Source of the DNA: Fibrobacter sp. UWH4
Lineage (GTDB): Bacteria; Fibrobacterota; Fibrobacteria; Fibrobacterales; Fibrobacteraceae
Length of the DNA stretch: 64,000 nucleotides
NCBI RefSeq assembly: GCF_900142475.1
Contig: NZ_FRAY01000002.1
Span: forward strand, 496,001 to 560,000
Direction of reading: 5' to 3'
The position numbers and the translations under genes are program-made. This document shows positions 1-64,000 of the stretch, piece after piece (within the stretch, counting starts at the first letter, position 1; the number at the start of each line of letters is the position of its first letter). The notes under the pieces were generated by a model. That model ran no database searches. It was not told the DNA's origin and saw nothing but the letters and a program-made list of their open reading frames with translations.

Positions 1-270
1 GCGACCATCTTGCCGGGAGTGCATATCGGCGACGGCGCCATCATCGGCGCGAACAGTGTCGTCGGCAGCAACGTGGAACCCTACTCGATTGTAGTCGGAA
101 ATCCCGCCGAAGTCACCCGCTACCGCTTCGACAAAGACCTGACGGAACTCCTGTTAAAATTCAAATGGTGGGACAAGCCCATCGAAGAAATCAACGAGTT
201 GATTCCGATTCTTACAAGCAGCGATCTTGATAAAGTCAAAGCCGAAATCCACCGGCTAATGAAAGATTAA
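1..270 (+). CDS. C-terminal end of a CatB-like hexapeptide O-acetyltransferase (partial)
   Basis: The reading frame is open from the first base of the window, so the N-terminus lies outside it; about 89 residues are visible. The first 40 residues show the isoleucine/valine-spaced hexapeptide pattern of a left-handed beta-helix ([18 protein letters not shown]), then the [11 protein letters not shown] turn that ends most such domains. The tail with [11 protein letters not shown] is typical of the CatB/xenobiotic acetyltransferase branch, which transfers acetyl from acetyl-CoA to sugar or antibiotic hydroxyls. In polysaccharide-producing bacteria such proteins usually acetylate surface glycans; the substrate cannot be told here. 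The next gene is convergent, with 9 bases between the two stops. Confidence 0.85.
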
Positions 271-279
271 TTCAAACAG

Positions 280-1233
280 CTACACTTCAATGAGCGTTGC
301 CACAAGGCAGCTGTCTTTAGTGTGGCCAGAGCCCACAAAGTCAATATCCTGCGACTTGTTCCAAAGCGTCTTGGCGCTCGAGTGAACAGACGCCACCGCA
401 GCGAGCGCATCGCGCGAGAATTTAGACAAATTAAATTCGCTGTAATTGGAGCTCACCATAAAGAGGCCGCCCTTGTTCAGAAGCGTGGCGCAGTCGGCCA
501 CAAGCGGCATCAGGTGTTCACGCACGTTGAAGTTCTTGCCCTTGAAGCGAGCAAAGCTCGGCGGGTCGAGCACGATGGCATCGAACTTGAGGTCCTTCTT
601 TTGCGCCCAGTGAACGTACTCGACAGCGTTACCCCTGAAGAATTCGCCCTGCTTGGGTTCGAGTCCGTTGAGCGCATAGTTTTCGCGGCCCTTGTCCAGA
701 ATCTTCGCGCTGATGTCGGCATTCGTCGAAATCTCGGCGCCACCTAAGCGGCCGTGCACCGAGAAGGCACAAGTGTAGCTGAACAGATTCAGCATGCGGC
801 GGTCGGCCGCACGCTCGCCCATCTCCAGGCGAATATGGCGCATATCCAAGAACAGGCCCGGATTCACCGTGTCGAGCAAATCGATGTGAAATTTCGCAGA
901 ACCTTCGCGGACTACACCTACAGAATCTTCCGCGCGCCCCACCGCCACTTCCATCGGCGGGTTCTCCAGCGACTTGCCCGAACGGGAAAGGCGTTCCTTT
1001 ATAACGAGGCAAACCGGCGCGAACTTTTCTGCGACGGCGGCAACGACAGCATTTTTTTCGCGGAGCAGTTCATCACCGAAAAACTGAATCTGGTAACGGT
1101 CACCGAACTTGTCGAGCGTCATGCCGGGGAAACCGTCCGGCGCCCCGTTCACAATGCGGAAAGCCTCGGTAACCCCTAGCAAAGGAGCACGTCTTTTATA
1201 AGCAGCATCTAAGTTATTGATTAAATCTTTCAT
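280..1233 (-). CDS. RlmI/RlmK-like class I SAM-dependent rRNA methyltransferase
   Basis: The product of 317 residues resembles 23S rRNA cytosine-5 methyltransferases of the RlmI family. Visible motifs are the SAM-binding stretch LNLFSYTCAFSVHG, the GLFLDMR segment before it, and the catalytic-type motif LDPPSFA. The usual N-terminal PUA RNA-binding domain (RlmI is near 390-400 residues) appears to be missing or very short. I chose the ATG at 1233. The frame stays open a further 31 codons upstream, but that stretch lies in a repeat also present on the other side of nrdR, so it is not coding. There is no clear Shine-Dalgarno. Exact rRNA target unknown. Confidence 0.85.
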   Translation of the reverse strand: MKDLINNLDAAYKRRAPLLGVTEAFRIVNGAPDGFPGMTLDKFGDRYQIQFFGDELLREKNAVVAAVAEKFAPVCLVIKERLSRSGKSLENPPMEVAVGRAEDSVGVVREGSAKFHIDLLDTVNPGLFLDMRHIRLEMGERAADRRMLNLFSYTCAFSVHGRLGGAEISTNADISAKILDKGRENYALNGLEPKQGEFFRGNAVEYVHWAQKKDLKFDAIVLDPPSFARFKGKNFNVREHLMPLVADCATLLNKGGLFMVSSNYSEFNLSKFSRDALAAVASVHSSAKTLWNKSQDIDFVGSGHTKDSCLVATLIEV

Positions 1234-1243
1234 GGGAATGAGG

Positions 1244-1350
1244 TATGAGCTCGGTCGCCTTAAGCTCCCTATGAGGAAAGAGGCTTTAGTAGAAAGATAA
1301 ATTTTTGTTCCTAGCTGAATCCTCAAAGGTGCGTAGCACCGACCTCAAAG
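1244..1350. repeat. Intergenic direct repeat, copy A (upstream of the methyltransferase, downstream of nrdR)
   Basis: About 107 bases that match 1852-1960 in the same order and orientation. Shared blocks are CGGTCGCCTT, GGCTCCCT or AGCTCCCT, TGAGG, CTTTAGTAGAAA or TTTTAGTAGAAA, then CCTCAAA followed by GTGCGTAGCACC and GACCTCA. The GGTGC-GTA-GCACC part can fold as a short hairpin. The two copies bracket nrdR. Confidence 0.75.
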
Positions 1351-1390
1351 TGAGTTTACGAACGCGCTCAAAACTCTTAGGCGCGCAGCG

Positions 1391-1834
1391 CTACTTGTCC
1401 ATGCTCTTGATCTGGTCCACGAACTCGCCAACTTCCTTGAATTCGCGGTAAATCGAGGCAAAGCGCACGTAAGCGACGGCATCGAGTTTCTTGAGTTCCT
1501 GCATCACCAGGTTGCCAATCTGCTCGTAGCTGACTTCGAAGTTTTCAGTCACGGTCAAGGCGTTTTCCACGTTGGTCGCGAGCTGTTCTATGTCAGCAAC
1601 AGAAACCGGACGTTTCTTGCAGGAGTTCATGATACCGCGCAGCAGCTTTTCACGCTGGAACGGTTCATGTTCGCCGCTGCGCTTGATTACGGTCAGCGGC
1701 TGGACTTCGATGTATTCGCGAGTGGTAAAGCGCTTGCCGCATTCGCAGCATTCACGACGGCGTCGAATGGAGGAACCGCTCACGCGACTATCCACCACCT
1801 TGTCGTTATCTTTCTTGCAGAACGGGCAAATCAT
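1391..1834 (-). CDS. nrdR: Transcriptional repressor NrdR
   Basis: A protein of 147 residues, the usual NrdR length. It begins MICPFCKK and has a zinc ribbon with Cys3, Cys6, Cys29 and Cys32, with the family segment VVDSR between them, followed by an ATP-cone domain (about residues 46-138). NrdR senses ATP/dATP and represses ribonucleotide reductase operons by binding NrdR boxes; this is family knowledge and no NrdR box or nrd gene was found here. The gene is bracketed by two copies of an intergenic repeat (1244-1350 and 1852-1960), so it is probably transcribed separately from tkt. No clear Shine-Dalgarno precedes the ATG. Confidence 0.97.
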   Translation of the reverse strand: MICPFCKKDNDKVVDSRVSGSSIRRRRECCECGKRFTTREYIEVQPLTVIKRSGEHEPFQREKLLRGIMNSCKKRPVSVADIEQLATNVENALTVTENFEVSYEQIGNLVMQELKKLDAVAYVRFASIYREFKEVGEFVDQIKSMDK

Positions 1835-1851
1835 ATCACTTATTGTAGGTC

Positions 1852-1960
1852 TGAGATTTGAGCGCGGTCGCCTTCGGCTCCCTTTGAGGTTTGAGGTTTT
1901 AGTAGAAATTTAATTATTCTAGCAGAACCTCAAAAGTGCGTAGCACCGACCTCAGAGCTC
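1852..1960. repeat. Intergenic direct repeat, copy B (between tkt and nrdR)
   Basis: Second copy of the element at 1244-1350, same orientation. It carries GCGGTCGCCTT, GGCTCCCTTTGAGG, GGTTTTAGTAGAAA and CCTCAAAAGTGCGTAGCACC. Further CTCAAA and AAGGCGACCTC fragments continue to about 1988, so the whole gap between nrdR and tkt is repeat-derived. Confidence 0.75.
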
Positions 1961-1990
1961 AAAGCCTTGCAAAGCAAGGCGACCTCATCG

Positions 1991-4063
1991 CTAGTTGTTC
2001 TTCTTAAATTCCTCGACGTTTGCCTTGAATTCAGCGAGGTATTCCTTCGCGGCGGCCACGACGGCTTCCGGAGTGTAACCGAATTCCTTTTCGAGCACTG
2101 CTGCCGGAGCAGAGGCGCCAAAGCGTTCGAGACCGGAGACCTTGCCGAAGCCACCCACGACCTGGGCGAACAGAAGCGGAAGGCCGCTGGACTTTGCGAA
2201 CACCGGAGTCCAAGGAACGATGATGGAATCGCGGTAAGCCTTGTCCTGAGCCATAAAGAGGGCCGGGCTGATCATCGAGACCACGCGGACCTTGAGGCCT
2301 TCGCCGCGGAGGATTTCGGCGGCGTCGTGAGTCAGGAGCACGTCGGAACCGTTAGACACGAAGGTCAGGTCCGGGCGTGCGGAACCGCAATTGTCGCTCA
2401 CGATGTAGGCGCCCTTGCGGCAAGCCTTGGAAGCTTCGTAGCGCTTGTCACCGGGGAGAGTCTTCACGTTCTGGCGGGTAAGGATAATCGCTGTCGGGCG
2501 ATCGTTGTTTTCAAAAGCCATTTCCCAGGCGGTCACGGTTTCGAAGGCATCGGCCGGGCGGAGTACCAACATTTCGGATTTGCCGTCTTCGCGCTTGAGG
2601 CCTTCGAGCAAACGGATCTGGGTTTCGTGTTCGATCGGCTGGTGCGTCGGGCCGTCTTCGCCCACGCGGAAGCTGTCATGCGTGTACATGAACTTGACCG
2701 GGAGCTTCATGAGGGCAGCCATGCGAATTGCCGGTTTCATGAAATCGCTGAACACGAAGAACGTGGCACAAATCGGATAGAGGCCGCCGTGCAATGCGAT
2801 ACCGCAGCAGATGGCGCCCATAGTCAGTTCGGCAACGCCCACCTGAACGAAGGCGCCCTTGAAGTCGCCTGCGCGGAAGATGCCGGTCTTGTTGAGGAAG
2901 GCCTGAGTGTTGTCGGAGTTGGAAAGGTCTGCGGAGCTGCAAATGCAGTTCTTCACGTTTTCGGCGAGGTAGCCGAGCACGGTACCGGAAGTCACGCGGG
3001 TAGCGACACCTTCCTTGAGTTCGAGCTTGGAAAGGTCGATCTTCGGAGCCTTGCCCGAGAGCCATTCCTTGAGGGTGGCGGCCTTTTCGGGATTCTTGGC
3101 ATCCCAAGCGGCCTTGGCCTTCTTCCATTCGGCAACCTGCTTGCGGAGCTCTTCCTTGCGGGCTTCGAAGCCAGCCTTCACGTCGTCAAAAATCTTGAAT
3201 GCATCGGCCGGATCACCGCCGAGGTTCTTCACCGTTGCGTCGGTAGAAGCGCCTGCTGCATTGAGCGGCTGACCGTGAGTAGAAACGGCACCTTCGAAGG
3301 ACTTGCCGTCTTCGGCAATGGCGCCCTTGGCCATGGTGGTGTGACCGATGATGATGGTCGGCTTTTCAGTTTCGGCCCAAGCGGCCTTGAAAGCCTTGCG
3401 GAGTTCTGCAATGTTGTGACCGTCTGCCACGTCAATCACGCGGAAGCCCCATGCTTCGTACTGCTTCTTGAAGTCGTGGCTCATCACGTCTTCAACCTTG
3501 CAAGAGAGCTGCACCTGGTTGGCATCGTAGAAGAAAATGAGGTTCGAAAGCTTGAGGTGACCGGCAATGCGGCCCACGCCGTAAGCGATTTCTTCTTCAA
3601 GGCCACCGTCAGACACGAGGCATACGACCTTGTGCTGCAAGATGTCGCCAAAGCGTTCGACCATGAAGCGTTCGGCAATCGCATTACCGAGGGCTACGGC
3701 ATGACCGATACCGAGCGGACCCGAGGAGTTTTCGATGCCGAGGGCGACTTCGACTTCGGGGTGGCCCGGCGTGCGGGAGCCAAGCTGGCGGAAATTCTTG
3801 AGGTCATCCATCGAGAGGTTGCCGAGCATGGCAAGTTCGCCGTACAGGAGCGCGGACATGTGGCCCGGATCCATAAAGAAGCGGTCGCGGGCTTCCCAAT
3901 AGGGGTTTTCGGGGTCAAAACGGAGAAATTCCGAATACAGGAGCGTAATGGCGTCTGCTGCGCCCATGGCTCCACCCGGGTGACCGGACTTTGCCTTCTG
4001 CACCATGGCAGCGGAAAGGATTCGAATGTTGTCAGCCGCTTTTGTAACCAACGCGTCTTGCAC
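1991..4063 (-). CDS. tkt: Transketolase
   Basis: A protein of 690 residues with all three transketolase domains. It transfers two-carbon ketol units between sugar phosphates in the pentose phosphate pathway using thiamine diphosphate. Visible motifs are SGHPGGAMGAAD near the N-terminus, the cofactor/metal site SDGGLEEE with FYDANQ, the glutamate-containing segment GVAELTMGAI (the form I associate with Bacteroidota instead of the REHAM form), and THDSFRVGEDGPTHQPIE. The start is GTG at 4063; an AGAGAGG ribosome site lies 8-9 bases ahead of it. A long open frame antisense to this gene is a codon-bias shadow. Confidence 0.97.
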   Translation of the reverse strand: MQDALVTKAADNIRILSAAMVQKAKSGHPGGAMGAADAITLLYSEFLRFDPENPYWEARDRFFMDPGHMSALLYGELAMLGNLSMDDLKNFRQLGSRTPGHPEVEVALGIENSSGPLGIGHAVALGNAIAERFMVERFGDILQHKVVCLVSDGGLEEEIAYGVGRIAGHLKLSNLIFFYDANQVQLSCKVEDVMSHDFKKQYEAWGFRVIDVADGHNIAELRKAFKAAWAETEKPTIIIGHTTMAKGAIAEDGKSFEGAVSTHGQPLNAAGASTDATVKNLGGDPADAFKIFDDVKAGFEARKEELRKQVAEWKKAKAAWDAKNPEKAATLKEWLSGKAPKIDLSKLELKEGVATRVTSGTVLGYLAENVKNCICSSADLSNSDNTQAFLNKTGIFRAGDFKGAFVQVGVAELTMGAICCGIALHGGLYPICATFFVFSDFMKPAIRMAALMKLPVKFMYTHDSFRVGEDGPTHQPIEHETQIRLLEGLKREDGKSEMLVLRPADAFETVTAWEMAFENNDRPTAIILTRQNVKTLPGDKRYEASKACRKGAYIVSDNCGSARPDLTFVSNGSDVLLTHDAAEILRGEGLKVRVVSMISPALFMAQDKAYRDSIIVPWTPVFAKSSGLPLLFAQVVGGFGKVSGLERFGASAPAAVLEKEFGYTPEAVVAAAKEYLAEFKANVEEFKKNN

Positions 4064-4211
4064 TTTTTTAACCTCTCTTTATATTACAGGGCGATGAGCC
4101 GCCCCTAAAATAGCGACGCAAATTTAGTTTTTTTACAATGCCATCTCAAGGTTTAAAGGCACAAAATGCCATAAAAAAGCTCAAAAAATCAAAAAAAGGG
4201 GTAAATGCAAA

Positions 4212-4226
4212 ATAAGTGTTACTTAT
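4212..4226. promoter_or_regulatory. Perfect inverted repeat in the divergent tkt/envelope-gene spacer
   Basis: ATAAGT-GTT-ACTTAT, a perfect 6+6 palindrome, 46 bases before the ATG at 4273 in an AT-rich 209-base divergent spacer. Its size and place fit an operator for a small dimeric regulator, but nothing identifies the regulator. The rest of the spacer holds only A/T runs. Confidence 0.3.
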
Positions 4227-4272
4227 GAAAATCATACAAAAAATTATCTATTTTTAGCCGCAAGGAAAAATT

Positions 4273-5346
4273 ATGTCCAAAAGATCGTTCTCCACTATCG
4301 CTTTTTTAGTTGCAGGGATGCTCAGTACGGCAAACGCCCTCGAAGTTAGACCCCTCGCCCAAATCCAGATTCCCGGTAAAGACAAAATCGCATGGGAAAA
4401 CCACGGCAAAAAAGACGACATGAAAGTCGACGCAGACCTCGTCTTCGAAATCGGTACAGAACTTTTGGCGAACACGGACTATGTCCGTTACGGCATCGGT
4501 CTTGCCTATAAAAGCGCCCAGAAAAAAGGCGACGTAACCGCCGCGCCGGCCACCATTCCCGTCTGGCTGAGCGCCTCTTTTGGACTTTTCAACAAGCAGG
4601 CCATGTTCCAGCCCTACGCCGTCGCACGATTCGGCACGCTCGCCCCCCTCACCGGTAACGGAAACTGGTGGGAACGCCCGCTCAACTATATGGTCGAAGG
4701 TGGTGCGGGAGTTGTTTTCCCCTACAACATCGGCCTTGAAGTCGTCTACGACTATTCTTCCCTCAAGAAATCCTTTAAAAGCAACGAAACCGAATACCGC
4801 GTTTCCTCGGGACGCGTAGGCATCCAGCTTTCCGTCGGCATCAACCTCAGCGGAGACGATTCCGCAAAGCCCGCCGAAAATTCAGAACAAACTAACGCAA
4901 ACATTCTTGAAAGCAGCGACTCAGCGGAACCCGAATCCTCCGATAGCTACGAATCTTACACCAACCCGTACGCAGAACCGGAACAAGCCTCCGAAAAGGA
5001 TTCCACGGCAACCAGCGAAACGCCGAGCGAACCTGCGGAAGCCGCGGTTCCCGCCGAAAGCACTAGCGACACCGCAACGACAGAAACCGTTGAAGAAAGC
5101 CCCGAAATCGAAGCTGATTCCGCAGCAACAGAAACCGCAGAGAGCGCTTCGGAACCGGCGCCCGAAACCGTTACCGAACCGGAGCCCGAACCAGAAGCAG
5201 TCCCCGCACCGGTAGAAGAGCCGAAGCCCGCCGCCACAAAGACTACAAAGAAATCCTCTAAAAAATCAACGAAAAAGGCTTCAAAGAAATCTTCAAAGAA
5301 GTCAACAAAAAAAGCAAGCAAGAAGTCTACAAAGAAGAAGAAATAA
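4273..5346 (+). CDS. Exported outer-membrane-type protein with acidic Pro/Glu linker and lysine-rich tail
   Basis: A protein of 357 residues. Residues 1-22 are a signal peptide ending ANA before LEVRPLAQ. Residues about 23-195 alternate polar and hydrophobic residues with glycine and aromatics, as in a small outer-membrane beta-barrel (inference; no named family recognised). Residues about 200-310 form a low-complexity linker rich in Glu, Ser, Ala and Pro. The last 30 or so residues are an almost pure Lys/Ser/Thr/Ala repeat (KKSSKKSTKKASKK) like a histone H1 or DNA-binding tail. A good AAGGA ribosome site precedes the ATG. The tail may bind peptidoglycan, teichoic-like polymers or nucleic acid; the sequence does not decide. 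Confidence 0.75.
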   Translation: MSKRSFSTIAFLVAGMLSTANALEVRPLAQIQIPGKDKIAWENHGKKDDMKVDADLVFEIGTELLANTDYVRYGIGLAYKSAQKKGDVTAAPATIPVWLSASFGLFNKQAMFQPYAVARFGTLAPLTGNGNWWERPLNYMVEGGAGVVFPYNIGLEVVYDYSSLKKSFKSNETEYRVSSGRVGIQLSVGINLSGDDSAKPAENSEQTNANILESSDSAEPESSDSYESYTNPYAEPEQASEKDSTATSETPSEPAEAAVPAESTSDTATTETVEESPEIEADSAATETAESASEPAPETVTEPEPEPEAVPAPVEEPKPAATKTTKKSSKKSTKKASKKSSKKSTKKASKKSTKKKK

Positions 5347-5355
5347 CAGGCAGAA

Positions 5356-5442
5356 TCGTCATTCTCGACCGAAGGGAGGGAATCCATCCAGTGCTGGATT
5401 CCGTCTCCCCTCCGCTACGCTTCGAGGATGACACGCTCCAGA
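5356..5442. repeat. REP-like palindromic intergenic element
   Basis: An imperfect palindrome. The outer arms are GTCATTCTCGA and TCGAGGATGAC; the inner arms are GGAATCCA and TGGATTCC. Related GTCAT...ATGAC elements lie at 18816, 20040, 39488, 43738, 45719 and 47717. It is followed at once by a seven-base tandem repeat. Confidence 0.6.
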
Positions 5443-5459
5443 ATGACACAGCGCGTCTG

Positions 5460-5494
5460 TTCTAAGTTCTAAGCTCTAAATTCTAAGTTCTAAG
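5460..5494. repeat. Heptamer tandem repeat, five units of TTCTAAG type
   Basis: Five consecutive 7-base units: TTCTAAG, TTCTAAG, CTCTAAA, TTCTAAG, TTCTAAG. The same period with a related consensus (NTCYGAA) recurs at 39527-39554 and 47764-47791, each time just after a palindromic GTCAT-type element. Confidence 0.85.
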
Positions 5495-5501
5495 ATTAAA
5501 T

Positions 5502-5534
5502 AGCAGCAGGCTCCTGCTGCTTTATTTATATTTA
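5502..5534 (+). terminator. Stem-loop followed by T-rich tract
   Basis: AGCAGCAG, a GCTC loop and CTGCTGCT, then TTATTTATATTT. It could end transcription from the envelope gene at 4273, but it sits only 5 bases before the next ATG (5539) and could instead affect translation of that gene. Confidence 0.5.
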
Positions 5535-5538
5535 ACCT

Positions 5539-8106
5539 ATGAAACCCTATATTCTCGGTCTTTTGAAAAATCTCGCGCACCCGGGCACAATCGTCGGCCT
5601 CGTTATTTCCCTCGCGATTCCCTTCCTCATTTACCTCGGTCCGAACGTCGGCCACAAAGATACCATCCGCACGCTCGACCTTTATTTGCCGCTCCCCTTG
5701 TTCATCGTGCAGTTCATTGCGGGAATCGTCCTGTTCGCCACCCTGAACAAGGACTTTAGGGAATGGATCAAGGGAATTCTCCCCGAAAAGAAAATCTCGA
5801 TCCTGATGCTTGCCTTCACGGCAGTCATCACCATTTTTGCGGCCACCCAGATCGAGGCCCGCCATCGCGTGCAAAGCGACGAAAGCGTATTCATGTCGGT
5901 CGCCCAGAACATGTATTACAATCAGGAATCGGGCACCTGCAACCAAGGGTATTTTGAAAACGGCAACTTGAAATGCGTCGCGACTTCCAATAGTTTCAAG
6001 ACCAAGGGACTCGCTTTTCTGTACCTGCTCGGCATGCCGCTTCTAGGTAACGACCTGCACTGGATTTTCCACATGGAGCTCCTGATGCTCCCGCTTACAG
6101 TACTCCTGATGTTCCTGGCCATTGCCGCCTGGACAAGACAGCCCCTGCTCGCCTTCTTCGCCGCCCTCCTCACGGCATTACAACCCACGGTACTTTTCCA
6201 GTTCCGCGCCATGTCGGTGGAACCCCTCTACATTTTCCTTTCCGCACTTTCGCTCCTCATTTTCAAGTGGGCTTACGACCGCAACACCGTCAGGCACTGG
6301 GCTCTTCTCGCACTTTCGTTGGCATTCTTCGCACAGACCCGCCAAGAAACAGCCTTCTGCCTGCTCGCCTTTATCTTGTTCGCTCTCCCCAAGATTCTTG
6401 ACAGCAAGGGCGCCAAGGCCCCCACGTTCTTTGTGACGCTTTCGCTGTTCTCGGTTCCCGCACTCCTGACCATCAGCTATTTCCAGGGATTCGGTTTCCA
6501 GGGAGGAGAATTCGAAGCGCACGGCCACTTCCTTGAAGACCTTTCACGCAACTGGACCGAAATGACCAAGCCGCTCAACAAGAACGGCGAACTCGAAAAC
6601 CCCTTCCTCTCCTACTTCAACTACCTCTTTGTCGCAGGCGCCATTTACCTGCTTGCACGAGCCATTCTCGGTGCAAGGAAAAAAGACTACTTCTACCTGA
6701 AAATTCTCGCATTCCTGCTCCTGTACCACATACAGACCTACATGATTCTTGAAAATGTCTCGGGCGATTTCAGCATCCAGATTAATCAGCGCTACAGCCT
6801 GGTGATGCTTCCGTCCATGGCATTTGTAGGAGCCCTCCCCGTAGCACACCTTGTCCAGCAGACCATCGCCTCGATGAGCGGAAAGGATTCCAAGCAAAAC
6901 GCAGTGACTGCCCTGTTGGTGACCCTCGTGGCCGCAACCCTCTTTACCGCCTGGACATTCCACTACAAGGAAGACTTCAACAAGAACATCATGTACAACC
7001 GCAACCACCTCACCATCGAGGAACACGAGATTCTCGGATGGCTCGCGGAACAGCCTCAAAAGGACCGATTCTTTATTTACGGTCGCCCCTGGCATTTCAT
7101 CGGTTACGGAATATCTTCTATCCACTATGACCGCGCACGGCAAATGAGTTCCGAAGAACTCAAGAACCTCGTCAACAAGTACCAGGGCGAAGTCTACTAC
7201 ATCCGCGGGCTTGACTGCTGGGACAGCCACACTTACCACAAGAAGGCGGTGGAACACCGCATCGCGACCACTTGCGACATTTTCGAACGCGACATGGATC
7301 TTGAAGGAGTCAAGAATATCCTTATTACCAACAACTACTGGGTGCAAATCGCCAAGTTCAACGGACGCAAGGATTTCAATCCGAAAAACATCATTACCGT
7401 GAACGAGCCCGAGCTCATACAGAATGCCGCCACGGATTCGCTTCCGGCCGCCTCCGCGCTTCAGTACAGCTTCAGCCTCAACGAAAAGGCGACCGCTACT
7501 AGCCAGTGGATTTATACCGTGCAAGTGAACGGGGACATCGTTTCTCGCGCACCGTACACCAAAGGAAACTTCAGCGGGAATGTCAAGGAAGAACAACTCC
7601 ACCCAGGCTACAACCAGCTGGAATTCGTTGTCCAGAATCCGAAGAACGGTAAAATTATCGCCGTCATCCAGAAGTTCTATTTCTACAGCAAAACGGGAGC
7701 CGTCAAGCTCACCGAAATTCCCTATGCAAGTCACAAGCAGGGCTGGGGAACGCTCCATAAGAACGAAAGCATCGAGGGTCACGATTTCAAGGTAGACAAT
7801 AAGTTCTACAACGAAGGTTTCGGCACGCACGCCGCCTCCGAAACGGTCTTCAATATCGAAGGAAAGTACAAGACCTTCAAGATGGCCTACGGTCTCGACG
7901 AAGAATCCCTTTGCAGCGACGGAGTGCAGCTACAAGTTCTCGCCGACGGCAATGTGATTTTCGATAGCGGGAGTTTTTCCTATGGAAAGCTGAAGATTCT
8001 CGATGTGAACATCGAAAACGTAAAGGTTCTCACCCTCAAGGCGCTCCCGCTCAAGAACATCGACTGCGACCATGTCGATTTCATCAACCCGGCACTTATC
8101 CCGTAG
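5539..8106 (+). CDS. GT39/ArnT-like polytopic glycosyltransferase with C-terminal NPCBM-type domain
   Basis: A protein of 855 residues. The N-terminal 480 or so residues hold about a dozen hydrophobic membrane segments. An acidic pair in the first large loop (VQSDESVF, near residue 115) resembles the catalytic acidic motif of GT-C enzymes that use polyprenyl-phosphate sugars. A soluble periplasmic-type region follows. Residues about 735-855 look like an NPCBM carbohydrate-binding module: KQGWGTLHKNES, YNEGFGTHAASE, MAYGLDEE, and a final NIDCDHVDFINPAL. The GT2 gene 7 bases downstream would make the polyprenyl-phosphate sugar it uses (inference). The ATG has no clear Shine-Dalgarno. Acceptor unknown: a glycan or glycoprotein at the cell surface. 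Confidence 0.8.
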   Translation: MKPYILGLLKNLAHPGTIVGLVISLAIPFLIYLGPNVGHKDTIRTLDLYLPLPLFIVQFIAGIVLFATLNKDFREWIKGILPEKKISILMLAFTAVITIFAATQIEARHRVQSDESVFMSVAQNMYYNQESGTCNQGYFENGNLKCVATSNSFKTKGLAFLYLLGMPLLGNDLHWIFHMELLMLPLTVLLMFLAIAAWTRQPLLAFFAALLTALQPTVLFQFRAMSVEPLYIFLSALSLLIFKWAYDRNTVRHWALLALSLAFFAQTRQETAFCLLAFILFALPKILDSKGAKAPTFFVTLSLFSVPALLTISYFQGFGFQGGEFEAHGHFLEDLSRNWTEMTKPLNKNGELENPFLSYFNYLFVAGAIYLLARAILGARKKDYFYLKILAFLLLYHIQTYMILENVSGDFSIQINQRYSLVMLPSMAFVGALPVAHLVQQTIASMSGKDSKQNAVTALLVTLVAATLFTAWTFHYKEDFNKNIMYNRNHLTIEEHEILGWLAEQPQKDRFFIYGRPWHFIGYGISSIHYDRARQMSSEELKNLVNKYQGEVYYIRGLDCWDSHTYHKKAVEHRIATTCDIFERDMDLEGVKNILITNNYWVQIAKFNGRKDFNPKNIITVNEPELIQNAATDSLPAASALQYSFSLNEKATATSQWIYTVQVNGDIVSRAPYTKGNFSGNVKEEQLHPGYNQLEFVVQNPKNGKIIAVIQKFYFYSKTGAVKLTEIPYASHKQGWGTLHKNESIEGHDFKVDNKFYNEGFGTHAASETVFNIEGKYKTFKMAYGLDEESLCSDGVQLQVLADGNVIFDSGSFSYGKLKILDVNIENVKVLTLKALPLKNIDCDHVDFINPALIP

Positions 8107-8113
8107 GCGAACC

Positions 8114-9028
8114 ATGCTCCTGTCAGTCATCATTCCTGTCTATAACGAAGAAGAAATCGTCGCGGAAACATACCGCGTCCTTGAAGAGGAACTCAAGGAT
8201 ATCGAGCACGAGCTGATTTTTGTGAACGACGGTTCCAAGGACCGCACCCGAGAAATTGTCGGAAGCCTACTGCCGAGCAACCCGAACAACAAGATTATCA
8301 ACTTCAGCCGTAACTTCGGGCACCAGGCGGCATTCAGCGCAGGCCTCGACCATTGTATCGGCGATGCCGTCGTCATTATCGACGGGGACCTTCAGGACCC
8401 ACCGAGTCTGATTCACGAAATGCTCGAAAAATGGCGCGAAGGCTACCAGGTGGTTTACGCACAGAGAAACAAGCGCAAAGGCGAAACCATTTTCAAGCGC
8501 TTCACCGCATTCGCCTTCTACCGCCTGATCGGCAAACTCACGAACATCGACATTCCGCCCGATACCGGCGACTTCCGCCTCATGGACCGCTGCGTGGTAA
8601 ACCAGCTCAAGAACCTGCCGGAACGCAGCCGATTCCTGCGCGGGCTCGTCTGCTGGGTCGGCTTCAAGAAAATCGGCGTCAAGTACGACCGTGCCGAACG
8701 CACCGCGGGCACTTCCAAGTACCCGCTCAAGAAAATGGTACGCCTCGCCTTCGACGGAATCACCGGATTCAGTTCCGCACCGCTCAAGCTCAGTTTCTAC
8801 CTGGGACTTTTCGCCGCCATCGTGGGTTTCGGCGTATTCGTCTGGTCCATCCTCGAAAAGATTCTTTCTCCCGCGACAACGGTTCCCGGCTGGGCATCGC
8901 TCATGACCGCCATCGTGTTCTTCGCGGGAGTGCAGCTCATTTCGATCGGCATCCTTGGCGAGTACATCGGACGCATCTACGACGAAGTCAAGCAGCGCCC
9001 GCTATACATTGAAGATAAGAAGGAATGA
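8114..9028 (+). CDS. GT2 polyprenyl-phosphate glycosyltransferase (GtrB/DPM1-like)
   Basis: A protein of 304 residues. The N-terminal GT-A domain shows SVIIPVYNEE, FVNDGSKDRT, RNFGHQAA, and the metal-binding segment IDGDLQDPP. A TGDFRLMDR motif and two hydrophobic C-terminal segments (about residues 230-255 and 268-292) follow, as in ArnC, GtrB and bacterial dolichyl-phosphate-mannose-synthase-like enzymes that load a sugar onto undecaprenyl phosphate. The ATG at 8114 follows the stop of the GT39-like gene by 7 bases; the frame is open further upstream, but that part overlaps the neighbour. Together the two genes look like a donor-synthase and transferase pair. Confidence 0.92.
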   Translation: MLLSVIIPVYNEEEIVAETYRVLEEELKDIEHELIFVNDGSKDRTREIVGSLLPSNPNNKIINFSRNFGHQAAFSAGLDHCIGDAVVIIDGDLQDPPSLIHEMLEKWREGYQVVYAQRNKRKGETIFKRFTAFAFYRLIGKLTNIDIPPDTGDFRLMDRCVVNQLKNLPERSRFLRGLVCWVGFKKIGVKYDRAERTAGTSKYPLKKMVRLAFDGITGFSSAPLKLSFYLGLFAAIVGFGVFVWSILEKILSPATTVPGWASLMTAIVFFAGVQLISIGILGEYIGRIYDEVKQRPLYIEDKKE

Positions 9029-9095
9029 GCAGTGAACAACGAGCACGGGTCCAAAGGCCCTTTGAGCAATAATAAATGCGGCATGGCCGCCTAAC

Positions 9096-9166
9096 TTAAA
9101 CCTCAGAGCGAACGAACGTGAGCGAACTCAAACCTCAAAGCGAGCCACGCGAGCGAACTCAAAGCT
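9096..9166. repeat. CTCAAA/GCGAGC intergenic repeat tract upstream of gmk
   Basis: The tract contains CCTCAGAGCGAAC, GAGCGAACTCAAA, CCTCAAAGCGAGC and GCGAGCGAACTCAAAG, a reiterated module of CTCAAA plus GCGAGC or GAGCGAAC. It resembles fragments around nrdR and at 59605-59745. It is open in the gmk frame and could mislead start calling. Confidence 0.6.
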
Positions 9167-9171
9167 ACGAT

Positions 9172-9732
9172 ATGAAGAATAAACTTTTTGTAATGAGCGC
9201 CGCGAGTGGCGCAGGAAAGACCACCCTCAAGGACCTGGTCATCAAGGATTTTCCGGACATCAAGTATTCCATTTCGGCTACCACACGCGCCCCGCGCGAA
9301 GGTGAAGTTGACGGAGTCCATTACTTCTTCAAGACCAAGGAAGAATTCGAAAAGCTGATCAAAGAAGACGGCCTTATCGAATGGAACGAAGTCCACGGTA
9401 ACTACTACGGAACGCCCAAGAGCTTTGTCGAGAAGACTCTCGCCGAAGGGAACCGCGTCCTGTTCGACCTTGACGTTTTCGGCAAGGTGAACTTCGACAA
9501 GGTCTACCCCGACGCTACCGGCATCCTGATTCTGCCGCCGAGCGAAGAAGAACTCGAAAAGCGCCTGCGTGGCCGCGGAACCGACTCCGAAGAAGTCATC
9601 CAGCTCCGCCTCAAGAACGCGAAGAAGGAAATGGAATTCGCCAAGACGAAAGGCAAGTACGAATACGTCATCATCAACGACGATTTGCAGCGAGCCGCCG
9701 ACGAACTCCGCTCGATCCTGAAGAAGGTCTAG
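9172..9732 (+). CDS. gmk: Guanylate kinase
   Basis: A protein of 186 residues that phosphorylates GMP or dGMP to the diphosphate with ATP. It begins MKNKLFVMSAASGAGKTTL, which holds the P-loop (SGAGKTT). The GMP-binding segment SISATTRAPREGEVDGVHYFF and the lid region RLRGRGTDSEEVIQLRLKNA are both present. I chose the ATG at 9172 because upstream in-frame sequence is intergenic repeat and the family starts just before the P-loop. The next gene (sbcC) is convergent; the 59-base spacer holds no clear terminator. Confidence 0.97.
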   Translation: MKNKLFVMSAASGAGKTTLKDLVIKDFPDIKYSISATTRAPREGEVDGVHYFFKTKEEFEKLIKEDGLIEWNEVHGNYYGTPKSFVEKTLAEGNRVLFDLDVFGKVNFDKVYPDATGILILPPSEEELEKRLRGRGTDSEEVIQLRLKNAKKEMEFAKTKGKYEYVIINDDLQRAADELRSILKKV

Positions 9733-9791
9733 GCAGGCCCCGGCTCACGCCCGAGCCATTCAGGACCGGCAACGGAGCCGTCCAGCAGTAG

Positions 9792-12700
9792 CTAAAGCTG
9801 ACGAACGCCCGGGCCCTTGATAACGCTGTGGCCCTGAGAAACCGGAGTCAGTTCGATTCTCTGCGTAATGCTTTCGACAACGGATTCCACGTGCGTGATG
9901 ATTCCGAGCATCTTGCCCGAACGTTCCTGCGCACGCAGGCAATCCAGCACGCATTCCAGCGTATCCGCATCCAATGTACCGAAGCCCTCGTCCATAAAGA
10001 GGGAGTCTACACGGACATTGCGGCTAGCATATTCCGCGATGCCCAAGGCGAAGGCAAGACTTACCAGGAACTTTTCGCCGCCAGAGAGGTTGCTCGTTCG
10101 GCGCGGTTCCCCGAAAAAGTCATCCTTGACGCGGAAGCCCAGGTCTCCCGACATGACCAGCTGATAACGGTCTTTCATCCGCAGCAACTGCTTGTTTGCC
10201 AATTTCAACAGCGACCGGAAGGTAAGCCCTTGCACAAACGTGACAAAGTCGCTACCGTCAGCCCTGCCGAACCAGCTTCGCATCGTATTCCAGCGGTTAA
10301 ATTCCGCCTGCTTGGAATCCAGTTCAGCCTTTAGCTTTTCAAGCTGCTTTTGCCGTTCATTATAGTTGCGAATCGCTTCTTGAATCGCGCCGACATCCTG
10401 TTGCATTTTCTTCAGTTCGGCATCGACGGCAGCTTTTTTCGATTCAAGTTCTTCGACCGGAGTCGAATCCTGATTTTCAGCTTTAACCTTTTCCAAAGCT
10501 TCCGTTGCATCGCGCAAGGACTGCCTACACGCAACCAAAGCCTCGTTGATTTCGGAGCGGCGGCGAGTCAACGCATCGAATTCTCCGTCCGGAAGCAGCA
10601 CCTTCAAGAACTCGTCTTCACCAGCAAAGCCCTTTGAGGCAAGCGCTTCCGTAAACTTGGCAGAAGCTTGTTCCAACTCCAGTGAGACCTTCTGCAAGTT
10701 TTCCTTCATGGTCGTCAAACGGGTCAAGAGACCATTGCGTTTATCTTCGGCCAAGCGGAAATTCTTGTCCGCAACGGCAAAGCGATCCGTTGCCGTTTTT
10801 AAATCGGCCTCGGCCTTTTCGACAACTTCTTGGACATTCTGCTCGCCGAACATTTCGCGACGTTCAGCCTGAAGTTTCTGCAATACATTCTGGATTTCCG
10901 CAAGGGATCTCTGTTCCTGCTCCAGTTGATTCTTTGCGCGACCAATCCCTTCTGCGCTGTTTTCGTAGTTGTTCCTAACGATTTTCAAATTGCCAGAAAC
11001 CTGTTCCAAAGTTTCCTTCGATTTGCAGAAAGCCTCATAGCGCGCCTTAAGCGAATCCATTTGCGTTCCGGCATTCTTGCTGTCGAATTCAATCCACGGC
11101 TTGCACAGTTCCGTCAAGCCATCAATAATGCCTTGTGCCCTTTCCGTCAACTTTTCCAAGGATTCTGCATAGCTTCTTTCATCGGACTCTGCCTGAGCCT
11201 TCGCGCTCTGCATATTCTGGATTTCGCCATCGGCAGTCTGAATTTTCGCATTCAATGCACGTACCTTAGACGCAGCGTCAACCGCACGGGATTCGTCCTC
11301 CGCAGAAGAGGCCTGTTCTGCGACGTTCCCGTTGCAAGCAGGATGTTCCTTAGAGCCGCACACAGGGCAGGGAGCCCCCTCTTCCAGGTGTTTCTGGATA
11401 ATGTTTGCAAGCACTAGGACATCGTTGCGGAAAAGCTCCTGCAGCTCGGCATTCAAGGTTTCGCGGCGATTCAAAGCCACATCCAACTTCACCTGCGTTT
11501 CCGCAGCAAGCTGCGTCGCCTTGTTTTTCAAAACCTGAGCATCGGAATAATCCTTCCGCACGCGCGCCAGTTCCGCAACCTGCAATTCGCCCTTCGGCAA
11601 CACATCCTTAAGTGCCTCGTCGCTACTGGAATCAGACACCTTTTTCTGCAGGTCTTTTTCTTGAGCTTCCAATGTTTGCAGGTTCAGGAGCATTCCAGCC
11701 TGTTCATCCAGCAAATTTTTCAGGATTTTATCGGCATCCTTGCAACGTTTTTCTTCCGTACTCAGGTTCGCCACGGTTCCCGCAATCTTGACGTCAAGAG
11801 CACGCACATTGTTCCAAAGTTCCCGATGCGACTGAACGAAATCATTGGCATCATTCTTAGACTTTTCCGCATTTTTCTTGGTTTCATCAAGCATCTTCAA
11901 TGATGATTCCGCAGAATCCAATTCCCCCTGCATCTTTGTCAAGCTGCCTTGAGTAACGTTTTCCTCTTTACGCAACCGATCGAAATTCTGATAAAGGGAA
12001 TCGCAACCCTTCGCATTTTCGGCCTGTTGCAGGCGCAGTTCGTTTTCGGCAAACTTTTCCTTGGACTCATTCGCCAGATTTAAAGCCTTTTCGGCACTCT
12101 GCAGCTTGCCCTGTTTTTCGTCCAAATTCTTATGCCAAACCAGCAGAGATGCAACCTTCGCCTGTTCCTGCCCAATTGATTCTTCGCGCGCCTTGAATTC
12201 GGCAAGCTTGTTCTGTTGCTGCGCAATTTCTTCGGCATTCGGAATGGATTCCGCCAGCGTTCCAAAATTCGATTCCGCCTGCTCCTTGGCGCGCTTGCTC
12301 ACGGACCAGTGTTCCGCGACCTTCTGCGCAATGCGGCGGTAGTTTTCCATACCGTTCAATTTCTCAAGAATTTCGGCGCGTTCCTCTTCATCGCAAGTCA
12401 GGAACTTGCTGAATTCACCTTGCGCCAGCATAATGGAACGACAAAATTCGGAATAGTCCAACTGAATAATTGCCGCATTCGCCTGGGCCAGTTCTTCGCG
12501 GGCCCCCGTCGTATGACTAAACAAAGGAGATTCCGGCTGTTCAACACCGTAAATCAACCCTTCGGCCGGCTGCAACTGTCCATCGGCACGGTCGCGTCCT
12601 TTACGCTGCGACCACCGGGAAACAAAAATTCCCTTTTTGCACTGGTACGTCACCTGGGCATAGCAGTTGCCCTTGTCGGCGGTCATCACTCCGTTGCCTT

Positions 12701-12905
12701 CGGCTCCATAAATTTTTTCCTGACGGGGCGTGCGGCCATAAAGAGCAAGCGTAATGGCATCCAGAATGGACGTCTTCCCGGAGCCCGTCAGCCCACTGAT
12801 GACAAAACGGTTTCCTGCCTGCTTATAGGTAGGATCCGTAAAGTCGATTTCCCACTTGCCTGCAATGCAGTTGATATTCTCGAATTCAACTTTCAAAATC
12901 TTCAT
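9792..12905 (-). CDS. sbcC: SbcC-type exonuclease ATPase subunit
   Basis: A protein of 1037 residues, the size of SbcC. It is the SMC/Rad50-like ATPase of the SbcCD complex, which opens DNA hairpins and processes double-strand ends. Residues 38-45 are the Walker A (GLTGSGKT). Long coiled-coil arms flank a zinc hook, CPVCGSKEHPAC, near residue 515. The C-terminal half carries the signature LSGGEKFLVSLA and a Walker B with VDSLFMDEGFGTLD. The ATG follows the sbcD stop by 11 bases and has an AAGGGGG ribosome site in the gap, so the two genes form an operon with sbcD first. Confidence 0.96.
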   Translation of the reverse strand: MKILKVEFENINCIAGKWEIDFTDPTYKQAGNRFVISGLTGSGKTSILDAITLALYGRTPRQEKIYGAEGNGVMTADKGNCYAQVTYQCKKGIFVSRWSQRKGRDRADGQLQPAEGLIYGVEQPESPLFSHTTGAREELAQANAAIIQLDYSEFCRSIMLAQGEFSKFLTCDEEERAEILEKLNGMENYRRIAQKVAEHWSVSKRAKEQAESNFGTLAESIPNAEEIAQQQNKLAEFKAREESIGQEQAKVASLLVWHKNLDEKQGKLQSAEKALNLANESKEKFAENELRLQQAENAKGCDSLYQNFDRLRKEENVTQGSLTKMQGELDSAESSLKMLDETKKNAEKSKNDANDFVQSHRELWNNVRALDVKIAGTVANLSTEEKRCKDADKILKNLLDEQAGMLLNLQTLEAQEKDLQKKVSDSSSDEALKDVLPKGELQVAELARVRKDYSDAQVLKNKATQLAAETQVKLDVALNRRETLNAELQELFRNDVLVLANIIQKHLEEGAPCPVCGSKEHPACNGNVAEQASSAEDESRAVDAASKVRALNAKIQTADGEIQNMQSAKAQAESDERSYAESLEKLTERAQGIIDGLTELCKPWIEFDSKNAGTQMDSLKARYEAFCKSKETLEQVSGNLKIVRNNYENSAEGIGRAKNQLEQEQRSLAEIQNVLQKLQAERREMFGEQNVQEVVEKAEADLKTATDRFAVADKNFRLAEDKRNGLLTRLTTMKENLQKVSLELEQASAKFTEALASKGFAGEDEFLKVLLPDGEFDALTRRRSEINEALVACRQSLRDATEALEKVKAENQDSTPVEELESKKAAVDAELKKMQQDVGAIQEAIRNYNERQKQLEKLKAELDSKQAEFNRWNTMRSWFGRADGSDFVTFVQGLTFRSLLKLANKQLLRMKDRYQLVMSGDLGFRVKDDFFGEPRRTSNLSGGEKFLVSLAFALGIAEYASRNVRVDSLFMDEGFGTLDADTLECVLDCLRAQERSGKMLGIITHVESVVESITQRIELTPVSQGHSVIKGPGVRQL

Positions 12906-12916
12906 TACTTGCCCCC

Positions 12917-14176
12917 TTAGCCTTCGCGTTCCACTTCTTCCAACACCTGCTCAAAAAACGGCAAGTATTCGGCATACTGCGCCTCTACCTGCTCATCGGC
13001 TTCAGTCAAGCCAGCCTGTTTCATCAGCAGCAACTTGAAAACACCCCTTTCGTCAGGGATCTCGATTCCGTCAGACGATTCGTCCGTAAAGTCCGCGGCA
13101 TTCAAGGAATCCCTGCGATTCGACTTCCAGCTGACGACCTCGTAATTTTCACCTTCAAGGACATCTTCCAGTTCCGCCTGGACATTTACCCGCGGATCAT
13201 AATCATAAACGATTTCCAACTTTACCGGTTTTGTCAAAGCTTCAGACCTCAACGCCACCAACTGACGACGGATTTCGGCAGTAGCCCCAGTCAAACGGCG
13301 GAATTCAAAATAACGCGGAGCCTCCACCTTTTCCACAACAGGATTCTGCCCCTGCGCCAAATCAACCGTCAAGATATAATGCGGCATTTTCGCTTCATCG
13401 AACCCCAATACGAACGGAGATCCCGAATAGCGCACCTTGGGATTCTTCGCCACCATGGTCGTGTAATGGATATGACCAAGGGCAACATAGTCAAGCCCCT
13501 CGGGGAATACGCCTACCGGCACCGTTCCCAGGTTTCCCACGATATCTCGCACACCGTGATTCTTCATATCGCGACCATCATCGTTATCGGGGCGACCTTC
13601 CAGTTTGGCCGCATACAAGTGTCCCGTTGCGACGATCGGAATTTCACGGCCAGCACGCAGCTTTTCCGCCGCCTCATAAACAGCCCCATACAAGCCCCTG
13701 TAAGTACTGTCGGCAAAATTTTCGGCACCTTCTGTCAGATAAGGGCGCAAGTCCGCCTCACGCACATACGGCACAGCGGCACTGATTCCAATCACCTCAC
13801 CACGACCATCCGTCAATTCCTTGACCAGGTCTTCAACGGAACGATCCCCCATGGAACCGACCATCTGGATATTCAAGGCATCCAGTAGATCGCGCGGCGC
13901 ATCCAGCAACGTTCCCGAATCATGGTTACCGCCCACCAGCACGATGTTCTTGCAGCAGGTATCCAACAACGACGCCAGAAAACGGAAATACATCCGGCGC
14001 GCTTCCACCGGAGGATTCACCGTATCGAAGATATCCCCCGCCACCACGAGGCATTCCGCCCCGAATTCAACGATGCGTTCCCGGAGCCAGCCCAAGAATT
14101 GTTTGGCTTCTTCCCTACGATCGATGTCATGCATCGAATTACCCAAATGCCAGTCGGCGGTGTGGATGAACTTCAT
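12917..14176 (-). CDS. sbcD: SbcD-type exonuclease nuclease subunit
   Basis: A protein of 419 residues of the Mre11/SbcD calcineurin-like phosphoesterase family, the Mn-dependent nuclease partner of SbcC. The metal-ligand motifs appear in order: HTADWHLG (residues 4-11), AGDIFDT, GGNHDSG and ALGHIHY. I chose the ATG at 14176 because the family begins MKFIHTADWHLG and an AAAGGA ribosome site stands 5-6 bases ahead. The 12 upstream in-frame codons, rich in Arg and Lys, are not needed. The first gene of the sbcDC operon; a 195-base spacer separates it from maeB. Confidence 0.96.
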   Translation of the reverse strand: MKFIHTADWHLGNSMHDIDRREEAKQFLGWLRERIVEFGAECLVVAGDIFDTVNPPVEARRMYFRFLASLLDTCCKNIVLVGGNHDSGTLLDAPRDLLDALNIQMVGSMGDRSVEDLVKELTDGRGEVIGISAAVPYVREADLRPYLTEGAENFADSTYRGLYGAVYEAAEKLRAGREIPIVATGHLYAAKLEGRPDNDDGRDMKNHGVRDIVGNLGTVPVGVFPEGLDYVALGHIHYTTMVAKNPKVRYSGSPFVLGFDEAKMPHYILTVDLAQGQNPVVEKVEAPRYFEFRRLTGATAEIRRQLVALRSEALTKPVKLEIVYDYDPRVNVQAELEDVLEGENYEVVSWKSNRRDSLNAADFTDESSDGIEIPDERGVFKLLLMKQAGLTEADEQVEAQYAEYLPFFEQVLEEVEREG

Positions 14177-14291
14177 CTTTTTCCTTTGCCGTTGTCCACG
14201 GCGATTTTTCACTTACCAAATATACTATCGCTTTCTAGACAATAAATGTCAAATGAAAAAAAGAATTTTTTTTCACCTCTATAACACAGAA

Positions 14292-14318
14292 AATCGCCCC
14301 GGATTGACCGAGGCGATT
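14292..14318 (-). terminator. Terminator-like hairpin downstream of maeB
   Basis: On the minus strand AATCGCC(T)CGG pairs with CCG(G)GGCGATT around a five-base loop, followed by TTTTCTG. The T tract is short, so strength is uncertain; placement after the maeB stop fits. Confidence 0.6.
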
Positions 14319-14371
14319 CTAATTAAGAGTATAAGGCCTTAGTGCAGGACAACCGCACCATTATAAAGCCA

Positions 14372-16693
14372 TTACCACATCTTGTCGTATTTCTTGCGGC
14401 TCTTTTCTTCGTCCTTCTTTTCCTGAACAATCGCGTCGATCACGGCGGCAACCGTCAGGTTGAAGATATCGTGCACCGAGGCGTCGGTATCGGTAAAGTG
14501 AACCGGCTTGTTCAGGCCCATCTGCACAGGACCGATGGATTCGCCCACGCCCATTTCGAGGAGCATCTTGCAAGTGGTATTTGCAGAAGAGAGGCACGGG
14601 AAGATGAGCGTATTGACCGTCTGGCCCTTGATCTTGTTGAAGGGGTACTTGGTGTCGCGCAGGTCCTTGTCGAGCGCCACGTTCACCTGCATTTCGCCAT
14701 CGATCATGTAATCCGGGAACTGTTCGTGAATCATGCGCACGGCTTCGCGGGCGGTGTTGGACGTTCCGCGCGGAGCACCCTTGCCGCTGCCGAAGTTTGC
14801 GTAGCTGAGCATGGCCATCACCGGTTCGTGAGCGAAGAAACGCACGGCGTCGTGAGTGAGCTTGACGATATCCACGAGCGTTTCTGCATCGGGGTCGCGG
14901 TTCACCAGCGTATCGGCCAAGAAGAACGTTCCCTTGCGGGTGCTCAAAATGTGCATAGCGCCGAAGTGCTTGTATTCTTCGCGGATACCGATGATTTCCT
15001 TGGCAAGTTCAATCGTTTCGCTATACTTGGAGTAGCCACCAGAAATCAGGGCGTCAGCGTCGCCGACCTTCACCATCATCATACCGAAGTGGTTGGGTTC
15101 GAACATGTCGTCGCGGGCTTCGTCGAGCGTCACGCCGTTACGGCCGTTTTCTTCGGCGTAGATTTCGGCATACTTGCGGCGGCGTTCAAATTCTTCCGGA
15201 GAACGCGGGTTCACAATCTGGATGCCCGTGAGGTCCAGTTGCTCGCGCTGAGCGATAATCTGGATGCGTTCGGGGTTGCCGAGCAGAATCGGGTGTGCAA
15301 CGCCTTCGACCTTGGCCTGAACAGCGGCCTTGAGCATATTGAGGTTGCTTTCGGCAAACACCACGCGCTTGGGATTGCTGCGGGCGGTATCGCTGAACTG
15401 ACGGATAAGCTTGTTGTCGTAACCCATCATGTCACGCAGACGGTCATAATAAGCGTCCCAATCGGTAATCGGCTTGCGGGCTACACCACTTTCGATAGCG
15501 GCCTTGGCAACAGCGATAGACACATCGGTGAGTAGGCGCGGATCCAAGGGCTTTGGAATCAGGTATTCCTTACCGAAGGTAAAGCGCTGGGCGTTGTAGG
15601 CAATGTTCACCACATCCGGAACCGGCTTATGGGCAAGGGCTGCAATGGCGCGCACGGCGGCGTGTTTCATGTGTTCGTTGATGCAGGTAGCGCGAACGTC
15701 GAGGGCTCCGCGGAAAATGTACGGGAAACCGATCACGTTGTTCACCTGGTTCGGGTAGTCGCTGCGGCCCGTCGCAAAAATCAGGTCGCCACGACTTGCC
15801 ATGGCTTCTTCGTAGCTGATTTCGGGGTTCGGGTTGGCGAGAGCGAAAACGATCGGCTGGTCGGCCATGCTGCGGACCATTTCGCGAGTCAGGACGTTAG
15901 CCTTGGAGAGGCCGACGAACACATCTGCGCCCTTCATGGCGTCTTCGAGCGTTTCGATATCGGTGCGGTCGGTCGCAAAGAAAGCCTTCGCTTCGGTTAG
16001 GCCCTTGCGGTCCTTGCGGATGACGCCCTTACTGTCGCACATCACCAGGTTCTCTTTCTTGAGACCGAGCGACAAGTAGAGTCGCGTGCAGGCGCAAGCG
16101 GCTGCACCCGCACCGTTCACCACCATCTTCACGTTGCGAATGCTCTTGCCCGCCACTTCAATAGCGTTCAAGAGGCCTGCAGAAGAAATGATGGCCGTAC
16201 CATGCTGGTCATCGTGCATCACGGGGATGTCAAGTTCAGCCTTCAAGGTGTCTTCGATTTCGAAGCATTCCGGAGCCTTGATGTCTTCGAGGTTGATACC
16301 GCCGAACGTCGGGGCAATCCCCTTCACAATTTCGATAAACTTCTTCGGGTCCTTTTCGTTGATTTCGATGTCGAACACATCGATACCGGCATAAATCTTG
16401 AAGAGGAGAGCCTTGCCTTCCATCACCGGCTTACCGGCGAGAGCGCCAATGTCGCCGAGGCCAAGGACAGCGGTTCCGTTAGAAATCACGGCAACCAAAT
16501 TACCCTTGCCCGTGTATTCGTAAGCGAGGTTGTTATCCTTTTCGATTTCCAAGCAAGGAACAGCTACACCCGGAGTGTACGCAAGGCCCAAGTCGGTCTG
16601 GGTGCTGTGCGGCTTGGTCGGCACGATTTCAATCTTGCCGGGCTTGCCCATGGAATGGTATTCGAGAGCTTTTTCTTTTAAATCCTTGCTCAT
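14372..16693 (-). CDS. maeB: NADP-dependent malic enzyme fused to a phosphotransacetylase-like domain
   Basis: A protein of 773 residues with the MaeB architecture. The N-terminal 420 or so residues are malic enzyme, converting malate to pyruvate plus CO2: YTPGVAVPC, the metal/substrate segment HDDQHGTA, and the nucleotide-binding NGAGAAACA. The C-terminal 340 or so residues are a phosphate acetyl/butyryltransferase-like domain ([20 protein letters not shown]), which in MaeB is regarded as regulatory. In a succinate-forming anaerobe it would balance C4 acids, pyruvate and NADPH (inference). The ATG has a strong AAGGAG site, and a promoter-like pair lies at 16752-16780. Confidence 0.96.
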
Positions 16694-16751
16694 TTTTTCT
16701 CCTTATTTCCGCCACCATCAAAAAAGCGCGGAAGTTCAATTTTCGCGCGCG

Positions 16752-16780
16752 AATATAGTAAAAACAAGGGGCATTGTAAA
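16752..16780 (-). promoter_or_regulatory. Sigma-70-type promoter for maeB
   Basis: On the minus strand a TTTACA -35 and TATATT -10 are separated by exactly 17 bases. The -10 ends 59 bases before the maeB ATG. Confidence 0.6.
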
Positions 16781-17052
16781 GATTTTAAAACCCTTACATT
16801 ATTATTAGACAAGTCTAATTCAGGGCGCTCTACGACGGTTATTTCAAGAAGTTTGAGATTTGATAAAAGTGGGGTCTTTTTACAAGGGGCTTGTCATCCG
16901 CTTTGATATTTATTATATTTTTCATACTTTTAGGTTTTGCAAGTACAAATGTCGAAAAGAAAGGTCGCATTTTTTGTTTTATTGTCGACCGCAGTTCACG
17001 GCGAACTGCGTGGTATTTCGAGCCACAACAGGTCTATTGAGGGACAATCGTA
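16781..17052. other. Leader region of the polysaccharide locus with two inverted repeats
   Basis: No gene seen here. TTAGAC-AA-GTCTAA at 16805-16818 is a perfect inverted repeat just beyond the maeB promoter and could be an operator. CGCAGTTC-ACGGC-GAACTGCG at 16990-17010 is an 8-base-pair hairpin 43 bases before the truncated GT2 start. I saw no JUMPstart-like element. Confidence 0.4.
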
Positions 17053-17610
17053 TTGAGTTATCCAGCATACAGCGCTCTGCTCGGTGTTTGTGCAACCAAT
17101 AAACCGCAATGGTTGTCTACCGCCATAGACAGCACGCTCCATCAAACGGTAAAACCGTCTGAAATCATTGTGGTCCAGAACGGCTCATTAACAGATGAAT
17201 TGGCCGCGACAATCAATCGGTACAAAGAAGAAAATCCTGAGCTTTTCGTAATACAGTCTTTGCCGTCTCGTACGGGACTGGGCGCGACAGTTCGAAAGGG
17301 CATAGAGGCCTGTTCAAACGGATTTGTCGCCTACATAGATGCAAACGGATATTCTGTACCGACCCGGATAGAAGAAGAGTTTGAAGCCCTGCTGGCAAAC
17401 AAGGCCGACATCGTCGGAACCAACATAAACGAGTTCTCGGAATCTATAGACAAAGTGACAGATTACCGCACATTCCCAGAAACACCTGAGGAAATCTACA
17501 AGTTCGCCAAGAAAAAAATACCGATGGCATTTTCTTCCGTCTTGTTCAAAAAAAGAAGGATGGTTGCCGCCACATCTAAGTTACCAGAGTATACGCAATT
17601 AGCTCACTAA
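17053..17610 (+). pseudogene. Truncated GT2 glycosyltransferase (AmsE-like), probably inactive
   Basis: 185 residues from a TTG start with a GAGGGA site ahead. It matches the first two thirds of an AmsE-type GT2: SALLGVCATNKPQWLSTAIDSTLHQT, then GLGATVRKGIEACSNGFVAYIDANGY and FAKKKIPMAFSSVLFKK. (The first segment is quoted in part: ALLGVCATNKPQWL.) The family's metal-binding Asp-x-Asp position reads IDANG here, and the frame ends just after VLFKK where relatives run on for 80-100 residues. No continuation was seen in another frame before fcl at 17636. It is most likely a decayed gene left at the edge of the locus. Confidence 0.6.
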
Positions 17611-17635
17611 TATAGAATTCACCCACTGATTTGAT

Positions 17636-18808
17636 ATGCTAGACAAGAATTCAAAGATTTACGTTGCAGGCCACCACGGCTTGGTGGGGTCTGCCATTTG
17701 GAATAATCTCAAGTCCCGCGGATACAACAACCTTGTTGGCCGCACCCACAAGGAACTCGATTTAACCGACCAGTATGCCGTCAAGAAGTTCTTTGACGAA
17801 GAACGCCCCGACGCAGTGGTGCTTGCGGCGGCATTTGTCGGCGGCATCATGGCAAACTCGCTCTACCGTGCAGACTTCATGATGATGAACATGAAAATCC
17901 AGTGCAACGTGTTCAGCGAGGCCTATGCCCACAATGTGAAGAAGTTCTTGTTCCTCGGCTCGACGTGCATTTATCCGAAAAATGCCCCGCAGCCCATGAA
18001 GGAAGACGCCCTCCTCACGAGCGAACTCGAGTACACCAACGAGGAATACGCCATCGCAAAGATTGCGGGCCTCAAGATGTGTGAAAGCTACAACCTGCAA
18101 TATGGCACCAACTACCTCGCCGTGATGCCCACGAACCTTTACGGCCCGAACGACAACTTCCATCTGGAAAACAGCCATGTGATGCCCGCCATGATGCGCA
18201 AAATCTACCTCGCGAAGCTCATCCATGACAACGACTGGAATAGCATTAAGGTCGACATGGACAAGCGACCCGTCGAAGGCATCAATGGCAACGCCTCCCA
18301 GGATGAAATCTTGAAAGTCCTCGCGAAGTACGGCATCGCGAACAACAAGGTAACCCTCTGGGGCACGGGCAAGCCGCTCCGCGAATTCCTTTGGAGCGAA
18401 GACATGGCCGATGCATCGGTGCACGTGCTGTTGAACGTGAACTTTAGCGACATCATCGGCATCGAAAAGTATTCCAGCGTGCATTACGGCGCGAGCGTAG
18501 ACGGCGCTGTAGACCGCAACCACAGCGCGGGCCGCGGCGGTGCAATTCCCAAGCTTGGCGAAATCCGCAACTGCCACATCAATGTGGGTACGGGCAAGGA
18601 ACTCACCATCCGCGAACTCAGCGAACTTGTGGTGAAGGCGGTCGGTTTCGAAGGCGAAGTCGTGTTTGATGCAAGCAAGCCCGACGGCACCCCGCGCAAG
18701 CTCATCGACGTGAGCAAGCTCCACAGCCTCGGCTGGACGCACAAGGTCGAAATCGACGAAGGTGTACAGAAACTCTTCAACTGGTACAAGGATTCACTCA
18801 AAGCGTAA
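17636..18808 (+). CDS. fcl: GDP-L-fucose synthase
   Basis: A protein of 390 residues, an extended SDR that converts GDP-4-keto-6-deoxymannose to GDP-L-fucose by epimerisation and NADPH reduction. Visible are the cofactor loop VAGHHGLVGSAI, LFLGSTCIYPK with the active-site Ser region, the catalytic YAIAK, and the fucose-synthase segments YGPNDNFHLENSHVMPA and GTGKPLREFLW. The partner enzyme Gmd is encoded next on the same strand, as usual, although here in the order fcl-gmd. That gmd is frameshifted, so this protein may lack its substrate unless another gmd exists. Base composition is host-like. Confidence 0.95.
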   Translation: MLDKNSKIYVAGHHGLVGSAIWNNLKSRGYNNLVGRTHKELDLTDQYAVKKFFDEERPDAVVLAAAFVGGIMANSLYRADFMMMNMKIQCNVFSEAYAHNVKKFLFLGSTCIYPKNAPQPMKEDALLTSELEYTNEEYAIAKIAGLKMCESYNLQYGTNYLAVMPTNLYGPNDNFHLENSHVMPAMMRKIYLAKLIHDNDWNSIKVDMDKRPVEGINGNASQDEILKVLAKYGIANNKVTLWGTGKPLREFLWSEDMADASVHVLLNVNFSDIIGIEKYSSVHYGASVDGAVDRNHSAGRGGAIPKLGEIRNCHINVGTGKELTIRELSELVVKAVGFEGEVVFDASKPDGTPRKLIDVSKLHSLGWTHKVEIDEGVQKLFNWYKDSLKA

Positions 18809-18815
18809 CAAAGGT

Positions 18816-18868
18816 GTCATCCTGAGCGGACCCTGGAGCGCGAAGCGCGATAGGGGAAGTCGAAGGAT
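18816..18868. repeat. GTCATCCTGAGC-type intergenic repeat
   Basis: Reads GTCATCCTGAGCGG, then GCGCGAAGCGCG, then GTCGAAGGATC. The ends are a familiar bacterial intergenic palindrome pattern, with a central GCGCGAAGCGCG hairpin. It lies between fcl and gmd and is related to the element at 47717-47756. Confidence 0.55.
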
Positions 18869-18880
18869 CAAAACAAGATT

Positions 18881-19657
18881 ATGACTGAAAAACGAAACGT
18901 AGCACTCATCACGGGCGTCACCGGACAGGATGGCACCTACCTTTCTGAATTCCTCCTCGCTAAGGGCTACGAAGTCCACGGCATCATCCGCCGCTCCTCG
19001 GTGGACTTCCGCGAACGCATCGCGCACCTCGAAGGCATGCCGAACTTCCATTTGCACTACGCCGACATGGGCGACTCCATGAGCCTCGTGAAAGTTGTGG
19101 GCAAGGTCCAGCCGACCGAAATCTATAACCTTGCAGCCCAGAGCCACGTGCAGGTCTCGTTTGACTCCCCGGAATTTACCGCCGACGTTGACGCTACAGG
19201 AGTGCTCCGCGTACTGGAAGCCGTGCGCACCAACCATTTGGAAAAGACTTGCCGCATCTACCAGGCGAGTACCAGTGAACTCTACGGCAAGGTCGAAGAA
19301 GTCCCGCAGAACGAGAATACCCCGTTCCACCCGTACAGCCCCTACGCCGTCGCCAAGCTTTACGGCTTCTGGATTGTCAAGGAATACCGCGAAGCCTACA
19401 ATATGTTCTGCTGCTCCGGCATCCTCTTCAACCACGAATCTGAACGCCGCGGCGAAACATTCGTGACCCGCAAGATCACGCTCGCCGCCGCCCGTATCGC
19501 CCAGGGCAAGCAGGACTGCCTGTTCCTCGGCAACCTCGACAGCCTCCGCGACTGGGGCTACGCCAAGGACTACGTGGAATGCATGTGGCTCATTTTGCAG
19601 CACGACAAGCCCGAAGACTTCGTTATCGCGACCGGCGTTCAGCCACACCGTCCGTGA
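18881..19657 (+). pseudogene. gmd: GDP-mannose 4,6-dehydratase, N-terminal part of frameshifted gene
   Basis: 258 residues. The protein would convert GDP-mannose to GDP-4-keto-6-deoxymannose, the first step to GDP-L-fucose. The cofactor motif [10 protein letters not shown], the [11 protein letters not shown] segment and the catalytic YAVAK are intact. At FVIATGVQ the frame runs into PHRP and a stop, where the family has Q-H-S/T-V-R-E-F. Removing one C from the CC at 19643-19644 restores QHTVREFA and joins it to the second part. The active-site half is whole, but the truncated protein lacks the C-terminal substrate-binding part. Confidence 0.9.
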
Positions 19658-19982
19658 ATTTGCGACGCTCGCGTTCCACCACGCAGGCATTGAACTCCGC
19701 TGGGAAGGCGAAGGCGTCCATGAAAAGGGCATCGACGTTGCTACGGGCAAGACCGTTGTGGCTGTGTCCGAAGATTTCTACCGCCCGACCGACGTGGTGA
19801 ACCTCTGGGGCGACCCGACCAAGGCGAGGGCCGAACTCGGCTGGAACCCGCAAAAGACGACATTCGAACAGCTCGTGAAGCTCATGGTCGAAAACGACAT
19901 GCGCAAGGTCGCCGCCGACGATGCCGCAAGCCGCGTACACACGAACCTCGCCGAATACCTCGAAAAAGGCCTGGTGAAGTAA
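19644..19982 (+). pseudogene. gmd: GDP-mannose 4,6-dehydratase, C-terminal part of frameshifted gene
   Basis: Continues gmd in the shifted frame: [15 protein letters not shown], then EDFYRPTDVVNLWGDPTKA, GWNPQKTTFEQLV and a normal end. Together with 18881-19657 it makes a full dehydratase of about 366 residues. An ATG at 19758 is available but would yield only a fragment with no cofactor site. A strong terminator follows at 20042. No further damage is visible, so the lesion is recent, a sequencing error, or recoded. Confidence 0.88.
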
Positions 19983-20041
19983 GAGGGAATGGTGGTTGCT
20001 TTTGAACGATTCATTCTTGTCAAGGCAACCGCCTTATTTGT

Positions 20042-20070
20042 CATTCCCGACCTGTTCGGGAATGTTTTTT
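20042..20070 (+). terminator. Rho-independent terminator after gmd
   Basis: CATTCCCGA, loop CCTGT, TCGGGAATG, then six T. It is also a member of the GTCATTCCCG palindrome family seen at 45719-45812. It marks the left edge of the AT-rich cassette. Confidence 0.85.
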
Positions 20071-20168
20071 GTATATTCAACCGTTTGCAAAATAGTGAAG
20101 ATAGCCAACTGTTGGTGACAGAATATCGGGTGGCGGGATAAGCATATATTGAATGCTTAATATGAATT

Positions 20169-21698
20169 ATGGCTACAGAACACGAAAATAACAAGAGAAT
20201 TGCGAAAAATACATTGTTGCTTTATGTGCGCACAATGTTTGTGATGGCTGTATCTCTTTTTACTAGTAGGGTAGTTCTAAATGCTCTTGGTGTTGAAGAT
20301 TTCGGTATGTATAATGTTGTTGGTGGCTTTGTTGCGATGTTCTCTGTTATTTCAGGAGCCTTATCTTCCTCTATTAGTAGGTTTTTAACGTTTGAACTTG
20401 GTAAAGGAGGCGGTGAAAAACTTAATAGAATTTTTTCAACAAGCGTAAATATCCAAATAGTAATTGGAGCTGTTGTTTTTATATTAGGTGAAATTGCTGG
20501 ATTATGGTTCTTGAATTATAAAGCAAATATTCCTGATGGACGTCTTATTGCGGCCGTTTGGGTTTTGCAGTGTTCATTAATTGCTTTTGTTGTTAATCTT
20601 GTTAGTGTCCCTTATAATGCAGCGATTATTGCCCATGAAAAGATGAAAACTTTTGCTTACATTGGAGTTTTAGAAGCTGTATTGAAATTGCTTGTTGCTT
20701 ATTTTTTGTACATATCTTCATGGGATAAATTAGTTACGTATGCTGTTTTGCTTGTACTGATTTCGGTAATTATTCGATTGATTTATGGAATTTATTGTCA
20801 TCGGAATTTTTCAGAAACGAGATATAAGTTCTGCTATGACAAAGAGCTTGTGCATGAAATGACTGGTTTTGCGGGCTGGAGCTTTTTTACTAATTGCGCT
20901 TTTATATTTAATACTCAAGGAGTCAATATTCTTATAAATGTTTTCTTTGGGGTTGCTTCAAATGCTGCACGAGGTATTGCTGTTCAAATGGAAACCGCTA
21001 TAAAAAAATTTGTTTATGACTTTACAACAGCAATCAACCCCCAAATAACTAAGAATTATGCTGCGGGAAAGTTTGCTGAAATGAACAAGCTTATTTGTAG
21101 GGGCTCGAGGTTTTCGTATTTGCTTTTTTTGATTTTCGCGTTACCATTTATTTTTGAAACACCAACTGTTCTTAAACTTTGGTTAAATGTTGTTCCTGAA
21201 CATACTGTTGCGTTCTTTAGACTTACCATAATTTGCTCTATACTTGATGTATTGGGGAATACTGGTTATACAGCCTGCATGGCGACAGGAAAAATAAAAA
21301 AATATGTGTTGACAATTACATCTGTTGGCTGCTTGGTTTTTCCTCTTTCTTGGTTGGCTTATTATTTAGGTTTCCCAGTAGAATCTTGTTATGTTGTTTT
21401 TGCTTTGGTTTATTTTGTGGTTGATGTAGTTCGATTGTTTTTGATGAAGCAAATGCTTGATTTTCCTCCTTTTTTATATATTCGTGATGTTGTTTTTCGT
21501 ATTTTCTTGGTTACGTTATTCTCGTTGCCCATTCCGTTTTTTATAACTGAGCTCATGGAGCCATCCGTTTTACGTTTTTTTGTCAATACGATTATTTGTG
21601 TTTTAATAGCTAGTTTATCTTCGTTTTTCTTCGGTCTTTCAAAAAATGAGAAGTTAGCCGTTCAAAATGGAATCAGAGCGAGGTTCTTAAAAAAATGA
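20169..21698 (+). CDS. Wzx-type polysaccharide flippase
   Basis: A protein of 509 residues with about 12-14 hydrophobic segments, of the PST/MOP exporter superfamily. The start RIAKNTLLLYVRTMFVMAVS and the segment SRVVLNALGVEDFGMYNVVGG (quoted in part: VVLNALGVEDFGMYNVV) are characteristic of O-unit flippases in Bacteroidota-type loci. It would move lipid-linked repeat units across the inner membrane. It is the first gene of the AT-rich cassette; the 60-base line at 20401 has 19 G/C against 34 at 18601 in fcl. The stop overlaps the next gene by 4 bases. An AAGCAT-ATATTGA-ATGCTT inverted repeat lies 10 bases before the start. No Shine-Dalgarno is visible. Confidence 0.9.
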   Translation: MATEHENNKRIAKNTLLLYVRTMFVMAVSLFTSRVVLNALGVEDFGMYNVVGGFVAMFSVISGALSSSISRFLTFELGKGGGEKLNRIFSTSVNIQIVIGAVVFILGEIAGLWFLNYKANIPDGRLIAAVWVLQCSLIAFVVNLVSVPYNAAIIAHEKMKTFAYIGVLEAVLKLLVAYFLYISSWDKLVTYAVLLVLISVIIRLIYGIYCHRNFSETRYKFCYDKELVHEMTGFAGWSFFTNCAFIFNTQGVNILINVFFGVASNAARGIAVQMETAIKKFVYDFTTAINPQITKNYAAGKFAEMNKLICRGSRFSYLLFLIFALPFIFETPTVLKLWLNVVPEHTVAFFRLTIICSILDVLGNTGYTACMATGKIKKYVLTITSVGCLVFPLSWLAYYLGFPVESCYVVFALVYFVVDVVRLFLMKQMLDFPPFLYIRDVVFRIFLVTLFSLPIPFFITELMEPSVLRFFVNTIICVLIASLSSFFFGLSKNEKLAVQNGIRARFLKK

Positions 21699-22504
21699 GT
21701 TTTATAAAAAAAATCATTAAAAAGTTAACTACGCGAACAATAACGGTTTTAAAACCTATTGTTGTAACTGTACCTTCAAATGAACTGTTGAAAGGAAAAA
21801 CAGCCTTGATTACGGGGGGCGGGTGTGGAATTGGCTTTGCAATAGCTAAGGCTTTGAGTCTTGCTGGTGCAAATGTTTTTATCTGTGGGAGAAATGAAAA
21901 AAAACTTCAAGTAGCTGCTGAACAAATCCATTGTAAATATATTGTTTTGGACATTTGTGATGTTCAAAATGCTGAATGTATAATTGAAAAAATATTTTGC
22001 GAAACTCCGATAGATATTCTTGTAAATTCTGCCGGAATCCATGGTAATGATGCTTTTGGTCAGGTGTCAGAAGATACCTTCAACGCTGTTATGGATACAA
22101 ATGTGAAAGCCTTATATTTCATCTCTCAAAAGATTTCTAATTTGATGATAAAGTATGGTGTTAAGGGACATATTTTAAATGTTTGTTCTGCATCGGCATT
22201 AAAGCCATCTTGGACTCCATATGAGATTAGTAAGCGTGCTGTTCAAGGAATAACAGAGGGGTTCGCTCATAAACTGATAAAGCATGGTATTGTTGTGAAT
22301 GGGATTGCTCCTGGTCCTACGTTGACTCCTATGCTAAGAACAGAAAACAATCTAACTTGGCCTGCAAATCCCTCAGGGAGAATGTCTATGCCCGAAGAAA
22401 TTGCGTCTTTGGCTCTTTTTATGGTGGGGCCTCAAGGCGAAGGGATTGTTGGGGATACATTTTTTATAACAGGCGGCTCAGGAACAATTGACAAGGAAAA
22501 ATAG
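21695..22504 (+). CDS. Short-chain dehydrogenase/reductase (SDR), cassette copy 1
   Basis: A protein of 269 residues. After a basic amphipathic N-terminus (FIKKIIKKLTTR) a classical SDR domain begins near residue 35. It has the cofactor motif TGGGCGIGFAIA, NSAGIHG, the catalytic Ser in VCSASALKPSW, YEISK as the YxxxK pair, and GIVVNGIAPGPT. It overlaps the flippase stop by 4 bases and lies 6 bases ahead of the MenD-like gene, so the two are probably translated together. The product of 30583-31407 is a clear relative. Likely role: oxidation or reduction of a hydroxyl or keto group on a sugar or small precursor; substrate unknown. Confidence 0.9.
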   Translation: MSFIKKIIKKLTTRTITVLKPIVVTVPSNELLKGKTALITGGGCGIGFAIAKALSLAGANVFICGRNEKKLQVAAEQIHCKYIVLDICDVQNAECIIEKIFCETPIDILVNSAGIHGNDAFGQVSEDTFNAVMDTNVKALYFISQKISNLMIKYGVKGHILNVCSASALKPSWTPYEISKRAVQGITEGFAHKLIKHGIVVNGIAPGPTLTPMLRTENNLTWPANPSGRMSMPEEIASLALFMVGPQGEGIVGDTFFITGGSGTIDKEK

Positions 22505-22510
22505 CTTATT

Positions 22511-24253
22511 ATGTACACAATTCAAGAAAATGTTCGAATAGTCATTGCTCTTCTTAAACAATACAATATCAGGCATATTGTCGTTAGCCCTGGTGGTACC
22601 AACATTCCGATTTCTCAAGCTGTTCAAGACGATCCGTTCTTTATTTGCTATTCAATTCCTGATGAACGTAGTGCGATGTATTTTGCAATAGGTCTATATT
22701 TGCAAACAGGTGAGATAATAGCGACTTCTTGTACGAGTGCTCAGGCCACTCGTAATTATGTTCCCGGTTTGACGGAAGCTTTTTACAAGCACGTTCCGAT
22801 TCTTGCTATAACTACAGCCAAATTGGAACGTTTCCAATACCAAGATTATATGCAAGCTCCCGATCAGTGTTCCTTGCCTAAAGATTCTGTGAAGGCTTCT
22901 TTTGATTTGCCTCCAGTAACTGACGATAACACTCGGATACAGGTTTACCATAATGCAAAGGATGCTATTTTGGAAACAAAGCATAGAAGTGCGGGACCTG
23001 TTCAGCTTAATATCCGAATTATAGACGCATTACAAATTCAATTTGAAAATATTGAACTTCCCAAAATTCGTCCTTTGACTCGCTATATGGCATGGGATGA
23101 GTGGTCTGATGTCGATTTAGAAGGCAAAAAAATTCTCATAGTGGTCGGTGAACATCGACCATTTACTGATAGACAATTAAAAGCAATAGATTGCTTCTGT
23201 GAAAAATATAATGTGTGCGTTTATGTAAATCATTTGTCTAATTATCATGGAAAATATTCAGTTTCTGCCAATTTGATGGTTTCTTGTGGTGGCTTTAATC
23301 AGTTGAAACCAGATGTTCTTATCACAATTGGTGGTCAAACAGGAGATTACGCTATTTATGGAGCTCTTAACGGACTTGGAAAAGCGGAACACTGGAGAGT
23401 GTCAGAAGATGGTGCTTATGTAGATACATATTGTCATTTGACAAAAATATTCGAATGTCCTGATTATTTTTTCTTTGAACGATTTGTCAAAAAAGAGATT
23501 TCTGCACATCCTTATTTCCAGGAATGGAAGTCTCTTTGTGATTCAATAAACTATGATGTAGAACTGCCGTTTTCTAATTGCTATGTTGCACAGCAGCTTC
23601 ATTCTAAGATCCCTGCAAATAGTGTCATGAATTTTGCAATTCTTAATAGCTTGCGGTGTTGGAGTTATTTCCAATTGGATCCAAGTATTCAAGGGTATGC
23701 TAATGTGGCTGCGTTTGGTATAGACGGCTGCAATTCCATGCTTTTTGGTGAAAGCATGAAAACGGATGAGCTTTGCTTTATTGTTACGGGTGATTTAGCA
23801 TTTTTCTATGATATGAATGCTTTAGGGATTCGTCATCTTAAAAAGAATATACGTATCTTGCTTATTAATAATAATGGCGGTGCTGAATTTAAAATTATGA
23901 CTCGTAATTGGAAAAATGATGTTCGTGTTGATGATTTTATTTCTGCAAATGGTCATAATGGTAACGCTAAGGGATGGGCTGAAAATTGCGGTTTTAAATA
24001 TTTATCCGCTTCATCCAAAAACGAATTTGAAAACCAAAAAGATTTATTTGTCTCTTCTTGTAATCAACCGATTGTTTTGGAAGTGTTTACAAAAGAGGAT
24101 GATGAGGTTGTAGCTATGAAAAATCTTGTTGAATCAAATAGAATTCAGTCTGCACAGGATCATTTAAAGGGTATGGTTACTAATCTTGTTGGTGAAAAGG
24201 GTACAGCGTATTTGAAAAAATATTATGAAACGAATATAATAGGGATAGTATGA
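22511..24253 (+). CDS. MenD-like thiamine diphosphate enzyme in the polysaccharide cassette
   Basis: A protein of 580 residues with MenD-type organisation. Near the N-terminus it has IRHIVVSPGGTNIPIS (26-30 SPGGT), where MenD has SPGSR, and DERSAMYFAIG, which contains the catalytic-type Glu52. CTSAQATRNYVPGLTEA matches the MenD CTSGTAAANYYPA segment. The cofactor-binding end has TGDLAFFYDMNALG (about 424-437) and LINNNGG (about 451). MenD adds a succinyl-semialdehyde unit from 2-oxoglutarate to isochorismate. The altered SPGSR motif, the location and the lack of other men genes argue for a different carboligation or decarboxylation, perhaps making an unusual sugar substituent. It overlaps the next gene by 4 bases. 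Confidence 0.8.
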   Translation: MYTIQENVRIVIALLKQYNIRHIVVSPGGTNIPISQAVQDDPFFICYSIPDERSAMYFAIGLYLQTGEIIATSCTSAQATRNYVPGLTEAFYKHVPILAITTAKLERFQYQDYMQAPDQCSLPKDSVKASFDLPPVTDDNTRIQVYHNAKDAILETKHRSAGPVQLNIRIIDALQIQFENIELPKIRPLTRYMAWDEWSDVDLEGKKILIVVGEHRPFTDRQLKAIDCFCEKYNVCVYVNHLSNYHGKYSVSANLMVSCGGFNQLKPDVLITIGGQTGDYAIYGALNGLGKAEHWRVSEDGAYVDTYCHLTKIFECPDYFFFERFVKKEISAHPYFQEWKSLCDSINYDVELPFSNCYVAQQLHSKIPANSVMNFAILNSLRCWSYFQLDPSIQGYANVAAFGIDGCNSMLFGESMKTDELCFIVTGDLAFFYDMNALGIRHLKKNIRILLINNNGGAEFKIMTRNWKNDVRVDDFISANGHNGNAKGWAENCGFKYLSASSKNEFENQKDLFVSSCNQPIVLEVFTKEDDEVVAMKNLVESNRIQSAQDHLKGMVTNLVGEKGTAYLKKYYETNIIGIV

Positions 24254-25314
24254 AACGTATATTTTTTGATATCCTGCATTTGATAACTTATTTCTTTGGT
24301 GCTTTTTTTACATTCAAGAAGAAAGTGCTGTTGTTCTGTATTCCTGAGCATCCTAATTTGGGAGACCAGGCTCAGTTGATGTGTACTGAAAAATGGATTA
24401 AGAATAATTATGGTAATTACAAGTTGTTTGAATTCCCGTTGATTTGTCAGGTCTTTGCTAATGACAATAAATCCTTGTTGTTTAATTACACATTTTGGGT
24501 TTTTATTGTACTAAAATTAACTGTTCGTAAAAAAGACATATTTATTGGACATAGTGGATATTTCTTTACGGATCATCATGGGGGGTGGTTTTCCTTTGCT
24601 TTCTTGATGGAACATTGGAATAATCAATTTATAATACTTCCGCAAACAATTAATTTTTATGCTCCGTTTGTTAAACAGCTTGTTGCAAAGAAATTTGGGA
24701 ATCGAGAAAATCTCACAATTTTGTGTCGTGATGAAGTTTCTTATGAAAATGCAAAAAAGCTTTTTGGATCAACAAAATTATTGCTTTTCCCAGATATTGT
24801 AACTAGCTTGATTGGTGCGCGATCTTATAAAGCTGATCGAGACGGGGTGCTTTTTTGCATGCGTGATGATGTTGAAACTTTTTATTCTGCAAGTAGTATT
24901 GATGATTTGATGAATCGGTTTGGAAATGTTCGAAAAGAAAAGATTGACACGACGCTAAAGATTAGTAATGTTGAAATGCGAAAGCATCGTGACGAATTGA
25001 TAAATAAAACTATTGAAAAAATTTCAACCTATAAAGTTGTGATTACAGATCGTTATCATGGAACTATCTTTTCTGCGATTGCCAATACTCCTGTAATTGT
25101 TATTAATTCTGCTGATCATAAATTGAGTAGTGGCGTTAAATGGTTCCCAAAAGAATTTTTTGGTGAAAATGTCCAATATGCAGAAAATCTAGAGGATGCG
25201 TATGAAAATGCTTGTCGAATTTTGCAAGATTCGAGACAAGTAACTGCTAATCCGGCTTATTTTAAAGAAAAATATTGGGATTTTTTACAAGATGTAAGAA
25301 ATAGTGAAAAATGA
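24250..25314 (+). CDS. Polysaccharide pyruvyl transferase family protein, copy 1
   Basis: A protein of 354 residues of the CsaB/GumL/WcaK-like family, members of which transfer pyruvate from PEP to form ketals on glycans. Visible are IPEHPNLGDQAQL near the N-terminus (the family's N-x-GD motif), IILPQTINF, CRDEVSYENAKKLF, LLFPDIV, and ITDRYHGTIFSAIANTPVIV with the conserved RxHG-type motif. There is a hydrophobic N-terminal segment of about 20 residues. Start ATGA overlaps the MenD-like stop. Some family members are not pyruvyl transferases but other glycan modifiers, so the exact reaction is unproven. Confidence 0.85.
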   Translation: MKRIFFDILHLITYFFGAFFTFKKKVLLFCIPEHPNLGDQAQLMCTEKWIKNNYGNYKLFEFPLICQVFANDNKSLLFNYTFWVFIVLKLTVRKKDIFIGHSGYFFTDHHGGWFSFAFLMEHWNNQFIILPQTINFYAPFVKQLVAKKFGNRENLTILCRDEVSYENAKKLFGSTKLLLFPDIVTSLIGARSYKADRDGVLFCMRDDVETFYSASSIDDLMNRFGNVRKEKIDTTLKISNVEMRKHRDELINKTIEKISTYKVVITDRYHGTIFSAIANTPVIVINSADHKLSSGVKWFPKEFFGENVQYAENLEDAYENACRILQDSRQVTANPAYFKEKYWDFLQDVRNSEK

Positions 25315-25353
25315 CTATTTGAGTTATTTAATAATTCTAATAAATAAAATCAT

Positions 25354-25857
25354 ATGTTTTATACTTTTTTAGTAATAGTTGCACTTTTTTTTGCTTATAA
25401 AGCGGGTTGTTTTGAAACAGAAAATAACCATGATTTGTATTATAAACTAACTTTTTTTGTAATATTCTTCATTTATGGTTTTGAATTCTATAACACTGTT
25501 GACTATAGTGTTATGCTTAATAAGTTTAATTTGGTAAATCGCACAGATAAATCTATTTTTGAATTTGGTGAATCTGTAGAACCTTTTTGTGCATTTTTAT
25601 TAAAAATTTGTCAACCTATAGGTGGTATTGGGTACTATCTTGTGACTGCTGCTTTTGAAATTTTTGTAATGTATAAAATATGTAGGAAAAGTATTGACGA
25701 AAGGTTTCTTTGGCTGTTTACATTTATTTTGCTGATAAATTTTGATTATGTAATTGTTTTTATGACTGTAAAAAGACAATTTTTATCAGTGGCTTTTGTT
25801 ATGCTTGGTGTGTACTTGTCTTCATTAGAATCGTGTGAAAATAAAAGAATTTTTTAA
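25354..25857 (+). pseudogene. EpsG/Wzy-like polymerase, N-terminal half of a frameshifted gene
   Basis: 167 residues with about four hydrophobic segments, ending VMLGVYLSSLESCENKRIF. The EpsG family of putative polysaccharide polymerases has a conserved VKRQFLSVAFVML-type motif here (TVKRQFLSVAF) and continues through a segment with HKSA. That continuation lies in the next frame. A run of six T at 25850-25855 is the pivot: with five T the frame reads RIFKKSFYVFLCF without a break. Combined length would be about 391 residues, normal for the family. Confidence 0.7.
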
Positions 25858-26530
25858 GAAAAGTTTTTATGTTTTTCTATGTTTTGTTGCCGCGTTTATG
25901 ATCCATAAAGCTTCTGTCGGTGCTTTATTTTTGCTGCCTATAGTGTTTTTTAAGCAACCTCTTACGAAAAAGATATCTGCTTTTTTATTGTTTTTGTTTT
26001 TGCTTCAATATTTGGTGGATTTGTCAAAATATGCGGATTCCATTTTTTATTTTTTATCTGACAGGACAGACAAATTTGCTCATTATGCTCAACAGTTGGA
26101 AAGTGGAAGATCGAAAACATTTGTTTATGTTTTTTATGAAACTGTTGTTTTTTTAATTCTGCTTTATTATGGAAACAAAGAATCCGGTATAAGGCTTGTT
26201 TTGATAAAAGCGTCTTTGTTCTATTTTGTTATGGCGAATTATTTTCAAAAAGATGTCGGGCGAATTTTGTTGTATTATCATTATTGCACGATTTTCGCTA
26301 TTGTGATTTCTGTTGAAAATTTATTTGCTGAAGGAAAAGTTAGATTTGCAAAGATGTTTTTGATTATGGCTGTTTTAATTTCTTGTCGTCTTTATTATAA
26401 TGCATTTTTTGTAAGTGATAAGCATTCGATGTCTTATGGCTTTAAAAATTTTAAAACAATTATTGAAGCTCCTTCTTTATGGATTGAAAATCCAAATCAG
26501 TTATACAAAAAATATTTACCATACTATTGA
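25835..26530 (+). pseudogene. EpsG/Wzy-like polymerase, C-terminal half of a frameshifted gene
   Basis: 231 residues from a GTG at 25835 that overlaps the first half by 23 bases. It opens KEFFKKSFYVFLCFVAAFMIHKASVGALFLLP, whose IHKASV corresponds to the family's FHxSA motif (quoted in part: AAFMIHKASVGALF). At least five more hydrophobic segments follow. It could be made separately by translational coupling at the GTG, or joined to the first half by slippage on T6. Function as a polymerase is inferred from cassette context (flippase present, no other polymerase). Confidence 0.7.
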
Positions 26531-26539
26531 TAGAATATC

Positions 26540-27139
26540 ATGAAAATTCTTTGGTTTGCAAATACGCCTTGTGAGGCTGAAGAAAAGCTCACTGGAAAGC
26601 CTGTCACTGGTGGTGGGTGGTTGTACGCTCTTTCTCAAGAAATGAAAAAAGACCCTCAAGTGGAGCTGCATATAGCTTTTTACTGGGGGGTGCCGATGGA
26701 ACCTTTTTGCTATTCTGGCATATATTATTACCCTATATTGCGTTCTGGAAATTGCTCAAAAATTGGAAGGTATATCTATAGATTTAGATCCCAATTTTCA
26801 GATTGTTACGATGCCGTTGAAGTTCCTCGTTTGCTAGATGTCGTATCTCGTGTTAATCCTGATGTAATCCATATTCATGGATCTGAGGAAAATTTTGGGC
26901 TAATTGCGGAACATATTGATTCTCGAAAAATTTGTATGTCGGTACAAGGAATTTTGGGCCCTTATAAGAATAAATATTTTTCAGGGATTCCTAAAGAAGT
27001 TGTAGAAAAAAATTCTCCCTTTATAAAAAGGGTGTTGCTTGATGGCTCTATTGCTTCGTATCGCCGTTTCTGCAGAAAAACGTTAAGGAAAAAAAGAATT
27101 TATCGGAAAATAGATAATATTATTGGTCGTACGAAGTAG
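26540..27139 (+). pseudogene. GT4-like glycosyltransferase, N-terminal part ending at an internal amber codon
   Basis: 199 residues with the start of a GT-B fold: MKILWFANTPCEAEEKL, then KPVTGGGWLYALSQEM, PDVIHIHGSEENFG and SVQGILGPYKNKYF. It ends IIGRTK followed by TAG at 27137-27139. Without that stop the same frame reads IGRTK-x-DEMCSLALNPERKYY into the second part; relatives have a tryptophan (TGG) there, so a single G to A change explains it. The N-terminal half alone lacks the nucleotide-sugar site. Confidence 0.85.
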
Positions 27140-27145
27140 GATGAA

Positions 27146-27829
27146 ATGTGTTCTTTGGCATTGAATCCGGAAAGAAAATATTATACCTGTAATGAAATCC
27201 TTCGTAGCGATTTTTTCAAGAAAGAATGGGCTGTCCCATCAAATGAAAAATTCAAGATTGTTTCGACGATAAGTTTTGGCTTGTGGAAAGGGGTCGAAGT
27301 GATTTTCCAGGCCGCCAAAATTTTAGAAGAGGCGGAATTCAATTTTGAATGGAACGTTATTGGCATAACGGCTGATGACGAAAAAGCTTTGTATTCCGAA
27401 AAAATGACTTCTTTCAACAGAAATTCATCAAATGTTAAATTTTTAGGCCGTATGGACTCTTCTCGGCTGATTGATCAGATGATGTCATCGAATTTATTTG
27501 TTCAGGTGAGTAGAATTGAAAACAGTCCAAATACATTATGCGAGGCTATGTTACTTGGTATGCCCATAATTGCATCTTATGTTGGTGGTACTGCAAGTAT
27601 GATGAAAGATGGGGTTGATGGGTATATGTACCAGGAAGGAGAGCCGTATGTTCTTGCTGGACTTATAATGGATTGTGAAAAAAATTATGCTAAATATGTT
27701 GGTATGGGGAAAAATGCGAGAGTCCGTGCATCGCAAAGGCATAATCCCCAAAATGTCGCTCAAGAATTGAAACGTATCTATGAATCAATTTGTTTGTCGA
27801 ATGGTCACGTAAATGATACGAGGGTGTAA
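27146..27829 (+). pseudogene. GT4-like glycosyltransferase, C-terminal part after the amber codon
   Basis: 227 residues in the same frame as 26540-27139. It contains the donor-binding half: IVSTISFGLWKGVEVIF, VKFLGRMDSSRLIDQM, and the E-x7-E region SRIENSPNTLCEAMLLGMPIIAS (quoted in part: SPNTLCEAMLLGMPII). The ATG at 27146 has no Shine-Dalgarno, so translation on its own is doubtful. Full-length 26540-27829 would be 429 residues. An amber suppressor tRNA or readthrough would rescue it; none was seen here. Confidence 0.85.
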
Positions 27830-27830
27830 T

Positions 27831-28802
27831 ATGAAGACGAAAATAATGAAGCTGCTAAGCAATGTCTACAAAAAAGCTTTTAGAAAAAAATATGTTGGAC
27901 AGTCTTGGCCTAGCGAAAATGAAAGAGAAAATGCCAATCGAGCCATTTTTGATTTATTAAGTGCGGATAAGCCTTGCTTTATTGGTAGAATGGGAACGAC
28001 AGAAGGTGCCGTCATAAATAATTATATAACGGTTCATAGTGATGTAAGCTATTTCAAGAAATTGCTTAATTACATTACGGACAAAACAAGACTTCCTTGG
28101 TGGGATTTCCCTAGATTAGACAATGACTTGTGTCAATTTTCTGGATTCTTTCCCGGTGGTAATTTAAAAGAATTGGAAAAGTTTGCAGAATTGTATATGA
28201 AGTATATTCCGACAATGGACTTAGCAGGGCGCTTTTCTTATTATGAAAAATTTTTGCCGTTTAATTCCAAGTGTCAATTCTTTCAGTTGGAGGCCCTGTA
28301 TCCATTTTTTGTCGAGCATTCCTGGATGAAGGCCCTAGAAGGAAAAAAGGTTCTTGTTATTCACCCTTTTAAGGAAACCATTGAAAAACAGTATGAAAAA
28401 AGAGCCCATTTATTCCCTTCAAAGGACTGGCTCCCTGATTTTAAGCGCCTTACGGTTATAAAGGCCGTACAAACTTTAGCGGGCGAAAAATGTAAATTTG
28501 CCAACTGGTTCGAAGCTCTGGATTCGATGATCAAGCAAATTGACCAGGCGGATTTTGATGTGGCTCTTATTGGGTGTGGTGCCTATGGCTTACCTTTGGC
28601 TGCTCATTGCAAAGAAATCGGGAAAAAGGGATTTCATCTAGGGGGAGGATTACAGCTCTTGTTTGGAATTAAAGGAAAACGCTGGGAGTCCCAATACACG
28701 AACTCTTGCTACAGAGATTTGTTTAATGAGTATTGGGTGTATCCAGATGGATCTGAAAAAATAAAGAATGCGTCATCTGTTGAATCTGGTTGCTATTGGT
28801 AA
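27831..28802 (+). CDS. Cassette protein of unknown function, possibly a GT-D-like glycosyltransferase
   Basis: A protein of 323 residues. FIGRMGTTEGAVINNYI near residue 50 recalls the RxGxxE-type motif of GT-D-fold enzymes, and ADFDVALIGCGAYGLPLAAHCKE near residue 245 (quoted in part: VALIGCGAYGLPLAAH) resembles the C-terminal part of the same group. These resemblances are from memory of the family and are weak. No signal peptide or membrane segment. I chose the ATG at 27831: it stands one base after the previous stop and has GAGGGTG ahead. It lies between a broken GT4 and an acyltransferase, so a role in glycan assembly is likely. Confidence 0.6.
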   Translation: MKTKIMKLLSNVYKKAFRKKYVGQSWPSENERENANRAIFDLLSADKPCFIGRMGTTEGAVINNYITVHSDVSYFKKLLNYITDKTRLPWWDFPRLDNDLCQFSGFFPGGNLKELEKFAELYMKYIPTMDLAGRFSYYEKFLPFNSKCQFFQLEALYPFFVEHSWMKALEGKKVLVIHPFKETIEKQYEKRAHLFPSKDWLPDFKRLTVIKAVQTLAGEKCKFANWFEALDSMIKQIDQADFDVALIGCGAYGLPLAAHCKEIGKKGFHLGGGLQLLFGIKGKRWESQYTNSCYRDLFNEYWVYPDGSEKIKNASSVESGCYW

Positions 28803-28806
28803 TGTT

Positions 28807-29403
28807 ATGGTGCATAAATCGAATAGTCTAGCTCATTATTGCAATGTCGCTTGGAAAAGGTTTTCCAAATATTTTTGGCTGTTGCCGAATGTTTTGACCG
28901 CCTGGTGGTGGGGGGTCAATTTGGGCTCAAAGAACCGTTTTTATGGAAAGACAGTTTTCCGTACAGAACCCGATTCTATAATTTCTATAGGAAACAACTC
29001 TTGTTTCAATTCGTCTCATCGGTCAAATTTGATAGGTGTTTTTTCTCCGTGTATGATTTCCACAATAGCGCGCAGAGCCGAAATCCATATTGGTAACAAT
29101 TGCGGCTTTTCGGGAACCGTTATTGGTGCTGCGTTGTCTATAAAACTGGGCAATGGCGTACGTTGTGGAGCCAATACTATGATTACAGATAGCGATTGGC
29201 ATTCGGATGATCCCAGATCTGGGAAGGATGCTCCTGTTGTTATTGATGATAACGTTTGGCTTGGTTATGGAGTCAAGGTTTTGAAGGGTGTACACATTGG
29301 TGAAAATACTGTAATTGGTGCTGGGAGTGTCGTTACTCACGATATTCCTGCCAATGTTGTAGCGGCAGGAAATCCATGTAAAGTGATAAAGGGCTTGAAT
29401 TAG
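28807..29403 (+). CDS. Hexapeptide-repeat acyltransferase, cassette copy 1
   Basis: About 198 residues with a left-handed beta-helix: ISIGNNSCFNSS, AEIHIGNNCGFSG, IKLGNGVRCGANTMI, the catalytic-region HSDDPRSGKDAPVVI, DNVWLGYGVKVLKGVHIG, and the closing NVVAAGNPCKVI. Such enzymes acetylate sugar hydroxyls with acetyl-CoA. An in-frame ATG at 28768 overlaps the previous gene by 35 bases and would add 13 residues; neither start has a good ribosome site. The next gene starts 1 base after the stop. Confidence 0.88.
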   Translation: MVHKSNSLAHYCNVAWKRFSKYFWLLPNVLTAWWWGVNLGSKNRFYGKTVFRTEPDSIISIGNNSCFNSSHRSNLIGVFSPCMISTIARRAEIHIGNNCGFSGTVIGAALSIKLGNGVRCGANTMITDSDWHSDDPRSGKDAPVVIDDNVWLGYGVKVLKGVHIGENTVIGAGSVVTHDIPANVVAAGNPCKVIKGLN

Positions 29404-29404
29404 T

Positions 29405-30550
29405 ATGAACGTGATTCTTATGACTGGTGAGGGGTATCCGAAGCGATTTTCTGCCAATAATTCCAAGAGTGAATTTATTGCTCGTGGCTTAAAGGAATGT
29501 GGCTGCTCTGTGTCTATTATAGATGGTGCTTTTGGTGCTTATGATATCAGAGAGGAAATGTCAGGTATTTCCGAAAACGGAATAGACTACTGTATATTTC
29601 CGAGAACTAATCGCCTAAAAAGTTTCTTTGTGAACTTGCCCAAATTATGGAAAACCCTAAAGAATAAGAAGCGTAAAGGTGAGGTAAACCATATAATAAT
29701 CGGAATGGAAATGGTTCCTTTTATATATGTTTATTTTGCTATGGCTTGGTTGCAGGGGTATTCCAGAAGTTGCCTTTTTCATGAATGGCATGCCGGTTTA
29801 AGTCAAGGCTTTGTTTCGAAAATACGAGGATGCCTTTTAGATTATACTTTTGGTTATTTTGTAAATGCAATTTTCCCTATAGGTCATTTTCTAAGAGAAA
29901 AGTGTAATCGATTCCATAAGCCTAATATGTTGATTCCTATTTTGGCTGATTTTGATGTGAAGTATCAACGACAGAAAATTGCAAGCCATTTTACGTATTG
30001 TTGTGCTGGCGAGTATTTGCTGAGAAATACGTTGGTCTTGGATTCTTTTCGTGAGCTTCATAAACAGGAAAAATACCGAGATGTCCAATTAGTTCTTGTG
30101 ATTCAAGGAAATGATCGTGTTCTGAAAAAAACGCAAGAGCTGGTGCAGTCTTATGCTGATAATGAAAATATCATTGTCAAAAATAAAGTTCCGCGTCAAG
30201 AGTTGGACGAAATTTTTGCATCGTCAATAGGTTTGCTGATTCCTTTAGATCCAAATAGCCTTCAGGATAAGGCACGTTTTTCTCAAAAAATTGCGGAATA
30301 CGTTGCCACGCGTAGACCGATAATAACTAGCGCTGTTGGTGAAATTCCTTTTTATTTTAAGGACCGGGAGAGTGCTATTCTTGCTAAGTATGATGTTGCC
30401 GGATATTGTGAGGCGATGCGCTTTTTAGTTGATAACAGATCTAGAGCCGATGAAATTGGCGAAAATGGTTTTTCAGTTGGACAAAGTTCTTTTGATTATC
30501 GGGAATATGGTAAAAAAATTAAAGCGATTATAGAAAAGATTAATGAATGA
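29405..30550 (+). CDS. GT4-like glycosyltransferase, intact
   Basis: A protein of 381 residues with GT-B features. The N-terminal domain starts MNVILMTGEGYPKRFSANNS; the middle has FHEWHAGLSQGF. The donor domain has VIQGNDRVLKK, IIVKNKVPRQELDEIFASS and LIPLDPNSLQDKARFSQKIAEY (quoted in part: PLDPNSLQDKARFSQKI), then RPIITSAVGEIP. The typical E-x7-E is replaced by RFSQKIAEY, as in some GT4 members. The stop overlaps the upstream-most ATG of the next gene. Sugar unknown. Confidence 0.85.
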   Translation: MNVILMTGEGYPKRFSANNSKSEFIARGLKECGCSVSIIDGAFGAYDIREEMSGISENGIDYCIFPRTNRLKSFFVNLPKLWKTLKNKKRKGEVNHIIIGMEMVPFIYVYFAMAWLQGYSRSCLFHEWHAGLSQGFVSKIRGCLLDYTFGYFVNAIFPIGHFLREKCNRFHKPNMLIPILADFDVKYQRQKIASHFTYCCAGEYLLRNTLVLDSFRELHKQEKYRDVQLVLVIQGNDRVLKKTQELVQSYADNENIIVKNKVPRQELDEIFASSIGLLIPLDPNSLQDKARFSQKIAEYVATRRPIITSAVGEIPFYFKDRESAILAKYDVAGYCEAMRFLVDNRSRADEIGENGFSVGQSSFDYREYGKKIKAIIEKINE

Positions 30551-30582
30551 ACTTAAAAACATTAAATAAAAAAGGTATGGTT

Positions 30583-31407
30583 ATGATAAAGAAAATAATT
30601 TTAAAATTGGTTACTCTGTTTAAACATAAACGGTATATCCCAATAGTCTCGATTACTTCAAAAGAAAAAATGCTTGAAGGTAAAAAAGCTCTTGTTGTTG
30701 GAGGCTCTGGAGGTATTGGGAGTGCTATTGCTAAAAAATTGAAGGAATGTGGTTGCTATGTAATTATAACAGGTTCTAATGAATCAAAGCTAAAGAATGT
30801 TGCGAAGGATTGTAATGCAGACGGCTTTGTAACGCTGAATTTAAAGGATATCTCTAGTTTTGATGACAAAATAAATGAGGTTGAAAATAAATACGGGAAA
30901 ATAGATATCTTGGTGTGTAGTTCTGGTATTCATGTGAAAAGAAAAGGCTTTAATTACATGTCGGTAAGTACTGATGAATTCGATGACATTATGAATGTCA
31001 ATATGAGAGGCGTGTATTTTATATGCCAGAAAATTGCTAAGCGAATGGTGGAATTGAAAAAAAACGGGAATATTTTAATCATATCTTCTTCTCGTGGAGC
31101 GGAGCCGTCTTGGTCTCCTTATAGCTTGTCAAAACGTTGCTTGAATGGTTATATTGAGGGCTTGGCGAAGGAGCTTGTTCCTTATGGAATTGTTGTTAAT
31201 GGAATTGCACCTGGTCCTACGGCTACAACTATGCAAGATGAACTTGTGGGTGGCAGTATTTACACAAATCAGAATCCTTTAGAACGATTGACAATGCCTG
31301 AAGAAGTTGCCGAATATGCATGTATGCTGGTTAGCTCGCTTGGAAATACTGTTGCTGGACAAACTATATTTTTGTCTGGTGGCCGAGGAATATTCGATAT
31401 TAGATGA
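30583..31407 (+). CDS. Short-chain dehydrogenase/reductase (SDR), cassette copy 2
   Basis: A protein of about 274 residues related to the SDR at 21695. It shares the basic N-terminus (MIKKIILKLVTLFKHKR), then VGGSGGIGSAIA, CSSGIHV, the Ser in IISSSRGAEPSW, YSLSK as YxxxK, GIVVNGIAPGPTAT and MPEEVAEYA. The first Thr of the usual TGxxxGIG motif is Val. I chose the ATG at 30583 because AAAGGT stands 6 bases ahead and the N-terminus then matches copy 1; ATGs at 30547 (overlapping the previous stop) and 30577 are alternatives. The two copies may act on successive intermediates. Confidence 0.88.
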   Translation: MIKKIILKLVTLFKHKRYIPIVSITSKEKMLEGKKALVVGGSGGIGSAIAKKLKECGCYVIITGSNESKLKNVAKDCNADGFVTLNLKDISSFDDKINEVENKYGKIDILVCSSGIHVKRKGFNYMSVSTDEFDDIMNVNMRGVYFICQKIAKRMVELKKNGNILIISSSRGAEPSWSPYSLSKRCLNGYIEGLAKELVPYGIVVNGIAPGPTATTMQDELVGGSIYTNQNPLERLTMPEEVAEYACMLVSSLGNTVAGQTIFLSGGRGIFDIR

Positions 31408-31415
31408 GGTCCAAA

Positions 31416-32405
31416 ATGAAAAAGGTTTCAATTGTTGTTCCGCTGTATAAGTCAGAACCGTTTATGAATAAGCTGGTTGATTCTGTATTGAATCAAACAT
31501 ATCAGAATATAGAGCTTATTCTTGTCGACGACGAATCTCCTGATAGATGTGGCGAAATTGCTGATGAATACGCCAAAAAAGATAACAGGGTCGTTGTTAT
31601 TCACAAGAAAAATGGAGGCTGTTGCGATGCTCGAAATGCTGGGCTGAAGGCTGTTTCCGGTGAGTACTTGATGCTTGCAGATGGCGACGACTGGATGGAA
31701 TCTGACTGTGTAGAGTATCTTGTAAATATAATGGAAACGAACAATTGCCAAATGTCTATGTCAGATTGCGTGTTCTCGACTAGAGATCGAAAGCAAAATG
31801 AAACTGACTTTGTGCGTGTCTGGTCAAAAGAGCGTGCGGCTTGTGGAATCTTGTATATAGATACTCCTATTGGACCTTGGAATAAGGTTTATACAACTAA
31901 GGTTATTCGGGATAATAATCTTTCATTCTCTGTTCCGTGGTTTGGCGAAGGTTTGTACTTCTCTGTTATGGCTGCTCAACTATCTAATCAGGTTGCGGTA
32001 GGGCATAGAAAGGTATATAACTATAGGTTGAATAATCCAAATAGTGGTACGACTGTACGCCAAGTTGAAAATGCTTTGAGTGCACAATGGAATATTAATA
32101 ACATAAAGAATAATTTGATTGTACGTACGCCCAAGACTGTAAATGCCTGCAATTGGCACATTTATAATAATTATTTTATGGTTGTTATGTACATTGTGGG
32201 GGCGTCAGCATATTCCCTGTATCACGAACAGTATAAAAATGCGAAAAAAGGTATTCGCAAAAATGCTTTAAACGTTCTAATTCATTCTACAGTGTCGCTT
32301 AAGGAAAAAATCAGAATAATTGCATACGCCATATCTCCTTACGCTATGGCTAAGTTTATATTGTGGTGGAAAAAAAGGCAGCTTAAGGCAGATTTGATGG
32401 AGTAA
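31416..32405 (+). CDS. GT2 glycosyltransferase
   Basis: A protein of 329 residues. The GT-A N-terminal half is canonical: VSIVVPLYKSEPFMNKLVDS (quoted in part: VSIVVPLYKSE), SVLNQTYQNIELILVDDESPD, GCCDARNAGL, and the metal-binding ADGDDWM. The C-terminal part has IGPWNKVYTTKV and FGEGLYF. I chose the ATG at 31416 because GAGGT lies 5 bases ahead; an ATG at 31404 overlaps the SDR stop. There is a hydrophobic stretch near residues 255-270. It would add one sugar to the repeat unit on the cytoplasmic side. Confidence 0.92.
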   Translation: MKKVSIVVPLYKSEPFMNKLVDSVLNQTYQNIELILVDDESPDRCGEIADEYAKKDNRVVVIHKKNGGCCDARNAGLKAVSGEYLMLADGDDWMESDCVEYLVNIMETNNCQMSMSDCVFSTRDRKQNETDFVRVWSKERAACGILYIDTPIGPWNKVYTTKVIRDNNLSFSVPWFGEGLYFSVMAAQLSNQVAVGHRKVYNYRLNNPNSGTTVRQVENALSAQWNINNIKNNLIVRTPKTVNACNWHIYNNYFMVVMYIVGASAYSLYHEQYKNAKKGIRKNALNVLIHSTVSLKEKIRIIAYAISPYAMAKFILWWKKRQLKADLME

Positions 32406-32408
32406 TGA

Positions 32409-33662
32409 ATGAAAATAGTGATTGCAGAAGGTGGCCCTGCTGGAAATGTGGGGTCTATGGCATTGATAGAAAATGCTATAAAAATTGCTAGAGAAAAACA
32501 TCCGGGGTGCGAAATTATTGTATTGTCTTCGGTCCCGGATTCTGTAGATGATGCTTTGACAAAAGAAGGCCTACACTCTAATGTTGTTGTTATGGGAGAT
32601 CTCTTTATTGTTCCCCTTGCTGGTACTTTTGTTAAATTGGCTTGGTTGGTCCAATGTATTTTATGGATTGTGTATACTCGTTTTTTGCTGTTGTTCTCGA
32701 ATAAAATTTCTTGTTTGTTACTTGGTAGAAGAAAGAAAATTCTCAAAGAAGTTGAATCAGCGGACTTTGTTTATTGTATAGGTGCTGAACGAATTAACGA
32801 TATATATTTTAAAACGGCATTGTTGTCTCTTAGTGAACTCGGAATTTTCATAAAGATGGGCAAGAAACTGGTTCACTTGTCGTTGACTATTGGGCCTGTT
32901 TTTTATAGAAGTACGATATGTGCAGCTAAACGGATTTTGAATGCTAGTTATGCTATATTCGTTCGGGATCAAAAAACTTTTGATATTTTAAAGGAATGGC
33001 ATTGCAAGGCTCCGCATATATTTAATTCTTTTGATATTGCGCTATTGCAGGATTCTGCATCGGAAAAAACACAACAGTTATTAAATGAGTTTGGAATTGA
33101 ATCGGGATTTATTGCTGTTTCTGTAATTGATTGGTTGTTCCGGAAAGCTAAGGGCCCTGCAAGGATGCCTGAATACAATGAAGCACATGCGAAGGTTCTT
33201 GATTACATTGTTGAAAAGTATGACAAAAATATTTTGTTTACGCCTACGGTGGTCTCTAATTGCTACAAGGTTAGCGATACAACTGCGGCAGATTCTGTTA
33301 TTTCGTTAATGAAACACAAAGATAGAGTTGTTTCAATCCAACGTTTGTTAACTCCTATGGAGCTGGCTGCAATATACAGTCAATGTTATTTTGGCATAGT
33401 CACTCGAATGCATGCGGCTATTCTTTGCTCTGGTGCCGGTGGAAAACCTATTGTTGCTGTCAATTATTTGTATAAATTACGAGAATATATGAAGAATATT
33501 CAATTTGAGGACTATTCTGTAGATATTGATTATGTGAATGAGTGCGCTTTGAAGGATTTTGTAGATCAGATGTTTTTGAATTATGACGTTAATTTGGAAC
33601 GGTTGAACAAACGTATTTCAAGTATGCGGAGTGATTTAATGGCTCATTTAATGTCCGTTTAA
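32409..33662 (+). CDS. Polysaccharide pyruvyl transferase family protein, copy 2
   Basis: A protein of 417 residues. MKIVIAEGGPAGNVGSMALIENAI holds a GN-x-G-type start (quoted in part: GGPAGNVGSMALI). YCIGAERINDIYF, SLTIGPVFY, FVRDQKTFDILKEW, and the C-terminal YFGIVTRMHAAILCSGAGGKPIVAV (quoted in part: VTRMHAAILCSGAGG) follow the WcaK/CsaB pattern. A hydrophobic segment lies near residues 75-105. It is distant from the copy at 24250. The cassette therefore could add two pyruvyl groups or two related modifications. Three bases separate it from the GT2 stop. Confidence 0.85.
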   Translation: MKIVIAEGGPAGNVGSMALIENAIKIAREKHPGCEIIVLSSVPDSVDDALTKEGLHSNVVVMGDLFIVPLAGTFVKLAWLVQCILWIVYTRFLLLFSNKISCLLLGRRKKILKEVESADFVYCIGAERINDIYFKTALLSLSELGIFIKMGKKLVHLSLTIGPVFYRSTICAAKRILNASYAIFVRDQKTFDILKEWHCKAPHIFNSFDIALLQDSASEKTQQLLNEFGIESGFIAVSVIDWLFRKAKGPARMPEYNEAHAKVLDYIVEKYDKNILFTPTVVSNCYKVSDTTAADSVISLMKHKDRVVSIQRLLTPMELAAIYSQCYFGIVTRMHAAILCSGAGGKPIVAVNYLYKLREYMKNIQFEDYSVDIDYVNECALKDFVDQMFLNYDVNLERLNKRISSMRSDLMAHLMSV

Positions 33663-33728
33663 AATATGTGTGAATGGATGATGTGATTTTTGGGGAATGT
33701 TTGTTAGATTGAAATTTTTGGAGAAAAC

Positions 33729-34355
33729 ATGATAAACTTTTGTATAAAAATAAGTAAATCAATTCCATATGTTCTGGATAAATTTATTACTGTGTTATAC
33801 AAAAAGAGTATGAAATATTGCGGAAAAAATGTGTATCTCCGACCAATGTTTTCTGATTTTAAGGGGTTGGAAAATTTATCTATTGGAGATGACGCAATTA
33901 TTCCTAAAGGAAGTACTTTTTATTGTACGGGCGCTCCATTGACCATAGGAAGAAAAGTAATCTTTGGCCCTCATCCAACTATAATAACAGGCGATCACCG
34001 CATTGATTTGATTGGAAAATATATAGCTGATGTATCTGACGAAGACAAACTGAATGGTTCAAATGTAAGTCCTTATGATGCTCCTGTTGTAATTGAAGAT
34101 GATGTCTGGTGCGGAGCTAATGTAACTATATTAAAAGGTGTGACTATAGGAAGGGGATGTGTGGCAGCTGCGGGTGCTGTTGTGACGAAATCTTGCCCTC
34201 CATACAGTATTGTTGGTGGCGTTCCTGCAAAAGTGCTTAAATTTAGATTTTCAGTTGATCAAATTATTGAGCATGAAAAAAATCTCTATCCTGAAAGTGA
34301 ACGCTATACGAGAAAACAATTAGAAGAAATTCGTGAGAATTATCCTGGTAAGTAA
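33729..34355 (+). CDS. Hexapeptide-repeat acyltransferase, cassette copy 2
   Basis: A protein of 208 residues of the CatB/maltose-acetyltransferase-like group. The beta-helix shows LSIGDDAIIPKGS, LTIGRKVIFGPHPTII, the active-site histidine segment GDHRIDLIGKY, APVVIEDDVWCGANVTILKG, VTIGRGCVAAAGAVVTK, and the closing YSIVGGVPAKVLKFRF. The C-terminus is a charged helix. The stop is directly followed by the next ATG (34356). A GGAGAA site precedes the start. Likely O-acetylation of the repeat unit. Confidence 0.9.
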   Translation: MINFCIKISKSIPYVLDKFITVLYKKSMKYCGKNVYLRPMFSDFKGLENLSIGDDAIIPKGSTFYCTGAPLTIGRKVIFGPHPTIITGDHRIDLIGKYIADVSDEDKLNGSNVSPYDAPVVIEDDVWCGANVTILKGVTIGRGCVAAAGAVVTKSCPPYSIVGGVPAKVLKFRFSVDQIIEHEKNLYPESERYTRKQLEEIRENYPGK

Positions 34356-35441
34356 ATGACTAACGTTATTATTACAGCGCCTTCGTTGGATCCGACGCAA
34401 AATGTGAGTGGCATCTCTAGCGTTGTCAATTTTATCATTGACAATAATCCGGAAGTGAATTACCTTCATTTTGAACTTGGCAAAAAAGACAAAGAAAAGG
34501 GGGGCTTGCATAGGGTAACCCGAATTATAAAATCTTATGTAAAATGGCGCGAATTTGTTGATGAAAATTCAGACGCGATTATTCACTATTCGTTTCCTTT
34601 GTCGGGTTTCTCAATTATAAGGGATTTTCCTTTTTTGTCTTATTGTATAAAGAAGAATAGAAAACTCGTTATCCATGTTCATGGAGGCTTGTTTTTAACG
34701 GCTCCAAAGATTCCGTACTATTTGAAGCTTATTTTAAAGAAGGTTTTCTCTTGGAATGTTCCTTTTATAGTTTTGAGTAATTCAGAAGTCCAAATTTTGA
34801 AGAATCGCTTTGCTGCCAAGAATGTGCATTCTTTGCCTAACTGCGTGGATTTGAAAGATGCCGAAGAATATGCGAGTGCAAAAAAAAATAATTCTTGTAA
34901 CAAACCTCTAGTTATAGGTTATCTTGGTCGAATTGAACCGAATAAGGGTATGACGGAATTGCTTAGTGCTTGCGAAGTCTTGAAAAAAGAGGGGGTTCCC
35001 TTTAAACTAACCATCGCTGGAAAAGAACAGATGAATGGAGAATTTCTTCCTCGTTTTGATAGGCTACTGGAGGATGATTTCCATTATGCAGGATTAGTCT
35101 ATGGAAAAACAAAATGTGATTTTCTCAGAAGTCTTGACGTGTTTGTCCTGCCTTCGTATTTTGAAGGTTTGCCTATGTCTCTTCTCGAATGTATGAGTTA
35201 TGGAGTTGTTCCTGTTGTTACTCCAGTTGGTTCAATTCCAGAGGTTGTTGAAAATGGAGAGAATGGGATCTTTATAAGTGTCAAAGATTCTGATAGTATT
35301 GTTAAAGGAATTAGGAATCTGCATGATAATCGAAATATGGTCAAAAGACTTGGCGAAAAAGCTCGTAATACAATTTTTAAAAGATTCTCGCCTCAAGCAT
35401 ATGTGAAAAAATTAAATGAAATTTATGCGGAGGTCCGTTGA
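34356..35441 (+). CDS. GT4 glycosyltransferase, last intact gene of the AT-rich cassette
   Basis: A protein of 361 residues, GT-B fold. The N-terminal half has ITAPSLDPTQNVSGISSVV and LVIHVHGGLF. The donor half has the classical IGYLGRIEPNKGMTELL, FHYAGLVYGKTKCDFLRS and the E-x7-E motif in PSYFEGLPMSLLECMSYGVV, then TPVGSIPEVVENGENGI. It directly follows the acyltransferase and carries the low-GC signature. Just past its end base composition returns to host level, and a remnant of another glycosyltransferase overlaps its stop. Confidence 0.93.
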   Translation: MTNVIITAPSLDPTQNVSGISSVVNFIIDNNPEVNYLHFELGKKDKEKGGLHRVTRIIKSYVKWREFVDENSDAIIHYSFPLSGFSIIRDFPFLSYCIKKNRKLVIHVHGGLFLTAPKIPYYLKLILKKVFSWNVPFIVLSNSEVQILKNRFAAKNVHSLPNCVDLKDAEEYASAKKNNSCNKPLVIGYLGRIEPNKGMTELLSACEVLKKEGVPFKLTIAGKEQMNGEFLPRFDRLLEDDFHYAGLVYGKTKCDFLRSLDVFVLPSYFEGLPMSLLECMSYGVVPVVTPVGSIPEVVENGENGIFISVKDSDSIVKGIRNLHDNRNMVKRLGEKARNTIFKRFSPQAYVKKLNEIYAEVR

Positions 35442-35581
35442 ATTTCTTACGAACCCAGTATGGCGAAAACGGCTATAAAAAGTTCAAGTCCGAATTTACA
35501 CTACAGTCTTTTGAAAACCGCTTTGCCGGGATATTGAAAGATGTGTTGTCCCATAGCGAGTTTACAAAAAGGTTACAATAA
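35438..35581 (+). pseudogene. Remnant C-terminus of a glycosyltransferase at the cassette boundary
   Basis: 47 codons open from a TTG overlapping the previous stop. The text YGENGYKKFKSEFTLQSF followed by ENRFAGILKDV resembles the last 30-40 residues of many GT4 enzymes (a helix ending the protein). There is no domain upstream of it in this frame, so it is probably what remains of a resident glycosyltransferase after the AT-rich cassette replaced the rest. GGAGG lies 4 bases before the TTG, so a short peptide could be made by coupling; this is less likely to matter. Confidence 0.5.
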
Positions 35582-35615
35582 GCTATCTTTGTAATTACGG
35601 AATTTGGTTTATTCT

Positions 35616-36341
35616 ATGATTTGCATCAGAAACTTAAATCTCCTCTGTAGTCGAGCTGAACTTGCAAACCTTCCCGAGGGCAAGCTGTTAATCAACACGA
35701 TTAACGCGTTCTCGTACAACAACGCCCGTCGAGATGTCTTGTTTGAAGAAGCTCTGACCAAAGGCGATGTATTGATTCCCGATGGTATCAGCATTGTCCG
35801 CGTGTGCAAGTTCCTTAAAGGCAAATCTCGCCCCAAGGAACGCATTGCCGGGTGGGACCTTTTTGTACACGAAATGCAACGCCTAAATGAAAAGGGGGGC
35901 AAGGTGATGTTTCTGGGTTCCAGCGAAAAGGTTCTGAAGCTCATTCGCCAAAAAGCCGCTATCGTGTACCCGAATCTGGAAGTTGTTACTTATTCTCCGC
36001 CGTATAAGCCCCAGTTCACGGTCGAGGACGACTTGAACATGGTCAAGGCGATTAACGATGCAAACCCGGATTTGCTATGGATTGGCATGACCGCCCCCAA
36101 GCAAGAAAAATGGGCTTATGCCAACTGGGATCGCCTGAATATCCACTGCCATGTCGGGACTGTAGGCGCGGTTTTCGATTTCTTTGCGGGGACGTACAAA
36201 CGCGCCCCGATGATTTGGCAAAGGCTTGGCTTGGAATGGCTTTACCGTCTTTTAAAGGAACCTCGCCGAATGTGGCGCCGTTACATAATTGGCAATATGT
36301 TATTTTTGGTGTTGGTTTTCAGGGAAAAGATAGGGATTTGA
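35616..36341 (+). CDS. WecG/TagA/CpsF family glycosyltransferase
   Basis: A protein of 241 residues of the GT26 family, which adds N-acetylmannosamine-type or glucose-type sugars to a lipid-linked first sugar. Visible are LINTINAFSYNNARRD, PDGISIVRVCKFLKG, ERIAGWDLFVHEM, KVMFLGSSEKVL, LLWIGMTAPKQEKWA and VGTVGAVFDFFAGTYKRAP. The last segment is diagnostic for the family. I chose the ATG at 35616 (MICIRNLNLL); an in-frame TTG lies 12 bases earlier. It is probably the second enzyme of repeat-unit synthesis, after the WbaP-like priming enzyme at 39557-41008. Host-like composition. 22 bases separate it from wzc. Confidence 0.93.
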   Translation: MICIRNLNLLCSRAELANLPEGKLLINTINAFSYNNARRDVLFEEALTKGDVLIPDGISIVRVCKFLKGKSRPKERIAGWDLFVHEMQRLNEKGGKVMFLGSSEKVLKLIRQKAAIVYPNLEVVTYSPPYKPQFTVEDDLNMVKAINDANPDLLWIGMTAPKQEKWAYANWDRLNIHCHVGTVGAVFDFFAGTYKRAPMIWQRLGLEWLYRLLKEPRRMWRRYIIGNMLFLVLVFREKIGI

Positions 36342-36363
36342 TAATTAGTTGGAATAAAAATTT

Positions 36364-38523
36364 ATGACAGTTACACCGAATAATAATCAGCCGAATACGC
36401 AACTGCCTTTCTTTATGCCTATCAAGGCCGGTGATTCTTTTGATTTGTTTAGCAATGTTTTGCACCATTGGAAGCTTGTCGCATTTTTGTCGATTGTTGG
36501 GCTTATGGCCGGGACGGTTTTTTCGCGCTATGTTCGCGATTCCTTCGATAACAAGACGATGCTCCAGCTCGATACGAAGTCCAAGAGCGGCAAGGCCGTA
36601 TCTGACATTGGGGATTTGTTCGATGTGCAGAGCCCGGCGGTTGCCGAAATCCACTTGATAAAGAGCCTGAGTGTGCTTATGCCTGTGGTGGAACAGCTGC
36701 GCTTGAACTATATGGCGGAACCGCAGGGGGTTGTGGATAGGCTCATGCGTCGTGAAGGCCGTATGGACCTTGAACTTTTTGAGCCGCCTCGAATGGATGA
36801 AGAGCTGGTTAAAAAGGGCAAAAAGTGGATTGCCGTAATCCAGTCGGAGGATTCATACGAGCTGTTCTCGCCGATGGGCCAAAGTCTTGTCGTAGGTAAA
36901 GTCGGTGAAACGTACCGCATCCCGATGGACGCAGATACGGTCGCAATTTGTGTCAAGGCGATTAATGCTGAACCTGGGCAGTCGTTTAGCTTGTCCAGGG
37001 CTTCAGTCTTGAGCGTTGCCGAAGGCTTGCAGGCGTCGATTAACGCCTACGAGAAGGAAAAGAATTCGAATATCTTGGAAATTTCATATTCCGACCGTTA
37101 TCCGGACCGCGTTGCCGAAGTGCTCAATGCCATTGCGCAGACTTATGTGCGCCAGAATGTCGAGATGCGCAGTGCCGAAGCCGAGAAGTCTTTGGATTTT
37201 TTGGAAGAACAGTTGCCGTCTATCAAGGCTAAGCTGGATTCGTCCGAACGTCTGTTGACGAATTACCGCAACAAGATGGGGACAGTCGATCTTGGTGCCG
37301 AAGCAAAGGGAACTCTTGAACGTCAGGTCGAACTCAAGACGCAGTTGCTCTCGTTACAGCAGCAGTATCATGAGAAGGCTCGCTTGTTTAAGGAAGACCA
37401 CCCGGCGATGCAGGCTATTTTGCAGCAACAGCAACGTTTGAGCCACGAAATCGGTAAAGAAGAAAGCAAGACTAAAAAGCTGCCGATTACCCAGCAAGAT
37501 GTGTTGAAGTTGCAGCAGGATGTTGAAATCAATAACCAACTGTACACGTCTGTCTTGAACAACATCCAACAGTTGCGCGTGGTCCGTGCTAGTGAAATCG
37601 GTAATGTGCGAATCGTGGACCCTGCCTATATTCATGTAAAGCCGTCCAAGCCCAATCGCAAAAAGATTATGGCAGCGGGTTTTGGTGGTGGCTTTGCGCT
37701 CAGCCTTGTCTTGATATATCTCTTGCATACCTTAAGTAACCGTGGCGTGGGCTCTTCTTCTGAAATCGAGCGCGAAACCGGAGTTAGCGTCTATGCTAAA
37801 ATTCCGAAAACTCAAATCAGTCACAAACTTCCGGGCGCAAGCGACAAGCGCTTTATATTGGCCAAGGCCGATTCCGAAGACTTGGCGGTCGAAAAGATCA
37901 GGGCACTCCGCACGGCACTGGAATTCTCATTCCTCGACGAAGGCGGCAAGGTGCTGATGGTGACGGGTATCGCTCCGGGCGCAGGCAAATCATTCGTCTC
38001 GCTGAACTTGGCATACCTCTTTGCGCAACAGGGCAAGCGCTCCATCTTTATCGACGCAGACCTCCGCAAATCCCGCCTGTCGCACAAGCACGAAAAGGGT
38101 ATCACAGATGTTATCGCCAAAGGATGCGACTTGGAGAAGGCCCTTATCGATATCGGAGACGGTGCGTACTTCCTGCCCATGGGTTCCCGCGTGGCAAACC
38201 CTGGCGAAATGCTCGGTTCCAAGGCATTTGCCGAACTGGTTCAGGAATGCAAATCTAAATTCGATGTCGTCATTATCGACACGCCGCCTATCGCACTTGT
38301 TTCGGATGCGCTGGCCATTGCTAAGTTGGCTGATTTCGGCCTCATCGTTATCGAGTACAAAAAGCACTCCATGGAAAACATCCAAGAAACCATCGAGCAA
38401 CTCAACATTGCAAAGCTGGACAAGAAGGCCATCGTGTTGAACCACTGCATCCACGACAGCGGAGCATACGGTTACGGATACGGCTATGGTTACGGATACC
38501 GCTACCGGTACCGCGACAAATAG
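36364..38523 (+). CDS. wzc: Wzc-like chain-length regulator and BY-type tyrosine kinase
   Basis: A protein of 719 residues. The N-terminal Wzz domain is bracketed by membrane segments near residues 38-55 and 435-455, with periplasmic coiled coil between. The cytoplasmic C-terminal ATPase has Walker A GIAPGAGKS (about 535-543), Walker A' SIFIDADLRKSR and Walker B VVIIDTPP. The very C-terminus is a tyrosine cluster, YGYGYGYGYGYRYRYRDK, encoded by a short tandem DNA repeat. Such clusters are autophosphorylated in BY-kinases and control chain length through cycles of oligomerisation. The gene ends the locus, with a strong terminator 22 bases on. Confidence 0.95.
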   Translation: MTVTPNNNQPNTQLPFFMPIKAGDSFDLFSNVLHHWKLVAFLSIVGLMAGTVFSRYVRDSFDNKTMLQLDTKSKSGKAVSDIGDLFDVQSPAVAEIHLIKSLSVLMPVVEQLRLNYMAEPQGVVDRLMRREGRMDLELFEPPRMDEELVKKGKKWIAVIQSEDSYELFSPMGQSLVVGKVGETYRIPMDADTVAICVKAINAEPGQSFSLSRASVLSVAEGLQASINAYEKEKNSNILEISYSDRYPDRVAEVLNAIAQTYVRQNVEMRSAEAEKSLDFLEEQLPSIKAKLDSSERLLTNYRNKMGTVDLGAEAKGTLERQVELKTQLLSLQQQYHEKARLFKEDHPAMQAILQQQQRLSHEIGKEESKTKKLPITQQDVLKLQQDVEINNQLYTSVLNNIQQLRVVRASEIGNVRIVDPAYIHVKPSKPNRKKIMAAGFGGGFALSLVLIYLLHTLSNRGVGSSSEIERETGVSVYAKIPKTQISHKLPGASDKRFILAKADSEDLAVEKIRALRTALEFSFLDEGGKVLMVTGIAPGAGKSFVSLNLAYLFAQQGKRSIFIDADLRKSRLSHKHEKGITDVIAKGCDLEKALIDIGDGAYFLPMGSRVANPGEMLGSKAFAELVQECKSKFDVVIIDTPPIALVSDALAIAKLADFGLIVIEYKKHSMENIQETIEQLNIAKLDKKAIVLNHCIHDSGAYGYGYGYGYGYRYRYRDK

Positions 38524-38544
38524 AGCAACTAATAGTAACGAGAA

Positions 38545-38574
38545 AGAGAAGCCCACCCGGGCTTCTCTTTTCTT
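38545..38574 (+). terminator. Rho-independent terminator after wzc
   Basis: AGAGAAGCCC, loop ACCC, GGGCTTCTCT (10 perfect pairs), then TTTTCTTAATTTT. It separates the locus from convergent nadC. Confidence 0.9.
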
Positions 38575-38589
38575 AATTTTCGGCCAAAT

Positions 38590-39453
38590 TTAAATTCTCA
38601 TCGAAATGTCGAGAGCCTTTACACTGTGTGTAAGAGCGCCCACCGAGATATAGTCAAGGCCGAGTGTCGCGATTTCCTTCGCGCGTTCGAGCGTCATGTT
38701 GCCGGAACCTTCGACCAGGCACTTGTCGCCGCTTTCCTTGATAATCTTCAAGGCTTCGGCCATCATCTCGTTGCTCATGTTATCGAGCATAATGACGTCG
38801 ACACCCTTGTTCAGGAGTGCACGCAGCTGGTCAAAATTTTCGACTTCCATTTCGACCATCAAGTTCTGCTTGTTATTCTTCTTCACGACTTCGAGCGCCT
38901 GGAGCACGCCACCTGCTGCAGCAATGTGGTTGTCCTTCACCAGCACCATGTCAAAGAGACCCATGCGGTGGTTGGAACCGCCACCCACGCGAACGGCGTA
39001 CTTCTGCAGCGTGCGGAAACCGGGAACCGTCTTGCGGGTATCGAGCACCTTGGTCTTCCCCGCCTTCAAGGCTTCCTGGAAGGTATGCGCAACGGTTGCC
39101 ACGCCGGAAAGCTGCTGGATAAAATTCAAAAGCGTACGTTCGCCCGTCAAAAGTTCGTGCGTCGTGCCGTCCATTTCGGCAATCAGGTCACCCTTCTTCA
39201 CGACATCGCCGTCTTTCTTGTGGAGCGTCACCTTCACGTTCGCCTTGAGTTCCTGGAACACGAGTTCAATCACCGGAAGGCCTGCGAGCACGCCATCTTC
39301 TTTTGCAATCAGGCGGGCATGCTGCTTCTGGTCGGCAGGAATCGTCCATTCACTGGTTACATCACCCGTGCGCACGTCTTCGGCAAGCGCCAAGCGAATC
39401 ATCGTGAGAGCATCATCTTTCGGAAAAACTGGTGTTGAACAATCTCCATACAT
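38590..39453 (-). CDS. nadC: Nicotinate-nucleotide pyrophosphorylase (carboxylating)
   Basis: A protein of 287 residues that makes nicotinate mononucleotide, CO2 and PPi from quinolinate and PRPP in NAD synthesis. Visible are ALAEDVRTGDVTSEW at the N-terminus, TLLNFIQQLSGVAT, the active-site DTRKTVPGFRTLQKYAV (quoted in part: DTRKTVPGFR), GGGSNHRMGLFDMVLVKDNH (quoted in part: NHRMGLFDMVLVKDNH) and VEGSGNMTLE. Length is normal. It is transcribed towards the wzc terminator; upstream is a heptamer-repeat element and wbaP. Confidence 0.97.
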   Translation of the reverse strand: MYGDCSTPVFPKDDALTMIRLALAEDVRTGDVTSEWTIPADQKQHARLIAKEDGVLAGLPVIELVFQELKANVKVTLHKKDGDVVKKGDLIAEMDGTTHELLTGERTLLNFIQQLSGVATVAHTFQEALKAGKTKVLDTRKTVPGFRTLQKYAVRVGGGSNHRMGLFDMVLVKDNHIAAAGGVLQALEVVKKNNKQNLMVEMEVENFDQLRALLNKGVDVIMLDNMSNEMMAEALKIIKESGDKCLVEGSGNMTLERAKEIATLGLDYISVGALTHSVKALDISMRI

Positions 39454-39487
39454 AATCTTGTCTCTTGTTTCAGTAGTTTTATAACAA

Positions 39488-39554
39488 ATGGATTGCCGCG
39501 CTTCGCTCGCAATGACATACTATTAATTCTGAATTCCGAAATCCGAACTCCGAA
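39488..39554. repeat. Composite intergenic element: GCAATGAC palindrome plus four NTCYGAA heptamers
   Basis: ATGGATTGCCGCGCTTCG runs into CTCGCAATGAC (the ends GATTGC and GCAATG mirror each other). From 39527 there are four 7-base units: TTCTGAA, TTCCGAA, ATCCGAA and CTCCGAA. The tract ends 2 bases before the wbaP stop codon. Confidence 0.8.
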
Positions 39555-39556
39555 TT

Positions 39557-41008
39557 TTACTGCGCTCCTTTTCCGGTCAGCACAACATAAACCGTCCGCA
39601 CCAAAATCTGGAAGTCAAGAAGCAGGCTCATGTTTTCGAAGTAGTACATGTCGTACTGCAACTTGATTTTCACGTCTTCGGTGCTGGTATCGTAATGGTG
39701 ACACACCTGAGCCCAACCGGTCAGGCCCGGTTTCATTTTCAGGCGGCTAATGTAGAACGGAATCTCTTCACGGAGCTTGGCAATGAACACAGCACGTTCC
39801 GGACGCGGTCCCACCATGCTCATGTCGCCCTTAAGTACACACAAAATCTGCGGAAGTTCATCAATACGGGTCTTGCGGAGGAACTTGCCCACCTTCGTTA
39901 TACGGGGGTCGTCCTTGGTGGCCCACTGGGCACCGAACTTTTCGGCATCGGTTCGCATCGTGCGGAACTTGTAAACCATAAAGGGCTTGCCGTACAGGCC
40001 AATGCGTTCCTGCGAATAGAACACCGGACCACGATCTTCCAGCTTGATGGCAATGGCGGCAAGCACACACACCGGGAAAGAAATCAGTCCCAGGAATGCG
40101 CCAAACAGAATATCAATCACACGCTTCACGCGCACCTGCCACAAAGGCATAGTAAACGCAAACAGTTCCTGCAATTCAAAACCATAAACCAGGTTCGCCT
40201 TGAACTGTCCATGCACCACGCTGTAGAGTTCTGGCACCAGGTAAATGTGAACCGGCTGGTCGCACACCCACACAAGCACACGCATGATTTCTTGCGGCGA
40301 AGAACTTTCGTGAGCGATAATAATGCCCGTCACCTTGTACTTCTTAATGAGCGAAGCAAGGTCTGCATATTTTCCAAGCACCGGAACATTCGCAAATTCA
40401 TGTTCCATCACCTGAAAACGTTCATCCACAAAGCCCACCACACGCTGGCCGCGTTCGGGAGTTTTCGCAAGCGCTTCGGCAATCTTCTTGCCAGCCTCGG
40501 TCGCACCTAACACAAGAATGTTGTTCGCACCAAAGCCGAGACTCAAGAGTCGGCGTAGGCAACGATAGATCACCATCCTGAAAAGCACCACCAAGAAAAG
40601 CGCAAAGCCACCGTAAATAAAGATCCACGGGAATCGGGAACCATAAAGGTAACCGCTACTGAGAGGCTCGTTCGCAATGACCTTGCCCAGGAACTCCGCA
40701 CCAAAAAGCACCACAACAATGACCACGATACCGATCAGCACCGCACGCAACACGCGCAATATCTGGTGCGTTCTCGACATCAAGAGCCATGAACGGTAGA
40801 GTCCGGCACAGGTAAACAGGAAAAGCCAGCCCACATTCAAAATAAGTCCCATGTGGGCATAATCGGCAAACGCCTTGCTCGGGTCGAACTTGTCTACAAT
40901 CCAACCACTATGGAACTGCACCCAGAAAGCGAGGGCAAAACAAATCGACAACGCCACGAAGTCCGACAGGACCACAAGGATGCGTTCCAATGTAGCAGCA
41001 CGAATCAT
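39557..41008 (-). CDS. WbaP/WcaJ-type polyprenyl-phosphate sugar-1-phosphate transferase
   Basis: A protein of 483 residues that would start repeat-unit synthesis by moving a sugar-1-phosphate to undecaprenyl phosphate. The N-terminal half has four hydrophobic segments and a nucleotide-binding-like soluble region ([19 protein letters not shown], quoted in part: [12 protein letters not shown]). The catalytic C-terminal domain (about 285-483) shows [35 protein letters not shown] (quoted in part: [19 protein letters not shown]), [23 protein letters not shown] and PGLTGWAQV. It lies outside the locus and on the other strand. hom is 43 bases upstream in the same direction. Confidence 0.94.
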
Positions 41009-41051
41009 AACGACTCTAAATTACAAAATTGCGACTGCCAAAGGCTATCCG

Positions 41052-42341
41052 TTACGCAAGGAAACGGATGACCTGACTCTTCTCGACAATTTCGGGCAAT
41101 GCGTCGATAGCGTCCACCGCCTTCGAAGCCTTGCAATCCTGAGTCTTTTCGGTAATCACCACGACAGAGACCTTCCCCGGATCGTTCACGTTCTTCTGGA
41201 TAATGGTTTCGATCGAGATGTTGTTCTCGGCAAGAATGCTCGTAATCTTTGCAAGCACGCCACAAGCGTCACGGGAAGTGAAGCGCAGGTAGTAGCGGGC
41301 CGAAGTTTCCGAAATCGGAACGAGCGTCGCGGAGTTTTCGACGTTGAACCAGCCCATCGGGAGCGCCTTACGGCTACCCTGATCCACAGAGCGGGCCAAG
41401 GAAACGAGGTCGGCTACAACGGCAGAGGCAGTCGGCAAGCGGCCTGCACCGGCGCCAGTCTGAACAGTTTCGCCCAGGTTGTCGCACTTCAGGTACACGG
41501 CATTGATGACACCGTTCACGTTCGAGAGCAGATTCTCGTTAGAAACGAAGCACGGATGGACGCGGGCGTCCACGCGGTCACCGTCGCGGTGGTAAATGCC
41601 GAGGAGCTTCACGCAACAGCCAAGTTCCTTGGCAAACGCGATATCCTGGGCGGTAATCTTGGAGATACCCGTCACGTGAATCTTTTCAAAGTCCACGCGC
41701 TTGCCGCTGCAGAGGCTAGCGAGCAAGGCTGTCTTGTGGGCGGAGTCGATACCTTCGATATCGAAGGTCGGGTCCGCTTCGGCAAAGCCGAGCTTCTGGG
41801 CATCCTTCAGCACCACGTCAAAGTCGAGGCCTTCGTCGGCCATGCGGCTCAGGATGTAGTTGCAGGTACCATTGATAATGCAGCTCAGGTGTTCCACCGT
41901 AGAACCGAGCAGGCCTTCCTGCAGGCTACGGATAATAGGAATGCCACCGCCAACAGCGGCTTCGAACAGCACATGCAGGCCCTTTTCGGCAGCGAGCGGG
42001 AAAATTTCGTGGCCGTACTTGGCGAGGAGAGCCTTGTTCGCAGTCACCACGTGCTTACCGGCATTGAGAGCGGCCAAGATCCACTTGCGCGGCATGTTGT
42101 AGCCACCGGCGAGTTCCACGAGCACGTCAATATCGTCACTAGCGATCATTTCATCGGCGTTTGTGGAAACCTTGTAGCCCTTCGCCTTGTACGGGGCAAG
42201 TTCTTCTTCGGACTTTGCGCAGATGCAGGCAAGCTGCAGTTCAACGCCAAGCTTTTCCTTGTATTCGTCGATTTTCTGTTCGAGAATCTGAATAACACCG
42301 CCACCGACGGTTCCAGTACCAATAAGTCCAATACGCAGCAT
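41052..42341 (-). CDS. hom: Homoserine dehydrogenase
   Basis: A protein of 429 residues that reduces aspartate semialdehyde to homoserine for threonine and methionine synthesis. It has the NAD(P) loop GLIGTGTVGGGV (residues 5-16), the substrate segment VTANKALLAKYG, GTCNYILSRMADEGLDF, and DIEGIDSAHKTALLAS with catalytic Asp/Lys. A C-terminal ACT domain (about 350-425) begins YYLRFTSRDACGVLAKI and probably gives feedback control by threonine. The ATG has GGAG 7 bases ahead. Divergent from mqnC, with an 82-base AT-rich spacer. Confidence 0.97.
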   Translation of the reverse strand: MLRIGLIGTGTVGGGVIQILEQKIDEYKEKLGVELQLACICAKSEEELAPYKAKGYKVSTNADEMIASDDIDVLVELAGGYNMPRKWILAALNAGKHVVTANKALLAKYGHEIFPLAAEKGLHVLFEAAVGGGIPIIRSLQEGLLGSTVEHLSCIINGTCNYILSRMADEGLDFDVVLKDAQKLGFAEADPTFDIEGIDSAHKTALLASLCSGKRVDFEKIHVTGISKITAQDIAFAKELGCCVKLLGIYHRDGDRVDARVHPCFVSNENLLSNVNGVINAVYLKCDNLGETVQTGAGAGRLPTASAVVADLVSLARSVDQGSRKALPMGWFNVENSATLVPISETSARYYLRFTSRDACGVLAKITSILAENNISIETIIQKNVNDPGKVSVVVITEKTQDCKASKAVDAIDALPEIVEKSQVIRFLA

Positions 42342-42423
42342 AAGGCGTCTCCATTTTAAATTTTTTCGCGGGGAAATATAGAAAAGTATACAGGGCAGTT
42401 CATTTTTTCTATTTTAAAAATCA

Positions 42424-43458
42424 ATGAATTCCCTACTGAAAAAAACGATTGACGGGACACGCCTCACCCCGGCGGAAGCTCTTGACATTCTGAAAAACGC
42501 CCCGTGGACCGAGGTGGTCCAGGCCGGCGACGCCATGCGCCACCGCATCAACCCGGGGAACAAGGTGGGCTACACGGCTTTCCGCATCATCAACTACACG
42601 AACGTCTGCGAGATTACCTGCAGCTTTTGCAGTTTCTGCCGTCCCGCCCACAGCCCCGAAGCCTACGTGCTTAATTTGGACGAAATCCGTCAGAAAACGA
42701 TCGAAGCCAAGGCCAGGGGCGCCGACCAGATTTTCTTGCAGGGCGGCGTGAACCAGGCGCTCCCTCTCAGTTACTATACCGACATTCTGAAAATGCTCAC
42801 GCAAGAAATGGGCGTGAAAGTCCGCGGATTTTCTCCCGTAGAACTCGTCCGCATCGCCGTCTTCAACAGGATTTCTCTTGACGAGCTGCTCGATATTTTC
42901 AAGGCGGCAGGTCTCAGTTCCGTTCCGGGCGCCGGTGCCGAAATTCTCTCCGACCGCATGCGCCAAATCCTGAGCCCGAAAAAGCTCCCCGCGCAGGTAT
43001 GGTGCGACACGCTCGCCGCCTGCCACAAGAAAGGGCTACCCGGCAGCGCGAACATCGTGTTCGGCAGCGTCGAAACCCCCGAAGAAATCATCGAGCACCT
43101 GGAATACGTGCGCAAGACGCAAGATATCGCAAGCGGGTTCAAGAGTTTCGTGGTGTGGACATTCCAGCCGCAAACCGACAAGTTCCCCATCCGCCACGTA
43201 CGCGGCGACGAATACCTCAAGCTGCTCGCGCTTTCGCGACTGTACCTCGACAACATCCCGCATATCGAAGTATCACTCCTCGGCATGGGACTTTCTTTAG
43301 GTGAACTCGGGCTGCACGCCGGTGCCGACGACATCAACAGCATCGTCATCGAAGAAAACGTGCTGCAAAACCACGGCCTTACCACCATCGAACAAGCCGA
43401 AGATTTCATCAAAAACGCCGGCTTCATCCCTTACAGACGAACTCTAAACTTCGACTAA
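42424..43458 (+). CDS. mqnC: MqnC-like cyclic dehypoxanthinyl futalosine synthase (radical SAM)
   Basis: A protein of 344 residues. The 4Fe-4S site is CEITCSFC, Cys62-x3-Cys66-x2-Cys69, preceded by IINYTNV as in the Mqn radical SAM enzymes. The C-terminal half (VFGSVETPEEIIEHLEYVR, SFVVWTFQPQTDKFP, ending AGFIPYRRTL) fits MqnC better than MqnE. MqnC cyclises dehypoxanthine futalosine in the alternative menaquinone pathway. No other mqn gene lies nearby. This makes it unlikely that the MenD-like protein at 22511 serves menaquinone synthesis. The spacer before the ATG has a TATTTT -10-like motif but no ribosome site. Confidence 0.88.
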   Translation: MNSLLKKTIDGTRLTPAEALDILKNAPWTEVVQAGDAMRHRINPGNKVGYTAFRIINYTNVCEITCSFCSFCRPAHSPEAYVLNLDEIRQKTIEAKARGADQIFLQGGVNQALPLSYYTDILKMLTQEMGVKVRGFSPVELVRIAVFNRISLDELLDIFKAAGLSSVPGAGAEILSDRMRQILSPKKLPAQVWCDTLAACHKKGLPGSANIVFGSVETPEEIIEHLEYVRKTQDIASGFKSFVVWTFQPQTDKFPIRHVRGDEYLKLLALSRLYLDNIPHIEVSLLGMGLSLGELGLHAGADDINSIVIEENVLQNHGLTTIEQAEDFIKNAGFIPYRRTLNFD

Positions 43459-43470
43459 GGCGAGAGCCGC

Positions 43471-43510
43471 AAAATAAAAAACACCGGTCCGCTTGTTCAG
43501 CGTAACCGGT
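43471..43510 (-). terminator. Rho-independent terminator of the small unit at 43.5-43.7 kb
   Basis: On the minus strand ACCGGT-TA-CGCT pairs with AGCG-G-ACCGGT around a five-base loop, followed by GTTTTTTATTTT. It faces mqnC and so ends transcription coming from the right. Confidence 0.75.
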
Positions 43511-43548
43511 ATAACCATAGAGAGAGAAAAAACAGCTTGTGCGGCTTA

Positions 43549-43611
43549 TTAAGCGCGCTTGGCATGCTTCCTGAAGCTCTTGATCAGAAGGGCAGCGAGA
43601 ATGCAGTACAT
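43549..43611 (-). CDS. Candidate 20-residue small protein (or leader of a small RNA)
   Basis: ATG to TAA, 20 residues: MYCILAALLIKSFRKHAKRA. A hydrophobic start and a basic end would suit a small membrane-associated peptide. AAAAGG stands 3-5 bases ahead of the ATG. The frame lies inside a transcription unit of about 190 bases with a textbook promoter (43667-43695) and a terminator (43471-43510), which is why I report it although it is very short. The RNA itself may be the functional product. I recognise no relative. Confidence 0.5.
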   Translation of the reverse strand: MYCILAALLIKSFRKHAKRA

Positions 43612-43666
43612 ATACCTTTTATCCTTTATTTTCGACGTTTTATCGTCTTTTTGAAACAGCGCGCCA

Positions 43667-43695
43667 ATTTTAACAAAATTTTACTAACGCGTCAA
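43667..43695 (-). promoter_or_regulatory. Strong sigma-70-type promoter for the small unit
   Basis: On the minus strand TTGACG, 17 bases, TAAAAT. It is the best promoter match I found in the window. Transcription would start near 43660 and stop at 43471-43480. GACG-ATAAAA-CGTC follows and can fold near the 5' end of the RNA. Confidence 0.7.
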
Positions 43696-43737
43696 GGGTA
43701 AAAAGAATATATTTATTGATTATTTCCTTACAATTCC

Positions 43738-43845
43738 GTTCTGGATCCCGTCACTCCATTCTGTCGTTCCAGGATGACGCCCCTACAAGAGTCATCCTCG
43801 ACCTATACGAAACTTAGAACTTTAGTTCTCTAGTTGAGTATCCCA
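43738..43845. repeat. Degenerate composite intergenic element upstream of batD
   Basis: TTCTGGATCCCGTCAC and TTCCAGGATGACG are mirrored arms, followed by GTCATCCTCGACC and then ACTTAGAACTTTAG, a degenerate inverse of the TTCTAAG heptamer at 5460. The order palindrome then heptamer is the same as at 5356, 39488 and 47717. Confidence 0.5.
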
Positions 43846-43898
43846 CATACTAATTAGCCATATTTGTCTTTTCTGGCGAAATTTGGTAAATTTGGGGC

Positions 43899-45710
43899 AT
43901 GAAACGAATTATCTTATTTTGCCTCGCCGCTGCCCTGTGCGTATCTGCACGGCCGTCCCTGCAAGTGGACCGCGAGCGCGTGGAATCGGGCAAGAACTTT
44001 GGACTCCAGCTTGTATTTCCCCTGAACGAACTCCCCGAAAACCGCAGCGAATTGCAGATGGAAACCGCAAACGGATTTACCCTCGTCGGCATCGACAGTA
44101 CCGACCAGGTGATTCGCCCCGATATCGAGGACATGTTCAATTCCTTCTTTGGCGGGGGCCGCAACCGGGGCGGTTACAAGGCTCGCGTCTACACCTTTAA
44201 GCTGAAAGCCCCGAAAAAGACAGGCCGCATCAGCATCGGCCAGATCTTCATGGACATCGACGGGCAAAAGCACAACCTGACAGGCGACATTCCCATCAAC
44301 ATCCAGCGCGCCTATAGCGACGACGCTCTCGCCGTATCGCTCACCCCAAGCAAGAAATCGGTCTACGAAGGCGAACAGTTCAACGTGACACTCGGTTTCC
44401 ACACCTACGAACACTTCGAAGGCGGCCTCCAGGCGACCGACATGAACACCGGTGACGACTTTATCGTACACCGCAGCGACCTTTCGACCATGAAATTCGA
44501 ACCCGTCGAAGGAAACCGCCGCGAAATGCAGGCGAGCGCAAAATTCGCCTGGCTAGCTTCCACCAAGAGCGGCAACCTGCAAATTCCGCCGTTCAAGTTC
44601 AAGTACACCAAGCGCGGCGAGCCGAAGGTCGTCGAAGAAAACAAGCAGATGGGCGGCATGACATTCTCCAGCAGGAGTGTCAAGCAGGAATCTGTAGAAG
44701 CCGAAACGCAGACCCCCACTATCAACATTACCGTGAAACCGCTCCCAACCGAAGGCAAACCCGCGAACTTCAGCGGTATGGTGGGTAACTACAGTTTCAG
44801 CGCCGATTTCGACCGCACCGAGCTCAAGGTCGGCGAAGCCATGACGCTTACCATCAACATCAAGGGCGACGGCCTCCCCGGTTCCATTACCGACCCCAAG
44901 CTCCCCGACTTCGGCGAGTTCCGCTCGGTCCCCCCCGAAAACGAACTCAACAAGAAAGTCTCCGGCAACAAGGTGATTACCACCAAGAACATTCGCGTGT
45001 TCCTGTACCCCAAAAAGAAGGGTGAATTCACCATTCCCGAAATTACCTATTCCTGGTTCAACCCGAGCAAAAAGAAATACGAAACCGCAAAGGCTGGCCC
45101 CTGGAACATCGTCGTAGAAAAGGGTGAAGCCGCCCCCGAGGCCATATTCCAGGCACCGGTCGCACAAGGCCCAGCCGCCGTGCAGAAACAGGAAATTGAG
45201 TCTCTAGGCAGCGACATCCGTTTTATCCACCAGGTAAACGAAGCCGCCAACAGCACCGCCCCCTACAAGAGCATTCTTTACTGGGTGATTTTTGCAGTCG
45301 CAATCCCCTTCTACCTGATTGTGACTTCCGCCGTGCGCAGCCGCCGCAAGCACAACAGCGACGCGGCCCTCGTGCGTAAGGGCAAGGCAAACAAGATGCT
45401 CAAGGCACGCTTTGCCGACGCGCGCGAAGCCTTAAAGAAGGGCGATGCAAAGGCTCTTTACGCCGCCCTCGAAAACGGTCTCATTGACTACCTGAGCGAC
45501 AAGACGAATCTGGAATTCAAGGGCATGACCCGCCCGCAAATGAAGGAAGAACTTGCAAAGCTCGGCGTGAAAGACGAAACAATCGCCGCCATCGACAGTT
45601 GGCTCGAAAAGTGCGCGTTCGCGCGGTATGCCCCGGTGAACCCGACCAAGGACGAGCAGCAGAAAATGCTCAACGACGTGGAAAAATTGTGCGAAGGACT
45701 AAAGGTATAA
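43899..45710 (+). CDS. batD: BatD-family membrane protein
   Basis: A protein of 603 residues. Residues 1-17 are a signal peptide ending VSA before RPSLQVDRERVESGKNF. Several beta-sandwich repeats follow (about 20-440), including VGNYSFSADFDRTELKVGEAMTL (quoted in part: FSADFDRTELKVGEA) and FLYPKKKGEFTIPEI, which is typical for BatD. A membrane segment lies near 454-478, and a basic cytoplasmic domain of about 120 residues ends the protein. Bat proteins (Bacteroides aerotolerance) act with MoxR and VWA proteins in the cell envelope; the exact role is unsettled. batE follows, but batA-C and moxR are not in the window. Confidence 0.9.
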   Translation: MKRIILFCLAAALCVSARPSLQVDRERVESGKNFGLQLVFPLNELPENRSELQMETANGFTLVGIDSTDQVIRPDIEDMFNSFFGGGRNRGGYKARVYTFKLKAPKKTGRISIGQIFMDIDGQKHNLTGDIPINIQRAYSDDALAVSLTPSKKSVYEGEQFNVTLGFHTYEHFEGGLQATDMNTGDDFIVHRSDLSTMKFEPVEGNRREMQASAKFAWLASTKSGNLQIPPFKFKYTKRGEPKVVEENKQMGGMTFSSRSVKQESVEAETQTPTINITVKPLPTEGKPANFSGMVGNYSFSADFDRTELKVGEAMTLTINIKGDGLPGSITDPKLPDFGEFRSVPPENELNKKVSGNKVITTKNIRVFLYPKKKGEFTIPEITYSWFNPSKKKYETAKAGPWNIVVEKGEAAPEAIFQAPVAQGPAAVQKQEIESLGSDIRFIHQVNEAANSTAPYKSILYWVIFAVAIPFYLIVTSAVRSRRKHNSDAALVRKGKANKMLKARFADAREALKKGDAKALYAALENGLIDYLSDKTNLEFKGMTRPQMKEELAKLGVKDETIAAIDSWLEKCAFARYAPVNPTKDEQQKMLNDVEKLCEGLKV

Positions 45711-45718
45711 CATTTAAG

Positions 45719-45812
45719 ATGTCATGCCCAACTTGTTTGGGCATCACCTTTTCAACCTAAAACAAAAACTTTATTTAAATAAGAAAGGTGATTCCCGCAT
45801 TCGCGGGAATGA
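45719..45812. repeat. Two GTCAT-type palindromes between batD and batE
   Basis: ATGCCCAA-CTTGT-TTGGGCAT at 45724-45744 and ATTCCCGC-ATTC-GCGGGAAT at 45791-45810, both framed by GTCAT or ATGAC. The first could weakly terminate batD transcription. The second is open in the batE frame and would mislead start calling. The terminator at 20042 belongs to the same family. Confidence 0.65.
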
Positions 45813-45834
45813 CAATCAAGGGAAAATACAAAAT

Positions 45835-46596
45835 ATGAGTATCTTAAGAAGCATCATTTTATTTTTAACATTTGCGGTAGTAGCGAACGCCGCAGAACAT
45901 TGCAACGGCATCGAGACCGGCGCCAAGGCCTACAACGAAGGTGACTTCGAACGTGCCATCGACGAATGGCGCACCTGTAGCGACAATGGAATCGAAAATT
46001 CCGACCTCTACTACAACCTGGGCAACGCCTACTTCAGGGGCGGCAAGCTCGGCTTCGCCATTTACTATTACAAGTCGGCCCTGCGGCTTGACCCAAGCAA
46101 TGACGACATCCTGCACAACCTCAAGTACGCGCAGGCCATGACGCGTGACAAGGTGGACGAAGACGGCGAAGAAAACCCGCTCCTCGCAGGACTTTTCAAG
46201 GCACACCATGCGCTTTCACTCAAGGCGCAGATGTGGACGCTTCTCGGAATTTTCTGGGCGATTGCGTTACTCGCCGTCGCAAGGCGCATCAGCCGCAACG
46301 GAAAGGCGAAAAACATACTCATCGGAACGATGTTCGCATTATCCTGCGTTTTCGGCATCATTGCGATGAGCGCCGGCTACAAGGTTTTCGTCGCCGAAAC
46401 GGAAATCACCGGAGTCGTCACGGCGAAGGACGCCGACGTGACTAGCGCTCCCAGCGACAAGTCCCAGACGCTCAACACGCTTTCTGAAGGAACCTCCTTC
46501 GAAGTGCTTAGCGAACAGGGAAACTTCGCCGAAATCCGCTTGGGCGAAAAGGTCCGCGGTTTCGTCAAAATGAGCGATGTCGGAATCGTAAAATAG
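45835..46596 (+). CDS. batE: BatE-like TPR protein with SH3-type C-terminus
   Basis: A protein of 253 residues from the ATG at 45835 (MSILRSIILFLTFAVVANA is the signal peptide). TPR repeats span about 25-105: GAKAYNEGDFERAIDEWR, LYYNLGNAYFRGGKLGFAIYYYKSAL (quoted in part: YYNLGNAYFRGGKLG) and DPSNDDILHNLKYA. Two membrane segments follow (about 130-150 and 163-185), then a bacterial SH3-like domain: VTSAPSDKSQTLNTLSEG, FEVLSEQGNFAEIRLGE and RGFVKMSDV. Same operon context as batD. The upstream in-frame extension is intergenic repeat and was dropped. Convergent with mnmA. Confidence 0.88.
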   Translation: MSILRSIILFLTFAVVANAAEHCNGIETGAKAYNEGDFERAIDEWRTCSDNGIENSDLYYNLGNAYFRGGKLGFAIYYYKSALRLDPSNDDILHNLKYAQAMTRDKVDEDGEENPLLAGLFKAHHALSLKAQMWTLLGIFWAIALLAVARRISRNGKAKNILIGTMFALSCVFGIIAMSAGYKVFVAETEITGVVTAKDADVTSAPSDKSQTLNTLSEGTSFEVLSEQGNFAEIRLGEKVRGFVKMSDVGIVK

Positions 46597-46617
46597 CCCG
46601 TCCATTTCTAGAATAAA

Positions 46618-47715
46618 CTAGCGAATCCAGCCGCCACCGAGCACCATGTCACCGTCATAAAAGACGGCGCACTGGCCAGGCGTTACGGCAAACTGCGATT
46701 GTTCAAAACTGGCGAGTGCGCAGCCGCCTTCAAGGATTTTCACCATGCATCGCGTCGGGCGCTGGCGGTAACGCACCATGCCCTCGCATTCGAAGGTGTC
46801 GCCAGCAGTGTATGCGGAGCCCGTTGCCGGGTTGACGCCGTGCCATACGCAATTTTCGATGCGGACTTCGGTAGCGGAGACGGCCGACTTGTCGGCGGTC
46901 ACCACGATGTCGCCCGTCGCGGGATCCACGCTGCGGATAAACGCCGGGACGCCCAGGGCAACGCCAAGTCCCTTGCGTTGCCCCACCGTGTAACGGTGGT
47001 AACCTTCGTGACTCCTTAAGATTTTTCCGTCCTCGGTCACGAAGTTTCCTGGGCGGGTCATCGCACCGAAGCGGCCTTCCAGGAATTCAGTGTAATCGTT
47101 TCCGTAGATGTCGAAGCAGATATCCTGGCTGTCACTCGCGCTCGCGTTTTCGAAGTCGTGCTTCGAAGCCAAAGCCCGCACGTCGGGCTTTTCCATGCCC
47201 CCGAGCGGGGTCATGACGCGAGCCAGCGCCTCGTCGGGAACACCGAACAGAAAATAGCTCTGGTCCTTCGCCAAGTCCTTGCCGCGGAAAAGCCTGCGGA
47301 CGCCGCCGACCTCCTTGACATTCACATAGTGCCCCGTCGACAGGAAGTCGGCGCCATGCTCCAAGGCAAAGTCCATCATCCAGCCGAATTTCACGAAGCG
47401 GTTGCAATAGCAGCATGGATTCGGCGTCCGAGCCTGTGCAAAGTCATCGTGGCAACGCTTCAGCACCCGCTCGGTAAACGCATCGTCGCAAACCGCCACG
47501 AAGTGTTCAATCCCCAGGCGCTTTGCGACCGCACGCGCGCGCAAGACGCTTTCATCTTTTTCGGGATCATAAGGGGTCGCCCCGCTATTTGCAAGCGGAG
47601 GCAGCACCCGCAGCGTTACGCCGAACACGTCGTAACCCTGCTCCAAAAGGACAAGCGCCGCCACAGAGGAATCCACTCCCCCGCTCATGCCAACAGCCAC
47701 GCGCTTTTTAATCAT
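46618..47715 (-). CDS. mnmA: tRNA-specific 2-thiouridylase MnmA
   Basis: A protein of 365 residues that thiolates U34 of tRNA-Lys, -Glu and -Gln. It starts MIKKRVAVGMSGGVDSSVAA with the PP-loop SGGVDSS. The first catalytic cysteine lies in NPCCYCNRFVKFG, and the second in DSQDICF. YTVGQRKGLGVALG and a C-terminal beta-barrel are as expected. I chose the ATG at 47715: the family starts there, and the 28 upstream in-frame codons are made of an intergenic repeat. The NPCCYCN form has an extra Cys compared with the common NPDILCN. Confidence 0.96.
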   Translation of the reverse strand: MIKKRVAVGMSGGVDSSVAALVLLEQGYDVFGVTLRVLPPLANSGATPYDPEKDESVLRARAVAKRLGIEHFVAVCDDAFTERVLKRCHDDFAQARTPNPCCYCNRFVKFGWMMDFALEHGADFLSTGHYVNVKEVGGVRRLFRGKDLAKDQSYFLFGVPDEALARVMTPLGGMEKPDVRALASKHDFENASASDSQDICFDIYGNDYTEFLEGRFGAMTRPGNFVTEDGKILRSHEGYHRYTVGQRKGLGVALGVPAFIRSVDPATGDIVVTADKSAVSATEVRIENCVWHGVNPATGSAYTAGDTFECEGMVRYRQRPTRCMVKILEGGCALASFEQSQFAVTPGQCAVFYDGDMVLGGGWIR

Positions 47716-47716
47716 A

Positions 47717-47791
47717 AATCCTTCGACTCCGTAGCACATCCGCTCAGGATGACACTCCTGTAACTCCGAATTCTGAAATCCGAGTTCCGAC
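47717..47791. repeat. Composite intergenic element: CAGGATGAC repeat plus four NTCYGAA heptamers
   Basis: AATCCTTCGACTCCG and CGCTCAGGATGACACTCC form the palindromic part. From 47764 there are four 7-base units: CTCCGAA, TTCTGAA, ATCCGAG and TTCCGAC. The tract abuts the sprA stop codon (47792-47794), just as the copy at 39527 lies 2 bases from the wbaP stop. Confidence 0.8.
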
Positions 47792-50700
47792 TTAGTCAAA
47801 CCTCAGCATCAGCGCAATTTCAAACTGCAAAATCTGCCGCAGGTGCGGAGTTTCGTCATCCAGCTTTTCGTGAATCTGACGATACTCGATATAACTGCTC
47901 ATCGACGCAATCTTGTTGAACTGGTAGCCCGCACTCGGGCGGATAAACCATTCGTGCGTACGCGACGGCACCGTCCTATCCGTCAAGGTCAGTTTCGGAT
48001 TATAGACGGTCTTCGGGACATCGGCGTACAGCGGGTCGTCGAAATGCCACTGTCTAAAGACACCGTCCGTTCCGCTCTCCTTGTTCCACATATCGTAGCC
48101 GTCTTCAGGATCGTACTGCTTGCGGATGGTCTTCTTGTAGTCGTAACCGGCGGTAAACTTGAGGTCGACCGAGTTCTTGAACTTGAAGAACCACTTGAAG
48201 AACTTGACCGCCTTGTCGAGCTTAAGAGGATAGGTAATGGTGAAGTCGTCACCGATATTGAACATAAAGTCGTTATAGAGCGACGTATGGATCCACGGCG
48301 TTTCCCAGAAATAATCGGTGGTATCGCGGCTATTGCCCGCCGAATCGGGCCACGTGGTAATGCCGATAACTTCTTCTTTCGGGCGACGGTCAGTATCTTC
48401 AATCTTCATACGCACGCTGTTTTCGATACGCATGTTGTTCTGCAGCAAGAACGTCACGCGAATCAACGGGTTGAAGTTGATACTCTGCGACCAGGAATCT
48501 TCGGAACTCTGGAACGGATGCACCGTCGTCGTATAGGTGTAATCGAAACGATGGAAGGTCGACACGCTGCGGAAACCATTCAGGATCGATACGCGCTGCG
48601 AGAAATTCGGGACCGTCACGCCGACTCCAATCTTCGGCCACACCGTCGTCGTATCCAAGTAAAGCGGATATTCTCTCGCCTGGGAGAAGTCTTCTTTCCA
48701 CTGCAAGTCACCCTGGACTCCGATATCCCAAATCGGGAGCGTAATCCCCGTCCCCATCTGGAACTGTCGAGAAACGGAGTGACGGAAATTACCCTGGTAC
48801 ACGAGCGTATCCACGTGATGGTTACGGTACTGCGCAAAGCGACGGTAATCGTCGCGGTGATCAAGCCCCATATCGCCCGTGACGATATTGTAGAAACCAC
48901 GATTCCGATAGCCGTTACCGAGGCCAAGCCCATACAGATAGTACTGCAACGGAGTCACGTGCTGTTCCTCGTTGAGCTGAGCCAAGGTAAAGTTCTCACC
49001 CACGGTGTTGGTGCTTGCGGTCCAGCTAAAGCGGATTTCACGCCATTTTATCTTGTCGAAAGCGCTCGCAACAAAGTTTCCCTTTCCGAACGCATTTGCG
49101 AAATCGAGAATCTTGAACGTCGGCGAGAACTCAAACCGGTTCGTCTGCGAAATCGTCCAGTAATTCTTTTCGATCATCGTCTCGTCCTTGAAATCGAAAT
49201 CGTCCGGAATGGTCTTCTGTTGGTTGAAATCGGAACTAAAATTGGTCGTAAACGGCAGGAACGGAATCAGGCGCGGGTTAAACCCGATCTTGAACTGCTG
49301 CGAACGGGCGCGTTCGTTGCGCAAAATACCGTAGGAGCGGCCATATTCCCTGCGACCCACACTATCCACCTTGTAAAACACCGTGGTATCGTAGCGAATC
49401 TCGTAAGAATCAGGGTTCTGCATGTCGATGGCAAGAGTATCGCCACTCTCAGAAATCCTAGCAATCGTATCACGCGGAATGGCTACAATACTGTCGCCCG
49501 ACACATAGACACGACGGTCGGTATGGTCATAGTCAAAGATATAATCGCTTGCAAAAAGGCCGCCATCACGCGAGGTAAAGAAATTCTTCTTCACGAACGC
49601 TTCGCGGTCGCCACCACCGTACATGTCGCGCTTGACATTCAAGGAATAGCTTGTCGTGAGGAACGAGAAAATGTTCCAGCGCATATTCAACTTGTGGTTC
49701 AATTCAGTCGTATAGGTGACAATCTTGTCTACCTGCGGTTCCACATAATCCGGATCGCGGTTCTGGTTTACATAGCGTACATAGTTCAAGTCGAAGAGCG
49801 TCACGTCGAACGTCTGCGGCCAGGGTTCGAATTCCGTCTTGGCGAGCGGTTTCAGCCATTCGTACTTGGACAGAGCATCAAGCGGCCTGAAGCGGAACAT
49901 ACTGAACGTACCCAGCTTATACTCGATAATCGTATGGTAAGAATAGGACGAATCCGCCGAAGTCGTCGCACGGCCTTCCGACTCGTTGTAAGAATAGCTG
50001 AAGGCCGGACGATCGAGGAATATCTGCGACATCACCTCGCCCAGCTTGGAATCGCGGGCATGGTAATCCTTGCGGTAGCTGATACCGAAGGAACGGTCTC
50101 GCACATAAGACTGGTAGCCCTTAGATTCCGCTTCGTCGCGCAGTTTCTGCTCTTCCTTGTCGCCATCCACTTCCAGCCTTCTCTGGAACATGTCGCCCGT
50201 CATATCCACGAAGCTACTTCTCTTGAGCATCATGTCGTCAGTCGGCTTCATGTAGGGGCGCTTGGTCGAACTATGATATCCGAGTGAAAGAGGAATATGG
50301 AATCCGGAACTGTCGTTCAGGAACTTGTTCAAGTTCATCGTGAAGTCACCCGCCACATCGATCTGCGAGGCGGCCACCGAAGTTTTCGGCTTGGGCGATC
50401 CATTCGAAGTCGAAAGGGTCGCGAAGTTTCCATCCTGGTAACGAATGGCACCCGACAGCGAAATAAAGTCGGCGAAATTCACTTGGCCGCTCGTACGCGC
50501 CGCATAGCCCCACTCGGTATCCATATCCGAAAGGCGGAGATCATCGAGCCAGAAAGTTCCTTCCAAGTCGCTTTCGGAAGCGCTGGAATCCGCAATAATC
50601 ACGAAACGCATCCAGTCGATGCTCGTAATCGACGGATTACCCACCAGTTTCAATTTTTCTTCGCGGTCGCCACCCAAATCCTTTTCGACTGCAGTCAGGT

Positions 50701-53700
50701 ACGGCGGACGGCGGCCTCGCTTCAAGTCCGAGAAGTCGGAAACATTCATCGCGAAGGCGTTGTCGAGCCAGTTACGTTCATCGCAGTCCTGCGGGCGTTC
50801 CGAGCCCTTCTTGCAGGTGTAATTCACCGGGCGGAAGCTCCATTCGTAGTAGTCGCTGGAACCTTCGAGCGAGCCTTCACCGAACTGGATAGCAAATCGC
50901 ACCGGCACCGAAGTTGCATCCGTCTGGTAATGGATTTCCATCTTCAGCGAGCGGTAGCTTGAAAAATCCTTCACGTCCGTTTCAAAGATACGCGTCACGC
51001 CCACTTCCTGTCCCGGACTCATATTGTGGTAATCGAGCACCAGCGCCGTTTCCTTCAGCGGAGCGTTCGAATCGGAATCGCGTTCCGTCTTCGTATTCGG
51101 CGACTTGTGATACTTGTCCGCATCTTCACGGTTGTTAATCGTCTTTACGGTAATGTAGTTCGTGTCTTTCGCCGTCACATTTTCGGTCACCTTCGTTTCG
51201 ATGCCGTTCACTTCCACAATCTGCGAATGTTCCGTCGAAGAAGTCTGGTACAAGTCGGCCACAGTCGTTTCTTCCCAAGCGTTTCCTACGACGGCAAGAT
51301 GCACCACCTGCACCTTCGCCTCGGCCACGCCATTATTCAGCTTGCCCAGCCAGAGCCTGCTGAACTGCGACTCCGCAAGAATCGTCTGATAATCATTTGC
51401 CGTCGCCGAGACAATCGTATCGTACTGGTACAGCGGAATGCGCCACTTTCGCCATCCGTTCTTAAGGATATCGAAATGTGCCGCGTTCGTATCAGACAAA
51501 TCGATGCGATAACGCACGAAGCTGATGTCCCTGTCCAAGGAACCGTTCTTGTTGATATCTTCGGTATCGTAGGTGCGTTCGCCCGAGTTCTTTTCGGTTC
51601 CGTTGATAGCCCGGGGAGGATCGCTTTCTTCATCCAGGTCGTCGTTAAAATTATCGTGAGCGATATCGTTCGACGACGCATCCACATTGCCCATCCGCAC
51701 GCTATATTCAGTGCCCTTACAGGGGTTGGTTCGGCAATCCCAAACCGTGTCGATTTCGTCAGATCCACTTACGCCATCAAGGCCCTTGTCATTGAGCGCC
51801 GTCGATGTACCCAAGTCATTTTCACCGTTGTAATCCCCGTTCGGCGAAGCTCCGTTAATCGAGAGGTCTTCGCTAATAAGACCCAAGTCCAGGTAGAGCG
51901 AACCCACGTTTCCGCGCGCCACCACTTCGATATACTTCATATCGCTCATATCCTGGTAGTAACTACTGTTCGGACGCATCACGCCGCCCCAGGAATTACC
52001 AGCCAAGTTGTCGTTCGCGCGGAGCGTCATCTTGAGTACCGTCAGGTGCTGGTTGTCAACATCGGAGTTTCCAACCGACGGGTAAATGTTCTTGTAAAGT
52101 TCGGTATTGTTGCTGTGCCAGATAAACTCGCCCTTGTGCCGATAATCCTGGCTTTCGATGTAGGTCAAGCTGTGCTCCACACCGCCCGGAGGCGACGCCT
52201 GGTACCACGACAGACGGGACAGTGGATAAGTCAGGCCCGAAGTAGTCGCCTCGAAATCTTCCACCAACGCAGAGCTTTCTTCACTCGTGTTTGCATTGTG
52301 GCGGCTCGCCGCAAATTCCGCCTCGTAACGCCAGCTGGACTGCGCCGTCGTATTGATGCCCGGAATCAGGTTCACCAGTTCCGTGAGGGCCGGAATCGTA
52401 TCCTGCAAACGGAGGTTCATGCCCAACAGCACGCTGGAGTACGGTTCGTTTCCGAGCGTCGGAGTCTTCGCCGTGGTACTCTGGCTCTTGTACAAGGCGG
52501 TGACGCCAAACACGGAACCAGCACCCATGCCGTAAAGGTCCAGCGGAAGTTCCGCACGGGCGCCCAGCAAAAGCTTGTTGTCAATCTCGAACAGGGGTTC
52601 GCATTCGTAGCTCACCTTGATTTCCTTGTTCGGGTCAAGAGCGCGTTCACTCAAAAGTTCAATCTGGCCGAGTTCGTAGTTGACTTCGTAGTCCGTTCCG
52701 CGGATAAGAGTCGTCGATCCCGCCGTCACCTTTTCTGTACCCGGCGAAATATCCATACAGGAACTTCCGCTCACCGAATAGCTCGAACTCGGGTCTCGCA
52801 CACTCAGCACGGAATTGCGACGCTTACCTACCGATTCAAAATAGAAGCGGTTCGTGTAGCGCTGGAGGTTGTAAACAGGAAGCGTATAGAGCTGAGCCAT
52901 CGCCGCCGAGGAATCGAGGTTACGCATCGGTTCCAAGCAATTCTGCTTGGCCAGTTCGTCAGGATTCTTCGCACCGCTGTAAACCGGATCCGACGACTTC
53001 TTACAGGGGAGCCACATTTCACCCGTGTATGTTCCCGAAGCGTCCTTCTTGAAAATCGTAGCGTCATTCACCAACGGAGTTCCCGTGGTCGTATCCACCA
53101 GGCCAAGTTTCTTGAGGTAATCCCCGGAGATACCCGACTTGTTCTTCATGCGCAAAACGAAACTCGAAGAACTCGCATCAGAGATGCCTATCGAATACAC
53201 ATTACGCAGCATGAGCTTGTCGATATCGACCAGTTCCGAAAGGGATGCGTCCCACTGAATAAGGGAAACCGTATCCCCTTCTTTCACCGAGGATTTTCCG
53301 CCACGGTCTTCCGTCCAGCTCGCCGCAAGCAAGGTGTTGCGGTTCACGCCGTTCACCTTCACCACGCCCATTTTCGAATCGTAAGTAAAGTCCGTATTCG
53401 GAATCTGGACCATGCGCTCCACGAGCTTCACGACCGTTTTTCCGCCAGGCGTCGTGTACCGAACATAAACATTATCAATGACACCCGTCGCGCTGTTCGT
53501 AGCTCCGCGCTTATAAAGCCTGAGTTCCGAGGCCTTCTGGTTCCAAGTCCTGTTTCCGCCGATGGCCGCATTGACGTAGTCCCTCCTGATCGACTGATTC
53601 AGGAAGTAGTAGCGGTAAGCGACAAACTGCTTGTCAAGGATCTGGAACTCCGTCGTAGATTCGCTGGACTTCAGACTGAATTCTTCCTGGTCGCCACCAT

Positions 53701-54643
53701 CCTGCGAGGCAATCGTCGTAAGGCGCCAGTCACCGAGTTTCCAGTCGGCCTTGATACCGAACAGCCCCTGGTGGTTCTCGGAATAACCCGTGAGTTCCGT
53801 ACCCGTCAAGGCGAGGTTCGTGGTACCGGCTTCTACACGCTGCAGAATGTAGTCCTCGAATTCATCCTTGTACGATTCTTCGTAAACAACACGCACCTGG
53901 TTGCGGGCGCCCAGCCCTTCTTCCACGTTGTTGATTTCAACCGTGATGTACGGGCCGATCTTGCCCTTCACCATGAAGTTCGGCGTATAGTTCAAAGTAG
54001 GGCTGGGCCACAGACTCGTCTTGGTGCTACCTTCGGCATCATCCTTTTCGCCATAGCCCTTCAAGCGGATATCCATCGTTCCCTGGAGCATCAGCTTCGG
54101 CTTGTCGAGCCCGAAGTCGCGCATCCACGCGGGCATCGTCACGGGAATCGTAATGTCGAATACCGACCCCACCTCGGGAGTCTCGTATCCGTCGTTCGGC
54201 TTCCCGACCAAGTCGTTCAGCCACAGGCTCTTCTGGCCGATACTGTACATGTCCGACACATAATCCGCAAGTTCCGGATAATGCGCCGTCCACAAGGTCG
54301 TGGTATCACGGGAAACGGAGTTCACGCGCTTTTCGCTCACGTCCATTTCACGGGTCGAGACATCGATATCGTGACTAAAGACCTGCCCCTTGCTGGTACT
54401 CATCAAACGCGGCGAAGAACCGATACCGCCGAACGGCAAAAGTCCATTCAACGGGGTCACCGAAGGAGGCAACGATATGTACTGGTATGTCGGCTGCCAC
54501 TCGGTTTCAGCCGGATCCGGCTCCGTGGTTTCAGCGTCGCTTGCAGACACTACCGAAACGGAGTCGCTCTGGGACCAGGCGATTCCCACGGCAAGGGCGA
54601 CAGTCGCCACCGGCCACAAGTGTTTCAAACCATCAAAAAACAC
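47792..54643 (-). CDS. sprA: SprA-like giant outer-membrane protein (type IX secretion/gliding family)
   Basis: A protein of 2283 residues, close to the length of Flavobacterium SprA. SprA forms the outer-membrane translocon of the type IX secretion system. The N-terminus has a signal-peptide-like segment (VATVALAVGIAWSQS). The body is rich in aromatic and polar alternation, with LKGYGEKD, a long region with YEVNYELGQIELLSERAL and DPNKEIKVSYEC (SprA/TamB-like), ASPPGGVEHS, and a C-terminus ending in FEIALMLRFD with a final aromatic typical of beta-barrels. The start is GTG at 54643 with an in-frame TAG five codons upstream; no ATG fits. Very long open frames antisense to it are shadows. Confidence 0.9.
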   Translation of the reverse strand: MFFDGLKHLWPVATVALAVGIAWSQSDSVSVVSASDAETTEPDPAETEWQPTYQYISLPPSVTPLNGLLPFGGIGSSPRLMSTSKGQVFSHDIDVSTREMDVSEKRVNSVSRDTTTLWTAHYPELADYVSDMYSIGQKSLWLNDLVGKPNDGYETPEVGSVFDITIPVTMPAWMRDFGLDKPKLMLQGTMDIRLKGYGEKDDAEGSTKTSLWPSPTLNYTPNFMVKGKIGPYITVEINNVEEGLGARNQVRVVYEESYKDEFEDYILQRVEAGTTNLALTGTELTGYSENHQGLFGIKADWKLGDWRLTTIASQDGGDQEEFSLKSSESTTEFQILDKQFVAYRYYFLNQSIRRDYVNAAIGGNRTWNQKASELRLYKRGATNSATGVIDNVYVRYTTPGGKTVVKLVERMVQIPNTDFTYDSKMGVVKVNGVNRNTLLAASWTEDRGGKSSVKEGDTVSLIQWDASLSELVDIDKLMLRNVYSIGISDASSSSFVLRMKNKSGISGDYLKKLGLVDTTTGTPLVNDATIFKKDASGTYTGEMWLPCKKSSDPVYSGAKNPDELAKQNCLEPMRNLDSSAAMAQLYTLPVYNLQRYTNRFYFESVGKRRNSVLSVRDPSSSYSVSGSSCMDISPGTEKVTAGSTTLIRGTDYEVNYELGQIELLSERALDPNKEIKVSYECEPLFEIDNKLLLGARAELPLDLYGMGAGSVFGVTALYKSQSTTAKTPTLGNEPYSSVLLGMNLRLQDTIPALTELVNLIPGINTTAQSSWRYEAEFAASRHNANTSEESSALVEDFEATTSGLTYPLSRLSWYQASPPGGVEHSLTYIESQDYRHKGEFIWHSNNTELYKNIYPSVGNSDVDNQHLTVLKMTLRANDNLAGNSWGGVMRPNSSYYQDMSDMKYIEVVARGNVGSLYLDLGLISEDLSINGASPNGDYNGENDLGTSTALNDKGLDGVSGSDEIDTVWDCRTNPCKGTEYSVRMGNVDASSNDIAHDNFNDDLDEESDPPRAINGTEKNSGERTYDTEDINKNGSLDRDISFVRYRIDLSDTNAAHFDILKNGWRKWRIPLYQYDTIVSATANDYQTILAESQFSRLWLGKLNNGVAEAKVQVVHLAVVGNAWEETTVADLYQTSSTEHSQIVEVNGIETKVTENVTAKDTNYITVKTINNREDADKYHKSPNTKTERDSDSNAPLKETALVLDYHNMSPGQEVGVTRIFETDVKDFSSYRSLKMEIHYQTDATSVPVRFAIQFGEGSLEGSSDYYEWSFRPVNYTCKKGSERPQDCDERNWLDNAFAMNVSDFSDLKRGRRPPYLTAVEKDLGGDREEKLKLVGNPSITSIDWMRFVIIADSSASESDLEGTFWLDDLRLSDMDTEWGYAARTSGQVNFADFISLSGAIRYQDGNFATLSTSNGSPKPKTSVAASQIDVAGDFTMNLNKFLNDSSGFHIPLSLGYHSSTKRPYMKPTDDMMLKRSSFVDMTGDMFQRRLEVDGDKEEQKLRDEAESKGYQSYVRDRSFGISYRKDYHARDSKLGEVMSQIFLDRPAFSYSYNESEGRATTSADSSYSYHTIIEYKLGTFSMFRFRPLDALSKYEWLKPLAKTEFEPWPQTFDVTLFDLNYVRYVNQNRDPDYVEPQVDKIVTYTTELNHKLNMRWNIFSFLTTSYSLNVKRDMYGGGDREAFVKKNFFTSRDGGLFASDYIFDYDHTDRRVYVSGDSIVAIPRDTIARISESGDTLAIDMQNPDSYEIRYDTTVFYKVDSVGRREYGRSYGILRNERARSQQFKIGFNPRLIPFLPFTTNFSSDFNQQKTIPDDFDFKDETMIEKNYWTISQTNRFEFSPTFKILDFANAFGKGNFVASAFDKIKWREIRFSWTASTNTVGENFTLAQLNEEQHVTPLQYYLYGLGLGNGYRNRGFYNIVTGDMGLDHRDDYRRFAQYRNHHVDTLVYQGNFRHSVSRQFQMGTGITLPIWDIGVQGDLQWKEDFSQAREYPLYLDTTTVWPKIGVGVTVPNFSQRVSILNGFRSVSTFHRFDYTYTTTVHPFQSSEDSWSQSINFNPLIRVTFLLQNNMRIENSVRMKIEDTDRRPKEEVIGITTWPDSAGNSRDTTDYFWETPWIHTSLYNDFMFNIGDDFTITYPLKLDKAVKFFKWFFKFKNSVDLKFTAGYDYKKTIRKQYDPEDGYDMWNKESGTDGVFRQWHFDDPLYADVPKTVYNPKLTLTDRTVPSRTHEWFIRPSAGYQFNKIASMSSYIEYRQIHEKLDDETPHLRQILQFEIALMLRFD

Positions 54644-54782
54644 AGTTTTCTTCTATGCAGTTCGCCCATAAAATACTGAATTTGCACCCTGCAAACCAAC
54701 CGAAAATACGGGATACACCTGCAATTTGTGCGAAAATAGAAAAATTTCGTTTTTTCAAACGGATTTGCGTTTGCTACATAAG

Positions 54783-54942
54783 CAAAAAACGGCCCGCAAT
54801 GCGAACCGTTTAACAGAAGTTAATTTGTTAAAACCACGCGATCTCCGTGAGCAACAAAGCCCTCGGGTGTTAACCGAGGGCGGTTGCGAGAGGATCGGCT
54901 TCAGAGTAAGAATTCTGGAGAATTTAGCCGATCCGGTCTGTA
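54783..54942 (-). ncRNA. Structured 3' region of the carboxyltransferase gene, candidate small RNA
   Basis: Reading on the minus strand from the stop codon, three hairpins follow in about 160 bases. GGATCGGCT/AGCCGATCC (54892-54934) encloses AATTC-TCCA-GAATT. GCCCTCGG/CCGAGGGC lies at 54859-54881. AAACGG/CCGTTT followed by TTTTTTGC (54783-54811) is terminator-like. A TATAAT overlaps the stop codon, but no -35 was found, so processing from the mRNA is the simpler idea. The 299-base gap up to sprA contains no other gene. Confidence 0.45.
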
Positions 54943-56562
54943 TTATAGCGGTATGTTCGCGTGCTTCTTCCAGTGACGCTTCTGTTCCTTGGTCTTCAAG
55001 GCATCAAAGGCGGCAATGAGGCGCTTGCGAACATCGGCCGGGTGAATCACTTCGTCGACCACGCCCATGGAGGCGGCAACGTAGGGGTTCATCAGTTCTT
55101 CTTCGTACTTGGCGATGCACTGGGCGCGAGCAGCAGCCGGATCCGGAGCCGCAGCGATTTCCTTCTTGTTGATGATTTCCACGGCACCTTCGGCACCCAT
55201 CACGGCCACCTGGGCAATCGGGAGGGCGAACACGTAGTCGGCACCCACGTCCTTGCTGTTCATGGCGATGTAGGCGCCACCGAAAGCCTTACGCAGAATG
55301 AGCGTCACCTTCGGCACGGTTGCTTCGGCAAAGGCGTAAAGGAGCTTTGCACCGTGGCGGATAATGCCCGAGTATTCCTGCTTGGAACCCGGCATGTAGC
55401 CCGGAACGTCAGCGAGAGCCAAAAGCGGAATGTTGAACGCGTCGCAGAAGCGCACAAAGCGGCCAGCCTTGTCGGAACCGTCTACGTCCAAGGAACCGGC
55501 GAGCACCTTCGGCTGGTTAGCCACGATACCGATCGCTTCGCCGTTCAAGCGAGCAAAGCCGATCACCACGTTCTTGCCCCAGTCGCTCTGCACTTCAAAG
55601 AAGCTGTCTGCATCGGCAAAGGCCGCAATCACGGACTTCACGTCGTAGGCCTGCTTGTAGTTATCCGGAACGATGTCCTGGATAGAGGCGCTGTTGTCGA
55701 AGGAAGCTGCCACTTCGTTCGATTCGGACTTGGAGAACAGCTTCTTGAAGAAGCCTTCGTCATTCTTGGCGGCTTCGGCAATCTTGCAGTTGCATTCGGC
55801 AGATTCCTTGCGGTTGCTCTGCGGCAAGTAGCTGAGGAGCTTGCGGACACCTTCGAGGCACTTCTTGTCGTCTTCGTACATGAAGTGAGCCACACCGGAC
55901 TTGGAAGTATGCACCTGAGCGCCACCGAGGTCAGCAGCGGTAATATTTTCACCCATCACCAGCTTCACCACAGCCGGGCCCGTCAGGAACATCTGGCTCG
56001 TGTTCTGCGTCATGAAAATGAAGTCGCTCAGAGCCGGAGAATAGCAGGCGCCACCAGCGCAGGGGCCCATGATCACGGCAATCTGCGGAATCACGCCCGA
56101 AGCCCAGACGTTGCGGGCCATGATGGCGCTATAGCCTGCCAAGGAGAACACGCCTTCGTGGATACGGGCTCCACCGCTATCGTTCATGGCGACAAACGGA
56201 GCACCAGCTTCGACAGCCATGTCCATCACGCGGCAAATCTTTTCGGCGTGGCACTGGCCCAAGGAGCCGCCACCCATCGTAAAGTCCTGAGAAGAGGCGA
56301 ACACCAGACGGCCATTCACCTTGCCGTAACCGGTCACGACGCCGTCACCCAGGACGACCTTGCTTTCCTTGAGCACGCGGTTGCTCGACTTGCGGAGAGC
56401 ACCGACTTCAACAAACGTACCTTCGTCGAACAGCATTTCCATGCGTTCGCGAGCAGTGCACTTTCCAGACTGGTGCTGCTTATCGACACGGGCAGCCCCA
56501 CCTGCCGCCTGGGCCTGAGCCAGGTAGCTATCCAGCTTAGCGATATACTTTTCGTTCCACAT
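54943..56562 (-). CDS. Acyl-CoA carboxylase carboxyltransferase subunit (PccB/MmdA-like)
   Basis: A protein of 539 residues, the biotin-dependent carboxyltransferase of propionyl-CoA carboxylase or methylmalonyl-CoA decarboxylase/transcarboxylase type. The N-terminal half has ARERMEMLFDEGTFVE, SQDFTMGGGSLGQCHAEKI (quoted in part: DFTMGGGSLG), NDSGGARIHEGV and MGPCAGGACYSPALSDF. The C-terminal half has GIVANQPKVLAGSLD, DVPGYMPGSKQEYSGIIRHG (quoted in part: DVPGYMPGSKQE), AFGGAYIAMNSK and PIAQVAVMGAEGAVEI. An insert near residues 260-285 (EAAKNDEGFFKKLFSKSE) is longer than I expect. I chose the ATG at 56562; AGGAG precedes it. No biotin carrier or decarboxylase beta gene is adjacent. Confidence 0.9.
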   Translation of the reverse strand: MWNEKYIAKLDSYLAQAQAAGGAARVDKQHQSGKCTARERMEMLFDEGTFVEVGALRKSSNRVLKESKVVLGDGVVTGYGKVNGRLVFASSQDFTMGGGSLGQCHAEKICRVMDMAVEAGAPFVAMNDSGGARIHEGVFSLAGYSAIMARNVWASGVIPQIAVIMGPCAGGACYSPALSDFIFMTQNTSQMFLTGPAVVKLVMGENITAADLGGAQVHTSKSGVAHFMYEDDKKCLEGVRKLLSYLPQSNRKESAECNCKIAEAAKNDEGFFKKLFSKSESNEVAASFDNSASIQDIVPDNYKQAYDVKSVIAAFADADSFFEVQSDWGKNVVIGFARLNGEAIGIVANQPKVLAGSLDVDGSDKAGRFVRFCDAFNIPLLALADVPGYMPGSKQEYSGIIRHGAKLLYAFAEATVPKVTLILRKAFGGAYIAMNSKDVGADYVFALPIAQVAVMGAEGAVEIINKKEIAAAPDPAAARAQCIAKYEEELMNPYVAASMGVVDEVIHPADVRKRLIAAFDALKTKEQKRHWKKHANIPL

Positions 56563-56610
56563 TTTGTAAAGAACTCCTGTATTTGTAAGATTTTCGTAGC
56601 CAAAATTAGA

Positions 56611-56639
56611 AAAAGCCGTTGAGCTAGTCAACGGCTTTT
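56611..56639 (-). terminator. Rho-independent terminator after the AIPR gene
   Basis: AAAAGCCGTTGA, loop, TCAACGGCTTTT: 12 perfect pairs. On the minus strand it is followed by TCTAATTTT; the stem-end A/T tracts make it potentially active in both directions. Confidence 0.85.
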
Positions 56640-56688
56640 GTTTCTTTTTGTTTAAATAATAAAGATGGAAGAAGTTTGTAGGAATCGA

Positions 56689-58584
56689 TTAGATGAAAGC
56701 TTCGATTCCGCCACGGCACTTTTCCCAAGCGGGATTCTTCTTGCACAGAAGATCCATCATCTTGTCATAAGTAGCGGTGTTGCTAAAGCCCTTCCACAGG
56801 CGGCGTTCCACCGATTCGCCACTATCCTTGTCGATGGTGGTGATGGTATCGTAGTAAGCCGGATTGTCCTTGAATTCGCTAATCAGGATTCCCTTCAGGT
56901 CGTCGGTGTAGATACGGGCCGCATACTTGAGGATGGAATCGTTGAAGTTGAGTTCGTTTTCGACGAGCCATTCAAAGTCCTGAATCGGATCACCGTAGAT
57001 GAGCCAGTGCTTCAGGGCAAGGGCCACCACCAGGTCCTTCACAGCGCTACGGAAGATAAACTTGTCTTCGAGGCGGCCGTTCCAGGTGATACGGGTCAGC
57101 GGGTTATCGTCGTTCGCTTCGATAGACACGCCCTTACCCGGGGTAACGCGGCGAATCTTGATCGGCAAACGGCTAAGCAACTGCCATGCCTTGGTGAAAG
57201 CGATCGTCTTGCGGACGAAATCCTTTTCCTTGTCCGGTGCCACGCGCACAAATGCGCCGAAGCAACGCTGGTACAGGGTTTCCTTATCGAAAATGCAGTC
57301 GCTGGAGCGGCATTCGCTGAGCTTGCCGTCCATCATGAAGAGGGTCTTGGCAAGTTCGGGGCGCATACGCACTTCGAGCTTACGGGTACGTGCCTTCAGG
57401 CGCACGCCATCCTTATAAACGTAGGTAAAGCCTTCTTCCTGGTAACGCTGCCAAATGAAGAACTGCAAGTCGTCAGCAGCGCGCAGGTGGTAGCTGAACA
57501 CCGGGTTCTGGCGGTTGTTGGCCATGGTCACCTGGTTCAGGAAGTTGTCGGCACCGGGGTACGGCACCACGACCTTCACGAGCACCTGCGGGTTCACCGG
57601 CTTCTTGCTCTTCTTGGCGTACTGTTCGTAGGTGAACAGGGACTGGGCACCGTTAATAATCTTCGGGCGTTCAATATAGAGCACCTTCTTGCCGTCGCGT
57701 TCCTTGAGGCGCAGGTCATCACCCGTCAGGGTCATACCGTTGTGCAGGAACGGGAAATCGTCCACGTTCACGTTCTGGTCGTCGTTGCGTTCCATCGTCT
57801 GGAAGGCATCGATCAAAGCCGCGTTCGTGTGAGTGAGGTTGCCGAGGTAAGTACGGATGTTGCTGGAGACGATAGCCATGTTGTGCTTCGTCTTGAGGCG
57901 CTTACCCAGGTTCACGTGGTAATCAAAAATCGTACGGATGGGGCAGAAACCGAGGAAGAGTTCGCCATGATCGCTCGTGAGGTGGAGCGGATCGGAATCC
58001 ATCACAATTTCAAGCTTGTCGTCAGCGCTGCGGAAATCGCGGGTCAAGTCGTCGTGTTCGGCGATAATTTCAAGCTTGGCCTTCACGTCGTTCTTCCAGA
58101 TCAGGAGCTTGCGACGCATATCCTTGAGCGTACGTTCCAGTTCGGAGTCGGTGATGTCGCGGCTTGCACGGGTACGGAGCACCGTAATTTCGAGCGTTTC
58201 CATGTAGGGGCGGCTTGCCGGAGAATCGGAATCGTCTTCGCCTTCTTCATCGTCACTAATCTTGTTGACCGCCCAGGGGTCAGCCTCTTCGCGCAGCGAC
58301 ATGAAGAACGGGTTAGGAGGATCGCTCGTACGGAACACGGCGATCTGCAACTGCTTGAGGTCGGAATTCAGGTGGGCAACGACCTTTTCAAGCGGAGTAT
58401 CTTCATCGAGGAAGATGAAGAATTCCATAAAGCCTTGGGAATATTGGAATCCGTGGAAGCAGCCGTTTTCATCAAGGTTTAGATGCCGGAGTGCCTTAAT
58501 TCGGTCAGTAGGGTCGTTCGGATTGAGACTCAAGAGGCTAGCCACGAATGCTAGACGGCGTTCCTGCGATTTGGTTAATTCCAT
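56689..58584 (-). CDS. AIPR-family protein (putative phage-resistance related)
   Basis: A protein of 631 residues. Residues about 265-400 match the AIPR pattern: SSNIRTYLGNLTHTNAALID (quoted in part: SSNIRTYLGNL), FPFLHNGMTLTGDDL, ERPKIINGAQSLFTYEQY and VLVKVVVPY, then TMANNRQNPV. AIPR domains are named for abortive-infection phage resistance; biochemical activity is poorly defined. The N-terminal part has an acidic stretch (DDEEGEDDSDS). I chose the ATG at 58584 with GAGGA ahead. It is a single-gene unit with its own terminator and a palindrome upstream. No toxin partner, methylase or other defence gene lies beside it; the divergent neighbour is an LRR protein. Confidence 0.75.
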   Translation of the reverse strand: MELTKSQERRLAFVASLLSLNPNDPTDRIKALRHLNLDENGCFHGFQYSQGFMEFFIFLDEDTPLEKVVAHLNSDLKQLQIAVFRTSDPPNPFFMSLREEADPWAVNKISDDEEGEDDSDSPASRPYMETLEITVLRTRASRDITDSELERTLKDMRRKLLIWKNDVKAKLEIIAEHDDLTRDFRSADDKLEIVMDSDPLHLTSDHGELFLGFCPIRTIFDYHVNLGKRLKTKHNMAIVSSNIRTYLGNLTHTNAALIDAFQTMERNDDQNVNVDDFPFLHNGMTLTGDDLRLKERDGKKVLYIERPKIINGAQSLFTYEQYAKKSKKPVNPQVLVKVVVPYPGADNFLNQVTMANNRQNPVFSYHLRAADDLQFFIWQRYQEEGFTYVYKDGVRLKARTRKLEVRMRPELAKTLFMMDGKLSECRSSDCIFDKETLYQRCFGAFVRVAPDKEKDFVRKTIAFTKAWQLLSRLPIKIRRVTPGKGVSIEANDDNPLTRITWNGRLEDKFIFRSAVKDLVVALALKHWLIYGDPIQDFEWLVENELNFNDSILKYAARIYTDDLKGILISEFKDNPAYYDTITTIDKDSGESVERRLWKGFSNTATYDKMMDLLCKKNPAWEKCRGGIEAFI

Positions 58585-58621
58585 TTTTTCCTCAGTTCTG
58601 TTATTTACAATAGCAAAAGTC

Positions 58622-58640
58622 AGGTGCAAATGAGGCACCT
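58622..58640. promoter_or_regulatory. Inverted repeat upstream of the AIPR gene
   Basis: AGGTGC-AAATGAG-GCACCT, perfect 6+6, 37 bases before the AIPR ATG in the 264-base divergent spacer. It fits an operator. The rest of the spacer is T-rich with no other gene. Confidence 0.35.
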
Positions 58641-58848
58641 TACCATTATTATCGTATTTTGCCCCTTAAAAATAGTTTCAAAAAGAGGGTTTGCGAAAAA
58701 AAAAGGACAACTTTTTTCATTTTTTTTCAAAAACGGGTCAATTTATAGTGAACATTTGTATAAAAAACATACTTTTTTACTTTTTTTCGTCATTCGTCCG
58801 TCTTTTTTGACCAAAAATGCTATGATTTACAATATAGGAGATGTTCCC

Positions 58849-59601
58849 ATGAATTTGCTAGATATTATCGCCAAGGCCAAGGCCGAAAAAGCCACTTCGT
58901 TAGACCTTTCCCAGAAAGACCTGAGACTCCTCCCCCAGGAGCTTTTTGAACTGGATAACCTAGAAGAGTTGATCCTCGACCGCAATATGCTTGTGGAACT
59001 CCCCGACGACATCGGCAAGCTCAAGAATTTGAAAAAACTTTCCGTGAGCGAAAATGACCTGATGGAACTCCCCGAGACCATCGGCGAGCTCACCAACCTG
59101 GAGCACCTGTACCTGGGCTACAACAGCCTGTCCGAACTTCCGGACACCGTCGGAAACCTTACAAAACTTGAAACGGTAAATATCGCAAAGAACCAGCTTC
59201 TGGACCTGACTCTCGAAGTTGGAAAGTGGGTTAACGTTACCAAGTTGAGCCTCCACGACAACATGCTGTCCGAAGTACCGGCAACCCTCGGCAAGCTGAA
59301 AAAGCTCCGCAAGCTCTACCTGGACAACAATGACCTCACCTCGATCCCGGCGAACCTTTCTCACCTGGAATCCCTGGAAGTCCTGATGGTGTCGGGCAAC
59401 AACCTGGGCGCCATCCCCTCCGAATTCGGCAACCTGAAGAAGCTCAAGGAACTGGTACTCGACGCCAACCAGCTCGCGACCCTCCCCGAAAGCCTCGCCG
59501 AGTGCGATAGCCTCGAAACGATTTCCGTGGTGGAAAACCCGCTCGAAGGCGGAATCCCGCGCGTGCTACTGGACAAGAAGGGACTAAGCATCGACCAGTA
59601 G
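58849..59601 (+). CDS. Leucine-rich-repeat protein
   Basis: A protein of 250 residues, nearly all LRR. Repeats of 23 residues with the pattern L-x-x-L-x-L-x-x-N-x-L-x-x-L-P run from about residue 17 to 240, for example LEELILDRNMLVELPDDIG, LEHLYLGYNSLSELPDTVG and LRKLYLDNNDLTSIPANLS. No signal peptide, kinase or other effector domain is attached, so it is probably a cytoplasmic protein-protein interaction scaffold. I chose the ATG at 58849 because AGGAG lies 8 bases ahead; 75 upstream in-frame codons are low-complexity. It is divergent from the AIPR gene across a 264-base spacer. No function can be assigned. Confidence 0.88.
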   Translation: MNLLDIIAKAKAEKATSLDLSQKDLRLLPQELFELDNLEELILDRNMLVELPDDIGKLKNLKKLSVSENDLMELPETIGELTNLEHLYLGYNSLSELPDTVGNLTKLETVNIAKNQLLDLTLEVGKWVNVTKLSLHDNMLSEVPATLGKLKKLRKLYLDNNDLTSIPANLSHLESLEVLMVSGNNLGAIPSEFGNLKKLKELVLDANQLATLPESLAECDSLETISVVENPLEGGIPRVLLDKKGLSIDQ

Positions 59602-59604
59602 GCC

Positions 59605-59660
59605 GGCGCAAAGCGCCGTTGAGCTATGAGGTCGCTACGCTTTGAGGTGTGAGAGGAGTT
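59605..59660. repeat. CTCAAA/GCGAGC-type repeat at the 5' side of the first S41 gene
   Basis: GGCGCAAAGCGCC hairpin, then GAGCTATGAGGTCGCTACGC (quoted in part: GAGCTATGAGGTCGC), TTTGAGGTGTGAGAGG. Related CTCAAAGCGAGC sequence recurs inside the signal-peptide codons at 59717-59745. Confidence 0.5.
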
Positions 59661-59665
59661 TCGCT

Positions 59666-60973
59666 TTGTTATTTGAAATAAAAAAGCAAAAAGAGCGAAC
59701 GCACAAATGCTCATGGCTCAAAGCGAGCACAGCGAGCGTGCTCATCGCCTTTTTCCTCACTGCCTGTAGCGATTTTTTCGAGCCCGTCGAGAGCACTCCC
59801 GAGCCGACAGAATACAGTTATAACTACTGGCTGCTCAAGCAAACGTACCTGTTCGAAGACGAACTGCCACAGCTAGACGAAAACGGGGACTCGGTCCAGG
59901 AGCTTTACAACAAACTGTCCGACCCATTCACCCGTTATATTCCGCCATCCAAAAGCGAAGCGACCATTACCCACATCAACACGAGTATCGTCCCGGGCGA
60001 TGTCGGAATGGAATACGAGAAATTTCCCCAAAAAGAATACCCGCTAATCATCTACCGCGTTTATCCCGAAGGACCTGCCGGACGCGCCGGTATCAAACGC
60101 TACGGTAACATCATGAACGCAAACGGAGTCGACATCGTCGGAGAAAACGCATTCGAAGTATACGATTCCATTTTGACCTACAGCAAGGAAATTACTCTCA
60201 CCGTCGCCTACACCAGCGGCACTATTTCGTACAACCTAACTAAAGAAGATGTCTACGCCCCGACGATATTCCTCGACACCCTGAACGGGATTCCAATCAT
60301 TACCATCACCAGTTTCAAGCTAAATACCGCCGACCAGAAAAACGGCTCGTTGGGAGAACTCAAGACCTATCTCGATTCCACCCAAAACACGACCGAACCT
60401 CGCCTCATCAACCTGCGGAACAACCCCGGTGGACATGTATCACATTGCATCGCCATGGCAGACTTGTTTATCAAAGATGGCGTCATTTCGACTCGAACAT
60501 CGCGAGACCTTTCCGTAGAAGGAAAGACTATCTACAGGGAAAAATCGGAAAGGGCCAAATCGGGCGACTCCGGTGAAAAAGGAAAGTTCGTTCTCCTGGT
60601 CAACAAGGGAAGCGCAAGTTGTTCCGAGATATTCGCCGCCGCGCTTCAAGAAGCGGCAAACATCCCCGTCGCAGGCGAGACCACATACGGCAAGGGCATC
60701 GGCCAAAGCACCTGGAAAACGATGAACGGCGGGCTCGCCATCATTACCAACTGGGAATTTCTGACACCCAAGGGGAACTCCTACCACAAAAAAGGCGTCA
60801 TCCCCGACTACCCTTGCGAAAGCGCCACCCTTTCGTGCGGCATAGAAGCCATCCAGAAATATTACGGAACCGCTCCCCTCCTGAAGAGCCGTTCCGGCAT
60901 TTTCGACAAAGAGCCCTCTGTACTTCGCAGGTATAAGTTCGAAGGCGGTTCCATCGAAAATTCAAATTTCTGA
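59666..60973 (+). CDS. S41-family (tail-specific protease-like) lipoprotein, first of a pair
   Basis: A protein of about 435 residues. The lipobox is FFLTAC, so Cys would be lipidated and the protein anchored facing the periplasm or surface. A PDZ-like region includes VYPEGPAGRAGIKRYGNIM and NGVDIVGENAFEV. The protease core has INLRNNPGGHVSHCI, the nucleophile motif NKGSASCSEIFAAAL, and the lysine in ETTYGKGIGQS, as in C-terminal processing peptidases. The start is uncertain: the TTG at 59666 has AGGAG 7 bases ahead and yields a basic N-terminus; no ATG fits. The signal-peptide codons coincide with an intergenic-type repeat. A paralog follows. Confidence 0.85.
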   Translation: MLFEIKKQKERTHKCSWLKASTASVLIAFFLTACSDFFEPVESTPEPTEYSYNYWLLKQTYLFEDELPQLDENGDSVQELYNKLSDPFTRYIPPSKSEATITHINTSIVPGDVGMEYEKFPQKEYPLIIYRVYPEGPAGRAGIKRYGNIMNANGVDIVGENAFEVYDSILTYSKEITLTVAYTSGTISYNLTKEDVYAPTIFLDTLNGIPIITITSFKLNTADQKNGSLGELKTYLDSTQNTTEPRLINLRNNPGGHVSHCIAMADLFIKDGVISTRTSRDLSVEGKTIYREKSERAKSGDSGEKGKFVLLVNKGSASCSEIFAAALQEAANIPVAGETTYGKGIGQSTWKTMNGGLAIITNWEFLTPKGNSYHKKGVIPDYPCESATLSCGIEAIQKYYGTAPLLKSRSGIFDKEPSVLRRYKFEGGSIENSNF

Positions 60974-60974
60974 T

Positions 60975-61004
60975 TTGAAAGTCCAACACAACATTTTCTA
61001 TTTT
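60975..61004 (+). promoter_or_regulatory. Promoter-like pair ahead of the second S41 gene
   Basis: TTGAAA, 18 bases, TATTTT, 19 bases before the ATG at 61024, directly after the first S41 stop codon. The downstream gene may be transcribed on its own. Confidence 0.45.
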
Positions 61005-61023
61005 AAATCCTAGCGAGGATTGT

Positions 61024-62448
61024 ATGAAGCATTTCTATTTATTGATATCCCTGGCGGCGGCCCTCATTTTTTCGGCATGTACGCAGACCACCAGCAGTGA
61101 CGACAGCAACAGCCAGCCTTCCAACGAAATTTTCCCTCGGATGGACGAAGTTACCGACAAATACGAGGCGGAGCTCTACTACAACTATGTCTTGCTTGAC
61201 TATTTCTACCTTTACGGTCATTTACGCAACGAACTCGCCGACGATTACAAGGTCTATCTAGGAAAGGAATCCGACAATGACAACTTCTCCAAGGGGTACT
61301 GCACATCCGACTATTACGACGTGTGCTATATGTACGGCCAATTAAGAGACCCTTTCACCCAATACTTTGATCCGGAAGTCGCCCCTCAGGTTCTTGCAAG
61401 CATTTTTGAAACCCATACAATTAGAGGAATCGGTGCGGAAGTCGAAGAAATTACTGACAGCACATCCCAATACTTACGCATCTCGGATATATACCCGGGC
61501 TCCCCTGCAGAAAAGGCTGGACTCCAAATAGGCGATATCATTGTCCAAATAGACGGGCTTAGCATTTCGACGACCTCTAACTTCGATGCCATGTGTACAG
61601 GCAATATCGGAGACGTCATCAAGATTGTCGTAGACCGCAATGACGAAATGGTCGTTGCCGCAGTCATCGTAGACGAATACAACGAGCCCTCTGTCAAGCT
61701 CACTTATCAAGATTCCATTCCGGTCATCCAGATTAAGAAATTTGTCGTGACATCGATTAGCGACAGCGGATCCTACGGAGAATTTCTTACAGCCCTCAAA
61801 AAAACTGAAGGAGCAAAATCGACCATTATTGACCTACGCGGAAACCCCGGTGGAGAAACAAGGCAATGCAACGGTATAACCGCAGAACTTCTTTCCAAGG
61901 GAGACACAATTACTATTGACATAGAAGCTCATTTAGACTCTGTTTTCGAAGGTAGGAATATACGGTATATTCAGAAAATGGACACTCTAACCTACACTGC
62001 AACTGCCGATGGTCTCGGGAAAAAACGTTATTATGTGTTCATGGCCGATACCGCCTCGGCAAGCTGCGCCGAGCTTATGCTTTCAGCATTAACAACAAAT
62101 AGGAGCACTCCTGTTGTAGGCCAACTGACATACGGGAAACAGATCGGCCAGATATTCGATTCAACACTCTACGGCGGACTTGCCCTGATAACAGCCCTGC
62201 AAGGTTTCGACAAGAACTGGGAAAGTTTCCACGACCTAGGCATTGTCCCCGACTACGAAATCGACGATCCAGAAGAACAAATGGCAAAAGCGATCGAACT
62301 CGCCAAGAATGCCTCTGAAAAACGTACGGCCGGCTACGGGACCAAGCGACTCTATCACTTCTCCAAAACAGGGACACAGGTGCAGGAAGGCAAGATTCCC
62401 ACCCTGAAGGACTTGAAGCCGAGACTCCGCAAAGCCAAATTTTTCTAA
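61024..62448 (+). CDS. S41-family (tail-specific protease-like) lipoprotein, second of a pair
   Basis: A protein of 474 residues. MKHFYLLISLAAALIFSAC is a lipoprotein signal with SAC as lipobox. PDZ-like DIYPGSPAEKAGLQIGDII and QIDGLSISTTSNF follow. The core has IDLRGNPGGETRQCNGI, the nucleophile segment ADTASASCAELMLSAL and the lysine in GQLTYGKQIGQ. It shares layout and several motifs with the previous gene (tandem duplication). GAGGA stands 4 bases before the ATG. Its stop directly abuts the stop of the convergent M23 gene. Substrate unknown; possibly surface or periplasmic protein turnover. Confidence 0.9.
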   Translation: MKHFYLLISLAAALIFSACTQTTSSDDSNSQPSNEIFPRMDEVTDKYEAELYYNYVLLDYFYLYGHLRNELADDYKVYLGKESDNDNFSKGYCTSDYYDVCYMYGQLRDPFTQYFDPEVAPQVLASIFETHTIRGIGAEVEEITDSTSQYLRISDIYPGSPAEKAGLQIGDIIVQIDGLSISTTSNFDAMCTGNIGDVIKIVVDRNDEMVVAAVIVDEYNEPSVKLTYQDSIPVIQIKKFVVTSISDSGSYGEFLTALKKTEGAKSTIIDLRGNPGGETRQCNGITAELLSKGDTITIDIEAHLDSVFEGRNIRYIQKMDTLTYTATADGLGKKRYYVFMADTASASCAELMLSALTTNRSTPVVGQLTYGKQIGQIFDSTLYGGLALITALQGFDKNWESFHDLGIVPDYEIDDPEEQMAKAIELAKNASEKRTAGYGTKRLYHFSKTGTQVQEGKIPTLKDLKPRLRKAKFF

Positions 62449-63762
62449 TTAAAGGTTTCGCATACGCACCATCACGTCGGTGGTGTCGTTAGCCTTGACG
62501 GCAGGGGCGGCGAGAGTCGCCTCTATTTGTTTGCGGATTTCGGCGACTTCCTTATGCAGGCGGGCAAGGCGTTCGCCCTCGAGTTTCGGGGCGGCAATCA
62601 TCGTCTTGGAAGCCGGATTGATCCAGGCGCCCTTTTCGTTCTTGAAACCCAGATGCAGGTGCGGGCCAGTGCTGCGACCCGTAGACCCCACGCGGCCAAT
62701 GCACTGACGGGCAGCCACCTTGGAGCCCACCTTGACGCCGCGAACAGAAAGGTGCATGTACCAGCTTTCGGAGCGGTCGCGGTGGCGAATGGCAATCTTG
62801 TTTCCGCTGAACGGATCAAAACCCGAAACCGTCACAATACCTTCGGCAACAGCGTAAACCGGCGTACCCGTGGGGCTACCATAGTCAATACCGGCATGCA
62901 TTTTGCGTTGGCCCGTAATGGGGTGAATGCGGCTACCGAAAGGACTTGTAACATGCAGGCGGTCGAGCGGGTAACGCAAGCCATCGAAAACGAGCGCTTC
63001 GCCCTTTTCGGTATAGTGGGCGTTAAAGGAACTCTTCGGATCCGGATCTTCGTAACGGAAGGCTTCGTGATGGCCCACGATGCGACCGTCGAATTCCGCA
63101 TAAACCACGCGACCGTCAATCCAAATGGAATCCTGGTAGAATGTTTCTTCGAGCAAAATACGGAACTTGTCGCCGGCACGGGCCAAGGGGAACGCCACCT
63201 TGCACTGCAGCACGCCACTCACGATGCCTACCATGCGACCGGGAATTCCCACCTTGAAAAGGGCGCCGTTCAGGGTGCTGCCTTCGGTGAGGGCTCCCTC
63301 GAAAATGGACTGACGGCGCGTTACCGGTTTTTCAATCAGCTTGTAGACATATCCCGAATCCGTATGGGTGAGCATGTGGATCGTCGCCGGGTTCGGAGCA
63401 TAGCGAAACTTCTGGACACTCCCCGCCGAATCAAGGGCGGCATAGAAAACCTGCCCCACGCGAAGTTTCGAAAGTTCCACGCTATCTTGCAGGGCGAGCA
63501 CAATCTTTCCGCGTTCGCGTTCGTTGATTTGCATGCGGACAAGCACCTGGAAAAGGCCGTCCCCCGCGCGTACGGTGTCGTTTTGAACAATCCAGTTTCC
63601 AGGAAACGCCTGAACGTGATCGATAGCCGCGGAAAGCGAATCGATCTTTGCGCGAAGCCGGTCGCCTTCCGCCTTTAAGCCTTGAATTTTCTCCTGTTCA
63701 TTGCAACCAAGCAACGACAACGCAAAAAACGCGGACAACGCCATCGACAGAATAAATTTCAC
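62449..63762 (-). CDS. M23-family metallopeptidase lipoprotein
   Basis: A protein of about 437 residues. From a GTG at 63762 it reads MKFILSMALSAFFALSLLGCNEQ, a lipoprotein signal with LLGC; GAGGT lies 4 bases ahead. A coiled coil (about 25-60) is followed by a middle domain with OapA/LysM-like features, then the LytM peptidase domain (about 285-400): HAGIDYGSPTGTPVYAVAEG (quoted in part: HAGIDYGSPTGTPVY), WYMHLS, VGSTGRSTGPHLHLGF. The zinc ligands HxxxD and HxH are intact, so it is probably an active peptidoglycan endopeptidase for cell growth or division. An upstream in-frame ATG at 63789 is possible but would spoil the signal. Confidence 0.92.
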   Translation of the reverse strand: MKFILSMALSAFFALSLLGCNEQEKIQGLKAEGDRLRAKIDSLSAAIDHVQAFPGNWIVQNDTVRAGDGLFQVLVRMQINERERGKIVLALQDSVELSKLRVGQVFYAALDSAGSVQKFRYAPNPATIHMLTHTDSGYVYKLIEKPVTRRQSIFEGALTEGSTLNGALFKVGIPGRMVGIVSGVLQCKVAFPLARAGDKFRILLEETFYQDSIWIDGRVVYAEFDGRIVGHHEAFRYEDPDPKSSFNAHYTEKGEALVFDGLRYPLDRLHVTSPFGSRIHPITGQRKMHAGIDYGSPTGTPVYAVAEGIVTVSGFDPFSGNKIAIRHRDRSESWYMHLSVRGVKVGSKVAARQCIGRVGSTGRSTGPHLHLGFKNEKGAWINPASKTMIAAPKLEGERLARLHKEVAEIRKQIEATLAAPAVKANDTTDVMVRMRNL

Positions 63763-63803
63763 GAAAACCTCGAAACGATAATGCGACAAATATAGAATAT
63801 GAA

Positions 63804-63833
63804 AACAAAAAGACCCCGCGGTTTACCGCGGGG
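63804..63833 (-). terminator. Rho-independent terminator of the gene entering from the right edge
   Basis: On the minus strand CCCCGCGG, loop TAAA, CCGCGGGG, then TCTTTTTGTTTTC. Eight perfect G/C-rich pairs. Confidence 0.92.
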
Positions 63834-63861
63834 CCCCTTCGCAAATCACATTGTCAGCCGA

Positions 63862-64000
63862 TTACTGTGCGGCAGCCGGGGCGGCCGGGGCAGCAGCGGG
63901 AGCAGCGGCAGCGGGCTTAGCTTCAGCCTTAGCGGCAGCGGGAGCAGCAGCCGGGGCTGCGGCAGCGGGCTTGGCTTCAGCCTTAGCGGCAGCGGGAGCA
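63862..64000 (-). CDS. C-terminal end of an Ala/Pro/Lys-rich protein (partial)
   Basis: The last 45 or so codons of a gene that begins beyond the window. The visible text is only Ala, Pro, Lys, Glu and a final Gln; the unit APAAAKAEAKPAAA occurs twice. The stop TAA is at 63862-63864 and a strong terminator follows, so this is a real gene end. Such tails occur on biotin-carrier proteins, ribosomal or histone-like proteins and cell-wall proteins; the visible part does not decide. Confidence 0.8.
   Translation of the reverse strand, partial: APAAAKAEAKPAAAAPAAAPAAAKAEAKPAAAAPAAAPAAPAAAQ

Follow-up and report, generated by a model that had tools for sequence, protein, structure and literature searches.

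Heptamer arrays in Fibrobacter as probable arms of small intergenic cassettes

Based on the comparison of intergenic sequences within the genome of Fibrobacter sp. UWH4 and between this genome and its congeners, we consider that the tandem heptamer tracts of this bacterium are probably, though by no means surely, the arms of non-autonomous, MITE/REP-like intergenic cassettes that have been spread by a putative trans-acting activity, with slippage tuning the arms. Comparison indicated dispersal, exchange between species and changes in steps of 7 bp, and the dispersal of the cassettes is well supported at this level. The over-representation of heptamers in bacterial genomes has long been noted, and has been put down to polymerase slippage or, where the words are G-rich, to quadruplex formation. 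In Fibrobacter the word varies from one cassette to another, whereas the length, the orientation rule and often a hairpin are constant, and this suggests a type of small, spreading DNA element that has so far gone unrecognised.

Results

Heptamer arrays in the window and in the genome

The window, a stretch of 64,000 nucleotides, corresponds to positions 496001-560000 of contig 2 of a genome of 3.70 Mb in 22 contigs. The homoserine dehydrogenase encoded in it has identities of up to 98% to F. succinogenes and other Fibrobacter records. Arrays were counted in an 864 kb sample of this genome, consisting of contig 1:1-400 kb, contig 3:1-360 kb, contig 4:200-240 kb and the window, in which genes were called with a home-made hexamer gene caller and 468 gaps of at least 25 bp were considered. 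Arrays below two units were left out of the counts. The word list was taken from the same data, and the tests of polarity, four-unit preference and independence were otherwise unaffected by word choice beyond detection. The features of the window were as follows.

1883-1896, minus strand: F6 array, two units of TTTGAGG, in a -- gap
5358-5432: GTCAT...ATGAC palindrome outside the heptamer cassettes, from a separate dispersed REP-like family
5460-5494, plus strand: heptamer array NTCTAAR (F3), five units of TTCTAAG, on the start-codon side of a ++ gap
9029-9171: cassette with a core variant and CTCAAAC/CTCAAAG (F6) arms; core at 9072-9090, minus strand, GCGGCCATGCCGCATTTAT
39454-39556: whole insert between the glycosyltransferase gene and nadC
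39490-39516: half-site of the separate GTCAT/ATGAC-type repeats, ending in ATGAC
39527-39554, plus strand: heptamer array NTCYGAA (F1), exactly four units, 2 nt from the minus-strand glycosyltransferase stop (39557)
47717-47754: half-site of the separate GTCAT/ATGAC family, ending in ATGAC, with CGCTCAGGATGAC at 47741-47753
47764-47791, plus strand: heptamer array NTCYGAA (F1), four units of which the final two are degenerate, 0 nt from the minus-strand sprA-like stop (47792)

The first-pass annotation of this DNA had placed heptamer tracts at 5460, 39527 and 47764, two of them within 0-2 bases of a minus-strand stop codon; all three were present as placed, with repeats above chance in comparison to reversed controls, and the two distances were confirmed. 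A degenerate copy that it had proposed at 43738-43845 contained no heptamer array by any detector used. Rfam gave no matches in the window.

Period 7 was exclusive in the sample, with 66 arrays against none for periods 4, 5, 8, 11 and 13. As in heptameric long simple sequence repeats such as STRR, TAACTGA and GGGAATC, the tandem 7-nt units were mainly intergenic: 68 arrays of at least three units lay in gaps and 4 in genes, and reversed words gave 2. Extrapolation from the sample gives about 300 such arrays for the whole genome, in which TTCTAAGTTCTAAG with at most one mismatch had 76 copies compared to 1 for its reversed control. Not every gap is a target, because the gap between hom and the glycosyltransferase gene, a promoter-like spacer, was essentially array-free. 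No arrays were seen in loci of the F. intestinalis clade or of Fibrimonadales.

At least ten heptamer words were found. Those of the own genome include NTCYGAA, YCACTAA, NTCTAAG, ACATTNC, YCTACTN, CCTCANA and TCGTCTN, and congeners have, among others, TAACTAG, TCATAAT, CCCCTAA, ACCTANA and TCAATTG. The commonest family, NTCYGAA, had exactly four units in 29 of 42 arrays, and its edges were sharp (word match 0.93-1.0 inside in comparison to 0.24-0.49 outside). Four units was also the mode when all words were pooled, with 40 arrays at four and 6 at five; slippage alone would not give this mode together with such edges. Among indels of at least 4 nt, multiples of 7 made up 17 of 34 inside arrays and 21 of 113 in the remaining sequence of these gaps (p=6e-4), and by this comparison arrays change preferentially in steps of multiples of 7. 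The idea of a stop-codon cassette, in which a 7-nt word gives stops in all frames, was dropped, as TTCCGAA and other words are stop-free on both strands.

Polarity at gene edges

Going outward from a gene, one meets the G-richer word first, at starts and stops alike (84:13, p=1e-13). The left edge of a gap accordingly had the G-richer word on the plus strand and the right edge the C-richer word, a rule that the array at 5460-5494 obeys with its C-richer strand toward the right gene. Counted per gap the polarity was 66 to 9, and it was valid for ++, --, +- and -+ gaps. The corresponding count in other species was 80 to 24, which includes orthologues, so that its p-value is too small. A general strand skew was ruled out as the source, since array-free gaps were weakly skewed with the opposite sign.

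Inverted arms and a conserved hairpin core

Neighbouring arrays of the same word were inverted, with 12 in the order '-+' and none in the order '+-', and the left and right arm of one cassette had the same word (0/20000 permutations). Terminal inverted repeats, a trait of MITEs, are present here in the form of these same-word arms, though length and word vary. Single arms with a decayed partner numbered 12 of 46, with 1.5 expected.

A subset of the cassettes has a conserved hairpin core, GGCGGC-NNN-GCCGCGATTAT or TTAGGCGGC-NNN-GCCGCGATTATAAAA. With one mismatch allowed it was found in 65 of 80 congeners, in up to 45 copies, and the reversed control gave 0. The exact core is common in the genus, and outside it was present in 2 of 88 other genomes of the phylum with one copy each; by this search the core is genus-restricted. 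The own genome has about 12 copies (at most one mismatch) in comparison to roughly 300 arrays, and most cassettes are therefore core-less. When we searched by core alone, a period-7 arm was found beside 63 of 73 cores (0.75% in shuffles), a pooled count that is weakened by some orthologous pairs between genomes and a few cores in genes. The same core had different flanking words in the own genome, of the NTCYGAA, YCACTAA, YCTACTN and CCTCAAA types. For the YCACTAA and YCTACTN families the arms were directional relative to the core (AGTAAAC 15:1, AGTAGGA 8:30), and unlinked cassettes of one genome had a common order of units (LCS 19.5 in comparison to 11.8, 0/200 shuffles), a single-genome test that the orthologous pairs do not weaken. 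The directional arms and the common unit order indicate that whole cassettes were copied, which is supported also by the occurrence of the same words at dozens of unlinked loci.

At a site common to two genomes (L236, G013:C9, about 285-460, and L237, G012:C195) the core with one heptamer arm was present in three tandem copies with a 65-bp period, resembling BIMEs. Upstream of a gene whose product starts with MATIKT (L172, L183, L185, L197, L209) cored cassettes were found of which the words and core orientations differ among congeners, and this site is a possible insertion hot spot.

The glycosyltransferase|nadC junction across species

We compared 78 orthologous loci, and 57 species were scored at the junction between the glycosyltransferase gene and nadC. 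Where the window has the insert at 39454-39556, many species, L078 for example, have just a TAATG stop/start overlap; L078 also lacks an insert at the sprA-like gene junction that has the 47764-47791 array in the window. The glycosyltransferase|nadC junction had no insert, only TAATG or at most about 10 bp, in 23 of the 57 species, distant ones included. In the other 34 the insert measured about 40-170 bp; almost all of these inserts contained heptamers, and at least ten word types were represented. On a tree of hom and the glycosyltransferase gene at least 30 state changes were needed at this junction, 11 of them for presence or absence, the tree being a quick one of two genes and the word states being set by simple motif counts.

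The sister species L106 and L108 had unrelated cassettes, though their flanks were 90-95% identical near the junction. Conversely, the cassettes of L106 and L091 were 90% identical with flanks at 82-84%, and those of L089 and L094 were 99% identical with flanks at about 92%. As cassette likeness can exceed flank likeness between species, cassettes appear to have been exchanged in very short tracts. Most congeners are MAGs, and chimeric contigs among them could produce an apparent exchange, although the result was the same in many independent assemblies; part of the exchange signal may come from such chimerism or from ordinary recombination of short tracts. Neither a fixed terminal sequence nor a consistent target duplication was seen at the nadC junction, where the nearest species are too diverged.

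Local expansion or host function

In the slippage idea of Mrazek et al., as it is cited in PMC4679880, long simple sequence repeats grow locally through a polymerase that slips with a preferred step, here of 7 nt. The exclusive period of 7 and the indels in multiples of 7 are what such local expansion would give. It does not explain why the same word is found at many unlinked loci with a common unit order, nor the inverted same-word pairs, the polarity rule, the fixed four units with sharp edges and the inserts in otherwise bare junctions, and as the whole account of the arrays we regard it as unlikely.

A functional host element is a slightly poorer candidate still. In that case selection would have kept transcribed hairpins or protein-binding arrays at gene edges for the insulation of neighbouring genes, the stability of mRNA ends or the control of translation. 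The core-bearing cassettes do fold strongly (median z -3.2, 70% below -2), the arrays lie close to gene edges, at a median of 5 nt from stops and 20 nt from starts, and divergent gaps are poorer in arrays (10%) than the others (14-21%). Against this, presence, absence and word vary between close species at the same junction, the words have no common motif that one protein could read, and starts do not differ from stops in the polarity rule. There was no T tract 3' of the core either, where GATTATAAAA was found instead. The suggestion of an mRNA 3'-end element, made in the first-pass annotation, finds no support as a general explanation: with 45 start-edge and 52 stop-edge arrays both edges were used nearly alike, the polarity was symmetric to transcription, and neither a T run nor a restriction to positions after stops, the marks of intrinsic terminators, was seen. 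Directly after the 5460 array, at 5502-5529, there is an intrinsic-terminator-like hairpin, AGCAGCAG-GCTC-CTGCTGCT, followed by a T-rich tail.

Search for a mobiliser and the GTCAT/ATGAC palindrome

It had also been proposed that a GTCAT/ATGAC palindrome and the heptamers, in fixed order, make up one composite element, possibly of a RAYT-type REP system. A true palindrome was found at 5358-5432, and the sites at 39490-39516 and 47717-47754 are only half-sites that end in ATGAC. The composite did not hold up, as palindromes and heptamers occurred independently over the 468 gaps: heptamers were present in 2 of 13 gaps with the full palindrome and in 73 of 455 without it (OR 0.95, p=1), and for the half-site the numbers were 7 of 54 and 68 of 414 (OR 0.76, p=0.69), with the same outcome within the 60-350 bp class of gap length. 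Because of this independence we exclude the palindrome from the heptamer element; it is the outcome that the first-pass annotation had itself named as refuting the composite. What survives of the proposed single mobile family is the dispersed heptameric family, which is probably mobile. The palindrome family is itself numerous, CGCTCAGGATGAC having 59 copies genome-wide compared to 2 in the control, and some of its copies have CGTCAT, reminiscent of CGTC-tagged REPs.

A Y1 transposase (PF01797) was absent from the own genome by a profile that was positive in control genomes. It was present in 27 of 80 congeners with no correlation with core copy number (p=0.30), and 5 congeners with at least 20 cores lack the gene. 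Reverse transcriptase was likewise absent from the own genome and uncorrelated with core number in the genus. No related autonomous element was found in the 80 genomes searched for these two enzyme families. Close pairs of cores had only housekeeping genes between them, which ruled out a transposase there. In G071 (L238, G071:C12) a half cassette that has a truncated core and a word of the ACCTANA type is separated by about 170-200 bp from an IS200-type Y1 transposase gene. This gene, the one examined closely among the congeners, was rejected as a driver: it looks like an ordinary IS200 TnpA, and its closeness to one half cassette is an isolated coincidence.

A RAYT-driven REP/REPIN system would account for elements that are small, palindromic, intergenic and present in many copies, and for the BIME-like tandem cores. 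With no Y1 gene in the own genome or in those five core-rich congeners, and with a GTCAT palindrome independent of the heptamers, we consider it very improbable; for the own genome it would survive only if the driver had been lost.

Discussion

The cassettes that we favour would be about 50-170 bp long and would lie between two gene edges. Next to each edge would stand an arm of approximately four heptamers, in the G-richer orientation in the first arm and inverted in the second, with a loop or a hairpin core between the arms and with the heptamer word defining the cassette family. A putative enzyme acting in trans would copy or exchange them, most likely recognising the folded inverted arms or the core as a single strand or cruciform. 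Inserted cassettes would persist only between genes, and replication slippage may later add or remove units, with one arm often decaying.

The closest known arrays are the GGGAATC and GGGGA(C/T)T heptamer repeats of Xanthomonas and Nostoc (Rehm et al. 2015, PMC4692102). Their G-richer strand is sense just after stops and antisense just before starts, a four-unit preference is tied to quadruplexes, fewer repeats lie between divergent genes, and inverted pairs occur in Xanthomonas; two Xanthomonas were mostly occupied at the same sites and no link to mobile elements was reported (PMC4692102). The Fibrobacter arrays are similar in their period of 7, intergenic position, four-unit preference, strand rule at gene edges, inverted pairs and scarcity between divergent genes. 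They differ in having many words, mostly without G-tracts, and a conserved hairpin core, and in that inserts were seen against bare junctions and words were replaced between species at the same site. That the four units give the four G-tracts of a quadruplex, as proposed for the GGGNATC repeats, would fit the polarity, the four-unit preference and the shortage in divergent gaps, but GGG is absent from the main words (TTCRGAA, CTTAGAA, GNAATGT, TTAGTGG) and the four-unit mode is strongest in the TTCRGAA/TTCYGAA family, which lacks a G-tract, so that quadruplexes are not the general reason for the rules and, as an explanation here, are the least credible we considered.

The TAACTGA direct repeats of Beggiatoaceae, Cyanobacteria and Bacteroidetes (MacGregor 2015, PMC4679880) are similar in that they are heptamer arrays between genes, with two to six units, a patchy phylogeny and no known mobiliser. 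They have one word, are direct in all but one of 170 sets, lie mostly just upstream of starts and are core-less. With REP, REPIN and MITE sequences (PMC3733652, PMC3116915) the cassettes have in common that they are small, dispersed, intergenic, hairpin-forming and non-autonomous. In contrast to these, the own genome is without RAYT, the arms are periodic heptamers of variable word, and no fixed ends or target duplication were seen at the nadC junction. By definition a REP is a palindrome of 20-40 bp of which one end has the tetranucleotide GTAG (or CGTC) (PMC3733652), and the core has no consistent tag of this kind, the column counts 5' of it giving a weak TTAG-like foot.

The length and strand rules of G-rich heptamers hold in Fibrobacter for words without G-tracts. 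Cyanobacterial STRR heptamers and small dispersed repeats are a further similar case: Elhai and co-workers (2008) reportedly described several heptamer words per genome, with tiny palindromic mobile repeats near or within them. To our knowledge inverted four-unit arms around a common core, and word replacement, have not been described for the STRR.

Since the rules hold without G-tracts, inserts were seen against bare junctions, cassettes were exchanged between species and one core has different words, a common generating process across phyla can be argued, and it is testable in the culturable rumen bacterium Fibrobacter succinogenes. As a tentative extension, which we hold with clearly less confidence than the cassette reading itself, the period-7, four-unit, gene-edge-polar arrays of Fibrobacter, Xanthomonas and Nostoc might form one class of minimal mobile elements. 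Such a class would be defined by its geometry (4 x 7 inverted arms) and not by its sequence, and a putative structure-reading machinery would copy its members while allowing their word to drift or switch. Intergenic comparisons in Fibrobacter are strongly affected by the inserted cassettes.

Elsewhere in the window, a region of polysaccharide-type genes at about 20000-35000 scored low with the coding model built for this genome and is probably of foreign origin.
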